Origin: Zanthoxylum bungeanum
Taxonomy: Eukaryota > Streptophyta > Magnoliopsida > Sapindales > Rutaceae
Length of the DNA: 64,000 nt
Direction of reading: 5' to 3'
NCBI GenBank assembly: GCA_019454045.1
Contig: SKCR01015053.1
Location: forward strand, 1-64,000
The position numbers were made by a program, and so were the translations under genes. Within the stretch, counting starts at the first letter, position 1. Every line of letters starts with the position of its first letter. The notes beneath the pieces are model-generated. The model was not told where the DNA came from, searched no databases, and was given only the letters and a program-made list of their open reading frames with translations. Shown here one piece after another: positions 1-64,000 of this stretch.

Positions 1-621
1 TGACCCACTTTTAGATGACCTAGATTTGATCTTGAGTTGTTTCATTGTGTTGAGACTTGGATTGGATGTAGTAATGATGATTGAAAAAATTGATTAACCA
101 ATTTGGTCTAATTTGTCCAATTTGATGAAATTGAAAAATTAGGGTCATGACCAATTCCAAATTTGGGGCTTTTCATATATGTTGTGTATTGGTGTGTATA
201 TGATGCATATAAAGTTTCATGTTCATTGGATTGCATCTTGAAGTGTTTTGAGCATGAAATGACAAAAGGCCACAAAATGCCCACCTTTGGAGGCTCTCGG
301 CCTTGGAGTTAGATTTTAGGGATTTTGGTTGTTTTTGTGTTTTGATGTTTTGAACATGCTAAGTTCATCTTAGAAATGATTTAGAATCATTTAAAATTGA
401 TTTGATCAATTTTGGACTAAAATGGACAAAAATACCAAGTAAGGGTAATTTGGTAAATTCACCTAAATATGATTTATTGAATTTTATTTCATAATTTGAT
501 TATTGGAATATTAAATAAATATGTTTATTTAATTAATTCGAGAAAAAGTTTTTGAAATCGGAAAATACGATTTTCCACCGCTTCCGCTGCGTTACCGGAT
601 TAACCCCCTAAAACCCCTACA
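1..621 (+). repeat. Element A 5' LTR, 3' part only
   Basis: Collinear with 7109-7737 apart from scattered substitutions and small indels. It ends in CCCCTACA immediately before the PBS. The rest of this LTR lies upstream of the window. Confidence 0.93.
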
Positions 622-624
622 AAA

Positions 625-636
625 TGGTATCAGAGC
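625..636 (+). other. Element A primer-binding site (initiator-Met tRNA)
   Basis: TGGTATCAGAGC, the standard plant Copia PBS complementary to the 3' end of initiator-Met tRNA, three bases after the LTR end. Confidence 0.95.
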
Positions 637-1389
637 GAGTCTGATTCTAGGCCCCCTAAAATGATTAGCTTTAATTAAATCAATGTTTAATCATGTTTTC
701 TTGACTTTATGCATGCTTATTATACTCTAATTTGGTTAGATTTATGGTGTATGACACTTAGCGGAAAATCCCTAATTAATAAGGTTTTAATGTAATTATG
801 TATTTGATGCATGTTATTTGGTCCGTCTTGTCAATACGGTTTATGAATACTTCTCTGTGACTACATCCGAGACCGTGCCTCTGCTGTGCTGTGAGGGTGT
901 AGCCGATATAGATTTATTTATACCGGATGTATATCAGATATACTAGTAAATTCAAGTAAAAGCGGAATTCTGAACGTGCCCCAGCTGTCAGGATTACGTA
1001 AGTAACTTGAGTTTATCATTGACGAGTTTAACCTTGGTACGTCTCCTTGTGGGCCTGCCTTCGCAGCGACAACGAGAAACGACCAGGACCGCAAACCCAG
1101 GAGTCACTATTGAGTGATTGACAAATGAGTTGTCTACCTGATGAATATACGTAGGCGAGACCGTGCCTCTGCTGTGAGCCGAAATATATTCACGGGATCC
1201 ACTTTTCACTATTTGTATTTAATTTAATTATTAAATCTTTGTATTCTGTTTGGGGATTACAGTATTGCATGATTTAGTGGGAGGGCATATTAGATTAAAA
1301 AATCCATGATCTAGTTTATGCTTTTGATATTATATGAAACTGCTTATTTTATGCTAACCGTTTTTCGTGATCTATATGATAGATTGGCG
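637..1389 (+). other. Element A untranslated leader
   Basis: The 750-base stretch between the PBS and the first gag ATG. Stop codons occur in all frames and I recognise no protein. It would hold packaging and dimerisation signals, but none is identifiable by eye. A short antisense ORF inside it has no recognisable content. Confidence 0.7.
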
Positions 1390-2230
1390 ATGGCGGCACA
1401 ATCCACAAATCAGTTTGCGCGTATGCTTGATGCGAACAAACTGAAAGGCGCTGAGAACTTTGCTGACTGGGAATTGGATTTGAGGATTGTCCTCGATTCC
1501 GAAAAGCTTGGGATATGTTCTTGAGGGTCCGTTGCCCTTTGCTGTGGGTGCGGATGCTTCGGAGGAGGAACGCCAAGTTTTTGAAACTTGGAAGGATGAT
1601 GATTTAAGGGTTAAATCATACATCCTTAGTTCACTGTCTCCGAAGCTCAAGCAACAGTACTATGGTATGCTAGATTCTTATAGTATGATGACGCGATTAA
1701 GACAATCATTTGAGAACCAAGAACAAGTGATTGTTCAAAAAGTCGCCATGGAACTGTTCCATGCGCGTCTGGATGATGGGCAAAGTTAGCCCACATGTTC
1801 TTCAGATGATCGATTTGATCGATCAATTGAGGCAACATAATCTCATCTTGAATGACATTCTCGGTAGAGTGTCATTCTTGGTTCACTTCCAGCTTCATTT
1901 CGCCAGTTCGTGATGTACTTCAACATGCACGGGACTGTCTGTACCTACCACGAGCTGCATAGGATGTTGCTCACGGCAGAAGAGGACCTTAAGAAGGGAT
2001 TACCGACTCGCCCTCCTAGATCTACTTCTCTTTCTGCTTCTTCCCAAGGATGGTCTCTAAGGGAAAGAACAAGAAAGGCAAGAAGAAGAAGAAGGCTTTG
2101 GTCCTCAACAACAGGCGAAGATTGCTAAGCCCAAAAGGGCTTCTGAAGACAAATGCCACCATTGCGGCAAAGTCGGGCATTGGAAAAGGAACTGTCCTGA
2201 TTACATCGTCCAACTGAGGAGAGACAAAGC
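1390..2230 (+). pseudogene. Element A gag, frameshifted
   Basis: Copia-type Gag, the nucleocapsid protein that packages the element RNA. The ATG at 1390 opens a typical N-terminus (MAAQSTNQFARMLDANKL), but the frame ends after about 45 codons. The gag sequence continues in a second frame from about 1500, a third from about 1780 and a fourth from about 1910, so at least three single-base indels break it. The CCHC zinc knuckle is still readable at 2154-2195 (CHHC, then GH four residues on, then a final C), giving CX2CX4HX4C. Homology is clear; function is not possible without repair. Confidence 0.88.
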
Positions 2231-2626
2231 ATCTACATCAGGTACCTTTATTTTTCCAGTTATTGATTTATCTTTGGCTTGTGAAGCCGTTACGTCCAAC
2301 TGGATTCTGTTTGTCCTATTCACATTTGCAATTCGTTGCAGGTGCTGAAGGAAAGTAGGAGGCTGAAGCCCGGGGAGATGCAGTTGCGGGTCGGGAGTGG
2401 AGACTCTTTGGATGCAGTTGCAGTGGGAGTATGCGAGATCTTATTGCCGAATGAGACACTTTTGTTAAATGAATGCCATTTTATACCTGGATGTGTAGCT
2501 AATATTATATCACTTTTTGTATTGGATACATAAGGCTTTTGTATTAATATTAAGAAGTTCTTTATATTATATGATAGTAATAATATTCAGATCCTTTGTT
2601 GTCCAAACCAGCATGGTCATTATACA
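2231..2626 (+). pseudogene. Element A protease remnant
   Basis: Aspartic-protease region between the Gag knuckle and the integrase. A tryptophan-isoleucine-leucine stretch at about 2300 is where Copia proteases have their catalytic DSG/DTG. An indel there removes the catalytic Asp from the frame. A 65-codon open stretch at 2336-2533 reads as the protease C-terminal half (GSGDSLDAVAVG, then NECHFIPGCVANIISLF). It ends at a TAA before the GAG-pre-integrase domain. Confidence 0.75.
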
Positions 2627-4786
2627 TTGCAAACTTCAAAAGATATATTAAATATTGGAGTTAATAAACGTAGTTTACCTGTAATTAATAATACTGAACT
2701 TTGGCATATGAGACTTGGTCACATTGGCGTTAAACGCCTTACCCAATTGGTCAGGAATGGTTTGATACCAGATCTTACCAATGAATCCTATCCAACTTGT
2801 GAATCCTGTATTCAGGGTAAGATGACCAAAGCCCTATTTTCTGGTGTTGGACACCGTGCCATTAACTTACTGGAACTCGTACATTCTGATGTATGTGGTC
2901 CACTAAGTCAAACTGCTCACAGTGGTTATTCGTACTTCGTTACCTTTACCGATGATCTATCACGGTACGATTATGTCTATTTGATGCGACATAAATCGGA
3001 AACTTTTGAAAAGTTCAAAGAGTTCCGAAATGAAGTAGAAAAACAAACTGGTAAATATATTAAATGCCTTCGATCAGATCGAGGTGGTGAATATATGAGT
3101 GGTGAGTTCATGGATTATATGAAGGAGAATGGGATTCTCGCTCAATATACTCCTCCAGGTACTCCACAGCACAATGGAGTATCTGAGAGGAGAAATCGAA
3201 CTTTATTGGATATGGTCCGATCAATGTTGAGTTTCACAGATTTGACCTATTATTTATGGGGCTACTCTCTCTTAACAGCCGCACATCTTTTGAACAAGAT
3301 TCCTTCAAAAGCTGTTCCTACGACTCCGTATCAGATATGGTTTGGTAGGAGACCAAATCTTAATTATATTAAGGTTTGGGGTTGTCCTTCCTATGTCAGG
3401 GTGACTCAGCAAGATAAGCTTTCGCCTCGAGGGCAAAAGTTTAGGTTTGTCGGATATCCTTCAAATATGAGGGGATATCTGTTCTATGATACCGAGCATC
3501 GAAATGTGTTCGTAGCTCGCTTCGCAAAATTTCTAGAAGTAGAATTTTTGTCAGAAGGTGGTAATCATAGACAGGTTGAGCTTGATGAAGTCCAACCTGA
3601 AAACAACGAACCAACGGAGGAACCTGAAGTTCAAGTAGATGAAGGACCTTCAACACATACACTCCGTAGGTCGGAAAGGGTATCTAGACCTCCTGAACGC
3701 TTGTATTTGATACAAGAAAAGAGTCTGGATGTTCTCTTAGTTGAAGAGACAGATCCTTTCACCTATAGAGAATCGATGTTGGACATCGACTCCGTGAAAT
3801 GGCAAAGTGCCATGAAATCCGAGATAAACTCAATGCATGAAAATCAAGTTTGGGACTTGATTCCGCTTCCCGAAGGAATTGTTCCTATCGGTTGTAAATG
3901 GGTTTACAAGAGGAAGCGCGGGCCTGACGATAAGGTTGAAACTTACAAGGCCTGACTGGTAGCAAAAGGTTGCACGCAGCGACCTGACGTCGACTACGAT
4001 GAAACTTTTTCGCCGGTAGCAATGCTTAAGTCTATCCGGATTTTGCTTTCTATAGCTGCGTATCATGACTACGAGATTTGGCAAATGGATGTCAAAACGG
4101 CTTTTCTAAATGGATTTCTTGATGAAGAAATCTACATGGAACAGCCGGAAGGTTTCGCATCCAGCGAAACCTTGGGTATGGTATGTAAGCTTAAGAAGTC
4201 CATTTATGGACTTAAACAAGCTTCACGAAGTTGGAATCTTCGATTCGACGAGATTATTAGATCGTTTGGTTTTCTCAAGAATTCGGAAGAATCCTGTGTG
4301 TATCAGAAGGCCAGTGGGAGCATGGTCGTATTTTTAGTCCTATATGTTGATGACATCCTAATCATTGGGAATGATTTAGGTATGTTACAAAGCATCAAAG
4401 CGTACCTCTGTAAGAATTTCTCCATGAAGGACCTAGGAGACGCTTCATATGTTTTAGGGATAAAACTCTATAGAGATAGACAAAAGAGGCTGATTGGATT
4501 ATCCCAATCAACGTACGTAGATAAGATCTTGGAACGGTATAGTTTTGGTAACTGTAAGACAGCAAACATACCGTTCAGACATGGGATTCATCTTTCTAAG
4601 AAGATGTGTCCACAAACAGAAGATGAGAAAGTTAGAATGTCTAACCAACCTTATGCTTCATGTTTGGGTAGCATAATGTATGCCATGTTATGTACGAGGT
4701 CTGATATCAGTTTCGCTGTTAGCGTAACAAGTCGATATCAGTCCAATCCAGGTAATGACCATTGGATGGCCATTAAACTATCCTAA
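2627..4786 (+). pseudogene. Element A integrase and reverse transcriptase (one in-frame stop)
   Basis: The GAG-pre-integrase domain (LWHMRLGHIG and CESCIQGK) is followed by the integrase core: catalytic Asp at 2888 (HSDVCGP), Asp at 3077 (RSDRGGEY) and Glu at 3185 (NGVSERRNR). The last two are 36 codons apart, a proper D-D-35-E spacing. RT follows, with KWVYKRK and the catalytic YVDD at 4343-4354. The single break is a TGA at 3953-3955, where related elements read Arg (KARLVAKG), consistent with CGA to TGA. The frame is otherwise open from 2627 to a frameshift at about 4775. Both catalytic centres are intact as sequence. Confidence 0.93.
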
Positions 4787-5328
4787 AGTATCTTAAAGGA
4801 CTAAGGATAAGTTGATTATTTATGGAGGAAACGAGCTGCAGGTTAATGGGTATACAGACTCTGATTTTTCAATCGGATCCCGATGATAGAAAGTCTACAT
4901 CTGAATTTGTCTTTACCCTTAACGGAGGTGCATTTTGTTGGAAGAGTTCCAAACAGGGATCAACAGCAGATTCCACCACTGAGGCGGAATATATTGCAGC
5001 TTCTGAAGCTGCAAAAGAGGTTGTGTGGATAAAGAACTTTATCACAGAATTGGGAGTTGTCCCAAGTATCGAGAATGCGATTCCGTTATACTGTGATAAT
5101 ACTGGAGCCATTGCGCAAGCAAAGGAACCGAGGACGCATCAGAAGTCGAAGCATGTGGAACGCAAGTACCACATCATTCGAGAGATCGTGTCGCGAGGGG
5201 ATATTGTCGTGTGCAAGGTACCGAGTGAAGATAATGTAGCAGACCCGCTGACGAAGGCCATACCCCCGAAGTTGTTTGATAAACACGTGGAGTCGATGGG
5301 TATTAGATACAATCGATATTGGCACTAG
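4787..5328 (+). pseudogene. Element A RNase H domain
   Basis: C-terminal RNase H of Copia Pol, which removes RNA from the RNA-DNA hybrid. Visible motifs are DRKSTSEFVFTLNGG, WKSSKQ, ADSTTEAEYIAASEA and YCDNTGAIAQAK, ending at a TAG just before the PPT. It is out of frame with the RT: one indel lies near 4775 and another near 4868 at TDSDF. From 4870 to 5328 the frame is open. Confidence 0.9.
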
Positions 5329-5331
5329 AGC

Positions 5332-5341
5332 AAGTGGGAGA
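5332..5341 (+). other. Element A polypurine tract
   Basis: AAGTGGGAGA directly upstream of the 3' LTR. The same decamer precedes the 3' LTRs of B and of every family X copy here. Confidence 0.9.
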
Positions 5342-5344
5342 TTT

Positions 5345-7737
5345 TGTTAGGGTTGGTGCTCAGAGCGCCAATTCCCGGTTGTATTTCTTTGAATACTTCT
5401 GTAAAACAATATTATTATGAATAATATATGCAGTTTTCTATAATATAATCTATCTTATTAAATGGTAAAGACGTATTGACCTTAGAATGATTAGTCATGG
5501 TACTGTTGCAAAAGCGTCGCAACGGACATTGAGTACTATCATGACATTATCATTCTCAGATAGTTCCTGGTCAAGGTTACACTACTTGGTCAGTAAGTAA
5601 ACCCGTTGAGACCGGTACATGTCGTATACTGGAATATATGATTCCAATGGTTTCTCAATGAACCATTAGTCTTGGAGACTAGTATAGACGTGTAGGTGTT
5701 TATAGCAGATAAACACTGAACGACTCACCGAAGATTCTTAATGGATGATACACCAGTGTCAATAAGAATCTTCTCGGGTTGAGTAGCACTTGTGATTCTT
5801 AGACTTGAGATGCCATTGTGGGCACATGAGACATCTTTTACACTTAGATGGCAGTCACGTCACCTATCTATTCAGATCAGACCTCCGCCTGTTCGTTGGG
5901 TGTAGACAGATCCTCAGGGTGTCCTATGTGTATCAAGATAGGATCCGTCAGTTCTGTGTATCAGAGCATAGGTAGTCCATATGATTAACAATCAGATAAA
6001 ACCATGGGCTGGTGGTAAAGTTTAGAAGCTTGTTCTAAACATTCTTTTAGAGATTGCTAATGGAATAGTCGACTGGATAATCCCCATAGAGATTTGACGT
6101 TTACATCTGTATCTCTGGGATTTATCGGGATACCTGTGACGGAGGAATTATACATTTGCCATGACCTCGACCTGTATGGTTCATCGAGATTATCCATGAT
6201 CGTCATAATCTACGGGTGGATAGATTACGGACACGAAATTAGATTTCGTGACGGATATACCTGAATCTAGAGAGTCTCAATAATGAAACATACTCGTAGA
6301 GCACTAGAGCAACATTAATAAATAATATTTATTATTTATAAAGTCGTTTAAAGGTTAAACGCAAGATACGTGCTAAAGGGACTAGATAGTCATTTGCCTA
6401 ATTATTGTGTATTTACATTTAATACTTGATTAATTTAAATACACATTAATTAATAGTCAAAATAAGTTATTTGACTTATATCCTAAATGAATATATGTTT
6501 TTAATATTTAATGTAAATATTATACATATATTTAATATATTTGTATTTGATTAATTAATTGATTATTTAATTGTTAAATGATTAAATTAATTAAAATATA
6601 AATATCTAACATTAGGATATTTGATGTAAATGATATTAGTTGCCTTTGTTGACTTAAATAAATTTCCATAAAGTGTTTTAGATATTTATCAAGTTGATTA
6701 AATGTTTTTGAAATGAAAATATTTGGTATATGCTTGCTTGATTTTTGGCCAAGGCTAAAATTGTAGAAGTATATATTGTTTTCATTTCTTTTTCATTTGT
6801 AACCTAATACACTTACTAAAAGAAACTCCATAGAAGAAGCCAAAGGAAATTTGAGAAAAGAAAGACAAAAATCAAGAAAGCTTGGATTTTTAGTAAGTTT
6901 CTTGAACTTGCTATTAGTAAGGAAATTGTTCCTTAGGTTCTAGGCTTTAATATATGATATTCTTAGGTTATTTCTTTCTTTGTTCTTGTGGTTTTTGTTG
7001 ATGGAAGTTTTGATGGAGGTGTAGTAAGCATGTGTGATGAGGAAGTGTATGACTATTGTAGTAATAAGCTTTCTTTTAAGGTTTTGGAAACCATGTTGCT
7101 AATCTAGAGTTGTTGACCCTCTCTTAGATGACCTAGATTTGATCTTGAGTTGTTTCATTGTGTTGAGACTTGGATTGGATGTAAGAATGATGATTGAAAC
7201 AATTGATTTAACCAATTTGGTCTAATTGTCCAATTTGATGAAATTGAAAAATTAGGGTTCATGACCAATTCCAAATTTGGGACTTTTCATATATGTTGTG
7301 TATTTGTGTGTGTATATGATGCATATAAGGTTTCATGTTCATTGGATTGCATCTTGATGTGTTTTGAGATATGAAATGACAAAAGGCACAAAATGTCCAC
7401 CTTTGGAGGCTCTCGGCCTTGGAGTTAGATTTTAGGGATTTTGGTTGTTTTGGTGTTTTGATGTTTTGAACATGCTAAGTTCATCTTAGAAATGATTTAG
7501 AATCATTCAAAATTGATTTGATCAATTTCGGACTAAAATGGACAAAAATACAAAGTAAAGGTAATTTGGTAAATTCACCTAAATATGATTTATTGAATTT
7601 TATTTCATAATTTTATTATTGGAATATTAAATAAATATGTTTATTTTATTAATCCGAGAAAAAGTATTGAAATCAGAAAATACGATTTTCCACCGCATCC
7701 GCTGCGTTACCGGATTTAACCCCCTAAAACCCCTACA
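5345..7737 (+). repeat. Element A 3' LTR
   Basis: Begins TGTTAGGGTTGG after the PPT and ends CCCCTACA, so it has TG...CA termini and is about 2.39 kb, long for a Copia LTR. Its last 630 bases match the start of the window. No ORF of note. Confidence 0.93.
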
Positions 7738-8477
7738 CTAGTTATGTGTCATAACTAAGTTAGTTATCTGGGGTTGTGATGAATTCTAATATCACTGGTT
7801 TATAGGGGTTATTTTTATAGTTTGGGAAATTTAAAGGTTTACTTATTAAGTCTTAAGCTTAATGCGTCTGTTAATTGGCCACTAATAAGATTGATCTGGT
7901 AAATCTAAAATAAACTTGACAAAGGAAATTTAGGTTTCAGCCTTAGACTTAATAGCCCACGATCTTCCTTGAGGATAGATAACCCTTTAATAGATTTCCT
8001 TACAGGATAGACATATACCTGTCGGGCGGGGGTAGCCATAATTGGAACTTAAACTTAATGAATCCAGATAATTTGGTTGACATAGACATATGATTCAATT
8101 GGGTTAAACTGGGTATTTGCGTCTGACCATCGACAGAGGCTTTTGCATAATTTAGTGTTCCAGGTTAGTAAACCGATTTATTACACAAACATGAAATAAC
8201 CACTTCATCTTTTAAAAGATATTAGAAAGATTCACAACCTCGATAGTTTTTAATATTGAATTTTCTTAAACCTACTTTTGTGCAATTTTATTTACTTATT
8301 TTTAAATTTAGAATCATCACCATTTCAAATCAATCAATCAACCTGTTAGATACTAGTAATCATTTGACCTCATAAAATTAATAGATTAGGTATTAAGTCC
8401 TCGTGAGATCGATACTTTTTATACATCTTGAACGATACGTACGCTTGCGTTATATGTGTGTGTTTATGTACCGGTCA
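7738..8477 (+). repeat. E1 5' LTR, 3' portion
   Basis: AT-rich non-coding sequence ending CCGGTCA six bases before the Asp-tRNA PBS, as in Athila/Tat elements. Its beginning is displaced by element A. I see no gene in it. Confidence 0.75.
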
Positions 8478-8483
8478 AGTTTT

Positions 8484-8501
8484 TGGCGCCGTTGTCGGGG
8501 A
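8484..8501 (+). other. E1 primer-binding site (Asp tRNA)
   Basis: TGGCGCCGTTGTCGGGGA is complementary to the 3' end of plant tRNA-Asp, with one mismatch from the usual GTTGCCGGGGA. This PBS is characteristic of Athila and related Ty3/Gypsy elements. Confidence 0.92.
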
Positions 8502-8609
8502 CTTATTTATCTTTCACTATTAGTTTAGAGGTTAGATACCTTTACTTGTATCTAATTTCTTTTTACTTATTGTTTTTGTTTTCTTGTGTTTCAGGTTCTC
8601 AGAAACTTC

Positions 8610-10199
8610 ATGAGACGAACCAGAAGCTTTGAAATCCGACCGCTTGACCCAGAAATTGAAAGAACCATCAGACAGTTGAGAAGGGAAAGGCGAGAAGGCC
8701 AAGAAGCTTTAGTCAACATGGAACCTGAACCTTTGGAGGTTGCACCACCAATTCCCATTTGAGACAGAACCATTCCGGTAGTTGACAGAATCATTTCATT
8801 TATTGTACTTCCTCCCTTACCAGCAAATGCAGGTGACATCAAAACATGCATTCAGATGATTCAGCATTCAGTTCAGTTTGAGGGGAATGCAACTGAAGAT
8901 CCTAATGCCCACATCAGCAACTTCCTGGAAGTTTACAGCACTTTCAATTACAACCGAGAAGCTAAAGAAGCAATGAGACTGTGTATTTTCCCATACTCCT
9001 TGAAGGACAGAGCTAAAGCTTGGCTACATTCACTACCAACAGGTTCCATCACAACTTGGAACACTTTAGTCACCAAATTTATTGTAAAGTACTTTCCACC
9101 ATCCAGAACTGGAAAGCTGAGGAATGACATCACATCCTTTGTGCAACAAGACTCAGAAACTCACTACGAAGCTTGGGAAAGGTACAAAGATTTGCTCCGG
9201 AAATATCCTCACAATGAGATTCCAAAATGGCTTCTAGTCCAAACCTTCTATAATGGACTTTCTGGACTGATGAGAACCACAATCGATGTTGCTTCTGGAG
9301 GAGCTTTAATGGCAAAAGCAGAAGATCAAGCTTGGGACCTAATCAAAGAAATGGCCAACAACAATTCCTTGTGGCCAACAGAAAATAGCATGATCCAAAA
9401 AATTACAGGAATTTATGAAAGTGGAGCCAATACAGCAGTCAATGCCAAGCTCGATCAGTTATGCAAATTCATGGTGACTCTCAGCACTGGATCCACAAGT
9501 TCACCATATGGAGGAGCACCAGAACCAAACCAACTTGAAGAGACAGTTAATTATGTCAATAATTTCAACAGACAGAGGAACAATCCATATTCTAACACCT
9601 ACAACCCAGGGTGGAGGAATCATCCCAATTTTTCATGGAGCAACAACTCAGGACAAAAGAAAAATCCACCACCTGGATTCCAACAGCAGAACTATCCACC
9701 ACCAGGATTTCAACAACAGAACAAAGGTCATGAACATGAAAAAGAACCAGAAATGAAAGAATGGATTGCAGAGATGTTCAAAAAGTAACAAGCAGCATAT
9801 GATGCTATCTTTCATAGCCAATATGCTTCCATCAGAGCACTGGAGAATCAAATCGGACAACTGGCCAATGCTCAAAGTTACAGACCGCCAGGTAATCTTC
9901 CCAGCAACACAGAACCCAATCCAAGGAACCGAGGTAAGGAGCAATGTCATGCCATCATGTTAAAAAGTAGTACTGAAATCAACAAAGATGTTGGAGCCAA
10001 AACAACTGCTGAGGAAGTTCCAAAAGAAACAAAGCAACATATGGAGGAAAAAGAAGCAAAGGAAAAATAACAGATCACTCAACCTCCACCTTTTCCTCAG
10101 CGTCTTCAGAAAAACAAACTGGACAAGCAGTTTGCTCGTTTCCTGGAGGTGTTTAAAAAGCTGCACATCAACATTCCATTTGCAGAAGCCTTGTAACAA
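8610..10199 (+). pseudogene. E1 gag (Athila-type, with in-frame stops)
   Basis: The ATG at 8610 opens a frame with an N-terminal basic segment (MRRTRSFEIRPLDPE). The Ty3/Gypsy capsid domain (Retrotrans_gag family) follows, recognisable by RLCIFPYSLKDRAKAWLHSL and FIVKYFPPSRTGKLRNDI. The tail is Athila-like: NPYSNTYNPGWRNHPNFSW, then a Pro/Gln-rich tandem repeat (PPPGFQQQN twice) and ALENQIGQLA. Everything is in one frame, interrupted by TGA at 8760, TAA at 9786, TAA at 10069 and TAA at 10197. All four are one C-to-T change from CGA or CAA. Between 8763 and 9785 the frame is fully open. Confidence 0.9.
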
Positions 10200-10899
10200 A
10201 TGCCCCGTTATGTAAAATTCATGAAAGACATTCTTTCACGAAAACAGAGATTGAGAGATTACGAGACAATAGAATTGACAGAAGAATGCAGCGCCATCAT
10301 TCAGAGGAAACTTCCCCCAAAGTTGAAAGATCCTGGCAGTTTCACCATTCCATGCATCATAGGAGAACATAACTTTGGTAAGGTTTTATGTGATTTAGGT
10401 GCAAGTGTTAACTTGATGCTTTTTTCTATTTTCAGGAAATTGCAGATTGGAGAAACAATGCCAACTTAAGTCTCTCTACAACTTACTGATAGAACGCTCG
10501 TATTTCCAAGAGGTGTAGTTGAGGATGTGCTGGTAAAGGTTGACAAATTTATTTTTCCCAGCAGATTTTATTGTCCTTGATATGGAGGAAGATGCAGACG
10601 TGCCTATCATCATCGGGAGACCATTCTTGGCTACAGGTCGAACAATTATTGATGTACAAAAATGAGAATTAACCATGAGGGTACATGACCAAGAGGTAAC
10701 ATTCATTGTTTTCAAGGCCATGAATTTCCCAGATGATGAAAAGAAGGAGGAATGTTTCAGACTTGATGTGATACACAGTACCATTCAGAACTACAATATA
10801 ATGCAAAGTTCTACTGACAAACTTATAACATGTCAATTACCTGTGGAGCCTGGAGATAAAGCGTCTTTTGCACTGAAAAAATCAATTCTTGCACTTTAA
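10200..10899 (+). pseudogene. E1 aspartic protease region
   Basis: Continues the gag frame. ELTEECSAIIQRKLPPKLKD leads into the retropepsin, with the active-site motif DLGAS at 10392-10406 (CDLGASVNLM). It goes on to the flap and dimer region (RGVVEDVLVKVDKFIFP and VPIIIGRPFLATGRTIIDVQK). A TAA near 10,467, a frameshift near 10,560 and a TGA near 10,663 break it. After 10,675 a linker of about 75 codons, normally between protease and RT, is open up to a TAA at 10897-10899. No RT follows. Confidence 0.88.
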
Positions 10900-11205
10900 G
10901 CAACAGAAAAGAAAAATTTCCACCAACTCAACGAATTGGAGGAATTTCACAATCAGCCTTTTGAGGATGCCAAATTGTACAAAGAAAAGGCCAAAAAGAG
11001 ACATGATGAGAAGTTAGTGCGCATACAACTGGAACCAAGGCATAAGGTAATGTTAAACAAATCAAGGGTGAAATTCTTTCTATGGAAGCCAAAATCACGG
11101 TGCTCAGGTCCATTTGTGACCACCAAAGTTTTAACAGATAGAGCCGTTGAGATACATGATCCTGACTCCAACAAAACTTTCAAGGTTAAAAACAAGCGTG
11201 TTAAG
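10900..11205 (+). pseudogene. E1 integrase C-terminal domain, part 1
   Basis: QLNELEEFHNQPFEDAKLYK and KEKAKKRHDEK, then SGPFVTTKV and VKNKRVK, match the C-terminal segment of Athila integrases. The catalytic D-D-E core and the whole RT/RNase H region that should precede it are absent; the junction with the protease-RT linker is at about 10,900. The frame runs to AAG at 11203-11205, where the family X solo LTR inserted, and resumes at 33103. Confidence 0.87.
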
Positions 11206-11707
11206 TGTTGGGTTTCTCTAAGGTCCCAAGGATCAATTCAAGCATAGAAACATATGTGAATACGCAATGAAATATGGCGGAAACATACTTACATTGATCG
11301 GTTTGGATGCGACAAAGAAAAAAACCTTTTCCTCTATGGTGATGAAGCTCTCGGCCAAGGACTGTTTTCGGTCACCACCTCTATTGATGCTCCAAGCTCC
11401 ACGGTTCCCTATCACCTTTGTATGTCCTCTTTTGAGTGCTAGCTCTTGGTGATTTTGGCCCCAAAAATCACCATCTTCATCCTTGTAAATTTCGGCCTTG
11501 CCAAGAAAAGGAGAAAGAAGAATTTTGGCCTCTAAGCCGAGAGATGGAGAGGAGGGAAATTGGCTCCAAAACCGTGAGTAGTTACAAGAGAGAGAGAGAG
11601 AAAATGTGTTATGTATATTCTTTTTGATTTTCCAAAAATCAAATACCAAAACCATTTTCAAATTTCCAAAAGTCAAAGTAAAAAACAATCAATGCCTTCC
11701 AACTACC
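11206..11707 (-). repeat. Family X solo LTR, minus strand, left part (LTR 3' end)
   Basis: Starts TGTTGGGTTTCTCTAAGG, the reverse complement of the 3' end of the element C LTR (40130-40156). Similarity continues to 11707, where element E2 inserted (CTACC at 11703-11707). Flanked on the left by TTAAG. The antisense ORF at 11233-11688 is only LTR sequence. Confidence 0.9.
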
Positions 11708-12039
11708 TGTTGGACAATTATGACCCATAGCGTCACTATTTGTACAGATCATGGTGTTGTTGTACAAATTGACTATGTGACAAATGAAATTGCACTCTTA
11801 TCATTTGTGATTAGATCACCTCGATATATAAATGATAGGAGGTCCCTGTGATTTGTTCCTGGATTGAGAATGATATGAGACAGTATCAATCCACAAAGGA
11901 TAAATCATTAAGTATCCATAGTCAGAGTATTATCGAGATTGGACATCGATAAATACGTAAAAGACTAGTATTACACTTGTGCGCGTTGTGAGGGCATAAC
12001 GACATAGTTCTCATATATTTGGGTATAGGATACTCATGC
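11708..12039 (+). repeat. E2 5' LTR, part 1
   Basis: Begins TGTTGGACAATTATGACCC. Collinear with the start of the E2 3' LTR at 29586. Interrupted at CATGC (12035-12039), the E3 target duplication. Confidence 0.9.
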
Positions 12040-14169
12040 TGTTGGATAATATGACCCATAGCGTCACTATTTGCACAGATCATTGTGTTGTTGTAGCAAA
12101 TTAACTATGTAATAAGGAAATTGCACTCTCATCATTTATGATTAGATCACCATAGATATATAAATGAAGAGAGGTCCCTATGATTAGTTCCTGGATTGAG
12201 ATGATATGAGACAGTATCAGTCCACGAAGGATTAATCATTAAATATCCCTAGCCGTAGTATTATCGAGACTGGACATCGATAATGCGGAATAGGCTAGTA
12301 TTGCACTTGTGCGTGTTGTGAGGGTACAACGGCATAGTTCTCATATATATAAGTATTGGATACTTATGCAAGTGCGATAGGAGGTCGTGTTTCACCGATG
12401 GTACGGGAAACAGCTTCGCTCTGGATAGACCCCTCGGAATCCATTGGTATTATGACTATGTGTCTATGGGAGGCCGAATCAAGGTAGGTGTGTATGGTCT
12501 TAACCTGAGACTTACATCGCTAATACTTACGATAATCGATAAACTTTGGTTTTGGTGGTAGGGGACTTTTAACAGGTTCTGCGTACACCACTTCTGGGTT
12601 TATCAGAGAGTCATAGAGTATTGGGTGTGATGTCAAGACGGAAGTGTCACTTCAGTCATATTGGAGTTGATGTCACGCAGGATACGGTACTAGTGCTCTT
12701 GAGTGTTGCGCAACCAATCGGGATATTGGACCAGGTCATGTATATCCGATTATAGAGACTATGTTACCAGACATCCTATATGTGCTTCGGACGGGGTAGA
12801 CACTTATCCAGCCCCAGCCCAGCACGTGATTATCCGATACTGGGCTAATATACACAATACTACGGTATACTACGCTTGATACAGATCTATATATTCCTGT
12901 AAGAATATTTCTGGAGAATTGGGTAGGCATGGCGCTTTGCTAGAAGCCAACCTTGTCTTGTAAATCGATATAAACGTAGTACGAGGTACTTACGTGTTCG
13001 GACAGTCCGACGATCGTATTTACTGCCAACATATCCGGAGATCTCATGGGTCGCTTCCTGAAGATTCACCGATGATGTATAACTCGCACTTAATTAATCA
13101 GGGATTAATTAGAAGAGAGAGATAGAATTAATCTGGGATTAATTCGAAGAGAGAGAGAATTAATCTGGGATTATTAGCGGAGATATTTTATCTGGGATAA
13201 AATATTAATTAAAGAGAGAGAACGATTAATTTGGAATTAATCGATAAAATAATATATTTGATATATTATTAGAAATTGGATTTCGACGCGAAATTAAAAT
13301 TAGATTTTAATTCGGGCGAACGAATTAATTTAGAATTAATTCGTTAGCGACGTGAATAGTGATTTCGCTAGGCGTAATCATTTAATTACGACGCGACGAA
13401 AATTCGTTAATTTGGAATTAGCGAACCCGAGCCCGAGAGTGATTGCGAGCGCATTCGCATTTCGAATTCGAGCGCGGCACGCGAGTCACATCAAGCGTCA
13501 AATCGCTAGTCGCGTCAATCGTCAAATCAATTGTCACTTTGAGTGATGTGACTTGACAACATGTCACTTTATTAAAGTGATGTGATGTGACTTAAAGTAA
13601 AAAGTAGAAATGATGGAAAGCTTTATTGCTTTTTTATTTTTGACTTTTGAATTAAAAGTAATATATATATTTTTATTTAATTTACTTGGTAAATAAAATA
13701 AAGATATATATTAAATCTTTTCTCTCTCTTACATGCAAGATACGGTTCTTCATTTTCCCTCTCTTTTCCTCTCATCTTCTTCACGGCTTCACTGCGATTT
13801 TCTTCTCTTATTTTTCTGGTTTCACCGAAAATTTGAGAAGCAAAATGGAAGATGAACAAGTGCTAGCACACCTTGAGTAATACATAGGTGATAGGGAAGT
13901 GTCTTCATGAGCTTGGAAAGCTTGAAGCTTGGAGCTTCAATGGAGTCTTCAATGGCCGAACGTGGAGGAGACTTTCACAGCCCCAACCGTGCGTCCACAG
14001 CAGTTCACAGGACCATTGCCGAGCTTGGAGGGAGGCAAAAACCGCATGTTCTTCATTTCATCAAAACCGTTCAATGTGAGTTATGTTTCCGCCTTACTCC
14101 TTTGATGTGTTCATATGCGGTTTTTATGCATGATTTGTTGATCTTGGGACTTGATTTAAAACTCCTACA
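12040..14169 (+). repeat. E3 5' LTR
   Basis: TGTTGGATAATATGACCC at the start and CTCCTACA at the end. A TATATAAA at 12157-12164 is a possible but weak TATA element. The short ORFs inside occur in both E3 LTRs and are not genes. Confidence 0.95.
13092..13425 (+). repeat. Array of short hairpins with 3-nt loops in the family X LTR
   Basis: Consecutive inverted repeats of the form X-(TGG, TTG, TAG or AGG)-X'. They lie at 13092-13110 (8-bp stem), 13125-13145 (9 bp), 13183-13205 (10 bp), 13223-13243 (9 bp), 13248-13270 (10 bp), 13272-13284 (5 bp), 13292-13312 (9 bp), 13319-13345 (12 bp, loop TAG) and 13403-13425 (10 bp, one mismatch). Purine-rich GAGAGA linkers separate the first few. The array recurs in every family X LTR here, at about 21,117, 22,910, 30,628, 31,755 (reverse), 39,205, 47,655, 55,485 and 56,812. 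Confidence 0.85.
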
Positions 14170-14170
14170 A

Positions 14171-14183
14171 TGGTATCAAGAGC
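14171..14183 (+). other. E3 primer-binding site
   Basis: TGGTATCAAGAGC: the initiator-Met PBS with one extra A compared with TGGTATCAGAGC. Confidence 0.85.
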
Positions 14184-17100
14184 TTTTGTTGCATGAAAAC
14201 CGAATTAGGGTTCTTGAGCAAATTTGGGGCTTTTTGATTTTAGCTTGATTCTGTCTAATTGATTGTTTGAGAATGATTATATATGATTGAATTTGAGTTG
14301 TATGTAATCAATTTGATAAAAAAAATTGATTGGATTGATTTTCCCCAATTTGCTTATTTTTGTCAAAACTTTAATTTGGGTAAACTCGATTTAGGCATGA
14401 TTTGGTTGAATTGTTTGATGCATTATGCTTGAATGAGGTTGAATTGAAGTTGTGCATGATCAATTTCAAGAAATTGGATTAGATCAATTTTCCCCAATTC
14501 TTTAGGTTGAAATTAAACTTGAAATGGGTAAAATGTGTTTAAGCATGTTTTAATTGAATTGGATGTTTAAGTATGCTTAGAACATGTTTAATTGAGATTG
14601 TGTGTGATCAATTTCATGAAATTGGATGGATTCAATTTTCCCCAAATTGGAGGCTTGGCCGAAAATTGGAAGAACCCTAATGTCTTGGTAATTTTGTTTT
14701 GTTTGATCATTGATGACTTAAAACAATTGGTTAATGTTGTTTTGAAGTTCAATTGGATTGAATTTTGATTTAGAACATTTTTTGTCCTTTTAAAGTGGCT
14801 TGGCCGAATCTTAAGGAACATGAAATTCTTTGTGATTTTTTGTTTTAATTCATTGGATGAATTGAATTGATTTGGGAAATTAAGATTGTGGACTCAATTG
14901 GATTGAAACCGAATCGAATTGAAAAACCCCTAATTGCCGAGACTTGAAAGCATGTTAATTGGGTTTGATTTTAATTGAATTGTGTTGGACACTATTTGGT
15001 TGTTAAAATGCATGATTAATTAGGCTAATTGATGTTTTAGAAATGTTAATTGGGTAATTGATTGTGTATTACACTTAGGTTAATTAATTGTGAAATTTGG
15101 AATTTTATAAGTTAATTAATTTGGGCTTGATTTTGAAATTGGGCTTGTTAGGTTGTAATTGGGCTTTTGGGCTTTGTTGTAACAAAGTTGGGTTTAGGCA
15201 AAATTGGTTGGATCCAATTAGGCCCAAAACCGAATCCAAAAGGTCCAATTATGACTTAATGGACCTTAATTATTTAATTGGGCCTAATGGGCCAAAATTA
15301 ATTTAAAGGCTTATGGGGTAACTCCCGGATTGGATTTTGGTTGTTCGGTTTGACCCGAGTTGACCAAAAGTCCACGCCTTATAGAAATTATTAAAAGCCC
15401 ATTGGACTTTAATTAAATAAACATTAGATGTTTATCGGGCTTTGAGACCCGTTGCGATAAATTTGGAATTTAAGTCGTAAAGGTTCATTAATAAAAGTGT
15501 AATATTTAATTTGGAATTAAATAATGAATTAGAATTAAATACGTATTAATTGGATTTAATTATGTAATTTAATTTAATTGTAGGAATCGTACTTTGAGTA
15601 CGTGTTCGCAATACGAGTTTGACTCGAACAAAATCAAATCTTTGTTTGAACATTGGATGATCACTAATAATCAAGATTAATTATTTGATTGATTGATTGA
15701 TAACATGCTTGTATGATACATGGGTGTGATGTTTGAATAATGCATATCGGATGGATATTAGCCGGGTGGGGTGATTTTGGAAATTGTAATAAATTTGATT
15801 TATTAAATTGGACCTGCGTGTCCAGCCTTATCTCCTATTTCTTTGTATTCTCTTCTCACCTATTCCCCTCCATGTAAAAGGGTTTCTTTATAAGTGTAGT
15901 GTAACGGGTAGAAGTAATACAAGTGCTAGCGGGAGAGAGAAAATGAGAGATTTGATCTAGGATCAATGTGTTAAGTATCCATCCGCATATCATTATTATT
16001 TTATTTCATACTCGCTTTATTATGTATTTAGAATGCATGTTTAAGGGTGTATGATGATGAGACCTTAACAAAGATAATTAAATTGGTAGCCAATTTGCAC
16101 CGAAAAACCCTCGTTTTATATTAAGCAAATATCCTTCCCTTGAATGATTCTTGTTCAAGATCCGAAGTTTGCATTGGTTTTTATTGACCAAAGTCAAGAC
16201 CTTGTCATCAAGGATGTACTTGAATCATGAGAGTTTTGTTGCATATCGGTGTCTTGTCCACATCGTGATTTTTATTGGCCAAAGTCAAGGTCACTTTTTG
16301 TCCAATGACATTGATTACGAAACTTTCCTCGTCAATGGGTCCCGCTTAACTGGAATCATTAGGTTTGTTTTTGGCCAAAGCCAAGGCCTAGATGATTCGG
16401 AGGATATGGTTAGGAAAATGTATTGGATACATTGACATTATACATATGTTTCGGACTTGGATGTCCCCTAACCGGATCTAGGAATTGGATGAGATCCAAT
16501 TGATCTGTGAGATCTACCTAGTTAAATAGCATACAGCTTTTTATTGGCCAAAGTCAGGGTTGTGGTTATTTAATGGGATCCTAGCCCACTAGGAAACACG
16601 GTTTCCCGAGTACTCCACAGAGGGTTAGAGGCTCGACGAAAAATAGTGGGAGGCAAGTATTGAATTTGCAACATTCGTTCGATTACTCGCTAAACACGCT
16701 CATTTAAATTATTTCGTCGTTATATTAAATGTTAGTTAGACTAATATTTAAATTGTTGTTTTAATAAACAGTTGGACGTATTATACTTGATTATATATAA
16801 TTGGATTATATTAATCAATATATTTGAATTAATTAATTTCAGTTTACAGTTGATTTTATAATTGGATTATAGTAATCAATGTAATTGAGGTTAATTAATT
16901 TGGATTTAATTTGATTATATAGTTGGACTATTATAATCATTATAATATATATAGTACCACTAATCGGTTGATTAAATAGTTGGACTATTGTAATGAATAA
17001 AAGGAAAAGTGGATATTTAAAATATAATCTGGGATAAAATATTTAAATGATTTAATTTTCAAATTGGGAATAAATAATAGGTTATTTATTTGATAAAATA

Positions 17101-17250
17101 ACTTATTATTACTAAGCCCATAATTAAGCAAATAGTAGAGCATAAAGTCTTTGGAAGATTTATGTGATGATGACTTTAGTGCTTAATTAATATACTTATA
17201 ATAAATCTATCTTTAGATTTAAAAGTATTAAAATGCAATTAATAATTCTT
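14184..17250 (+). other. E3 long non-coding leader
   Basis: About 3 kb, very AT-rich, with repeated TTGGATTGAATT-like stretches and no credible ORF. Four copies of a TTGGCCAAAGTCAAG-type motif lie at 16184, 16275, 16371 and 16544. A 94-codon ORF at 16151-16435 spans three of them but its frame is not kept in the other copies. Confidence 0.75.
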
Positions 17251-20051
17251 GGAGAATTAATTGACTATTCTAGTGGAGAAAAGTCAAAGTTTGCAATTGG
17301 GCATGTAGCACAAGGTGCACATCATTTCAATATCTGAAACCCAAGGATTGCCAAAGGTTTGTGAAATATTGAAAAGATAATTGACATAGTCCCGTAGCGG
17401 ACTACCATTTGGATATGGAAGAAACGAAGGAATTAAAGATAGGGCGGGCTCTAACTTTAAAAAATATTGGTCAAAGTTATGTTCAACAACTAGCATTAAA
17501 ATTGAATTTTAAATACTTAGTGTGGTACATAATACATATATGAATTGATATTCAGAATCTGCTTTGAGCAGGATACTGACTTCAAGCTGAGATTACTCTG
17601 CGAATCGGAAACACGGGAACGAAAGTCCTGTTTCGTCGACCGTAGATACCTAATTTAGGACTACCCTTGGGTGTGTACTTAAATTAGGAACTGTTATAAT
17701 GTAACTAGTTTGACTAGAAACATTATCTCTTTATCAGTGTTTAACCCCACTACGGATAAAACCTTTATATTTAGAACACTAAAGTGTTTAATTATATAAA
17801 GAATGATACTGAGATAAATACATTGGATGTAAATAACAGAATTTATATTTTGAATATAAATAAAATCTCAAACATATAAATTGACAAATAAATAGCTCAA
17901 ATTGATTTGATCAATAGAGACTTATTTGTGGCATTGTTGTCTAGGACACAATTATAGAAGACTCGTATATCCACACTTTTTTAGAGTGGGTACTAGGACT
18001 GATTTGACTATTCAAATAAGGTCTACGAATCTAGTTTATTAGGTTAAATACCTAAAATACTATTTAACTTGGTAATAGTAAAAGGGCCACCGATCTGTTA
18101 GCCCTATTCATGGTGAAGTAAGTGGGCCCATATCTAGCTAGGCTAGATGTGAACATGAATATTTCGTGACCTTAACGGATGTGACATCACGTTGTGGTTA
18201 TGTGTTTCTTTTGAAGAACACAGATCGGAAACTTTAGAGTTTCGACACGAAGTAGAAAAACAGATCGGCTATAGTGTTATGCCGCCACGGTAAAACCGTA
18301 ATGGAAAATACTTAAGCAGTAAGTTTCATACGTAAATGAAAGAGTACGGTATTCCTATGAGGATGATGATAAGGTTTATCACAAGTCGCTCAGAGCTACT
18401 ATCTCCTTCAACCGGATATGTATTTACAGTGCTAAACTTATTTAGAATAAGGTTCCATATAAATCTGTTTGACAGATATCATATAGGATATGAACAGGGA
18501 AGAAACGAGGTTTCTCATTCCTGATAATTTGGGTATGCCAGGCATAGCGTTTGGATGATACCAAACTAAGGACCCAAATTGGATAAGTGCCAATATAGGT
18601 TATCTTAAGGGAAACCTTAAGTATAGTACTTATAAATCCCACATGAGAACAATATGATTGTTGCTCACCATGCGGTTTTCCTGAGAGAAATACCGATATG
18701 CAGTGGTCAGTGGGAGGATAATGATACTCGATGAAAATCGGAAGTAATACTGTTCAAGGCACGAAGTCCGTAATGGAACAAATAGTTCATCTATGATGAA
18801 ACTATACCATTAATCTTCAAATACACAAGAACTTCGTAGATCGGATAGAGTCAGAAAACAACCTAGGGTATGGGTTTCTGATCTAACCTCATAAAGATGT
18901 CAATCTTGTGAAGGTATATCCACCGACTACGTTATGAGGAAGTGATACGAGGTATCGACTCCCTGTTATGGCAAAATGCCGTGAATCCGAAATGGATTTA
19001 CCTGTTGCCATGGTAAATCCATTTTGAAAATGCTTGAAAATAACTGTATATTCATTTATGAAATGTGTCAGTTACAGATCAAATCGCTTTCCTGAAAAGG
19101 AAACCTTTTGGAGAATGTTTACAACATCCTGACGATTTTGTATAACCGATAAACAAGGTTTGCGGGTTATTCGATCCATGTTTGGATCAATGCAAGCATA
19201 AGTTCTTGGAACTGACGTTTTGAAATAATCATAATGGTTTATGATTTGATTCAAAACTAAATAATTCTTGTGTATATAAGGAGGTTAGTGGGAGGGCGCA
19301 CTGACAGTGAAAATTCCCATAAAGCTATCGGTGAAAGCTTGGCTTTCATAAGAAATTCTCCGTAGAATTCTGGGGAGTAACAACCTTTATTCAAGGAATA
19401 AAGATCTACTGTGATAGATTTGGAGTTGTTAACACTCTCTGGAAATTGTACATTTAAAATGTACTTGTATTGGTGTCTCATATGCTTCGAGCATATGGAG
19501 TCACAATCGGGTCAATCCAAGTGATAGTCACTGGATTGAAGATTAAGAACATCTGTTAGTATCTGAGAGAACTAAAGATGTTGTCTTAAACTATGGAGAT
19601 GGAGAACTTGAAGTGACTGGGATCACTGCAGCAAGTTTCCAAACGATTAAATACTACGGTACTATAAAGTTTGAATAACGGGACAGTGAGCTGGAAATCT
19701 TCCAAGCAAGATAACTGTTGCCGAATAAAAACACAAACGCGGATTATTGCTGCAGCTGAGGCAGCAATAGAAGTCTTTTGGATTGAAAAAAATCTAATTA
19801 GATTAGATATGTTCTGTTAGCAGCTGAGCTAGGCGTCAGCACATGCTAAGGAATTAAAGGTCTCATCGACGATCCAGATATACTTCTATATCATCTGATT
19901 CGTTCGGATCATACATCGTGGCGATGTGATGATCGTATAAATCGCGTCAAACGATAATCAAACAAATCCGCTGACGAAAACCTTTCCTCAGCAATTTGAG
20001 CGAATTGTACATAGTTCGGGTGTTAGGCACTCGAGTGACTGGCTATGTGCC
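17251..20051 (+). pseudogene. E3 decayed gag-pol
   Basis: Collinear with the E2, C and D pol remnants but shorter. The zinc-knuckle segment is missing at about 17,400. The protease active site reads as a degraded trace at about 17,505. Integrase lies at about 18,110-18,460 (YFVT and GYVFLLKN readable), an RT trace at about 18,990-19,300 without YVDD, and an RNase H trace at about 19,590-20,040 ending WLCAKWE before the PPT. Stops are everywhere. Because the LTR pair is almost identical, pol was dead before this copy inserted. Confidence 0.82.
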
Positions 20052-20061
20052 AAGTGGGAGA
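20052..20061 (+). other. E3 polypurine tract
   Basis: AAGTGGGAGA, adjoining the 3' LTR. Confidence 0.92.
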
Positions 20062-20062
20062 T

Positions 20063-22186
20063 TGTTGGATAATATGACCCATAGGGTCACTATTTGCACA
20101 GATCATTGTGTTGTTGTAGCAAATTAACTATGTAATAAGGAAATTGCACTCTCATCATTTGTGATTAGATCACCATAGATATATAAATGAAGAGAGGTCC
20201 CTATGATTAGTTCCTGGATTGAGATGATATGAGACAGTATCAGTCCACGAAGGATTAATCATTAAATATCCCTAGCCGTAGTATTATCGAGACTGGACAT
20301 CGATAATGCGGAATAGGCTAGTATTGCACTTGTGCGTGTTGTGAGGGCACAACGGCATAGTTCTCATATATATAAGTATTGGATACTTATGCAAGTGCGA
20401 TAGGAGGTCGTGTTTCACACCGATGGTACGGGAAACAGCTTCGCTCTGGATAGACCCCTCGGAATCCCATTGGTATTATGACTATGTGTCTATGGGAGGC
20501 CGAATCAAGGTAGGTGTGTATGGTCTTAACCTGAGACTTACATCGCTAATACTTACGATAATCGATAAACTTGGTTTTGGTGGTAGGGGACTTTTAACAG
20601 GTTCTGCGTACACCACTTCTGGGTTTATCAGAGAGTCATAGAGTATTGGGTGTGATGTCAAGACGGAAGTGTCACTTCAGTCATATTGGAGTTGATGTCA
20701 CGCAGGATACGGTACTAGTGCTCTTGAGTGTTGCGCAACCAATCGGGATATTGTGACCAGGTCATGTATATCCGATTATAGAGACTATGTTACCAGACCC
20801 GATATGTGCTTCGGACGGGGTAGACACTTATCCAGCCCCAGCCCTAGCACGTGATTATCCGATATTGGGCTAATATACACAATACTACGGTATACTACGC
20901 TTGATACAGATCTATATATCCTGTAAGAATATTTCTGGAGAATTGGGTAGGCATGGCGCTTTGCTAGAAGCCAACCTTGTCTTGTAAATCGATATAAACG
21001 TAGTACGGGTACTTACGTGTTCGGACAGTCCGACGATCGTATTTACTGCCAACATATCCGGAGATCTCTTGGGTCGCTTCCTGAAGATTCACCGATGATG
21101 TATAACTCGCACTTAATTAATCAGGGATTAATTAGAAGAGAGATAGAATTAATCTGGGATTAATTCGAAGAGAGAGAGAATTAATCTGGGATTATTAGCG
21201 GAGATATTATCTGGGATATAATATTAATTAAAGAGAGAGAACGATTAATTTGGAATTAATCGATAAAATAATATATTTGATATATTATTAGAAATTGGAT
21301 TTCGACGCGAAATTAAAATTAGATTTTAATTCGGGCGAACGAATTAATTTAGAATTAATTCGTTAGCGACGTGAATAGTGATTTCGCTAGGCGTAATCAT
21401 TTAATTACGACGCGACGAAAATTCGTTAATTTGGAATTAGCGAACCCGAGCCCGAGAGTGATTGCGAGCGCATTCGCATTTCGAATTCGAGCGCGGCACG
21501 CGAGTCACATCAAGCGTCAAATCGCTAGTCGCGTCAATCGTCAAATCAATTGTCACTTTGAGTGATGTGACTTGACAACATGTCACTTTATTAAAGTGAT
21601 GTGATGTGACTTAAAGTAAAAAGTAGAAATGATGGAAAGCTTTATTGCTTTTTATTTTTGACTTTTGAATTAAAAGTAATATATATATTTTTATTTAATT
21701 TACTTGGTAAATAAAATAAAGATATATATTAAATCTTTTCTCTCTCTTACATGCAAGATACGGTTCTTCATTTTCCCTCTCTTTTCCTCTCATCTTCTTC
21801 ACGGCTTCACTGCGATTTTCTTCTCTTATTTTTCTGGTTTCACCGAAAATTTGAGAAGCAAAATGGAAGATGAACAAGTGGTAGCACACCTTGAGTAATA
21901 CATAGGTGATAGGGAAGTGTCTTCATGAGCTTGGAAAGCTTGAAGCTTGGAGCTTCAATGGAGTCTTCAATGGCCGAACGTGGAGGAGACTTTCACAGCC
22001 CCAACCGTGCATCCACAGCAGTTCACAGGACCATTGCCGAGCTTGGAGGGAGGCAAAAACCGCATGTTCTTCATTTCATCAAAACCGTTCATGTGAGTTA
22101 TGTTTCCGCCTTACTCCTTTGATGTGTTCATATGCGGTTTTTATGCATGATTTGTTGATCTTGGGACTTGATTTAAAACTCCTACA
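20063..22186 (+). repeat. E3 3' LTR
   Basis: Near-identical partner of 12040-14169, ending CTCCTACA and followed by CATGC. Confidence 0.95.
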
Positions 22187-23923
22187 CATGCAAGTGTAAT
22201 AGGAGGTTGTGTTTTACCGATGGTACGGGAACAAGCTTTGCTCTGGATAGACCCCTTCAAAATTCCATTGGTAGTATGACTATGTGTCTATGGAAGTCCG
22301 GAATCAGGGTAGGTGTATTTGGTCTTAACCTGAGACTTGCACCGCTAATACTTGCGACAATCAATACTTTGGTTGCGGTCGTCCAGGGCTTTAACAGGTT
22401 CTGTGTACGCCTATGGTGGGTATATTGAGAATCGTAGTGTGTTGGGGGTGTGTCAAGACGGAAGTGTCACTCTAGTCATATGGAGATGATGGTCGTTAGG
22501 ATACGGTTACTGGTTCTCTTAAGTACTGCAGTCATCGGGATAAAATGACAAGGTCAATTTTATCCGATTATAGAGACTAGTCACCAGACATCTGACATGT
22601 GCTTCGTACGGGGCAGACACATTTCCAGCCCTAGACCTAGCACGTTATCATCCGATACTGGATCGACATACACAATACTATGTATACTACGCCTGATATA
22701 GATCCTTTATTCCTGTAAGGATATTTCTGGAGAATTGGGTAGGCATGGCGCTTTGCTAGAAGCCAACCTTGTCTTGTAAATCGGTATAAACGTAGTACGA
22801 GGTACTTACGTGTCGGATAGTCCGACGACCGAATTTACTGCCAACATATCCGGGGATCTCATGGGTCGCTTCCCGAATATTCACCGATGACATATGACTC
22901 ACACTTTTATTAATCTGGGATTAATTAGAAGAGAGAGAAAATTAATCTGGGATTAATTACGAAGATATTTTACATGGGATAAAATATCAATTAAAGAGAG
23001 ATAACGATTAATTTGGAATTAATCGATTAATTAATATATTCGATATATTAAACAAGATTGGATTTCGACGCGGAATTAAAATTAGATTTTAATTCGGGCG
23101 AATGAATTAATTTAGAATTAATTCGTTAGCGACGTGAATAGTAATTATGCTAGGCATGATTATTTAATTAAATTAGATTTAATTACGACGCAACGGAAAA
23201 TTCGTTAATTTGGAATTAGCGAACCTGAGCCCGGGATTATTTGCGAGTGCATTCGCATTTCGAATTCGAGTGCGGCACGCAAGCCAAATCAAGCGTCAAA
23301 TCGCTAGTCGCTTCTAGCGTCACATCATTCGTCAATCAAGTGATAGATGTCTTTCACTTTGAGTGATTGACGCCAGGCCACTATTCATTGATTGATGGAT
23401 TGATGGAGTGATGTGTGTGGTTGGAGCCATTAAGGCTTGACTTTTGGAAAGAGAAAAATGTGTAATTAATTTTATAAATTAATTATGTGTATTAGATACA
23501 CTTTTTGGCAACAAAATAGATACAACACTCTTCTCTTTCTTCTTATCTCTCTCACGCCCATGGAGGGCTTTTTCTCTTCTGGTTTCAGCTCATAAACCGT
23601 GAGCTAGAGGGAAGCAAAGTGGGATTTATGTGGCAAAAATCATGAGAGCTAGCACTCCGAGAGACATGCAAAGGTCATAAGGAAGTCTACACATGAGTCG
23701 GGAATCATTTGACGAAGCTTGGAGCTTGACGAAGAACCTCCAATGGCCGAAAACAGTGGACTGCACACAGCCACTGCCGTGAGCTTCCCAGTGAGTAGAA
23801 TTTGTTTTGTTTGTTGCCGCTTCGCTCAACCGATCGATGTGAGTATTCCGCAACTTCTTTGATTTGTATCGTACTTATTTCATGCTTGTTTATTGATCCT
23901 TGGGACCTTAGCAAACACCAACA
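22187..23923 (+). repeat. E2 5' LTR, part 2
   Basis: Resumes with the second CATGC (22187-22191) and AAGTGTAATAGGAGG and ends ACACCAACA before the PBS. Matches the E2 3' LTR from about 29,914 to 31,602. A hairpin array like that at 13092-13425 lies at about 22,910-23,225. Confidence 0.9.
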
Positions 23924-23924
23924 A

Positions 23925-23937
23925 TGGTATCTTGAGC
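23925..23937 (+). other. E2 primer-binding site (diverged)
   Basis: TGGTATCTTGAGC keeps TGGTATC but has a changed 3' half compared with the canonical TGGTATCAGAGC. D shares the CTTGAGC ending. Confidence 0.8.
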
Positions 23938-26500
23938 AATGTTGAGCATGAAATTTGATTTAGGGTTAAAATTTGGGTAAATTGATTTTGAGCATGATTT
24001 AAATAAATTGGATGTTTGAATATGCTTAAATCATGTTGAATTGAAGTTTGATTGGATCAATTTCATGAAATTGTGATTGGATCATTTTTCCCCAAAATCT
24101 TAGCTTGGCCGAGAATGATGCCCTATTTTAATGTCTTGGATTTTGATTTTTTGATTCATTGGATGAGTTAGAATCATGTTGGGGATGTTGATTTAATATT
24201 TAATTTGATTCAATTGGATTGGATTTGAAATTGGATATAAATTTCCCCTTGGCCGAGACATATATAAAGCATGATTGGGTTTGATTTTGATGAAATATGT
24301 TGGACATGTTTTGTAGTAATTGAGTATGATTAATTGTATAAATTAATGTTTTGGAAATATTGATTTGGGTGATTAATTGTGTTATACACTTTATGTAATT
24401 GGGCCCAAAACTGCATCCATAAAGCCCAAATGCGACTTAATGGACCTTTAAAGTTTAATTGGGTCTAATGGGCCAAAATTGATTTCTGGGCTTATGGGGT
24501 AATTCCCGGATTGGATTTTGGTTATTCGATTTGACCCGAGTTGACCAAAAGTCCACGCCTTAAGAAATTAATTAAAAGCCCATTGGACTTTAATTGAATT
24601 GACGTTGGACGTTAATCGGGCTTTGAGACCCATAACGATTAAATTTGGAATTTAAGTCGTAAAGGTTTATTAATAAAGTGTAATATTTAATTTGGAATTA
24701 AATAGCGAATTAGTATTAAATACAAATTGAATTGGATTTAATTTTGTAGTTTAATTTAATTCGAGAATTCGTACTTTAAGTACTTATTCGCAAAACGAGT
24801 TTGACTCGAGCAAAATCAAATCATTGTTTGAACATTGGATGGTCACTAATTATCAGATTAATTAATTTGATTAGATTGATTGATAACATGCTTGTGTGAA
24901 TACATGGTTGCGATGCATGAATAATGTATATCGGATGGATATTAGATGGGTGGGACAATTTTAGAAATTGTTGTAATAAATTTTATTTATTAATTGGACC
25001 TGCGTGTCCAGCCTTATTACCTACTTATTCTTTGTATTCTCTTCTCACCTATTCCCCTAAATGTAAATGAGATTTCTTTAGAAGTGTAGTGTAACGGGTA
25101 GAAGTAAATACATGTGCTAGCGGGAGAGAGAAATGGAGAGATTTGATCTAGGATCATTGTGTAAAGTATCCATCCGCATATCATTATTATTTTATTATAC
25201 GTGCTTTATTATGTGTTTAGAATGCATGTTTAAGGGTGTATGATGATGAGACCTTAACAAAGATAATAAATTGGTTGCCAATTTGCACTCGAAAAACCCT
25301 CGCACAATATTAAGCGTATTTCCTTCCATTGAGTGATTCTTACTCAAGATCCGAGACTGGCATTGGCTTGTTGGCCAAAGTCAAGGCCTTTGTCCGTCGA
25401 GGATGTGTTTGAATCACAAAGGCTTTGTTCCATATGGTGTCTTGTCCAAGTTGTGGTTGTTGGCCAAAGTCAAGACCACTTCTTGTCCATCGACATTGAT
25501 TACGAAGCTTTCCATGGTCAATGGGTCGCGCTTAACTGGGATCACTAAGTTTGTTGTGCCAAAGCCAATACTTAGTTGATTCAGAGGAAAAAGGTTAGGT
25601 AATATATTGGATATATTGATATATATAAGATATATGTTTCGGACTTGGATGTCCCCCTACTAGATCTAGGAATTGGATTGGATCCAATTGATCTTAGAGA
25701 TCTACCTAGTTATTTATCATACAATTTGTTGGCCAAAGTCAAGATTGTGTGATATTTAACGGGATCCTAGCCCGCTAGGAAACAAGGTTTCCTGAGTACT
25801 CGATAGAGGGTTAGAGGCTCGCCGAAAAATAGTGGGAGGCAAGAATTGAATTTGCAATATTCGTTTAATTACTTGCCATACGCGCTCAAACAAATATAAT
25901 TCTTCAAATGAATTAAATGTAGTTGGACTAATATTTAAATGTTGTTTTGATAAATAGTTTGACTATATTCAAACTATTCATTTATAGTTGATTTTATAAT
26001 TGGATTATAATATCAATATAATTGATTTTAATCTATTAAATTATAGTTGATTAAATAGTTGGACTATAATAACATTATAATAAATAGTACCGGAAATCGT
26101 TGATAAATAGTTGGACTATTAAAATCAAGATAAAATTGAAAGATTGACATTTAAAACATAATCCTAGGGAAATGTATTTAAATGGTTTATTTAATTTTCA
26201 AAATTGGGAATACTTTCAGGATGGTCCTGGAAACTAATAAGTTACTTTATTTGATAAAATAACATATTATGCTTATGCCGGAGTTAAGCAAATAGTAGAG
26301 CATAGTCTTTGGAAGATTTATGTAATGATAACTTTAGTGCTTAATCCATTATACTTACCGCAGTAGACTCATTGATTTCTTTGTCAGAACTAAGGGTTAG
26401 ATCCTTAAAGTATGATAATGAAATTGAAGGATCTTCATAAATCTATACTTAGATTTTAGAAGTACTAAAATTGCAATAGTAAACTCTTGGAGAGTTAATG
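23938..26500 (+). other. E2 long non-coding leader
   Basis: About 2.6 kb with no sustained ORF. It contains the conserved TTGGCCAAAGTCAAG-type motifs at 25371, 25460, about 25,555 and 25729, and several X-TGG-X' inverted repeats near 24,600-24,760. No protein is recognisable. Collinear with the leaders of E3, C and D. Confidence 0.75.
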
Positions 26501-29500
26501 GCTATTCTCAATGAGAGAAAGTCAAAGTTTGCAAGAGGCAAGTAGCGCAAGGCGCACCTTACTTCGATATTCTAGAAGGCCAAAGCTTGGCCAAAGCTTC
26601 TGGAATATGAAAAGGTGAAAAGGGCAAAGGCAAAATCATTATAATCTTCTGGGAAGATAAATGAAATAATCTGCCTAAATGTGGCAAACGGAATTGCGGA
26701 AGCGTGATTGCCGTTTGGACAAAGCAGACATGAAGGAATTGAAGGCGAGCAAGGCTCTGACTTCAAATATGTTTGTCAACATTATGTTCACTACTAGTAT
26801 TGAAATTGGATTTTAAATACTTAGTATGATACATATAAAATATATGTATTGATGTTCAAAATCTGTTATGAACAGGATACTGAATTCAATAGAGAATAAT
26901 CTGCGAATTGGAAACGGGACGAAAGTCGCTGTTTTAACCGTAGATACGTAAAATTAGGAACTGCCCTTCAGGTGTGTACCTAAATTTGGAAATTGTTATA
27001 ATGTAACTAGTTTGACTAGAAACATTATCTCTATATCAGTGTTTAACCCGCTGCGGGTGAACCTTTATATTCTAGAACACTAAAGTGTTTCATTATATAA
27101 AAATGATATTGAGATATACACATTAGATGTGAATGACAGCATTTATATTTTGAATATAAATAAAATCTCGAACATATAACATGACAAACAAACAGCTCAA
27201 ACTGATTTGACCAGGAGAAACTAATTTGTGGCATTGTAGTCTGGGACACAATCTAAAACAAGAATCGTATATCCGCACTTTTGAAGAGTGGGTATTAGGA
27301 CTGATTTGATCCCATTCAAATAAAGTCTACGAATCTAGTTTATTGGGCAAAGTGCCTAAAACACTATTTACTTGGTAAAAGTGCAAATGCCATCGATCTG
27401 TTAGCCCTAGTTCATTGTGAAGCAAGTGGGCCCATATCTAGCTAGTCTAGAGGTGTATATGAATATTTCGTGACCTTTACGGATGTGGCATCGCGTAATG
27501 GTTATGTGTTTCTTTTGAAGAACACAAATCGGAAACTTTTAAGTTTCGACACGAAAATAGTCAAACAGGTCGGCTAAAGTATTTTACCGTTACGATAAGA
27601 CCGTAATGGAAAATACTTAAGCAATAAGTTTCTCGTATACTTGAAAGAGTATAGTATTCTTTCAAGGAGTACGCGTTCCGGAAACACGTCAGTTGACGGT
27701 GTGTCCGAACTAAGTAACCAAATTTTGTTGGACATGATAAGGTTAATCATGAGTCACTCTGAGCTACCATTTCCTTCAACGGATAAGCATAAACAGTGCA
27801 TAACTTATTTATAATAAGGTTCCATAATAATCTGTTTGACATATATCATATTAGATATGAACAGGAAAGAAACCAGGTTTCTCATTCCAGAATGTTTGGA
27901 TATGCTTGGCATATGTTTGGATGATACCAAACTAAAACCCAAATTGGATAAGTGCCAATTATAGGTTATCCTAGGGATACCATAAATATAGTACTTATAC
28001 AACTCACAAGAGAACAATTAGATTGTTGCTCGCCATGCGGTTTTCCTAAGAGGAATACCGATATGCAGTGGTAAGTGGGAGGATAGTAAAACTCGATGAA
28101 AATCAGAGTAATACTAATCCAGACACCAAATCTTAATGGAACATAAATATTCATCAAGGATGAAACTATACCATTAATCTTCGAATACACAAGAACCGCG
28201 TAAAGTCGGAGAGAGTCAGAAGACAACCTGAGGTATGGGTTTTTGATCTCACCTTATAAAGATGTTAATATTTTGAGGAATACCAACTGACTACGTATGA
28301 GGAAGTGATACAAGGTATCAACTCCCAATTATGACAAAGTGTCATGAGTCCGAAATGGATTCCATGTATAATCAACTTAGTTTGGATACTAGTTATTGTA
28401 CCGCAAGGCATTGTGCCTATTGGTACTTATAAGTCTTCAAGGAAGACATACATGGATGGCCACATACCAACGTATAAAGCTAGGCTTTTAGCGAAAAGGT
28501 ATCGTTATCAAGATTATGTTGATTTCGATTCAACCTTTTACCTGTTGCCACGGTAAATCCATTTGGATAATGCTTGCTAATGCTGCATTTTTCATTTATG
28601 AAATATGTCAGCAGAACGGGAAATCTCTTTCCTAAAAAGGAAACCTTTTGGAGGATGTTTACAACATCCTGTCGGTTTTGTCGTACCATAACAAGCAAAT
28701 AAGGTTTGCAGGTTATTCGATCCATGTTTGGATTGAAGCAAACATAAGTTCTTGGAATTATCGTTTTGATGTAATCATAATAGTTTATGATTTACTTCAA
28801 AACGAAATGATTCTTGTGTATATAAGGAGGTTAGTGGGAGCGCACTGACATAAATGTCCTATAAATAATGATAATATGTCATTTCTTGGAAATGATATTC
28901 CCATAATAATAATAATCGGTGAAAGCTTGGCTTTCGAGAAAATTCTCCGTGAACGTACATTGAAAAATGTACGCGACCTGGTGTCTCATACGCTTTGAGC
29001 ATATGAAGGTACAAACAGGCCAATCCAAGTGATAGTCATTGGATTGAAATTAAGAACATCCGTTAGTATCTTAGAGAACTAAGGATGCTGTCTTTAACTA
29101 TGGAGAAGGAGAACTTGAAGTGACTAGGATCACTGTAGCAAGTTTCCTAAACCTATTAAACGACTATAAGTCACATAAGGTACTATACAGTTTGAATAAT
29201 GGAACAGTGAGCTGGAAATCTTCCAAACAAGATACTGTTACCGAATAAACAACAAATTCGGGTTATTGCTGCAGCTGAGGCGGCAATAGAAGCCATTTGG
29301 GTCGATAAAAAATCTAATTAGATTTGATATAATTCTGTTAGCAGCTGAGCTAGGCGTCAGCACAGGCTAAAGAATTAATGGTCTCCTCAACGATCCAGAT
29401 ATATACTTCGATATTCATCTGATTCGTTCGGATCATACATCATGGCGATGTGATGATCGTATAAATCGCATCAGACGAAAATCATGCAAATCCCCTAACG

Positions 29501-29573
29501 AAAGCATTTCTCAGCAGTTTGAGCCAACCGTACATAGTTCGGGTGTAAGCCACTTGAGTGACGGGCTATAGGC
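26501..29573 (+). pseudogene. E2 decayed gag-pol
   Basis: Order of remnants: a Gag knuckle trace at about 26,660-26,720 (GGCAAACGG), a protease active-site trace at about 26,812, a GAG-pre-integrase trace at about 27,225, and integrase at about 27,418-27,800 (FVTFTDVAS and GYVFLLK still readable). RT follows at about 28,380-28,890 (GNLLEDVYN readable; catalytic YVDD lost), then RNase H at about 29,100-29,560 (AAEAAIEAIWV). Stops and frameshifts occur throughout. The +2 indel after GTTTCTTTTGAA in integrase is shared with E3 and D. Confidence 0.82.
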
Positions 29574-29574
29574 C

Positions 29575-29584
29575 AAGTGGGAGA
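29575..29584 (+). other. E2 polypurine tract
   Basis: AAGTGGGAGA, immediately before the 3' LTR. Confidence 0.9.
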
Positions 29585-29585
29585 T

Positions 29586-31602
29586 TATTGGACAATTATG
29601 ACCCATAGTGTCACTATTTGTACAGATCATGGTGTTGTTGTACAAATTGACTATGTGAGAAAGGAGATTGCACTCTTATCATTTGTGATTAGATCACCTA
29701 GATATATAAATGATAGGTGGTCCCTGTGATTTGTTCCTGGATTGAGAATGATATGAGACAATATCAATCCACGAAGGATAAATCATTAAATATCCCTAGT
29801 CAGAGTATTATCGAGATTGGACATCGATAAATACGTAAAATACTAGTATTACACTTGTGCGCGTTGTGAGGGCATAACTGCATAGTTCTCATATATTTGG
29901 GTATAAGATACTCATGCAAGTGTAATAGGAGGTTGTGTTTTACCGATGGTACGGGAAACAGCTTCGCTCGGGATAGACCCCCTCGGAATTCCATTGGTAG
30001 TATGACTATGTGTCTATGGAAGTCCGGAATCAGGGTTGGTGTATTTGGTCTTAACCTGAGACTTGCACCGCTAATACTTGCGACAATCAATATACTTTGG
30101 TTGCGGTCGTCCAGGGCTTTAACAGGTTCTATGTACGCCTATGCTGGGTATATTGAGAATCGTAGTGTGTTGGGTGTGATGTCAAGACGAAAGTGTCACT
30201 CCAATCATATGGAGATGATGGTCGGTAGGATACGATACTGGTTCTCTTAAGTACTGCAGTCATCGGGATAAAATGACAAGGTCATGTTTATCCGATTGTA
30301 GAGACTAGTCACCAGACATCCGACATGTGCTTAGTACGGGGTAGACACAATTCCAGCCCCTGGCCTAGCACGCGATCATCCGATACTGGATCGACATACA
30401 CAATACTACGTATACTACGCCTAATCTAGATCCTTTATTCCTGTAAGGATATTTCTGGAGAATTGGGTTGGCATGACGCTTTGCAGAAGCCAATTGTCTT
30501 GTAAATCGGTATAAACGTAATACGAGGTACTTACGTGTTCGGATCATCCAACGACCGAATTTACTGCCACACATATGGGGGATCTCATGGGTCGCCGAAT
30601 ATTCACGATGACGTATGACTCACACTTTTATTAATCTGGGATTAATTAGAAGAGAGAGAAAAATTATAGGGATTAATTACAGATAACGATTAATTTGGAA
30701 TTAATCGATTAATTAATATATTCGATATATTAAACGAGATTGGATTTCGACGCGGAATTAAAATTAGATTTTAATTCGGGCGAACGAATTTTTAGAATTA
30801 ATTCGTTAGCGACGTGAATAGAATTATGCTAGGCATGATTATTTAATTAAATTAGATTTAATACGACGCAACGGAAAATTCATTAATTTGATATTAGCGA
30901 ACCCGAGCCCGAGATTATTTACGAGCGCATTCACATTTCGAATTCGAGTGCGGCACGCAAGTCAAATCAAGCGTCAAATCGCTAGTCGCTTCTAGCGTCA
31001 CATCATTCGTCAATCAAGTGATATATGTCTTTCACTTTGAGTGATTGATGCCAGTCACTATTCATTGATTGATGGATTGATGGAGTGATGTGTGTGGTTG
31101 GAGCCATTAAGGCTTGACTTTTGGAAAGAGAAAAATGTGTAAATAATTTTGGAAATTAATTATGTGTATTAGATACACTTTTTGGCAACAAAAATAGATA
31201 CAACACTCTTCTCTTTCTTCTTATCTCTCTCACGCCCATGGAGGGCTTTTTCTCTTCTGGTTTCAGCTCATAAACCGTGAGCTAGAGGGAAACAAAGTGG
31301 GATTTTTGTGGCAAAAATCATGAGAGCTAGCACTCCGAGAGACATGCGAAGGTGATAGGGAAGTCTACCCATGAGCCGGGAATCATTTGACGAAGCTTGG
31401 AGCTTGACGAAGAACCTCCATGGCCGAAAATAGTGGACTGCACACAGCCACTGCCGTGAGCTTCCCAGTGAGCAGAATTTGTTTTGTTCGTTGCCGCTTC
31501 ACTAAACCGATCGCGATGTGAGTATTCCGCAACTTCGTTGATTTGTATTCGCACTTATTTCATGCTTGTTATTGATCCTTGGGACCTTAGTAAACACCAA
31601 CA
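29586..31602 (+). repeat. E2 3' LTR
   Basis: Starts TATTGGACAATTATGACCC (G-to-A in the terminal TG) and ends ACACCAACA. About 2.02 kb. Clearly more diverged from its 5' partner than the E3 pair, consistent with an older insertion. Confidence 0.92.
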
Positions 31603-33097
31603 CTACCAACATCAATCAATAGTGACATGTTGTCACATCACTCAAAGTGACTAGACATCACATCAATCGATTGACAAATGATTTGACGCTAGATGTGACT
31701 TGTGGGCAGCACTTTAATTCGCAATGCAAGTGCACCCGCAAACACTCCCGGGCTCGGGTTCGCTAATCCCAAATTATTGAATTTTCCGTTGCGACGTAAT
31801 TAAATAATTACGCCTTACAAAATCACTATTCACGTCACTAACGAATTAATTCTAAATTAACTTGTTCGCCCGAATTAATTCTAAATTTAATTCCGCGTCG
31901 AAATCCAATTTCGTATAATATATCGAATATATTATTTTATCAATTAATTCCAAATTAATCGTTTTCTCACTTTAATTAATATTTTATCCCAGATAAAATA
32001 TCTCCGTAATTAATCCCAGATTAATTTTCTCTCTCATCTATAATTAATCCCATATTAATAAAGTGTGAGTCATACGTCATCGGTGAATCTTCGGAAACGA
32101 CCCATAAGATCCCCGTATATGTTGGTAGTAAATCCGGTCGTCGGACTATCCGAACACGTAAGTACCTAGTACTACGTTTTTATCGATTTGCAAGACAAGG
32201 TTGGCTTCTAGCAAAGCGCCATGCCTACGCAATTCTCCAGAAATATCCTTACAGGAATATGTGATCTATATCAGGCGTAGTATACGTAGTATTGCGTATT
32301 TCGATCCAGCATCGGATGTCACGTGCAAGGCCTGGGGCTGGAATTGTGTCTGCCCCGTACAAAGCACAATCTCTGGTAACTAGTCTCTATAATCGGATAA
32401 TCATGACCTAGTCATAATATCCCGATAGCTGCAGCATATAAGAGAACAAGTTCCGTATCCTACGTGATCACATCTCCACTATGACTCGAGTGATACTTCC
32501 ATCTCGACATCACACCCAATACACTACAATTCTCAATATACCCAGAAGAGGCGTACACAGAACCTGTTAAAGCCCTGGATGACCAAAACCAAAGTATATT
32601 GATTGTCGCATGTATTAGCGGTGCAAGTCTCAGGTTAGACCAAATACACCTACCCTGATTCGGACTTCCATAGACACATAGTCATACTACCAATGGAATT
32701 TCGAGGGGTCTATCCAGAGGGAAACTGTTTTTCTTACCATCGGTAAAACACAACCTCCTACTACACTTGCATGAGTATCCTATACCCAAATATATGAGAA
32801 CTATGCCGTTATGCCCTCACAACGCGCACAAGTGTAATACTAGTCTTTTCCGTATTATCGATGTCCAATCTCGATAATACTCTGACTAGGGATATTTAAT
32901 GATTAAACCTTCGTGGATTGATACTGTCTCATATCATCTCAATCTGGAACTAATCATATGGACCTTCTACCATTTATATATCTTGGTGATCTAATCACAA
33001 ATGATAAAAGAGCAATTTCCTTTGTCATATAGTTAATTTGTACAACAACACCATGATCTGTACAAATAGTGATACTATGGGTCATAACTGTCCAACA
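31603..33097 (-). repeat. Family X solo LTR, minus strand, right part (LTR 5' end)
   Basis: Resumes the solo LTR after the second CTACC copy (31603-31607) and ends ...TCCAACA, the reverse complement of the LTR start TGTTGGA, followed by TTAAG at 33098. Together with 11206-11707 it gives one complete LTR of about 1.99 kb with no internal domain, so LTR-LTR recombination removed the rest before E2 inserted. Confidence 0.9.
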
Positions 33098-33102
33098 TTA
33101 AG

Positions 33103-33165
33103 CACTACTGGGGAGAATCATTTGAGCGACAAAAAGAAAGTGTCACACTTTCAGATCCAGCCTAA
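33103..33165 (+). pseudogene. E1 integrase C-terminal domain, part 2
   Basis: After the second TTAAG copy the frame resumes with HYWGESFERQKESVTLSDPA and stops at TAA 33163-33165. Skipping the insertion and one copy of the duplication places it exactly in frame with 10900-11205. The downstream GCAGGGAGGCAACCC is a recurrent Athila post-integrase motif. Confidence 0.88.
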
Positions 33166-33362
33166 CGTTAGAGAAGTCACGTCTAACTGTCGACGTTAAA
33201 CTTAGCGCTAGCAGGGAGGCAACCCATGCAATTTGTGTATATATTGTGATTTGGTGTGATTTAATTTTGTGTGTTTATTTTTTGCAGATTAAGACATTTC
33301 AGGATGGAAGAAGTTCTCATAAATTTCACAAGTAATTTCCTTCTCTCCCTCAAAACTCTCTG
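33166..33362 (+). other. E1 post-integrase spacer with acceptor-like sites
   Basis: Non-coding. Contains GCAGGGAGGCAACCC (about 33,209-33,230), then a T-rich run ending TTTTTTGCAG with AG at 33286-33287 and a second CATTTCAG with AG at 33301-33302. Both look like plant 3' splice sites. Athila env-like genes are generally thought to be made from spliced RNA, so these may serve the ORF at 33363; that is inference. A short ORF from the ATG at 33304 ends at TGA 33361 and is in another frame. Confidence 0.55.
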
Positions 33363-33815
33363 ATGAAAGTCTACAAAGCTTGCTTAGAACGGATGAGTTT
33401 ACTAACGATCCATGGTGTTTCTAAAGATATTCGTTGGGTAATTGAAGCACGGGTCCGATTGGCAGGTGAGTCTTCTGACTCTTTTATTTCACATCTGCCT
33501 GGTTTTGGAAGAAGCACCTATGAAAAGAAACGTAGAGCTAAGCAAATGGGTGTTTGTTACAAATGTGCACGCTGGAATTGCAATACTCGTTGTCGTTCTT
33601 TAGGAATGGTGTCTGATAATCGCGAAGATAAAATTAAATTCATTAGGGATGGCTTGAGTAAGGAGTCTGTAGATAATATATCTTCGACTCTTGAGACGCA
33701 TCCCAGTGGATATGTTCATATAGCCATTCACAAATTACATACACAATTTCAAAAAGAAAAACAACATTTAAGTCTCGGGAATTTGACTCAAAAAGACCCT
33801 GTTTGCCAATTATAA
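33363..33815 (+). CDS. Basic cysteine-rich protein resembling flexivirus nucleic-acid-binding proteins, carried by E1
   Basis: 150 codons, ATG at 33363, uninterrupted to TAA; the frame opens at 33336, so this is its first ATG. The centre is GRSTYEKKRRAK (residues 49-60), then C65, C68, C73 and C77 (CX2CX4CX3C), then KIKFIRDGLSKE (90-101). A basic Arg/Lys run preceded by GRSxY and followed at once by a CxxC finger is the hallmark, from family knowledge, of small cysteine-rich proteins of carlaviruses and related flexiviruses. Those bind nucleic acid and often suppress RNA silencing. The N-terminal half (GVSKDIRWVIEARVRL) also fits that layout. The C-terminal 45 residues (helical, Gln/Lys-rich) go beyond the usual viral length. 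It sits where Athila elements have env-like genes. Alternatives are a Gag-like finger or a plant protein I do not recognise. The ORF is secure; the family call is moderate. Confidence 0.62.
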   Translation: MKVYKACLERMSLLTIHGVSKDIRWVIEARVRLAGESSDSFISHLPGFGRSTYEKKRRAKQMGVCYKCARWNCNTRCRSLGMVSDNREDKIKFIRDGLSKESVDNISSTLETHPSGYVHIAIHKLHTQFQKEKQHLSLGNLTQKDPVCQL

Positions 33816-34100
33816 GAAAATTGGATGGGAAGCTTGTCCCTAACGCATAGACGTCATTCAAGCCGCTAATTTTCTTGTAAATATTATATCTCTTTGTCTT
33901 TTCCTAATAATTATAATTTGTTTTGTTGTTTTCTTTTATTTTCTCCGACAGGATCCAGAACTTTTTGACTATCACGATTTATTTTACTATTAACTAATAA
34001 TTGTCATTTGGTAGGTATTAGTGCTATTATTTTACTCACCCTTTTCAGGTGTTATAAATTCAACTCATTATTGCACTTTTGAAGACATCCAGAGTAAAAC
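33816..34100 (+). other. Spacer between the two E1 cargo ORFs
   Basis: T-rich, non-coding. Two acceptor-like sites are visible: TTTCTCCGACAG (AG at 33950-33951) and CACCCTTTTCAG (AG at 34047-34048), the latter 52 bases before the LOG ATG. They could allow separate spliced messages for the second ORF; untested. Confidence 0.5.
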
Positions 34101-34670
34101 ATGGAAGCCACTTCAAGAAGGCGAGTTGAAAACATCTGTGTGTTTTACGGAACTAGTGTTGGTGTTAAGCCACAATACGTAAAAGTAGCACATGAATTGG
34201 GTCGAGTCTTAGCTGCAAGGAATATGCACTTAGTATATGGCGGAGGCAATCTTGGAATTATGGGGATCGTTTCAAAAGCCGTACATGAAGGAGGCAGTCA
34301 CGTTTTGGAAATCATTCCAAAACCCTTGGCGGAGGCAAATATTATTGGACCATCAAACGGAGATGAACTGATCGTGCCAGGTATGTCTGAACGATTGGTA
34401 GAAATGATTAACTGTGCTGATTCGTTTATTGCTTTGCCAGGTGTCTTGGGCACATTGGAGGAAATTTTTATAGTGCTATCTTGGGCGAACTTGAACATAC
34501 ACCAGAAACCAATTGGGCTGTTTAACGTTGATGGATTTTATGATTTTCTTTGTGTGTTTCTTGATGATGCTCGGAGAAATGGGTTCGTGTCAAAACCTAT
34601 GAAAGAACTCCTCTATACTGCCAGAACTGCTCCGGATCTAATAGACCAACTCTTAGCCTATGAACCATAA
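34101..34670 (+). CDS. LOG-like: LOG-type cytokinin riboside 5'-monophosphate phosphoribohydrolase, intron-free, carried by E1
   Basis: 189 codons from ATG 34101 to TAA, with no intron. LOG enzymes release active cytokinin bases from their riboside monophosphates in the cytosol. Family motifs in order: ICVFYGTS (12-19, usually ICVFCGSS), LVYGGGNLGIMG (44-55, nucleotide loop), MSERLVEM (95-102, usually MxxRKxxM), ALPGVLGTLEE (111-121, usually PGGxGTxxE), HQKPIGLFNVDGFY (134-147) and a C-terminal LAYEP. Length and motif spacing are near those of plant LOGs (about 200-220 aa), with a short N-terminus. Plant LOG genes normally have several introns, so an uninterrupted copy between Athila integrase and PPT suggests capture through RNA. 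Two changes, Gly to Val in PGG and Lys to Leu after Arg98, touch the signature motifs, so activity is uncertain. An ordinary retroposed LOG that landed there independently is the alternative. Confidence 0.9.
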   Translation: MEATSRRRVENICVFYGTSVGVKPQYVKVAHELGRVLAARNMHLVYGGGNLGIMGIVSKAVHEGGSHVLEIIPKPLAEANIIGPSNGDELIVPGMSERLVEMINCADSFIALPGVLGTLEEIFIVLSWANLNIHQKPIGLFNVDGFYDFLCVFLDDARRNGFVSKPMKELLYTARTAPDLIDQLLAYEP

Positions 34671-34814
34671 GTTGACCCTATCCTTTCAAAGATAAATTGG
34701 TCCGAGGACGATCGTGGTAAGAGGCGTCGGATTAATCTGGATCTTAACCTTTAATTTCCTGTAGAATTTTAGCTAACCAGGTATTATCTTCTAAACTCTT
34801 CTTCTACTGTTTAA
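34671..34814 (+). other. E1 spacer between LOG-like ORF and stem-loop
   Basis: Non-coding; no poly(A) run of the kind expected at the end of a LINE-mediated retrocopy directly follows the stop codon. Leads into the stem-loop and PPT. Confidence 0.5.
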
Positions 34815-34832
34815 GACATTGGGGACAATGTC
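34815..34832 (+). other. E1 stem-loop upstream of PPT
   Basis: GACATTG-GGGA-CAATGTC: a perfect 7-bp stem with a 4-nt loop. An ACATTGxGGACAATG element upstream of the PPT recurs in Athila-type elements, so it supports assigning this region to E1 rather than to flanking host DNA. Confidence 0.75.
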
Positions 34833-34844
34833 TCATTTAGGTTT

Positions 34845-34855
34845 AAGGGAGGGAA
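34845..34855 (+). other. E1 polypurine tract candidate
   Basis: AAGGGAGGGAA, 12 bases after the stem-loop. The true 3' LTR start is not identifiable because the comparable 5' LTR start is missing. Confidence 0.65.
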
Positions 34856-35258
34856 TTAGTTGATCAGTACCTTGTTTTTAGTTTGTGTGTTGTTTTTATT
34901 TTTAGTCCAATATTTTTCGAAAAATACAAAAAAAAAATTGAAAAATTTTCAAAAATTACAAAAATATTTTGTGTTTTTATTTTAACTAAAAAGGTGAAAT
35001 TGGTAAGAGATAGCTGTGTAAGGAATTTCCACTCCTGAGACGTATCTCAAACCATTTTTGAAACAAGTTAGTTTTTGTTTATTTCATTTTAAATTATTTA
35101 ATTTGTAAATTCTCCATAAAACTGACTAAAATAGATCTTCATATGCTCAGTTAGCAGATATTATCAACATGCATTGTAACATACGGACATGAGCTAAAAT
35201 TGAAAAGTTTGTAATATTAAATGCTCTAGTTTAATTGGAGGAAGCATCTCAAAAAGTG
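34856..35258 (+). other. E1 3' untranslated / possible LTR start region
   Basis: AT-rich with an A/T homopolymer patch at 34,918-34,970 typical of Athila 3' regions. No gene. It ends at the truncated LTR of element B. No match to 7738-8477 was seen by eye, so either this precedes the 3' LTR or it is the LTR part missing from the left. Confidence 0.5.
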
Positions 35259-36880
35259 ATGGTTTATCACATGGATGCATGAGTTGCCCGTGTCCATCGA
35301 ACTGACCGCCGAAAGTTTTCACATGGAGTTTTTATCCCATGTGTTTGTGAGAACTTTCATGTATCGATTGTATGACTAGTCCTTAGACTTGAGGTCTTTA
35401 CAATCTTATGTGTGGATCAAATAACTTTGACATTCTCATTCCCAGGTTCAAAAGATCTGATCATAAGGGTATGATTGGGTCATTTGTTGAAACACATGAA
35501 GTTTGTAAAGATACAACATAGAATCGCCACTCTCTCGGATAATATTTTCTTATAGGAGTAGTATTCCAGTTCGTGGGTTGATATGTGTGATCAGTGCTTG
35601 AGACTGTAGCCGCAGCGGAAGAATCATGTGAGATTCTTGGGTTAGCACGATTTATGACACTATCAACATCATACATTTGACTAAATGGGTATACATTTTC
35701 CATACCCTAGGTCAAACGGTGGGGATACAGTGAGGCGAGAAAACGTATCATATGTAAATCGCATACAAAATGGGTATATATATCTTTTCTTCTCATTTGG
35801 GGGCCTTGCCATGTGCTAGATGTCAACCTTGGTCATTGAAATCAAACGACAATCTAATCAGAGGATAATTTATGTTCGATTAAATTATCAAGATTCATTT
35901 CATGTCCAACTTGAGGGGAACCCAAAAGGTCACACACAACAAAGTCGAAATCAATGGTTAACAGTGCACAATACAAATTTAATAACATATATGATTGCTG
36001 TAGGAATTGTTCATAATGGTTCAATGTGTTTAATTATTGAACAGATCATTTATGAGGTTCCATAGTGGCTTAGGGATTGGTGAATGACGATAGGGGCACT
36101 TTGGGAATTGGAATAAATAAATAAAAACATGAATAATGATGTGAATAGTAAATTTTTTTTATTTGTTATTTGGTTTGAATTCCAATTCAGCCCAAACTCT
36201 TATTAGGGTTTTATAATCTCATTAAACCACTAAATTAAGATCTAATGGCTAAGATTAAATTAGCATTTATCCCACATCGGATTCTTAATTAATTTTGTTG
36301 TCTTTGGAACACCTATATAAACCCAAAGAATTCCTTACAAATTTTTGTACCAAACATTTCATATCTTGGGTTTATATAAGTGAGTAACTCTAAAGTTTAA
36401 GAGTAAGCCACTGATTTTGAGGATCCTTAAGTCTAATTGACTAGAGGAACCTCGAGTTAAAAGTTTTGAGGTATTTGCCTAGGCTAGCACCAATGGCAAA
36501 ATACCCGTGCACTCAAGGCATAGTTTTGCCGTTGAGTTTTGGCTTTGGTGTGTGCACTTTTGGAGGCCACAAACTTGGGTGGCTCTTGGAACGTGGAAGA
36601 GAATGCTGAGTTCAAGAATAGCTTGTAGATTGGAGGAATGACTGGAGGAGTCTTCAGTTCAAGTAAGTCTTTTTCTTTCTTTATTTTTAATTAGAGTTCT
36701 TATGATATTCAGCATGTTTAAGTTTATGTTCTTTGCATGTTTTATGAGTTTATATGCTTAGAATATATAGTAATATGCCTAGGCTTGTAGAATAATAAAA
36801 ACAAATGGGTTTTGGGCAAAGGGATAGCGGCATCATAATTTTTTAATTTTCCGCTGCGCACTCGCGGCCGCTTCCTAACA
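35259..36880 (+). repeat. Element B 5' LTR, 5' end missing
   Basis: Matches 62138-63769 of the 3' LTR with high similarity and ends CTTCCTAACA before the PBS. The first 310 or so bases present at 61826-62137 are absent. Short ORFs within it are not conserved between the LTRs. Confidence 0.92.
36314..36321 (+). promoter_or_regulatory. Candidate TATA box of element B 5' LTR
   Basis: TATATAAA in the context CACCTATATAAACCCAAAG, kept unchanged in the 3' LTR at 63203-63210. Position about 570 bases before the LTR end fits a U3/R border. Confidence 0.6.
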
Positions 36881-36881
36881 G

Positions 36882-36893
36882 TGGTGTCAGAGC
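36882..36893 (+). other. Element B primer-binding site
   Basis: TGGTGTCAGAGC, one change from the canonical initiator-Met PBS, one base after the LTR end. Confidence 0.88.
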
Positions 36894-38155
36894 GCCGTTT
36901 TTGTTTTGATTAGTTCTCTCTCATTTGAACTCGATATTGGGTGTGTAAAAGCTCGTTGGAAAGCTAACACCCTCAACTTAATTTTAGGCACAAGTTTTGC
37001 ATGATTTGGTTAAGATTTGAATTGTGAAATTACATTTAAAATTCACGCATCTGTAAAAAAAAATGTGAATAGAAAATTTATTTGATTAAAATAAAATGTA
37101 ATATCATAATTAAATATTAATCAAAGTTATTTAATGCCTAAAATAATTCAAACATATTAAAACTCATATGCTTGATGATTCTATGTATGATTAGAATTGC
37201 CATGATTATTTTAGGGTGCAAACATCTAGAGACTTTCAAAGGAAATAGAGAGTGTATTGCTTATCCCTTAGCTAAGTAATTATTCTGTGATGAACTTAGA
37301 GATTTATTACATTTAAGGCTAATAAATATAAATCACTTGTTTATAATAAAAGACATTATAAAAGATACAAGTGGGGTGAGACCAAGTCGTTAATAAAACT
37401 TTCCAAACTAAAGTTAATTTAACCAAAGGTATTACTAGAGTTAGATAATGATTTGGTGTCTTCCTTCACTCACTACCTTTTTATAGCCAAAAAGAAAAGC
37501 TGTGAAGACATCTAGATAATCATTTACTCAAAGCTTACCTTAAAGCATATTTAAAGTGTTGGACTAATATGGAGGATCTATTGTTTATTCTTGTCACCAA
37601 GGCAATAAGAGCATAATAGGTAAGGGTATTTAAGAGAGTTCGCTCCACCCTCCCTATGGGGAATTTTCAATGGAGGAATCCATTTGACAGTTATTCACTT
37701 AACTTGCTAAAATCCTCAATAATAATTTAAGTCTAAAATTTGCCTCCTATTGTAAAGTATAGACTCCAAAGGGCTTAAACCGTATTGGCAGGACTAGGCT
37801 TTACCAGACTGACCAATACAAATTTGTCCCTAAATTGTACTATTGACAATGGTTTGAATTTTTTGAGTAATAAGACGCAGCGACCCTTAGGCGTGGTCTT
37901 ATAACTTAGTGGCAAAGATTGGGTGTCCACAAGGACTAGCATAAACTATGGCATGTTTGATTGCCCAACCCAATGATCAAGGAATTGTGATTTATATCAT
38001 AAATTGGTTGGGAACCTACCTAATTATCGTATTTTATAACGACCGGCCCTAGTCAGAGTTATGAAATGATGATAAAGAGATCCTTGCCCACAAGAAATCC
38101 ATCATATTGGGGTTGATGTGATTTGCTTAAAATTTTAAAACAATTGAGTGGGAGC
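36894..38155 (+). other. Element B leader, part 1
   Basis: Non-coding leader of about 1.26 kb ending at GGAGC (38151-38155), the target duplication of element C. It resumes at 57772 and reaches the gag ATG at 57882. No recognisable gene. Confidence 0.8.
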
Positions 38156-40156
38156 TGTTGGACAATTATGACCCATAGCGTCACTATTTGTACAGATCAT
38201 GGTGTTGTTGTACAAATTAACTATGTGACATAGGAAATTGCTCTTTTATCATTTGTGATTAGATCACCAAGATGTATAAATGATAGAAGGTCCATATGAT
38301 TAGTTCTGGATTGAGATGATATGAGACAGTATCAATCCATGAAGGTTTAATCATTAAATATCCCTAGTCAGAGTATTATCGAGATTGGACATCGATAATG
38401 CGTAAAAGACTAGTATTACACTTGTGCGTGTTGTGAGGGCATAACGGTATAGTTCTCATATATTTTGGTATAGGATACTCATGCAAGTGTAATAGGAGGT
38501 TGTGTTTACCGATGCTACGGGAAACAGCTTCGCTCTGGATAGACCCCTCGGAATTCCATTGGTAGTATGACTATGTGTCTATGGAAGTCCGAATCATGGT
38601 AGGTGTATTTGGTCTTAACCTGAGACTTGCACCCCTAATACTAGCGACAATCAATATACTTTGGTTTTGGTCGTCCAGGGCTTTAACAGGTTCTGTGTAT
38701 GCCTCTTCTGGGTATATTGAGAATCGTAGTGTATTGGGTGTGATATCGAGATGGAAGTATCACTCCAGTCATAGTGGAGATGATGGTCACGTAGGATACA
38801 GAACTGGTTCTCTTATGTACTGCAGTCAACGGGATAATATACCTAGGTCATGATTATCCGATATAGAGACTAGTTACCAGAGATCCGATATGTGCTTCGT
38901 ACGGGGCAGACACATTTCCAGCCCCAAGCCTAGCACGTGACATCTGATACTGGATCAAAATACACAATACTACGTATACTACGCCTGATATATATCACGT
39001 ATTCCTGTAAGGATATTTCTGGAGAATTGGGTAGACATGGCACTTTGCTAGAAGCCAACCTTGTCTTGTAAATCGGTAAAAATGTAGTACTAGGTACTTA
39101 CGTGTTCGGATAGTTTGACGACCGAATTTACTGCCAACATATCCGGGGATCTCATGGGTCGCTTCCCGAAGATTCACCGATGACGTATGACTCACACTTT
39201 ATTATCTGGGATTAATAAAAGAGAGAGAAAATTAATCTGGGATTAATTACGGAAATATTTTATTTGGGATAAAATATTCATTTAAAAGAGAAAACGATTA
39301 ATTTGGAATTAATCGATAAATAATATATTCGATATATTATACGAAATTGGATTTCGACGCAGAATTGAAATGAATTTTAATTCGGGCGAACGAGTTAATT
39401 TAGAATTAATTCGTTAGCGATGTGAATAGTAATTTTGCTAGGCAAAGTTATTTAATTAAATTAGATTTAATTTCGTCGCAACGGAAAATTCGTTAATTTG
39501 GAATTAGCGAACCCGAGCCCGGGAGTGTTTGCGGGCGCACTCTCGCATAATGAATTTAAGTTCGGCCCACAAGTCACATCAAGCGTCAAATCACTTGTCA
39601 CTTTGATTGATGTGACAACTTGTCACTTGATTGAATGAATAGTGATGGTTGTTAATGATGGTGGTTGTTGGCTTTAAAAGCCTTGACTTTTTGAAAGTAA
39701 AAAGGTGTATTAGATACACAATTTTCCAACCACAAAAATATTACAAATTTTTGCATCTCTCTCACCTTCTTCTCTATTTGCTCACGGCCTAGGGCCTTTT
39801 CTTCTCATTTTTCTGTCAAAAACCGAGAATGAAGAAGAAGTGCAAGGGTGATTTTTGTGGCAAACATTATCAAGTGCTAGCACACATTTGGGGTCTTGCG
39901 AAGGTGATAGGGAAACCCACCCGTGGGCTTGGAATACACATCATAAAGCTTGGAGCTTGAGATCATCCATTGCCGAATTTGAAGGAGCCAAAATCCTGCA
40001 AATACCGAGAGTTTAAGGAGCTTCAAAGGGCATAAAAAGTTTTGTTCTTCGTCACATCGTTCAACCGATCATTGTGAGTATTCCGCAACTTCTTTGATGT
40101 ATTCATACATGTTTCTATACTTAAAATGATCCTTGGGACCTTAGAGAAACCCAACA
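38156..40156 (+). repeat. Element C 5' LTR
   Basis: TGTTGGACAATTATGACCC at the start and GAAACCCAACA at the end, 2.0 kb. Hairpin array at about 39,205-39,510. Its 3' end matches the minus-strand solo LTR at 11206. Confidence 0.93.
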
Positions 40157-40157
40157 A

Positions 40158-40169
40158 TGGTATCAGAGC
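40158..40169 (+). other. Element C primer-binding site
   Basis: TGGTATCAGAGC, identical to the canonical initiator-Met tRNA PBS; the only family X copy here that keeps it. Confidence 0.93.
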
Positions 40170-42830
40170 TAATTGAGCATGAAACTTGATTTAAGGTTAA
40201 AATTGGGTAAATCAATTTGAGCATGGTTTGATGAAATTGTTTGATAGAGTATGCTTGAATGATGTTAATTGAAGTTTGATTGGATCAATTTCATGAAAAT
40301 TTGATTGGACCATTTTTTGCCCAAAAAGTAGGCTTGGCCGAATCTTCATAATGCCCTAATGTCTTGGTAATTTTTATTTCTTTGATCATTGGATGACTTG
40401 AAACAATTGGGTAATGTTGATTTAGGATTCAATTGGATTGAAATCGAAATCGATTGAAAAACCCCTAAAAACCAAGACTTGTGTAGCATGTAAAATGGGT
40501 TTGATTTTTGATTAAAATGTGTTGGACATGTTTTGATGTTAATGAGCATAATTAATTATGTAAATTGATGTTTTAGAAATATTTATGGCATACACTTTAG
40601 GTTAATTAAGTTATGAAATTTGGAATATTGTGATTTAATTAATTGGGCTTAATTTGTTAATTGGGCTTTAGAAGTTGTAATTGGGTTTATTGGGCTTGGT
40701 TGTACCAAGATTGGTTTAAGCAAATTGGTTGGATCCAATTGGGCCCAAAACAATATCCATAAAGTCCAATTATGACTAATGGACCTTTAACTTTAATTGG
40801 GCGTAAAGGGCCTAAATTGGTTTCTTGACAAATAAGGGTGATTCCTTTAATGGGCTTTGGTATTTGGGTTTGACCCATATTGACCAAAAGTCCATGCCTT
40901 AGAAATTAATTAAAAGCCCATTGGACTTTAAATTAAATTGACATTGGATGTTAATCGGGCTTTCAGACCCGTAACGATTAGATTTGGAATCTAAGTCGTA
41001 TAGGTACATTAAAAGTATAAATATTTAATTTGGAATTAAATAAATGAATGAGTATTAAATACATATTAAATTGGATTTAATGCTGTAGTTTAATTTAATT
41101 CAAGAATTCGTACTTTGAGTACTTATTCGTAAAACGAGTTTGACTCGCGCAAAATCAAATCGTTGTTTGAACATTGGATGGTCATTAATATTCAGATTAA
41201 TTAATTGGATTAGATTGATTGATAACATGCTTGTGTGAATACATGGTTGCGATGTATGAATAATGTATATCGGATTGATATTAGATGGGTGAGGGCAATT
41301 TTGGAAATTGTTGTAATAAATTTAGAATTTATTAATTGGACCTGCGTGTCCAGCCTATTACCTCCTTACTCTTTGTATTTCTCTTCTCACATATTCCCTT
41401 AATGTAAATGAGGTTTCTTTAGAAGTGTTATGTAATCAGGTAGAAGTAATACTTGTGCTAGCGGGAGAGAGGAAATGGAGAGATTTGTTCTAGGAACAAT
41501 GTGTTAAGTATCCATCCGCATATCATTATTATATTTTATTTACGCGCCTTATTATGTGTTTAGAATGCATTTTTAAGGGTGTATGATGATGAGACCTTAA
41601 CAAAGATAATTAATTGGTTGCCAATTGCACGCGAAAAACCCTCAACATCATATTAAGCGTTTTTCCTTCCATTGAGTGATTCTTACTCAAGATCCAAGAC
41701 TGACATTGGTTTGTTGGCCAAAGTTAAGGCCTTTTTTCCGTCGAGGATGTGTTTGAATCATGAAGGCTTTGTTCCATATTGGTGTCTTGTCCAAGTTGTG
41801 ATTTGTTGGCCAAAGTCAAGATCACTTCTTGTCCATCGACATTGATTACGAAGCTTTCCATCGTTAATGAGTTCCGCTTAACTGGGATCACTAAGTTTGT
41901 TGTGCCAAAGCCAAGACTTAGTTGATTCAGAGGAAAAAGGTTAGGCAATATATTGGATATATTGGCATATATAGGATATATGTTTCGGACTTGGACGTCC
42001 ACCTACTGGATCTAGGAATTGGATGGGATCCAATTGATCTTAGAGATCTACCTAGTTAATTATCATACAATTTGTTGGCCAAAGTCAAGATTGTGTGTTA
42101 TTTAACGGGATCCTAGCCCACTAGGAAACAAGGTTTCCCGAGTACTCCATAGAGGGTTAGAGGCTCACCGAAAAATAGTGGGAGGTAAGTATTAAATTTG
42201 CAATATTCGTTTAGTTACTTGTCATACGTGCTCATTTCAAATATTTCGTCAAATAAATTATTTATTAGTTGGACTAATATTTAATAGTTGTTTTAATAAA
42301 CAGTTGGACTGTATTCAAACTATTCAATTAATAGTTGATTTTATAATTGGATTATAGTAATCAATATAATTGAATTTAACCAATTAAATTATAGTTGATT
42401 ATATAGTTAGACTATAGTAATCATTATAATCAATAGTACCTAAAATCGTTGATTAAATAGTTGGACTATTAGAATCAAGATAAATTGAAAGATTAGTGTT
42501 TAAAACATAATTCTGGGTGAAATTTTTTTTTTAAACGACTTTAATTTTCAAATTGGGAATAAAATTCAGGATAGTCCTGAAAACTGAGAATTAATCTATT
42601 TGATAGAATAACATCTTAGGCCTAAGCCTGGAGTTAAGCAAATAGTAGAACATGATATTTGAATATTCATGTGATGATAATTTTAGTGCTTAATTCTTTA
42701 TACTTTCCAAATAGACTCCTTAATTTCTTAATCAGAACTAAGGATTAGATCCTTATAGTATGATATTGAAATTGAAGGATATTCATATATTTATTTTTAG
42801 ATCTTAGAAGTACTAATTTGCAATAGTAAA
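40170..42830 (+). other. Element C long non-coding leader
   Basis: About 2.7 kb collinear with the E2, E3 and D leaders, including the TTGGCCAAAGT motif set at about 41,713-42,090. No convincing ORF. Confidence 0.75.
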
Positions 42831-45800
42831 CTCTTGGAGAGTTAATGGCTATACTCAAGGAGATAAAGCCAAGTTTGCAATAAGGTGAGAAGCGCAAGGC
42901 ACACCTTACTTCGATATTCTAGAAGGCCAAGGCTTGGCCAAAGGCTTCTGGGGTGTGAAAAGGGGCAAAGGCAAAATCATTATTATCTTATGGGAAGACA
43001 AATGACATATCCCAAAATGTCTGCCTAAATTGTGGCAAATGGGGACACGGAAGCGTGACTACCGTATGGACAAGGCAGACATGAAGGAATTGAAGACGGT
43101 GCAAGACTCCCACTTCAAACATGTTTGTCATAAACATGTTCGCTACTAGTATTAAAATTGGATTTTAGATACTGGATGTGGTACATAAATATGTACTGGT
43201 GAGCAGAATCTGCTGAGAGCAGGATACTGACTTCAGTTGAGATTAATCTGCGAATTGAAAACAGGACGAGAGTCGCTGTTTTAACCGTAGATACCTAAGT
43301 TTAGGAACTACCCTTCGGGTGTGTACTTAAATTAGGAAACTGTTAATATGTAACTAGTTTGACTAGAAACATTATCTCTATATCATAGTATAATCCGTTG
43401 CGGGTATACCTTTATATTCTAGAACACTAAAGTGTTTCATTATATAAAGATGATATTGAGATAAACACATTAGATGTGAATAAAAGTATTTATATTTTGA
43501 ATATAAATAAATCTCACATGTATAACATGACAAACAAATAGCTCAAACTGAATTAATCAGTTGAGACTTATATGTGGCATTGTTGTCTGTGACACAATTA
43601 AACAAGACTCGTATATCCACACTTTTGAAGAGTGGGTACTAGGACAAATTTGATACTAATCAAATAAAGTCTACGAATCTAGTTTATTGGGCAAAGTACC
43701 TAAAACACTATTTACTTGGTAAAAGTGCAAATGACACCGATCTGTTAGCCCTCATTCATAGTGACGTAAGTGGGCCCATATCTAGCTATGCTAGAGGTGG
43801 ATATGAATATTTCGTGACCTTTACGGATGTGGCATCGCGTTATGGTTATGTGTTTCTTTTGAAACACAAATCGGAAACTTTTAGAGTTTCGACACGAAAT
43901 AGACAAACAGATTGGCTAAAGTATTAAACCGTCACGGTTATACCATGATGGAAAATACTTAAGCAATAAGTTTCGCAAATACTTGAAAGATTATAGTATT
44001 CTATCAATAAGGACTCCTCACGGAACACGTCAGTTTGACGGTGTGTCAGAACTGAGAAACCAAATTTTGTTGGACATGATAAGGTTAATCATGAGTCGCT
44101 CTTAGCTACCATTTCCTTCAACGGATACGTTTAAAAAATGAAGAACTTATTTTGAATAAGGTTCCATAAAAATTTGTTAGACAGATTTCATATTAGATAT
44201 GAACAGGAAAGAAACCGGGTTTTCTCATTTCTGTAGATTTGAGAATGCTAGGCATATGCTTGGATGATACCAAACTAGAACCCAAATCGGATAAGTGCCT
44301 AATTTGTGGGTTATCCTAGGGAAACCAAGGTATAGTACTTATACAACTCACAAGAGAACAATGTAATTGTTGCTCAGCATGCGGTTTTCCTAAGAGAAAT
44401 ACCTATATGCAGTGGTAAGTGGGAGGAATGTAAAACTCGTTGTAAATCGGAGTAATACTGTTACAGGCACCGATTCCTTAATGGAACACAAATAGTTCAT
44501 GAAGAATGAAACTATACCAATAATCTTCGAATACACAAGAACCACGTAAGTCAGAGAGAGTCAGAAAACAACCAAGTTTGGACACTGGTTGTTGTACCGG
44601 AAGGCATTCTACCTATTGGTACTATATAAGTCTTCAAGGAAGACATACATGGAAGGCAACATATCAACGTACTAAACTGGGCTTGTAGCGAAAAGGTATC
44701 GTTATCAACATTGTGTCGATTACGACGAAACCTTTTACTCGTTACCATGGTTAAATTCATTTGGATAATGCTTGCTGATGCTGCATGTTTCATTTATGAA
44801 ATATGGGAGCTGGAACGCCAAAACTGCTTTCCTTAACGGAAACCTTTTGGAGGATATTTACAACATCCTGATGGTTTTTTCGTACCAAAACAAGCAAACA
44901 AGGTTTGCAGGTTATTCGATCCATTGGATGGATTGAAGCAAGCATAGTGTTCTTGTAATTATAGTTTTGATGTAATCATAATGGTATATGATTTAATTCA
45001 AAACGAAATTGATTATTGTGTATATAAAGAGGTTAGTGGGAGTGCACTGACAATGAATGTCTTAAGTAATAATGACATGTCATTTCTTGGAAATGATATT
45101 TCCCATAATACAATCGGTGAAAGCTTGGCTTTCATGAAAATTCTCCGTAGAATTCTTGAGAGAAACAACCTTTATTCTAGGAATAAAAATCTACTGGGAT
45201 AGATTTAAAGTTGTTAATAATCTCCGAGAAATCGTACATTGAAATAAATGTACGTGACCTGGTGTCTCATACACTTTGAGCATATGGAGTCACAATCAGG
45301 CCAATCCAAGTGATAGTCATTGGATTGATGTTAAGAACATGCTTTAGTATCTTAGAGATCTAAGGATGTTGTCTTATACTATGGAGAAGGAGAACTTGAA
45401 GTGACTGGGTTCACTGTAGCAAGTTACCTAACCGATAAACCAACTATAAGTCGTAACAACGGTACTATAAAGTTTGAATAACGGAACAGTGAGTTGAAAA
45501 TCTTCAAAGCGAGATACTGTTACCGAATAAACAACAAAAGTGGATTATTGCTGCAGCTGAGGCAGCAATAGAAGCCTTTTAGATTGATAATAATCCTAAT
45601 CACATTAGGAGTAGTTCTGTTAGCAGCTGAGCTAGGCTACAGCGCAGGCTAAGAATTAATGGTCTCATCAACGATTCAGATATATACTTCAATTATTCAT
45701 CTGATTCGTTCGGATCATACATCTTGGCGATGTGATGATCGAATAAATCACATCAGATGATAATTATGCAAATCCGCTGACGAAAACATTTTCTCAGCAG

Positions 45801-45860
45801 AAGTTTGAGGGAACAGTACATAGTTCGAGTGTAAGAAACTTGAGTGACTGGCTATAGGCC
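42831..45860 (+). pseudogene. Element C decayed gag-pol
   Basis: Best-preserved family X pol. The Gag zinc knuckle is at about 43,020-43,080 (CLNCGKWGH readable). The protease active site ILDTGCGT is at about 43,160-43,185 with a TAA right after. Integrase lies at about 43,755-44,110 (GYEYFVTFTDVASRYGYVFLLK in one frame, then a frameshift before the next motif). RT is at about 44,570-45,110, where the catalytic YVDD position reads NND. RNase H is at about 45,480-45,855. It lacks the +2 indel after GTTTCTTTTGAA that E2, E3 and D share, but does share the later frameshift at TTTAGAGTTTCGACACG. Confidence 0.85.
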
Positions 45861-45870
45861 AAGTGGGAGA
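45861..45870 (+). other. Element C polypurine tract
   Basis: AAGTGGGAGA before the 3' LTR. Confidence 0.92.
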
Positions 45871-45871
45871 T

Positions 45872-46605
45872 TGTTGGACAACTATTACCCATAGCGTCAC
45901 TATTTGTGCAGATCATGGTGTTGTTGTACAAATTAACTATGTGACATAGGAAATTGCTATTTTATCATTTGTGATTAGATCACCAAGATGTATAAATGAT
46001 AGAAGGTCCATATGATTAGTTCCGGATTGAGATGATATGAGACAGTATCAATCCATGAAGGTTTAATCATTAAATATCCCTAGTCAGAGTATTATCGAGA
46101 TTGGACATCGATAATGCGTAAAAGACTAGTATTACACTTGTGCGCGTTGTGAGGGCATAACGGCATAGTTCTCATATATTTGGGTATATGATACTCATGC
46201 AAGTGTAATAGGAAGTTGTGTTTACCGATGGTACGGGAAACAGCTTCACTCTGGATAGACCCCTCAGAACTCCATTGGTAGTATGACTATGTGTCTATGG
46301 AAGTCCGAATCAGGGTTGGTGTATTTGGTCTTAACCTGAGACTTGCATCGCTAATACTTGCGACAATCAATATACTTTGGTTTTGGTCGTCAAGGGCTTT
46401 AACAGGTTATGTGTACGCCTCTTCTGTGTATATTGAGAATCGTAGTGTATTGGGTGTGATGTCGAGATGGAAGTATCACTCCAGTCATAGAGGAAATGAT
46501 GGTCACGTAGGATACGGAACTGGTTCTCTGATGTACTGCAGTCATCGGGATAATATGACAAGGTCATGATTATCTGATATAGAGACTAGTTACCAGAGAT
46601 CCGAT
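45872..46605 (+). repeat. Element C 3' LTR, part 1
   Basis: Collinear with 38156-38890. Interrupted at CCGAT (46601-46605) by element D. Confidence 0.92.
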
Positions 46606-48664
46606 TGTTGGACAATTATGACCCATAGCGTCACCATTTGTACAAATCATTGTGTTATTGTACAAATTAACTATGTGACAAAGAGATTGCACTCTTATCA
46701 TTTGTGATTAGATCACCTAGATATATAAATGATACGAGGTCCATATTATTTGTTCCTGAACTGAGAATGATATAAGACAGTATCAGTCCACGAAGGATAA
46801 ATCATTAAATATCCCTAGTCATAGTATTATCGAGATTGGACATCGATAAATACGTAAAAGACTAGTATTACAATTGTGTGCATTGTAAGGGCACAACAAC
46901 ATAGTTCTCATATATTTGGGTATAGGATACTCATGCAAGTGTAATAGGAGGTTGTGTTTTAACGATGGTATGGGAAACAGCTTCGCTCTGGATAGACCCC
47001 TCAGAATTCCATTGGTAGTATGACTATGTGTCTATGGAAGTCCGAATCAGGGTAGGTGTATTTGGTCTTAACCTGAGACTTGCACCGCTAATACTTGCGA
47101 CAATCAATATACTTTGGTTGAGGTCGTCCAGGGCTTTAACAGGTTCTGTGTACGCCAATACTGGGTATATTGAGAATCATAGTGTGTTGGGTGTGATGTC
47201 AAGATGGAAGTGTCACTCCAGTCATATGGAGATGATGGTCACGTAGGATACGGTACTGGTTCTCTTAAGTACTGCAGTCATCGGGATAATATGACTAGGT
47301 CATAGTTATCCGATATAGAGACTAGTTACCAGACATCTGACATGTGCTTCATACGGGCAGACACAATTCCAGCCCCAGGCATAGCACGTGATCATCTAAT
47401 ACTGGATCGAAATACGCAATACCACTTATACTACGCCTGATATAGATCGCTTATTCCTGTAAGCATGTTTCTGGAGAATTGGGTAGGCATAGCGCTTTGC
47501 TAGAAGCCAACCTTGTCTTGTGAATCGGTGTAAACGTAGTACGAGGTACTTACATATTCGGATAGTCCGACGACCCGATTTACTGCCAATATATCCGGAG
47601 ATCTCATGGGTCGCTTCTCGAAGATTCACCGATGACGTATGACTCGCACTTTAATTAATCTGAGATTAATTTAAATGAGAGAGAAAATTAATCTGGGATT
47701 AATTACGGAGATATTTTATCTGGGATAAAATATCAATTAAAGAGAGAGAACGATTAATTTGGAATAATCGATAAAATAATATATTTATATATTATACGAA
47801 ATTGGATTTCGATGCAGAATTAAAATTAGGTTTTAATTCGGGCGAACGGATTAATTTAGAATTAATTCGTTAGCGACGTGAATAGTGATTTTGCTAGGCG
47901 TAATCATTTAATTACGACGCAACGGAAAATTCGTTAATTTGGAATTACCGAACCCGAGCTCGTGATTGTTTGCGAGCGCATTCGCATTTCGAATTCGAGT
48001 GCGGCACGCAAGTCAAATCAAGCGTCAAATCGCAAGTCACATCAAGCTTCAAATCACATGTCACTTTGAGTGATGTGACATTTGATTGATTGATGTGAGT
48101 TGATGTGTATTGATTGACAAGCATTTAATGCTTGCTTTTTGGAATTAAAAGAAAAGGTAAATGGTTTATTAATTTTTGGAAAATATATAAACCTATTACA
48201 TTTTTTTTATTTCACAATCTCTCTATCCCTTTTACGATATTAGGTTTTTTGGAGCAAAAATGCTCCTCTCTTTCACGGTCTCTACACTTATTCTTCCTTC
48301 TGGTTTCTGTAAAAAACCGAGAGTGATGGAGATGGTGAAGACTTGATTTTGTTGCAAGATCTTTGTGCTAGCACATTCTAGGAGGCATACCAAGGTGTTA
48401 GGGCAGTGTATGCGTGAGCTTGGAATCCATTGTTGAAGCTTGGAGCTTCAAAGGACATCAATGGCCGATTCTTAGAGGAGGAAACAGCCCCCACAGCGTG
48501 CAGTCCACCATTTGCTCAGCCCTGCCGAGCAAGGAGGAGTAGTGCGGTTTTGGTCCTTGTTGCATCTCTACCGATCAATGTGAGTCATTCTGCACCTCAT
48601 TTGGTTTTATTTACACTTGTTTCATGCTTAATCTATAATCTTGGGACTTGATTTAAACTCAACA
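46606..48664 (+). repeat. Element D 5' LTR
   Basis: TGTTGGACAATTATGACCC start, AAACTCAACA end, 2.06 kb. Hairpin array at about 47,655-47,950. Two 24-bp direct repeats at 48008-48031 and 48032-48055, based on GCAAGTCAAATCAAGCGTC, differ at two positions. Confidence 0.93.
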
Positions 48665-48665
48665 A

Positions 48666-48678
48666 AGGTATCTTGAGC
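48666..48678 (+). other. Element D primer-binding site (diverged)
   Basis: AGGTATCTTGAGC: the first T is lost compared with E2's TGGTATCTTGAGC, so the pairing with the primer tRNA 3' end is weakened. Confidence 0.72.
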
Positions 48679-51410
48679 TATTGATTGCATGAAATTGATT
48701 TTAGGGCTAAAATTGGGCAAAACGAATTTGTGCATTATTTGATGAAATTGGATTGATGAATATGCTTAATTGATTTTTAATTGATGATTGATTAGATCAA
48801 TTTGAAGAATTTGGTTTGGAATAAATTTCCCCAATTTGGCTTATGTTGACCGAAAATTAGAACCCTAAAATTGTCTTGGATTTTGATTTTTTGATTCATT
48901 GGATGAGTTAGAAATCATTAGGGGATATTGTTTTAATGTTTAATTTGGTTCAATTGGATTGAATTTGATTTGGGCATTATTTTCCTCATTGGCCGAGAAC
49001 TATAGGCATGAAAATTGGGTTTGATTTTGATCAAATTATGTTGGACATGATTCCATTATGATAAGCATGATTAATTGTACAAATTTGGTGTTTTGGAAAT
49101 ATTGATTTGGGTAATTGATAATGCTATACACTTTATTTAATTGAATTGAAAAATTGGATTTTGTAATTTAATTAAATTGGGCCTTAAATTGGATTTGGGC
49201 TTTTAAAGTTGTTATTGGGCTTGTTGGGCTTTGTTGTACAAAGTTGGGTTTAGGCAAAATTGGTTGGATCCAATTAAGCCCAAAACCGCATCCAAAAGGC
49301 CCGAATGCGACTAATGAACCTTTAAAGTTTAATTGGGCCTAATAGGCCTAAATTGATTTCTAGGCTTATGGGGTAACTCTCGGATTGGATTTTGGTTATT
49401 TGGTTTGATCCGAGTTGACCAAAATTCCACGCCTTGAAGAAATTAATTAAAAGCCCATTGTACTTTAATTAAATTAATATTGGATATTAATCGGGCTAAG
49501 AGACCCATAACGATTAAATTTGGAATTTAAATCGTAAAGGTTTTTTTTTATAAGTGTAATATTTAATTTGGAATTAAATAGTGAATTAGAATTAAATGTA
49601 TATTAAATTGGATTTAATTATGTAATTTAATTTAATTCGAGAATTCTTAATTTGAGTACTTATTCGCAAAATGAGTTTGACTCGAACAAAATCAAATCGT
49701 TGTTTGAACATTGGATGATCACTAATTATCAGATTATTAATTTGATTAGATTGATTGATAACATGCTTGTGTGAATACATGGTTGTGATGCATGAATAAT
49801 GTATATCGGATGAATATTAGTCGAGTGGGGCAATTTTGGAAATTGTAATAAATTTGATTTATTAATTGGACCTGCGAGTGCAGCCTTATCTCTTATTTCT
49901 TTGTATTCTCTTCTCACTTATTCCCCTCAATGTAAATGAGGTTTCTTTAGAAGTGTAGTGTAACGGGTAGAAGTAAATACATGTGCTAGATGGAGAGAGA
50001 AAGAGAGAGATTTGATATAGGATCAATGTTAAATATCCATCTGCATATCATATTATTTTACATATGCGCTTTATTATGTGTTTAGAAAGCATGTTTAAGG
50101 GTGTATGATGATGAGACCTTAAAAAAGATAATAAATTGGTTGCCAATTTGCATGCGAAAAACCCTCAAATTATATTAATCGTTTTTCCTTCCATTGAGTG
50201 ATTCTTACTCAAGATCTAAGACAGCATTGGTTTGTTGGCCAAATTCAAGACCTTTGTCTTTCGAGGATGTGTTTGAATCACGAAGGCTTTATTCCATATC
50301 AGTGCCTTGTCCAAGTTGTGGTTTGTTGGCCAAAGTCAAGACCACTTCTTGTCCATCGACATTGATTACGAAGTTTTCCATGGTCAATGGGTCGCGCTTG
50401 ACTGGGATCACTAAGTTTGTTGTGCCAAAGCCAAGGTTTAGTTGATTCAGAGGAAAAATGTTAGGTAATACATTGGATGTATTGGCATATATAAGATATA
50501 TGTTTCGGACTTGGATGTCCCCATACCGGATCTAGGAATTGGATTGGATCCAATCGATCTTAGAGATCTACCTAGTTAATTATCATACAATTTGTTGGCC
50601 AAATTCAAGATTGTGTGATATTTAACGGGATCCTAGCCCACTAGGAAACACGGTTTCCCGAGTACTCGACAGTGAGTTGGAGGCTCGCCGAAAAATAGTG
50701 GGAGGCAAGAATTGATTTTGCAATATTCGTTCAATTACTCGCCATACGCGCTCATTTCAATTATTTCGTCGATATCAATTAAATGTTAGTTGGACTAATA
50801 TTTAAATTGTTGTTTTATAAGCAGTTGGACTGTATTATAGTTGATTATATAATTGGATTATAGTAATCAATATATTGAATTAATTAATTTCAATTTACAG
50901 TTGATTTTATAATGGATTATAGTAATCAATGTAATTGAGGTTAATTAATTTAAATTATATTTGATTGTATAGTTGGACTATAATAATCAATATAATACAT
51001 ATTACCACAAATCGTTGATTAAATAGTTGGACTATAAGAATTAAGATAAAATGAAAGATTAGCATTTAAAACATAATCATGGGTGAAAATGTATTTAAAC
51101 GACTATATTTTTCATATTGGGAATAATATTTTAGGATGGTCCTGGAAATATAATAAGTTACTTTATTTGATAAAATAACATATTAGGCCTAAGTCTGGAG
51201 TTAATCTAATAAGTGGAACATGATATTTGGAATATTCATGTAATGATAACTTTAATGCTTAATCCATTATACTTGTCATATAGACACATTAATTTCTTTA
51301 TCAGCACTAAGAATTAGATTCTTAAAGTATGATATTGAAATTGAAGGATCTTCATAAATCTATACTTAGATTTTAAAAGTAAACAAATTGCAATAATAAA
51401 CTCTTGGAGA
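48679..51410 (+). other. Element D long non-coding leader
   Basis: Collinear with the other family X leaders; TTGGCCAAA motifs at about 50,235, 50,328 and 50,596. No credible gene. Confidence 0.75.
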
Positions 51411-54400
51411 GTTAATGACTATTCTCAAGGAGATAAAGTGAAAGTTTGCAATTAGGCAAGTAGCGCAAGGCGCACATTACTTCGATATTTCAGAATGCCA
51501 AGGCTTGGCCAAAGGCTTCTGGAGTGTGGAAATTGGCAAAGGCAAAATCATTATAGTCTTCTAGGAAGATAAGATGACATATCCCAAGAAGGAATTGAAG
51601 ACGAGCAAGGCTCTGACTTCAAATATGTTTGTCATAATTATGTTCACAACTAGTATTAAAATTAGATTTAAATACTTAGTGTGGTACATAAATATATGTA
51701 TTGATGTTTAGAATATGTTTTGAACAGGATACTGACTTCAATAGAGATTAATCTGTGAATCGGAAACGGGACGAAAGTCACTGTTTTAACCGTAGATACC
51801 GAAGTTTAGGAACTACCCTTTGGGTATGTACGTAAATTAGGAAACTGTTATAATGTAACTAGTTTGACTAGAAACATTATCTTTATATCAGTGTTTAATC
51901 CGTTGCGGATTGGACCTTTATATTTTAGAACACTAAAGTGTTTTATTATATAAAGATGATATCTAGATAAACACATTATATGTGAACGACAGAATTTATA
52001 TTTAGAATATAAATAAATCTCACACGAATAATTTGACAAACAAAAAGCTCGAACTGATTTGATTAGGTTGAAACTTAATAGTGGCAATGTTGTCTGGGAC
52101 ACATTAAACAAAAATCGTATATCCGCACTTTTGAAGAGCGGGTACAAGGACAGATTTGATTCCAATCAAATAAAGTCTACGAATCTAGTTTATTGGGCAA
52201 AGTGCCTAAAACACTATTTACTTGGTAAAAGTGTAAATGCCACCGATTTGTAACCCCTAGTTCATAGTGAAGCAAGTGGGCCCATGTCTAGCTAGGCTAG
52301 ATGTGGATGTGGATATTTTGTGACCTATACGGATGTGGCATCGCGTAATGGTTATGTGTTTCTTTTGAAGAACACAAATCAGAAACTTTTATAGTTTCGA
52401 CACGAAATAGACAAACAGATCAGCTATAGTATTAAACCGTTACAGTAAGACCGTAATGGAAATTACTTAAGCAATAAGTTTCTAAAATACTTGAAAGAGT
52501 AAAGTATTCTTTCAAGAAAGGACTCCTCCCGGAACACGTCAATTTGACGGTGTGTCCGAATTGAGTAACCGAATTTTGTTAGACATGATTAGGTTAATCA
52601 TGAGTCGCTCTGAGCTACCATTTCCTTCAACGGATAAACATTAACAGTGCAGAACTTGTTTAGAATAAGGTTCCATTAAAATCTGTTTGACAGATTTCAT
52701 ATTAGATATGAACGGGAAAGGAACCGGGTTTCACATTCCTGTTAAATTTGGGAATGCTAGGCATATATTTTGATGATACCAAACTAAAACCCAAATTGGA
52801 TAAGTGCCAATTGTAGGTTATCCTAGGGATACCAAAAGTATAGTACTTATACAACTCACGAGAGAACAATTAGATTGTTGCTCACCATGCGCTTTTCCTG
52901 AGAGAAATACCGATGTGCAGTGGTAAGTGGGAGGATAGTAAAACTCGATGAAAAACAGAGTGATACGATTCAAGGCACCGACTCCTTAATGGAACACAAA
53001 TAATTCATCAATGATGTAACTATTACCATTAATCTTCGTATACACAAGAACCGCGTATGTCAGAGAGATTCAGAAAACAACCTGGGGTATCGGTTTCTGA
53101 TCTCACCTAGTAAAGATGTCAATCTTTTGAGGTATATCAACTGACTAAGTATTAGGAAGTGATACAAGGTATCGACTCCCTATTATGGAAAAATGCCATG
53201 AGTCCAAAATGTATTCCATGTATGTCAACAAGTTTGGATACTAGTTAATGTACCGCAAGGCATTGTGCCTACTGGTACTTTATAAGTCTTCAAGGAAGAC
53301 ATACATGGAAGGCAACATACCAACGTATAAAGCTAGGCTTTTAACAAAAGGTATCGTTATCAACATTGTGTTGATTTTGATTGAACCTTTTACCTGTTGC
53401 AACGGTAAATCCATTTGGATAATGCTTGCTAATGCTGCATGTTTCATTTATGAAATATGACAGCTGGAAAGGGAAAATCGCTTTCCTGAAAAGGAAACCT
53501 TTTGGAGGATGTTTATAACATCCTGTTGGTTTTGTCGTACCAAAACTAGCAAACAAGGTTTGCAGGTTAATCGATCCATGTTTGGATTGAAGCAAGCATT
53601 GGTTCTAGTTATTATCGTTTTGATGTAATCATAATAGTATATGATTTGATTCAAAACGAAAAGATTCTTGTGTATGTAAGAGGGTTAGTGGGAGCGCACT
53701 GACAGTGGTGATCCTATAAATAATGATAATGTGTCATTTCTTGGAAATGATATTCCCATAATAATCGGTGAAAGCTTGGCTTTCAAAAACTCTCCGTGGA
53801 ATCGTACATTGTAAAATGTACGCGACCTAGTGTCTCATACGCTTTGAGCATATGATTCACAAACAGGCCAATCCAAGTGATAGTCAACGGATTGATGTTA
53901 AGAACATCCGTTAGTATCTTAGAGATCTAAGGATGCTGTCTTAAACTATGGAGAAGGAGAACTTGAAGTGACTGGGATCACTGTAGCAAGTTTCCTAAAC
54001 CGATAAAATGACTAAAAGTCGCAAACGGTACTATACAGTAGAATAACGATACAGTGAGCTGGAAATATTCCAAGCAAGATACTCTTACCGAATAAACAAC
54101 AAATTCAGATTATTGCTGCAGCTGAGGTAGCAATAGAAGCATTCTGGGGTCGATAAAATCTAATTAGATTATATATAGTTCTCTTAGCAGCTGAGCTAGG
54201 CTTCAGCACATGCTAAAGAATTAATTGTCTCATCAACGATCCAGATAAATACTTCGATATTCATCTGATTCGTTCAGATCATACATCGTGGCGATGTGAT
54301 GATCGAATAAATCGCATCAGACGATAATCATGTAAATCCACTGACGAAAACCTTTTCTCAGCAATTTGAGCCAATCGTACATAGTTCGGGTTGTAGACAC

Positions 54401-54421
54401 TTGAGTGACTGGCTATAGGCC
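51411..54421 (+). pseudogene. Element D decayed gag-pol
   Basis: Like E3, it lacks the Gag zinc knuckle: C has about 66 extra bases between ATATCCCAA and GAAGGAATTGAAG, whereas D joins them directly at about 51,580. Protease trace at about 51,660, integrase at about 52,265-52,630 with the shared +2 indel, RT at about 53,230-53,770 without YVDD, RNase H at about 54,050-54,420. Stops throughout. Confidence 0.82.
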
Positions 54422-54431
54422 AAGTGGGAGA
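54422..54431 (+). other. Element D polypurine tract
   Basis: AAGTGGGAGA before the 3' LTR. Confidence 0.92.
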
Positions 54432-54432
54432 T

Positions 54433-56497
54433 TGTTGGACAATTATGCCCATAGCGTCACCATTTGTACAGATCATTGTGTTATTGTACAAATTAACTAT
54501 GTGACAAAGAGATTGCACTCTTATCATTTGTGATTAGATCACCTAGATATATAAATGATACGAGGTCCATATTATTTGTTCCTGAACTGAGAATGATATG
54601 AGACAGTATCACTTCACGAAGGATAAATCATTAAATATCCCAAGTCAGAGTATTATCGAGATTGGACATCGATAAATACGTAAAAGACTAGTATTACACT
54701 TGTGCGCGTTGTGAGGGCACAACAACATAGTTCTCATATCTTGGGTATAGGATACTCATGCAAGTGTATTAGGAGGTTGTGTTTTACCGATGGTTTGGGA
54801 AACAGCTTCGCTCTGGATAGACCCCCTAAGAATTCCATTGGTAGTATGACTATGTGTCTATGGAAGTCCGAAATCAGGGTAGGTGTATTTGGTCTTAACT
54901 TGAGACTTGCACCGCTAATACTTGCGACAATCAATATACTTTGGTTGAGGTCGTCCAGGGCTGTAACAGGTTCTGTGTACGTCAATACTGGGTATATTGA
55001 GAATCGTAGTGTGTTGGGTGTGATGTCAAGACGGAAGTGTCACTCCCGTCATATGGAGATGATGGTCACGTAGGATACGGTACTGGTTCTCTTAAGTACT
55101 GCAGTCATCGGGATAATATGACTAGGTCATAGTTATCCGATATAGAGACTAGTTACCAGACATCCGACATGTGCTTCATATGGGGCAGACATAATTCCAG
55201 CCCCAGGCCTAGCTCGTGATCATCTGATACTGGATTGAAATACGCAATACCACTTACACTACGTCTGATATAGATCGCTTATTCCTGTAAGCATGTTTCT
55301 GGAGAATTGGGTAGGCATGGCGCTTTGCTAGAAGCCAACCTTGTCTTGTGAATCAGTGTAAACGTAGTACGAGGTACTTACGTGTTCGGATAGTTCGACG
55401 ACCCGATTTACTGCCAACATATCCGGAGATCTCATGAGTCGCTTCCCGAAGATTCACCGATGACGTATGACTCGCACTTTAATTAATCTAGGATTAATTA
55501 AATAAGAGAGAAAATTAATCTGGGAATAATTGCGGAGATATTTTATCTGGGATAAAATATCAATTAAAGAGAGAGAACGATTAATTTGGAATTAATCGAT
55601 AAAATAATATATTTAATATATCATACGAAATTGGATTTCGACGCGAAATTAAAATTAGATTTTAATTCAGGCGAACAGATTAATTTAGAATTAATTCATT
55701 AGCGACGTGAATAGTGATTTCGCTAGGCATAATCATTTAATTACGACGCAACGGAAAATTCGTTAATTTTCAATTAGCGAACCCGAGCCCGTGATTGTTT
55801 GCGATCGCATTCGCATTTCGAATTCGAGTGCGGAACGCAAGTCAAATCAAGCGTCAAATTGCAAGTCACATCATGCGTCAAATCACATGTCACTTTGAGT
55901 GATGTGACATTTGATTGATTGATGTGAGTTGATGTGTATTGATTGACAAGCATTTAATGCTTGCTTTTTGGAATTAAAAGAAAAGGTAAATGGTTTATTA
56001 ATTTTTGGAAAATATATAAACCTATTACATTTTTTTTATTTCACAATCTCTCTCTCTCCCTTTTACGGTATTAGGTTTTTTGGAGCAAAAAATGCTCCTC
56101 TCTTTCACGGTCTCTACCCCTCTTCTTCCTTCTGGTTTCTGTAAAAAACCGATAGTGATAAAGATGGTGAAGACTTGATTTTGTTGCAAGATCTTTGTGC
56201 TAACACACTCTTTGAGGCATACCAAGGTTTTAGGGCAGTGTATGCGTGAGCTTGGAATCCATTGTTGAAGCTTGGAGCTTCAAAGTACATCAATGGCCGA
56301 TTCTTGGAGGAGGAAGCAGCCCCCACGGCGTGCAGTCCACCATTTACGCAGCCCACTGCCGAGCAAGAAGGAGCAGTGCGTTTTTGGTCCTTGTTGCATA
56401 TCTACCGATCAATGTGATTCATTCCGCACCTCTTTTGTTGTATTTACACTTGTTTCATGCTTAATCTATGATCTTGGGACTTGATTTAAACTCAACA
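54433..56497 (+). repeat. Element D 3' LTR
   Basis: Partner of 46606-48664, ending AAACTCAACA. Visibly more diverged from its partner than the E3 LTRs are from each other. Confidence 0.93.
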
Positions 56498-57766
56498 TCG
56501 ATATGTGCTTCGTACGGGGCAGACACATTTCCTACCCCAGGCCTAGCACGTGACATCTAATACTGGATCGAAATACGCAATACTACGTATACTACGCCTG
56601 CTATAGATAACATATTCCTGTAAGGATATTTCTAGAGAATTGGGTAGGCATGACACTTTTCTAGAAGCCAACCTTGTCTTGTAAATCGGTAAAAACGTAG
56701 TGCTAGGTACTTACGTGTTCGGATAGTCCGACGACCGGATTTACTGCCAACATATCCGGGGATCACATGGGTCGCTTCCCGAAGATTCACCGATGACGTA
56801 TGACTCGTACTTTATTAATCTAGGATTAATTAAAGAGAGAAAATTAATCTGAGAGTAATTACAGAGATATTTTATCTGGGATAAAATATTCATTTAAGAG
56901 AGAACGATTAATTTGGAATTAATCGATAAATATTATATTCGATATATTATACGAAATTAGATTTCGACTCGGAATTGAAATTGGATTTTAATTTGGGCGA
57001 ACGAGTTAATTTTTAATTAATTTGTTAGTGACGTGAATAGTAATTTTCTAGGCAAAGTTATTTAATTAAATTAGATTTAATTTCGTCGCAACAGAAAATT
57101 TGTTAATTTGGAATTAGCGAACCCGAGCCCGGGAGTGTTTGCGGGCGCACTCACATTGCAAATTTAAGTGCAGCCCACAAGTCACATCAAGCGTCAAATC
57201 ACTTATCACTTTGATTGATGTGACAACTTGTCACTTAATTGAATGAATAGTGATGGTTGTTAATGATGGTGGTTGTTGGCTTTAAAAGCCTTGGCTTTTT
57301 GAAAGTAAAAAGGTGTCTTATATACACAATTTTCCAACCATAAAAATATAACACATTTTTGCATCTCTCTCTCACCTTCTTCTCTCTTTGCTCACGACCT
57401 AGTGCCTTTTCTTCTCATTTTTCTGTAAAAAACCGAGAATGAATAAGAAGTGCAAGTGTGATTTTTGTGGCAAAAATTACCAAGTGCTAGCACACATTCG
57501 GGGTCCTGCGAAGGTGATAGGGAAACCCACCCGTGGGCTTGGAATACACATCATAAAGCTTGGAGCTTGAGATCATCCATGGCCGAATTTGGAGGAGCCA
57601 AAAACCTGAAAATGCCGAGAGTTCAAGGAGCTTCAAATGGCATAAAAAGTTTTGTTCTTCGTCACATCGGTCAACCGATCATTGTGAGTATTCCGCAACT
57701 TCTTTGATGTATTCATACATGTTTCTATGCTTAAAATGATCCTTGGGACCTTAGAGAAACCCAACT
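56498..57766 (+). repeat. Element C 3' LTR, part 2
   Basis: Resumes with TCGAT (56498-56502, one mismatch to CCGAT) and ATGTGCTTCGTACGGGG, collinear with about 38,888-40,156. Ends GAAACCCAACT before GGAGC. Confidence 0.92.
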
Positions 57767-57881
57767 GGAGCAACTTCATAATATTAAAAGCCCATGTTAT
57801 TATGAAACATTAATGAAAACATATTCCTAATTTTAACATTCTCTCTTAACATGTAGGTTAAAATATTTCACAAACATTCAA

Positions 57882-59204
57882 ATGGCAAACAGAATATCAC
57901 TTCGTTCCATCCTTAATGAGCATAAGCTCAAATGGGACAACTACAATGACTGGTTTAGAAACCTTAAAATTGTCTTACGACAATAAAAGATTTTCTATGT
58001 TCTTGAAAGACCATTTCCCTCTGAACCCGCAGAAGATGTTGACCATAATATATTTGATGCTCGGAAGAAACACGTTGATGATGATGAGCAAGCAGTTTGC
58101 ATAATGCTTGGCTCTATGTCGGACGAACTTCAGAAAGCTCACGAAGATATGGATGCTCAAACCATCATCTTTCACTTGAAGGAGTTGTATGCAACTTCCG
58201 TTCATACCGTGAGATTCCAAGTGTCATGTGCCTTATTCCAAACAAGGTATAAAGAAGGATCTGTTAGTGGACATGTGCTTAAGATGATTGGCCACATTGA
58301 AAAATTAGCCAACCTCGGGTTCATCTTGGATCATGAGATAGGTCACGATGTAATTCTTCAGTCCTTACCAAAAGACTTCTCTAACTTTATTATGTAGTTT
58401 CATCTATCTAATAAAGAAGCTACTTTAGCAGAATTGCACAATCTGATAAAGCAAGCAGAGAAGGACTTGAAATCGGAGCTTAAAACCTCCATCATGCTTA
58501 CGGGTATGGACCTGAAGCCACGAGGCCTAAAGAAAAATAAGGGCATGGCCAAGGCTCCAGATCACCTAAAGCCCAATGGTAAGGTGGAGAAGAAAAAGGG
58601 AAAGGGGATATGTTTCTTTTGTGGAAAGAATGCTCATTGGAAGAAAGACTGCAGATCCTTGAAAGCCAAGGAAGCTAGGGAAGCCCAAGAGGCCAAGAAG
58701 CCTAATGCTTCAGGTATGTTGTATATGATTGAACTATATTCTCAAAACTCTGAACCTTCTACTTGGGTGCTTGACACCGGTTGTGGGACTTACTTGTGTA
58801 ATAATGTTCAGGGCCTGAGAGAAACAGTAGGAGACTCCGTCATGGGGGGTTGCTTACGCATGGGTAATGGAGCAAAACTGGCTGCATTGTGCTTGGGGAC
58901 TTATTCATTAGTTTTGCCGAATGGTTTAGTTTTAGACTTAGAAGATTATGTTTATGTATCTTCTCTAGTAAATAACATCATTTCAATTTCTTCTTTATGT
59001 AATAAAGGCTTTTCATGCCAAATAAGTTGTAATGAATGTTATATTTATTTCAATGAAATAAAATATGGAGATGGTATTTTTAATAATGGTATCTATGTCT
59101 TACAAACTAACAAAGAATGTTCAACCTCTAATATATACAACGTTAACTCGAATAATCTCAATAAAAACACTTCTATGGCACAGTCGCTTAAGTCATATCA
59201 ATGA
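57882..59204 (+). pseudogene. Element B gag and protease (two in-frame stops)
   Basis: The ATG at 57882 opens Copia Gag (MANRISLRSILNEHKLKWDN). One frame runs to 59204, broken only by TAA at 57984 and TAG at 58395. The zinc knuckle is at 58611-58652 (CFFCGKNAHWKKDC, CX2CX4HX4C). The retropepsin active site DTG at 58773-58781 is intact (WVLDTGCGTYLCNN). After about 59,160 the frame leaves the homology and GAG-pre-integrase continues in the +1 frame. The leader upstream contains the C insertion. Confidence 0.92.
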
Positions 59205-61811
59205 AACAAGATTAACTAAGCTACATAAGGATGGGTATTTCAGACCTTTCAAATATGAATCTTATGGAACTTGTGAGTCTTGTTTACTTGGTAAAATGAC
59301 CAAATTACCCTCAAAGGTAAATGACAGCGTGCATCAGAGACATTAGAACTCATACACTCTGATGTATGCGGACTAATGTCAGTCACCGCTAGAGGTGGAT
59401 TCTCATACTTCATTACATTTATCGATGATCACTCGCGATATGGGTATGTGTACCTTATGCGGTACAAATCTGAAGCCTTTGAGAAATTCAAAGTCTTCAA
59501 AGCTGAAGTAGAAAACCAGCTTAATAAAAGTATTAAGTCGCTAAGGTTTGACCGAGGTGGTGAATACTTAAGCGACGAATTTCAAGATTACTTGAAAGAA
59601 AATGGCATTGTTTCCCAGTGGACTCCTCCGGGAACTCCACAGCATAATGGGGTCTCCGAAAGGAGAAATCGGACATTATTAGATATGGTCTGATCAATGA
59701 TGCCAGACACGGATCTACCTCTTTCATTTTGGGGTCTTGCTTTAGAAACTGCAACACTACTACTAAACCAAGTTCCTTCCAAGACTGTTAGTCAAACACC
59801 ATATGAGTTATAGTCTGGGAAACGTCATAGTCTTAGTTATCTAAGAGTTTGGGGATGTGACACATATGTTAAGCTCACACAAACTAACAAATTGGATGAT
59901 AGGGTAATTAAATGTAAGTTTGTAGGATATGCCTTGAACTCAAGAGCATTCGTGTTCTACGTCCCAAATGAACAAAGAACATTTGTCTCACGAAATGCTA
60001 AATTTCTAGAGAATGAATTCCTTCTCAAGAAAAATAGTGGGAGTAGACTTGACCTCGATGAGGTACGAGAAGAACAAACTAACATATAACTAAACCTCAG
60101 GCCCCTCAAAAGGGCAGCGACGGAACAACCATAATGTTATGAATTTAGAAGGTCTGGTAGGGAAAGACATGAGCCTGAAAGATATGGTTTCCATATTGAT
60201 GCGGAACATGATCTGGTCATTGATAATGACGATTCCACCAGTTATGACAAAGCAATGTGTGACATTGATTCAGTCAAGTGGCTTGAGACCATGAAATCCG
60301 AAATAGACTCTATGTATCAGAATCAAGTCTGAGACTTGGTGGATGCACCTGAAGGGATAAAATCCATAGGTTGCAAGTGGATTTACAAGCGTAAAACTGA
60401 TGTAGAAGGCAACATCCAAACCTATAAGGCTAGGTTGGTGTCGAAATGTTATAGACAAATCCAAGGAATTGACTATGACGAAACCTTCTCGCCTGTTGCT
60501 ATGATAAAGTCCATTCGAATTTTACTGGCATTAGCTGCACACTTTGATTATTAGATTTGGCTGATGGATGTCAAAACAGCTTTCCTAAATGGGAACCTCG
60601 TAGATGAAGTCTATATGACACAACCTGAGGGGTTTGCATCTAAGGATGATCATAATATAGTATGCAAGCTTAAACGATCCATTTATGGACTCAAGAAAGC
60701 CTCCAGAAGTTGGAATGTATGATTTGATGAGACAATCAAAGAATTTGATTTCATCAAAAATGTAGACGAGCCTTATGTTTACAGGAAAAGTAGTGGGAGT
60801 GCTGTTGTATTTCTTGTATTATATGTCGATGACATATTAATCATCGGGAATGATATTCTCATGATGCAAGCCACCAAGCAATGGTTATCTCAGAATTTCT
60901 CCATGAAAGATTTGGGAGAAGCAGCCTACATCCTCGGTATTAAGATCTACCGTAATAGATCTAAGAGGTTGTTAGGACTTTCTAAATCTACGTACATAGA
61001 TAAAGTTTTGAAATGATTCAAAATGGAAGATTCCAAAAGAGGTAATTTACCTACTTGTCATGGAATTAAATTATTTAAGGAGCAATGTCCACATACTCCA
61101 TCAGATAGAGAGCGTATGAGTAGGATCCCTTATGCTTCAGCAATAGGATCGATCATGTACGTCATGCTATGTACCAGACCTGATGTATCTTCTGCTATTA
61201 GCATAACGAGCAGGTATCATGCAAATCTTGGTGAGCAACATTGGGCAGCTGTCAAAACAATCCTCAAGTATCTGAGAATAACTAAGGATGTGTTTTTGAC
61301 ATACGGAGATTATTCTGAGATGAAAGTCATTGGTTACTGTGATGCGAGCTTTCAGACCGATAAGGATGACATCAGATCGCAAACAGGATATCGGTTTACT
61401 TTGAATGGCGGTGCTGTCAGTTGGAAAAGCTCAAAGCAGTCAACTACAGCGGACTCCACCACTGAAGCCGAGTATATTGCAGCATCTGATGCAGCTAAAG
61501 AAGCAGTCTGGATAAAGAAGTTCATCACGGAGCTAGAAGTGCTTCCCGCGATAAAGAATGGTGTCATGATGTATTGTGACAACACGGGCACCATTTCTCA
61601 ATCAAAGGAACCAAGGTCCCACAAAAAATCCAAGCATGTACTCAGGCGATTTCATCTCATCGGGGAGATTTTTGAGAGAAAAGAAGTTATTATAGAGAAA
61701 ATACCCACAAAAGATAATCTTGCAGATTCTCTGACTAAAATGCTGACTCAACAAAAGCATAATAGACACACCCGGGAGTATGGTGTCCAGATTCATACTA
61801 ATTGGCTATAG
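59170..61811 (+). pseudogene. Element B integrase, RT and RNase H (many stops)
   Basis: GAG-pre-integrase (LLWHSRLSHI, CESCLLGK) is followed by integrase with Asp at 59550 and Glu at 59658 (NGVSERRNR), 36 codons apart. RT has KWIYKRK and an intact YVDD at 60822-60833. RNase H has TADSTTEAEYIAASDAAKEA and YCDNTGTISQ and ends at TAG 61809-61811. In-frame stops include TGA near 59,691 (element A reads CGA at the same place), TGA near 60,331 (Trp in A), TAG near 60,553, TGA near 60,720 and TGA near 61,015. The last 262 codons (61023-61811) are open. Confidence 0.93.
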
Positions 61812-61814
61812 TGC

Positions 61815-61824
61815 AAGTGGGAGA
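61815..61824 (+). other. Element B polypurine tract
   Basis: AAGTGGGAGA, one base before the 3' LTR. Confidence 0.93.
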
Positions 61825-61825
61825 T

Positions 61826-63769
61826 TGTTAGGGATATGTCCTATATACCAACTTGTGGATGGGCTATATGTACAGGTATTTGTAATATTTTCATTAATTA
61901 ATAAAATGACAATTTTTATTATACATGTCTTACATAAATTATATGAATCATCAAACACTGAATAAAGCCCTTGGAGTAATAAGATGATGACTTCCACACC
62001 TTATGAGAATCATTACTCTTAAACGTTCCTAATCATAGTTTTGTGAATAATTTGGCGTTCACAAAGCGAAGAGACTAGCATGATGATATGATCCGCCCTT
62101 AAGTGGGGTAGCCGATCTCATAGGCTACTAGCGGAGATCCGTCCGCTTGGTGTATCACATGGATGCATGAGTTGCTCGTGTTCATCGAACTGACTGCCGA
62201 AAGTTTTCATATGGAGTGTTTATCCCATGTGTCTGTGAGAACTTTCATGTATCGATTGTATGACTAGTCCTTAGACTTGAGGTCTTTATAATGTTATATG
62301 TGGATCAAATAACTTTGACATTCTCCTTCCCCGGTTCAAAAGATCCGGTCATAAGGGTATGATTGGGTCATTTTTTGGAACATATGATGTTTGTAAAGAT
62401 ACAACAGAGAATCACCACTCTCTCGGATAATATTTTCTTATAAGAGTAGTATTCCAGTTCGCGGATTGATATGTGTGATAAGTGCTTGAGACTGTGGCCG
62501 CATCGGAAGAATCATGTGAGATTCTTGGGTTAGCACGATTCATGACACTATCAACATCATACCTTTGACTATATGGGTAGACATTTTCCATATCCTAGGT
62601 CAAATGATGGGGATACAGTGAGGCGAGGGACCGTATCATATGTAAATCGCATACAGAATGGGTATATATATCTTTCCTTCTCATTTGGGGGCCTTGGCAT
62701 GTTGCTAGATGTCAACCTTGGTCATTGAAATCGAATGACCATCTGATCGGAGGATAATTTATGTTCGATTAAATTATCACGATTCATTTCATGTCCAACT
62801 TGAGGGGAACCCAAAAGGTCACATGCAACAAAGTCGAAATCAATGGTTAACAGTGCACAGTACAAATTTACCAGCATATATGATTGTTGTAGGAATTGTT
62901 CATAAATGATTCAATGTGTTTAATTATTGAACAGATCATTTATGAGGTTCCATAGTGGCTTAAGAGATTGGTGAATGACGATAGGGGCACTTTGGGAATT
63001 GGAATAAATAAATAAAACATGAATAGTAATGTGAATAGTAATTTTTTTTATTTGTTATTTGTTTTGAATTCTAATTCGACCCAAACTCTTATTAGGGTTT
63101 TATAATCTCATTAAAGCACTAAATTAAGATCCAATGGCTAAGATTAAATTAGCATTTATCCCACATCAGATTCTTAATTAATTTTGTTGTCTTTGGAACA
63201 CCTATATAAACCCAAAGAATTCTTTACAAATTTTTTTACCAAACCTTTCATATCTTGGGTTTATATAAGTGAGCAACTCTAAAGTTTAAGAGTAAGCCAC
63301 TGATTTTGAGGATCCTTAAGTCTAATTGCCTATAGGAACCTCTAGTTAAAAGTTTTGAGGTATTTGCCTAGGCTAGCACCAAGGGCAAAATACCCGTGCA
63401 CTCAAGGCGTAGTCTTGTCGTTGAGTTTTGGCTTTGGTGTGTGCACCTTTGGAGGCCACACACTTCGGTGGCTCTTTGGAACATGGAAGAGCTTGCTGAG
63501 TTTGAGAAAAGCTTGTAGATTAGAGGGAGGACTAGAGTAGTCTTCAGTTCAAGTAAGTCTTTTTTCTTCTTATTTTTAATTAGAGTTTTTATGATAGTTA
63601 GCATGTTTAAGTTTATGTTCTTTGCATGTTTTATGAGTTTTTATGCTTAGAATATATAGTAACATGCCTAGGCTTGTAGAATAATAAAAACAAATGGGTC
63701 TTGGGCAAAGGGATTGCGGCATCATAATTTTTTAATTTTCCGCTAGGCACTCGCGGCCGCTTCCCAACA
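61826..63769 (+). repeat. Element B 3' LTR
   Basis: TGTTAGGGATATGTCC start, CTTCCCAACA end, 1.94 kb. From 62138 on it matches the truncated 5' LTR. TATATAAA at 63203-63210. Antisense and sense ORFs here are incidental. Confidence 0.93.
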
Positions 63770-64000
63770 CAATATCGATTATATCTCATACCCATCGACT
63801 CCACATGTTTATCAAATAACTTGGGAGGAATGGCCTTGGTAAGTGGATCTTCTACATTATCTTCACTCGAAACTTTGCACACGACAATTTCCCATCGCGA
63901 CACAATCTCTCGAATGATGTGATACTTTCGTTCCACATGCTTTGATTTTTGATGCGCCCTTAGTTCCTTTGCTTGCGTAATGACCCCATTATTATCAGAG
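63770..64000 (-). pseudogene. A-like Copia RNase H fragment (target of element B)
   Basis: Read on the minus strand it matches the element A RNase H C-terminus (5098-5325): KSKHVERKYHIIREIVSR, then DPLTKAIPPKLFDKHVESMG and RYNRY. The homology stops exactly at the B LTR edge, at ATCGATATTG, just before the A stop codon position. The upstream part of its pol should continue beyond 64000. It has DNVEDPL where A has DNVADPL. This is a separate, diverged member of the A family in reverse orientation. Confidence 0.9.

Follow-up and report, generated by a model that had tools for sequence, protein, structure and literature searches.

A LOG-family gene and a virus-like cysteine-rich gene in an abundant Athila-type retrotransposon family of Zanthoxylum bungeanum

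The locus examined here lies in a window of 64,000 nucleotides of Zanthoxylum bungeanum DNA and raises the question of how a reading frame of the LOG family, known for cytokinin activation, came to reside in a retrotransposon, and whether it belongs to the element that surrounds it. When the sequence was re-read, positions 34101-34670 of the forward strand were found to hold an ORF of 189 amino acids that runs from ATG to TAA without an intron. Profile searches placed its product in the LOG family (PF03641, E=1.6e-31; TIGR00730, E=1.2e-44, over the family cut-off), the first of these matches ruling out a chance ORF, and the nearest solved structure was that of At2g37210 (2a33, E=9.3e-53, residues 4-189). 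The original prediction of a LOG-family gene at this place, made from the letters alone, is confirmed by these matches. On the strict equivalog profile NF058542 the ORF scored 101 bits against a cut-off of 300. The gene had also been called near full length. This holds in that the structural match extends from residue 4 to the last of the 189, but the frame ends early: codon 190 is a stop in the window copy, while 54 of 59 copies read Q there. The window ORF is a truncated form of the element LOG. In other copies the frame continues through codons 190-217 (window positions 34668-34751), and open copies mostly finish with a basic run and LDLNL, presumably an EAR-like motif; both are missing from the window ORF because of its stop. 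The PGGxGTxxE-type motif is present in most element copies, and its PGG is changed to PGV in the window.

To classify the carrier, we considered LTRs, target site duplication (TSD) and primer binding site (PBS), the order of gypsy domains, and the absence of an additional RNase H (aRH). Judged by these features, the element bearing LOG, together with the second gene (CRP) described below, is a Ty3/gypsy element of Athila type, with LOG in the env slot between pol and the 3' LTR. One complete copy (C47139) has LTRs that start with TGATGA and ATACT on both flanks as a 5-bp TSD. Its 5' LTR is followed by the PBS TGGCGCCGTTGCCGGGGA, which we take to fit tRNA-Asp. The two LTR slices compared (2,149 and 2,161 bp; K2P 0.041) each extend about 6 bases beyond the LTR end, so that the LTRs are about 2.15 kb long and their distance is about 0.04; at the rice substitution rate of 1.3e-8 per site per year, this corresponds to an age of about 1.5 million years. 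Upstream of CRP and LOG, one locus (L040) encodes RVT_1, RT_RNaseH, H2C2 and rve in that gypsy order, and another (L041) encodes RVT_1, RT_RNaseH and H2C2 (integrase zinc-binding). No second RNase H family was detected in the RNase H-integrase pieces of these two copies, even at E up to 5; aRH is described as separating Tat from Athila in the excerpted text of PMC6317226.

LOG had been placed between an integrase end at 33165 and a stem-loop with polypurine tract (PPT) that would mark the LTR edge. The integrase border stands, as the integrase tail ends at 33162, but the purine tract at 34841 is ruled out as the LTR-edge PPT by the 3' LTR starts of other copies: where the LTR start was read, the 3' LTR (TGATGAGCGG...) begins about 1.4-1.5 kb past LOG and is preceded by a different purine tract. 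The env slot itself was correctly recognised, LOG occupying the same place in all 39 loci found by DNA search, window included. The pyrimidine-rich stretch ahead of LOG (Table 1) may be splice-acceptor-like; similar AG-ending sites end at 33287 and 33951, and for the most part such sites are conserved in CRP-bearing and gag-only copies alike.

Table 1. Features of the LOG-bearing element in the window
Feature	Position	Strand	Basis
3' part of the 5' LTR of the LOG element; front cut by a Copia element at 1-7737	7738..8477	+	LTR match
Primer binding site, one base off TGGCGCCGTTGCCGGGGA of C47139	8484..8501	+	sequence comparison
gag region, longest open part 8763-9788	8619..10193	+	PF03732 7.2e-20; 88% identical to L042 gag
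Protease region fused straight to integrase C-terminal region	10242..11211	+	tblastn, separate pieces
Nest of other repeats (21.9 kb) splitting the element	11206..33099	.	repeat comparison
Integrase tail end	33097..33162	+	tblastn
Decayed cysteine-rich nucleic-acid-binding-like gene (CRP)	33304..33850	+	PF01623, PF05515; open stretch 33336-33815
Pyrimidine-rich stretch ending in AG ahead of LOG	34030..34048	+	conservation between copies
LOG-family ORF, 189 codons and stop	34101..34670	+	profiles, structure relative, copy alignment
LOG frame remainder as in other copies, reaching about 34754; 3' non-coding beyond	34671..35262	+	copy comparison
Inverted repeat and purine tract named in the original prediction	34815..34855	+	conserved, away from LTR edge

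The window copy is of a protease-fused type; other insertions interrupt it, and its 5' portion spans approximately 7738-11205. The LTR remnant, whose end was read from the sequence, is 95.4% identical to the 5' LTR of C47139 from LTR position 1407 onwards. In a tblastn search, the RT, RNase H and integrase core pieces of L040 had no match in the window. Homology to other copies stops at 35262, and neither the window nor the 8 kb that follow it yielded a 3' LTR. With the stop at LOG codon 190, PGV in place of PGG and a frameshift in CRP, this copy is decayed.

The second gene, absent from the original prediction, lies just upstream of LOG and matches nucleic-acid-binding families of carlaviruses and allexiviruses. 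In the window, its open stretch matches PF01623 at 3e-5 and PF05515 at 5.8e-5, and the gene is frameshifted, with bases missing and a stop at codon 11. Open copies encode a CRP of 182 aa. At E up to 0.01, PF05515 was found in all nine open copies tested and PF01623 in eight of them; the PF05515 score of one copy, L002 (19.4), is below the gathering score of 23. The profile match to the viral proteins spans the basic and cysteine-rich core, whereas the element CRP has an additional C-terminal part and rides in a retroelement. The structure model of the window CRP ORF had a mean pLDDT of 36.8, too low for any conclusion on the fold. CRP relatives were found neither in viral_contigs nor in phages, collections that are not expected to contain many plant RNA viruses. 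PF05515/PF01623-type proteins of plant RNA viruses act in silencing suppression or as transcription factors; CRP would be a gene common to a retroelement and plant RNA viruses. Among the 39 loci, CRP was recognised in 31 and was absent or lost in eight. Its copies fall into two principal clades with a DNA similarity of about 84%.

We then examined how widely the two genes are distributed in the window's own assembly (3.96 Gb, 51,709 contigs). An exact 30-mer of LOG occurs at 17,426 sites (8,719 + 8,707), and its reversed control at none. As some known copies lack this 30-mer (29 of 37 DNA-ranked and 17 of 20 protein-ranked ones contain it), the true number of LOG copies is probably about 20,000 to 22,000. 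For CRP, a 24-mer that 22 of 28 CRP rows contain occurs at 9,652 sites, and a 28-mer of the autonomous-type integrase, common to all five autonomous-type loci, at 504; the latter is the weakest of these figures, because its prevalence was estimated from five loci and integrases of greater divergence would escape. Among the 100 LOG places at the head of the list, 30 are preceded, at a distance of 910-972 bp and on the same strand, by the CRP k-mer. This is a family of jumping genes in thousands of copies, many of them without the parts for autonomous movement.

When 40 of the 5,985 first-look candidates of the DNA search were scored, all 40 were full length at 94-100% identity, window included. 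Typing of 39 loci (again with the window) by motifs in their upstream translation yielded five with the autonomous-type integrase tail, 25 protease-to-integrase-tail fusions, five gag-only loci and four unclear ones, namely L001 and L003, which have other repeats upstream, L037 and L039. Six further upstream pieces comprised four that appeared gag-only and two protease-fused ones with CRP. LOG is therefore carried also by derivatives without RT and by gag-only ones. Among the best-scoring matches only, the matched stretch was free of stops in 132 of 150 for LOG (18 with stops, counted by eye) and in 108 of 150 for CRP (42 with stops). Through codon 189, LOG is open without gaps in 17 of the 39 DNA-found copies.

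The LOG gene has been amplified together with the element. The expectation that other elements would carry the same ORF at the same place was borne out by the 39 DNA-found loci and the 17,426 30-mer sites. That mobile cargo should be seen in full copies with TSDs of their own was borne out in part, by one complete copy (C47139) with paired LTRs and a 5-bp TSD.

As for the origin of the gene, it had been proposed that a plant LOG was captured through a spliced RNA. A host LOG was found twice, in L069 and L070 (contigs C42560 and C2730), and its match falls in four separate pieces, which indicates at least three introns in the matched span; the expected contrast between intron-bearing plant LOGs and the intron-free element ORF is thus present in this genome. 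The two host sequences are 97.7% identical over 5.2 kb and represent either two alleles assembled into different contigs or a duplication of recent date. Further host LOGs may be missed because repeats crowd the search. Identity between the host LOG and the element LOGs is 42%. In a tree of nine element LOGs (of 59 aligned), three plant and three bacterial LOGs, the element LOGs group in a single clade that excludes the three plant LOGs (40-46% identity) and stands next to them on a branch of considerable length (0.73), with plant and bacterial splits supported at 98 and 95. Because the element LOGs form a single long-branch clade outside the plant ones, the comparison does not point to the examined host LOG as a recent donor, and a capture of that kind was not supported. 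A bacterial or phage origin was considered as well. One bacterial relative was found (41%) and none in viral_contigs, and this origin was rejected; the tree sets the element LOGs beside the plant ones, with the caution due to a long branch.

In the encoded protein, 35 of the 42 positions that do not vary among six cellular LOGs are retained in at least eight of nine element LOGs, among them R98, P113, G115, G117, T118, E120 and E121. However, the likewise invariant K99, L122, E124, Q130 and G132 are replaced in all nine, and LOG activity or specificity may therefore differ. A first selection test gave p=3.2e-5 for 58 copies, including 20 ranked by LOG protein, and p=0.063 for the 38 DNA-ranked copies alone. 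Omega was estimated at 0.763 for 38 DNA-ranked copies (p=0.009), 0.661 for the 17 open DNA-ranked ones (p=0.005), 0.637 for 57 copies not ranked by LOG protein (p=2.4e-9), 0.486 for 19 copies picked by CRP (p=6.3e-11), 0.484 for 58 copies, 20 of them protein-ranked, and 0.383 for ten copies taken as gag-only type (four protein-ranked; L039 unlabelled). These tests were run without L007, whose LOG is identical to that of L006, and the 57-copy set also without the misaligned L081. Shared LOG transversions (21 nonsynonymous : 5 synonymous, opportunity 932:202) look neutral, and methylation hot spots may inflate the shared synonymous changes. In CRP, fixed differences between clades, compared in 24 of 30 aligned rows, amounted to 28 nonsynonymous : 20 synonymous against an opportunity of 1217:343 (p=0.0025; transitions p=0.034, transversions p=0.155), while omega over 27 of the 30 rows was 0.836 and not different from 1 (p=0.12). 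Evolution of LOG below neutrality is supported by these comparisons, if partly confounded, and constraint during replication of the family followed by decay is supported, not proven.

What could the two genes do for the element? It is quite possible, if short of probable, and the likeliest of the readings weighed here, that this Athila-type family carries CRP and LOG as an accessory module, both proteins being made by the element and aiding its transmission via host cells. CRP and LOG would be made, now or until recently, from element RNA, probably from spliced or subgenomic mRNAs; the largely conserved pyrimidine-rich AG sites before both genes would suit the former. LOG would free active cytokinin from nucleotide precursors in the expressing cells, CRP might bind nucleic acid and dampen silencing or alter transcription, and together they would favour dividing, permissive cells and thereby transmission of the family. 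Non-autonomous carriers may provide LOG and in return borrow, in trans, RT and integrase. That an open LOG frame leads to cytokinin release, and this to a larger number of transmitted copies, is our inference. An unlikely, more far-reaching version is a two-gene host-manipulation module that stands where env would be and combines an RNA-virus-type protein with a cytokinin-activating enzyme. If this were true, the element would influence cell proliferation from inside the genome, in parallel to the external action of gall-forming microbes, and carriers without RT, much more numerous than autonomous ones, would persist by retaining the hormone gene.

Alternatively, LOG and CRP might have been captured once, without purpose or with a purpose since lost, and merely copied along. 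We regard this as a real though somewhat doubtful possibility, in which deletions happened to take RT and integrase first and the open frames reflect recent bursts. It would account for the star-like tree with long terminal branches, the neutral ratio of shared LOG transversions, the replacement of several residues near the active site and the 22 of 39 DNA-found copies in which LOG is not open through codon 189. However, omega was below 1 in every LOG set tested, the 35 of 42 invariant positions were retained over a long branch, and the CRP fixed differences deviate from neutral opportunity. It is also conceivable, if improbable, that the LOG stretch has been retained for a cis-acting reason (RNA packaging, splicing or 3' processing) and not for its protein, given that LOG and its 5' and 3' flanks persist in gag-only derivatives without CRP and that flanking non-coding sites are conserved too; the codon-level constraint and the motifs shared with cellular LOGs nevertheless fit a protein. 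Only the absence of introns speaks for an ordinary host LOG or processed retrocopy lying by chance in a retroelement, an explanation of almost no probability that is excluded by the copy number (17,426 k-mer sites), by the constant place in the element and by the mere 42% identity to the intron-bearing host LOG.

Retroelements with comparable genes have been reported. According to the excerpted text of Alvarado-Marchena et al. 2022 (PMC9289625), gypsy consensuses of Citrus sinensis and C. clementina contain YgdH, a domain also found in LOG proteins, elements with YgdH appear in Populus trichocarpa once the filter of that paper is removed, and the result agrees with Steinbauerova et al. 2011, cited there. 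A LOG gene in plant gypsy elements is therefore already known and not new, and the original remark that no Athila element with such cargo was known is incomplete in this light. As in the present family, the Citrus and Populus elements carry the LOG-type domain as an extra gene; they were compared by the named domain alone, whereas here the Athila type, the env slot, the CRP neighbour and the RT-less carriers are added. From the same excerpt, orchid Ty3/gypsy elements with a captured AlkB-type RNA demethylase likewise hold a recognisable enzyme as a stable extra gene of a gypsy lineage, but that enzyme is a different one with activity shown in vitro, while LOG here is known from its sequence.

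The accessible part of PMC2410132 describes Arabidopsis Athila elements lacking pol that retain gag and env under purifying selection, a precedent that we count in favour of a LOG and CRP module. These elements resemble ours in placing an additional gene after pol and ahead of the 3' LTR and in having non-autonomous derivatives that retain coding genes, and recombination between their subfamilies is a further likeness to the LOG family; their extra gene is env-like, in contrast to LOG, often with CRP, here. The word cytokinin did not occur in the parts of PMC7264820 and PMC11728184 at hand, and among the best-ranked matches in the open-licence literature no title concerned a carlavirus-like gene in LTR elements or its pairing with LOG. 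The pairing with a virus-like gene, the Athila-type place, the copy number and the many RT-less carriers look new. Extra genes of plant retroelements mostly lack a known function; with LOG far commoner than integrase and retained where RT is lost, it becomes directly testable whether genes of this sort serve the element.

The surroundings of the window copy are themselves rich in repeats. The Copia element at 1-7737 (LTRs 1-621 and 7114-7737, 95.2% identical; rve and RVT_2 ORFs at 2534-4786) sits inserted within the 5' LTR of the LOG element. A repeat pair of about 1.6 kb (35263-36880 and 62152-63769, 93.4% identical) begins, in its first member, where homology of the LOG element stops, and a Copia-type Pol_BBD ORF lies at 58398-59204. 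Positions 11700-57800 form a dense nest of repeats that have a unit of about 1.5-2 kb in common, in both orientations. Finally, positions 1-2662 of L003 correspond to window positions 32598-35262 (2.66 kb at 96%) and include the same junction of another repeat with the LOG element at 33097/33098, which indicates that this chimera was itself duplicated.
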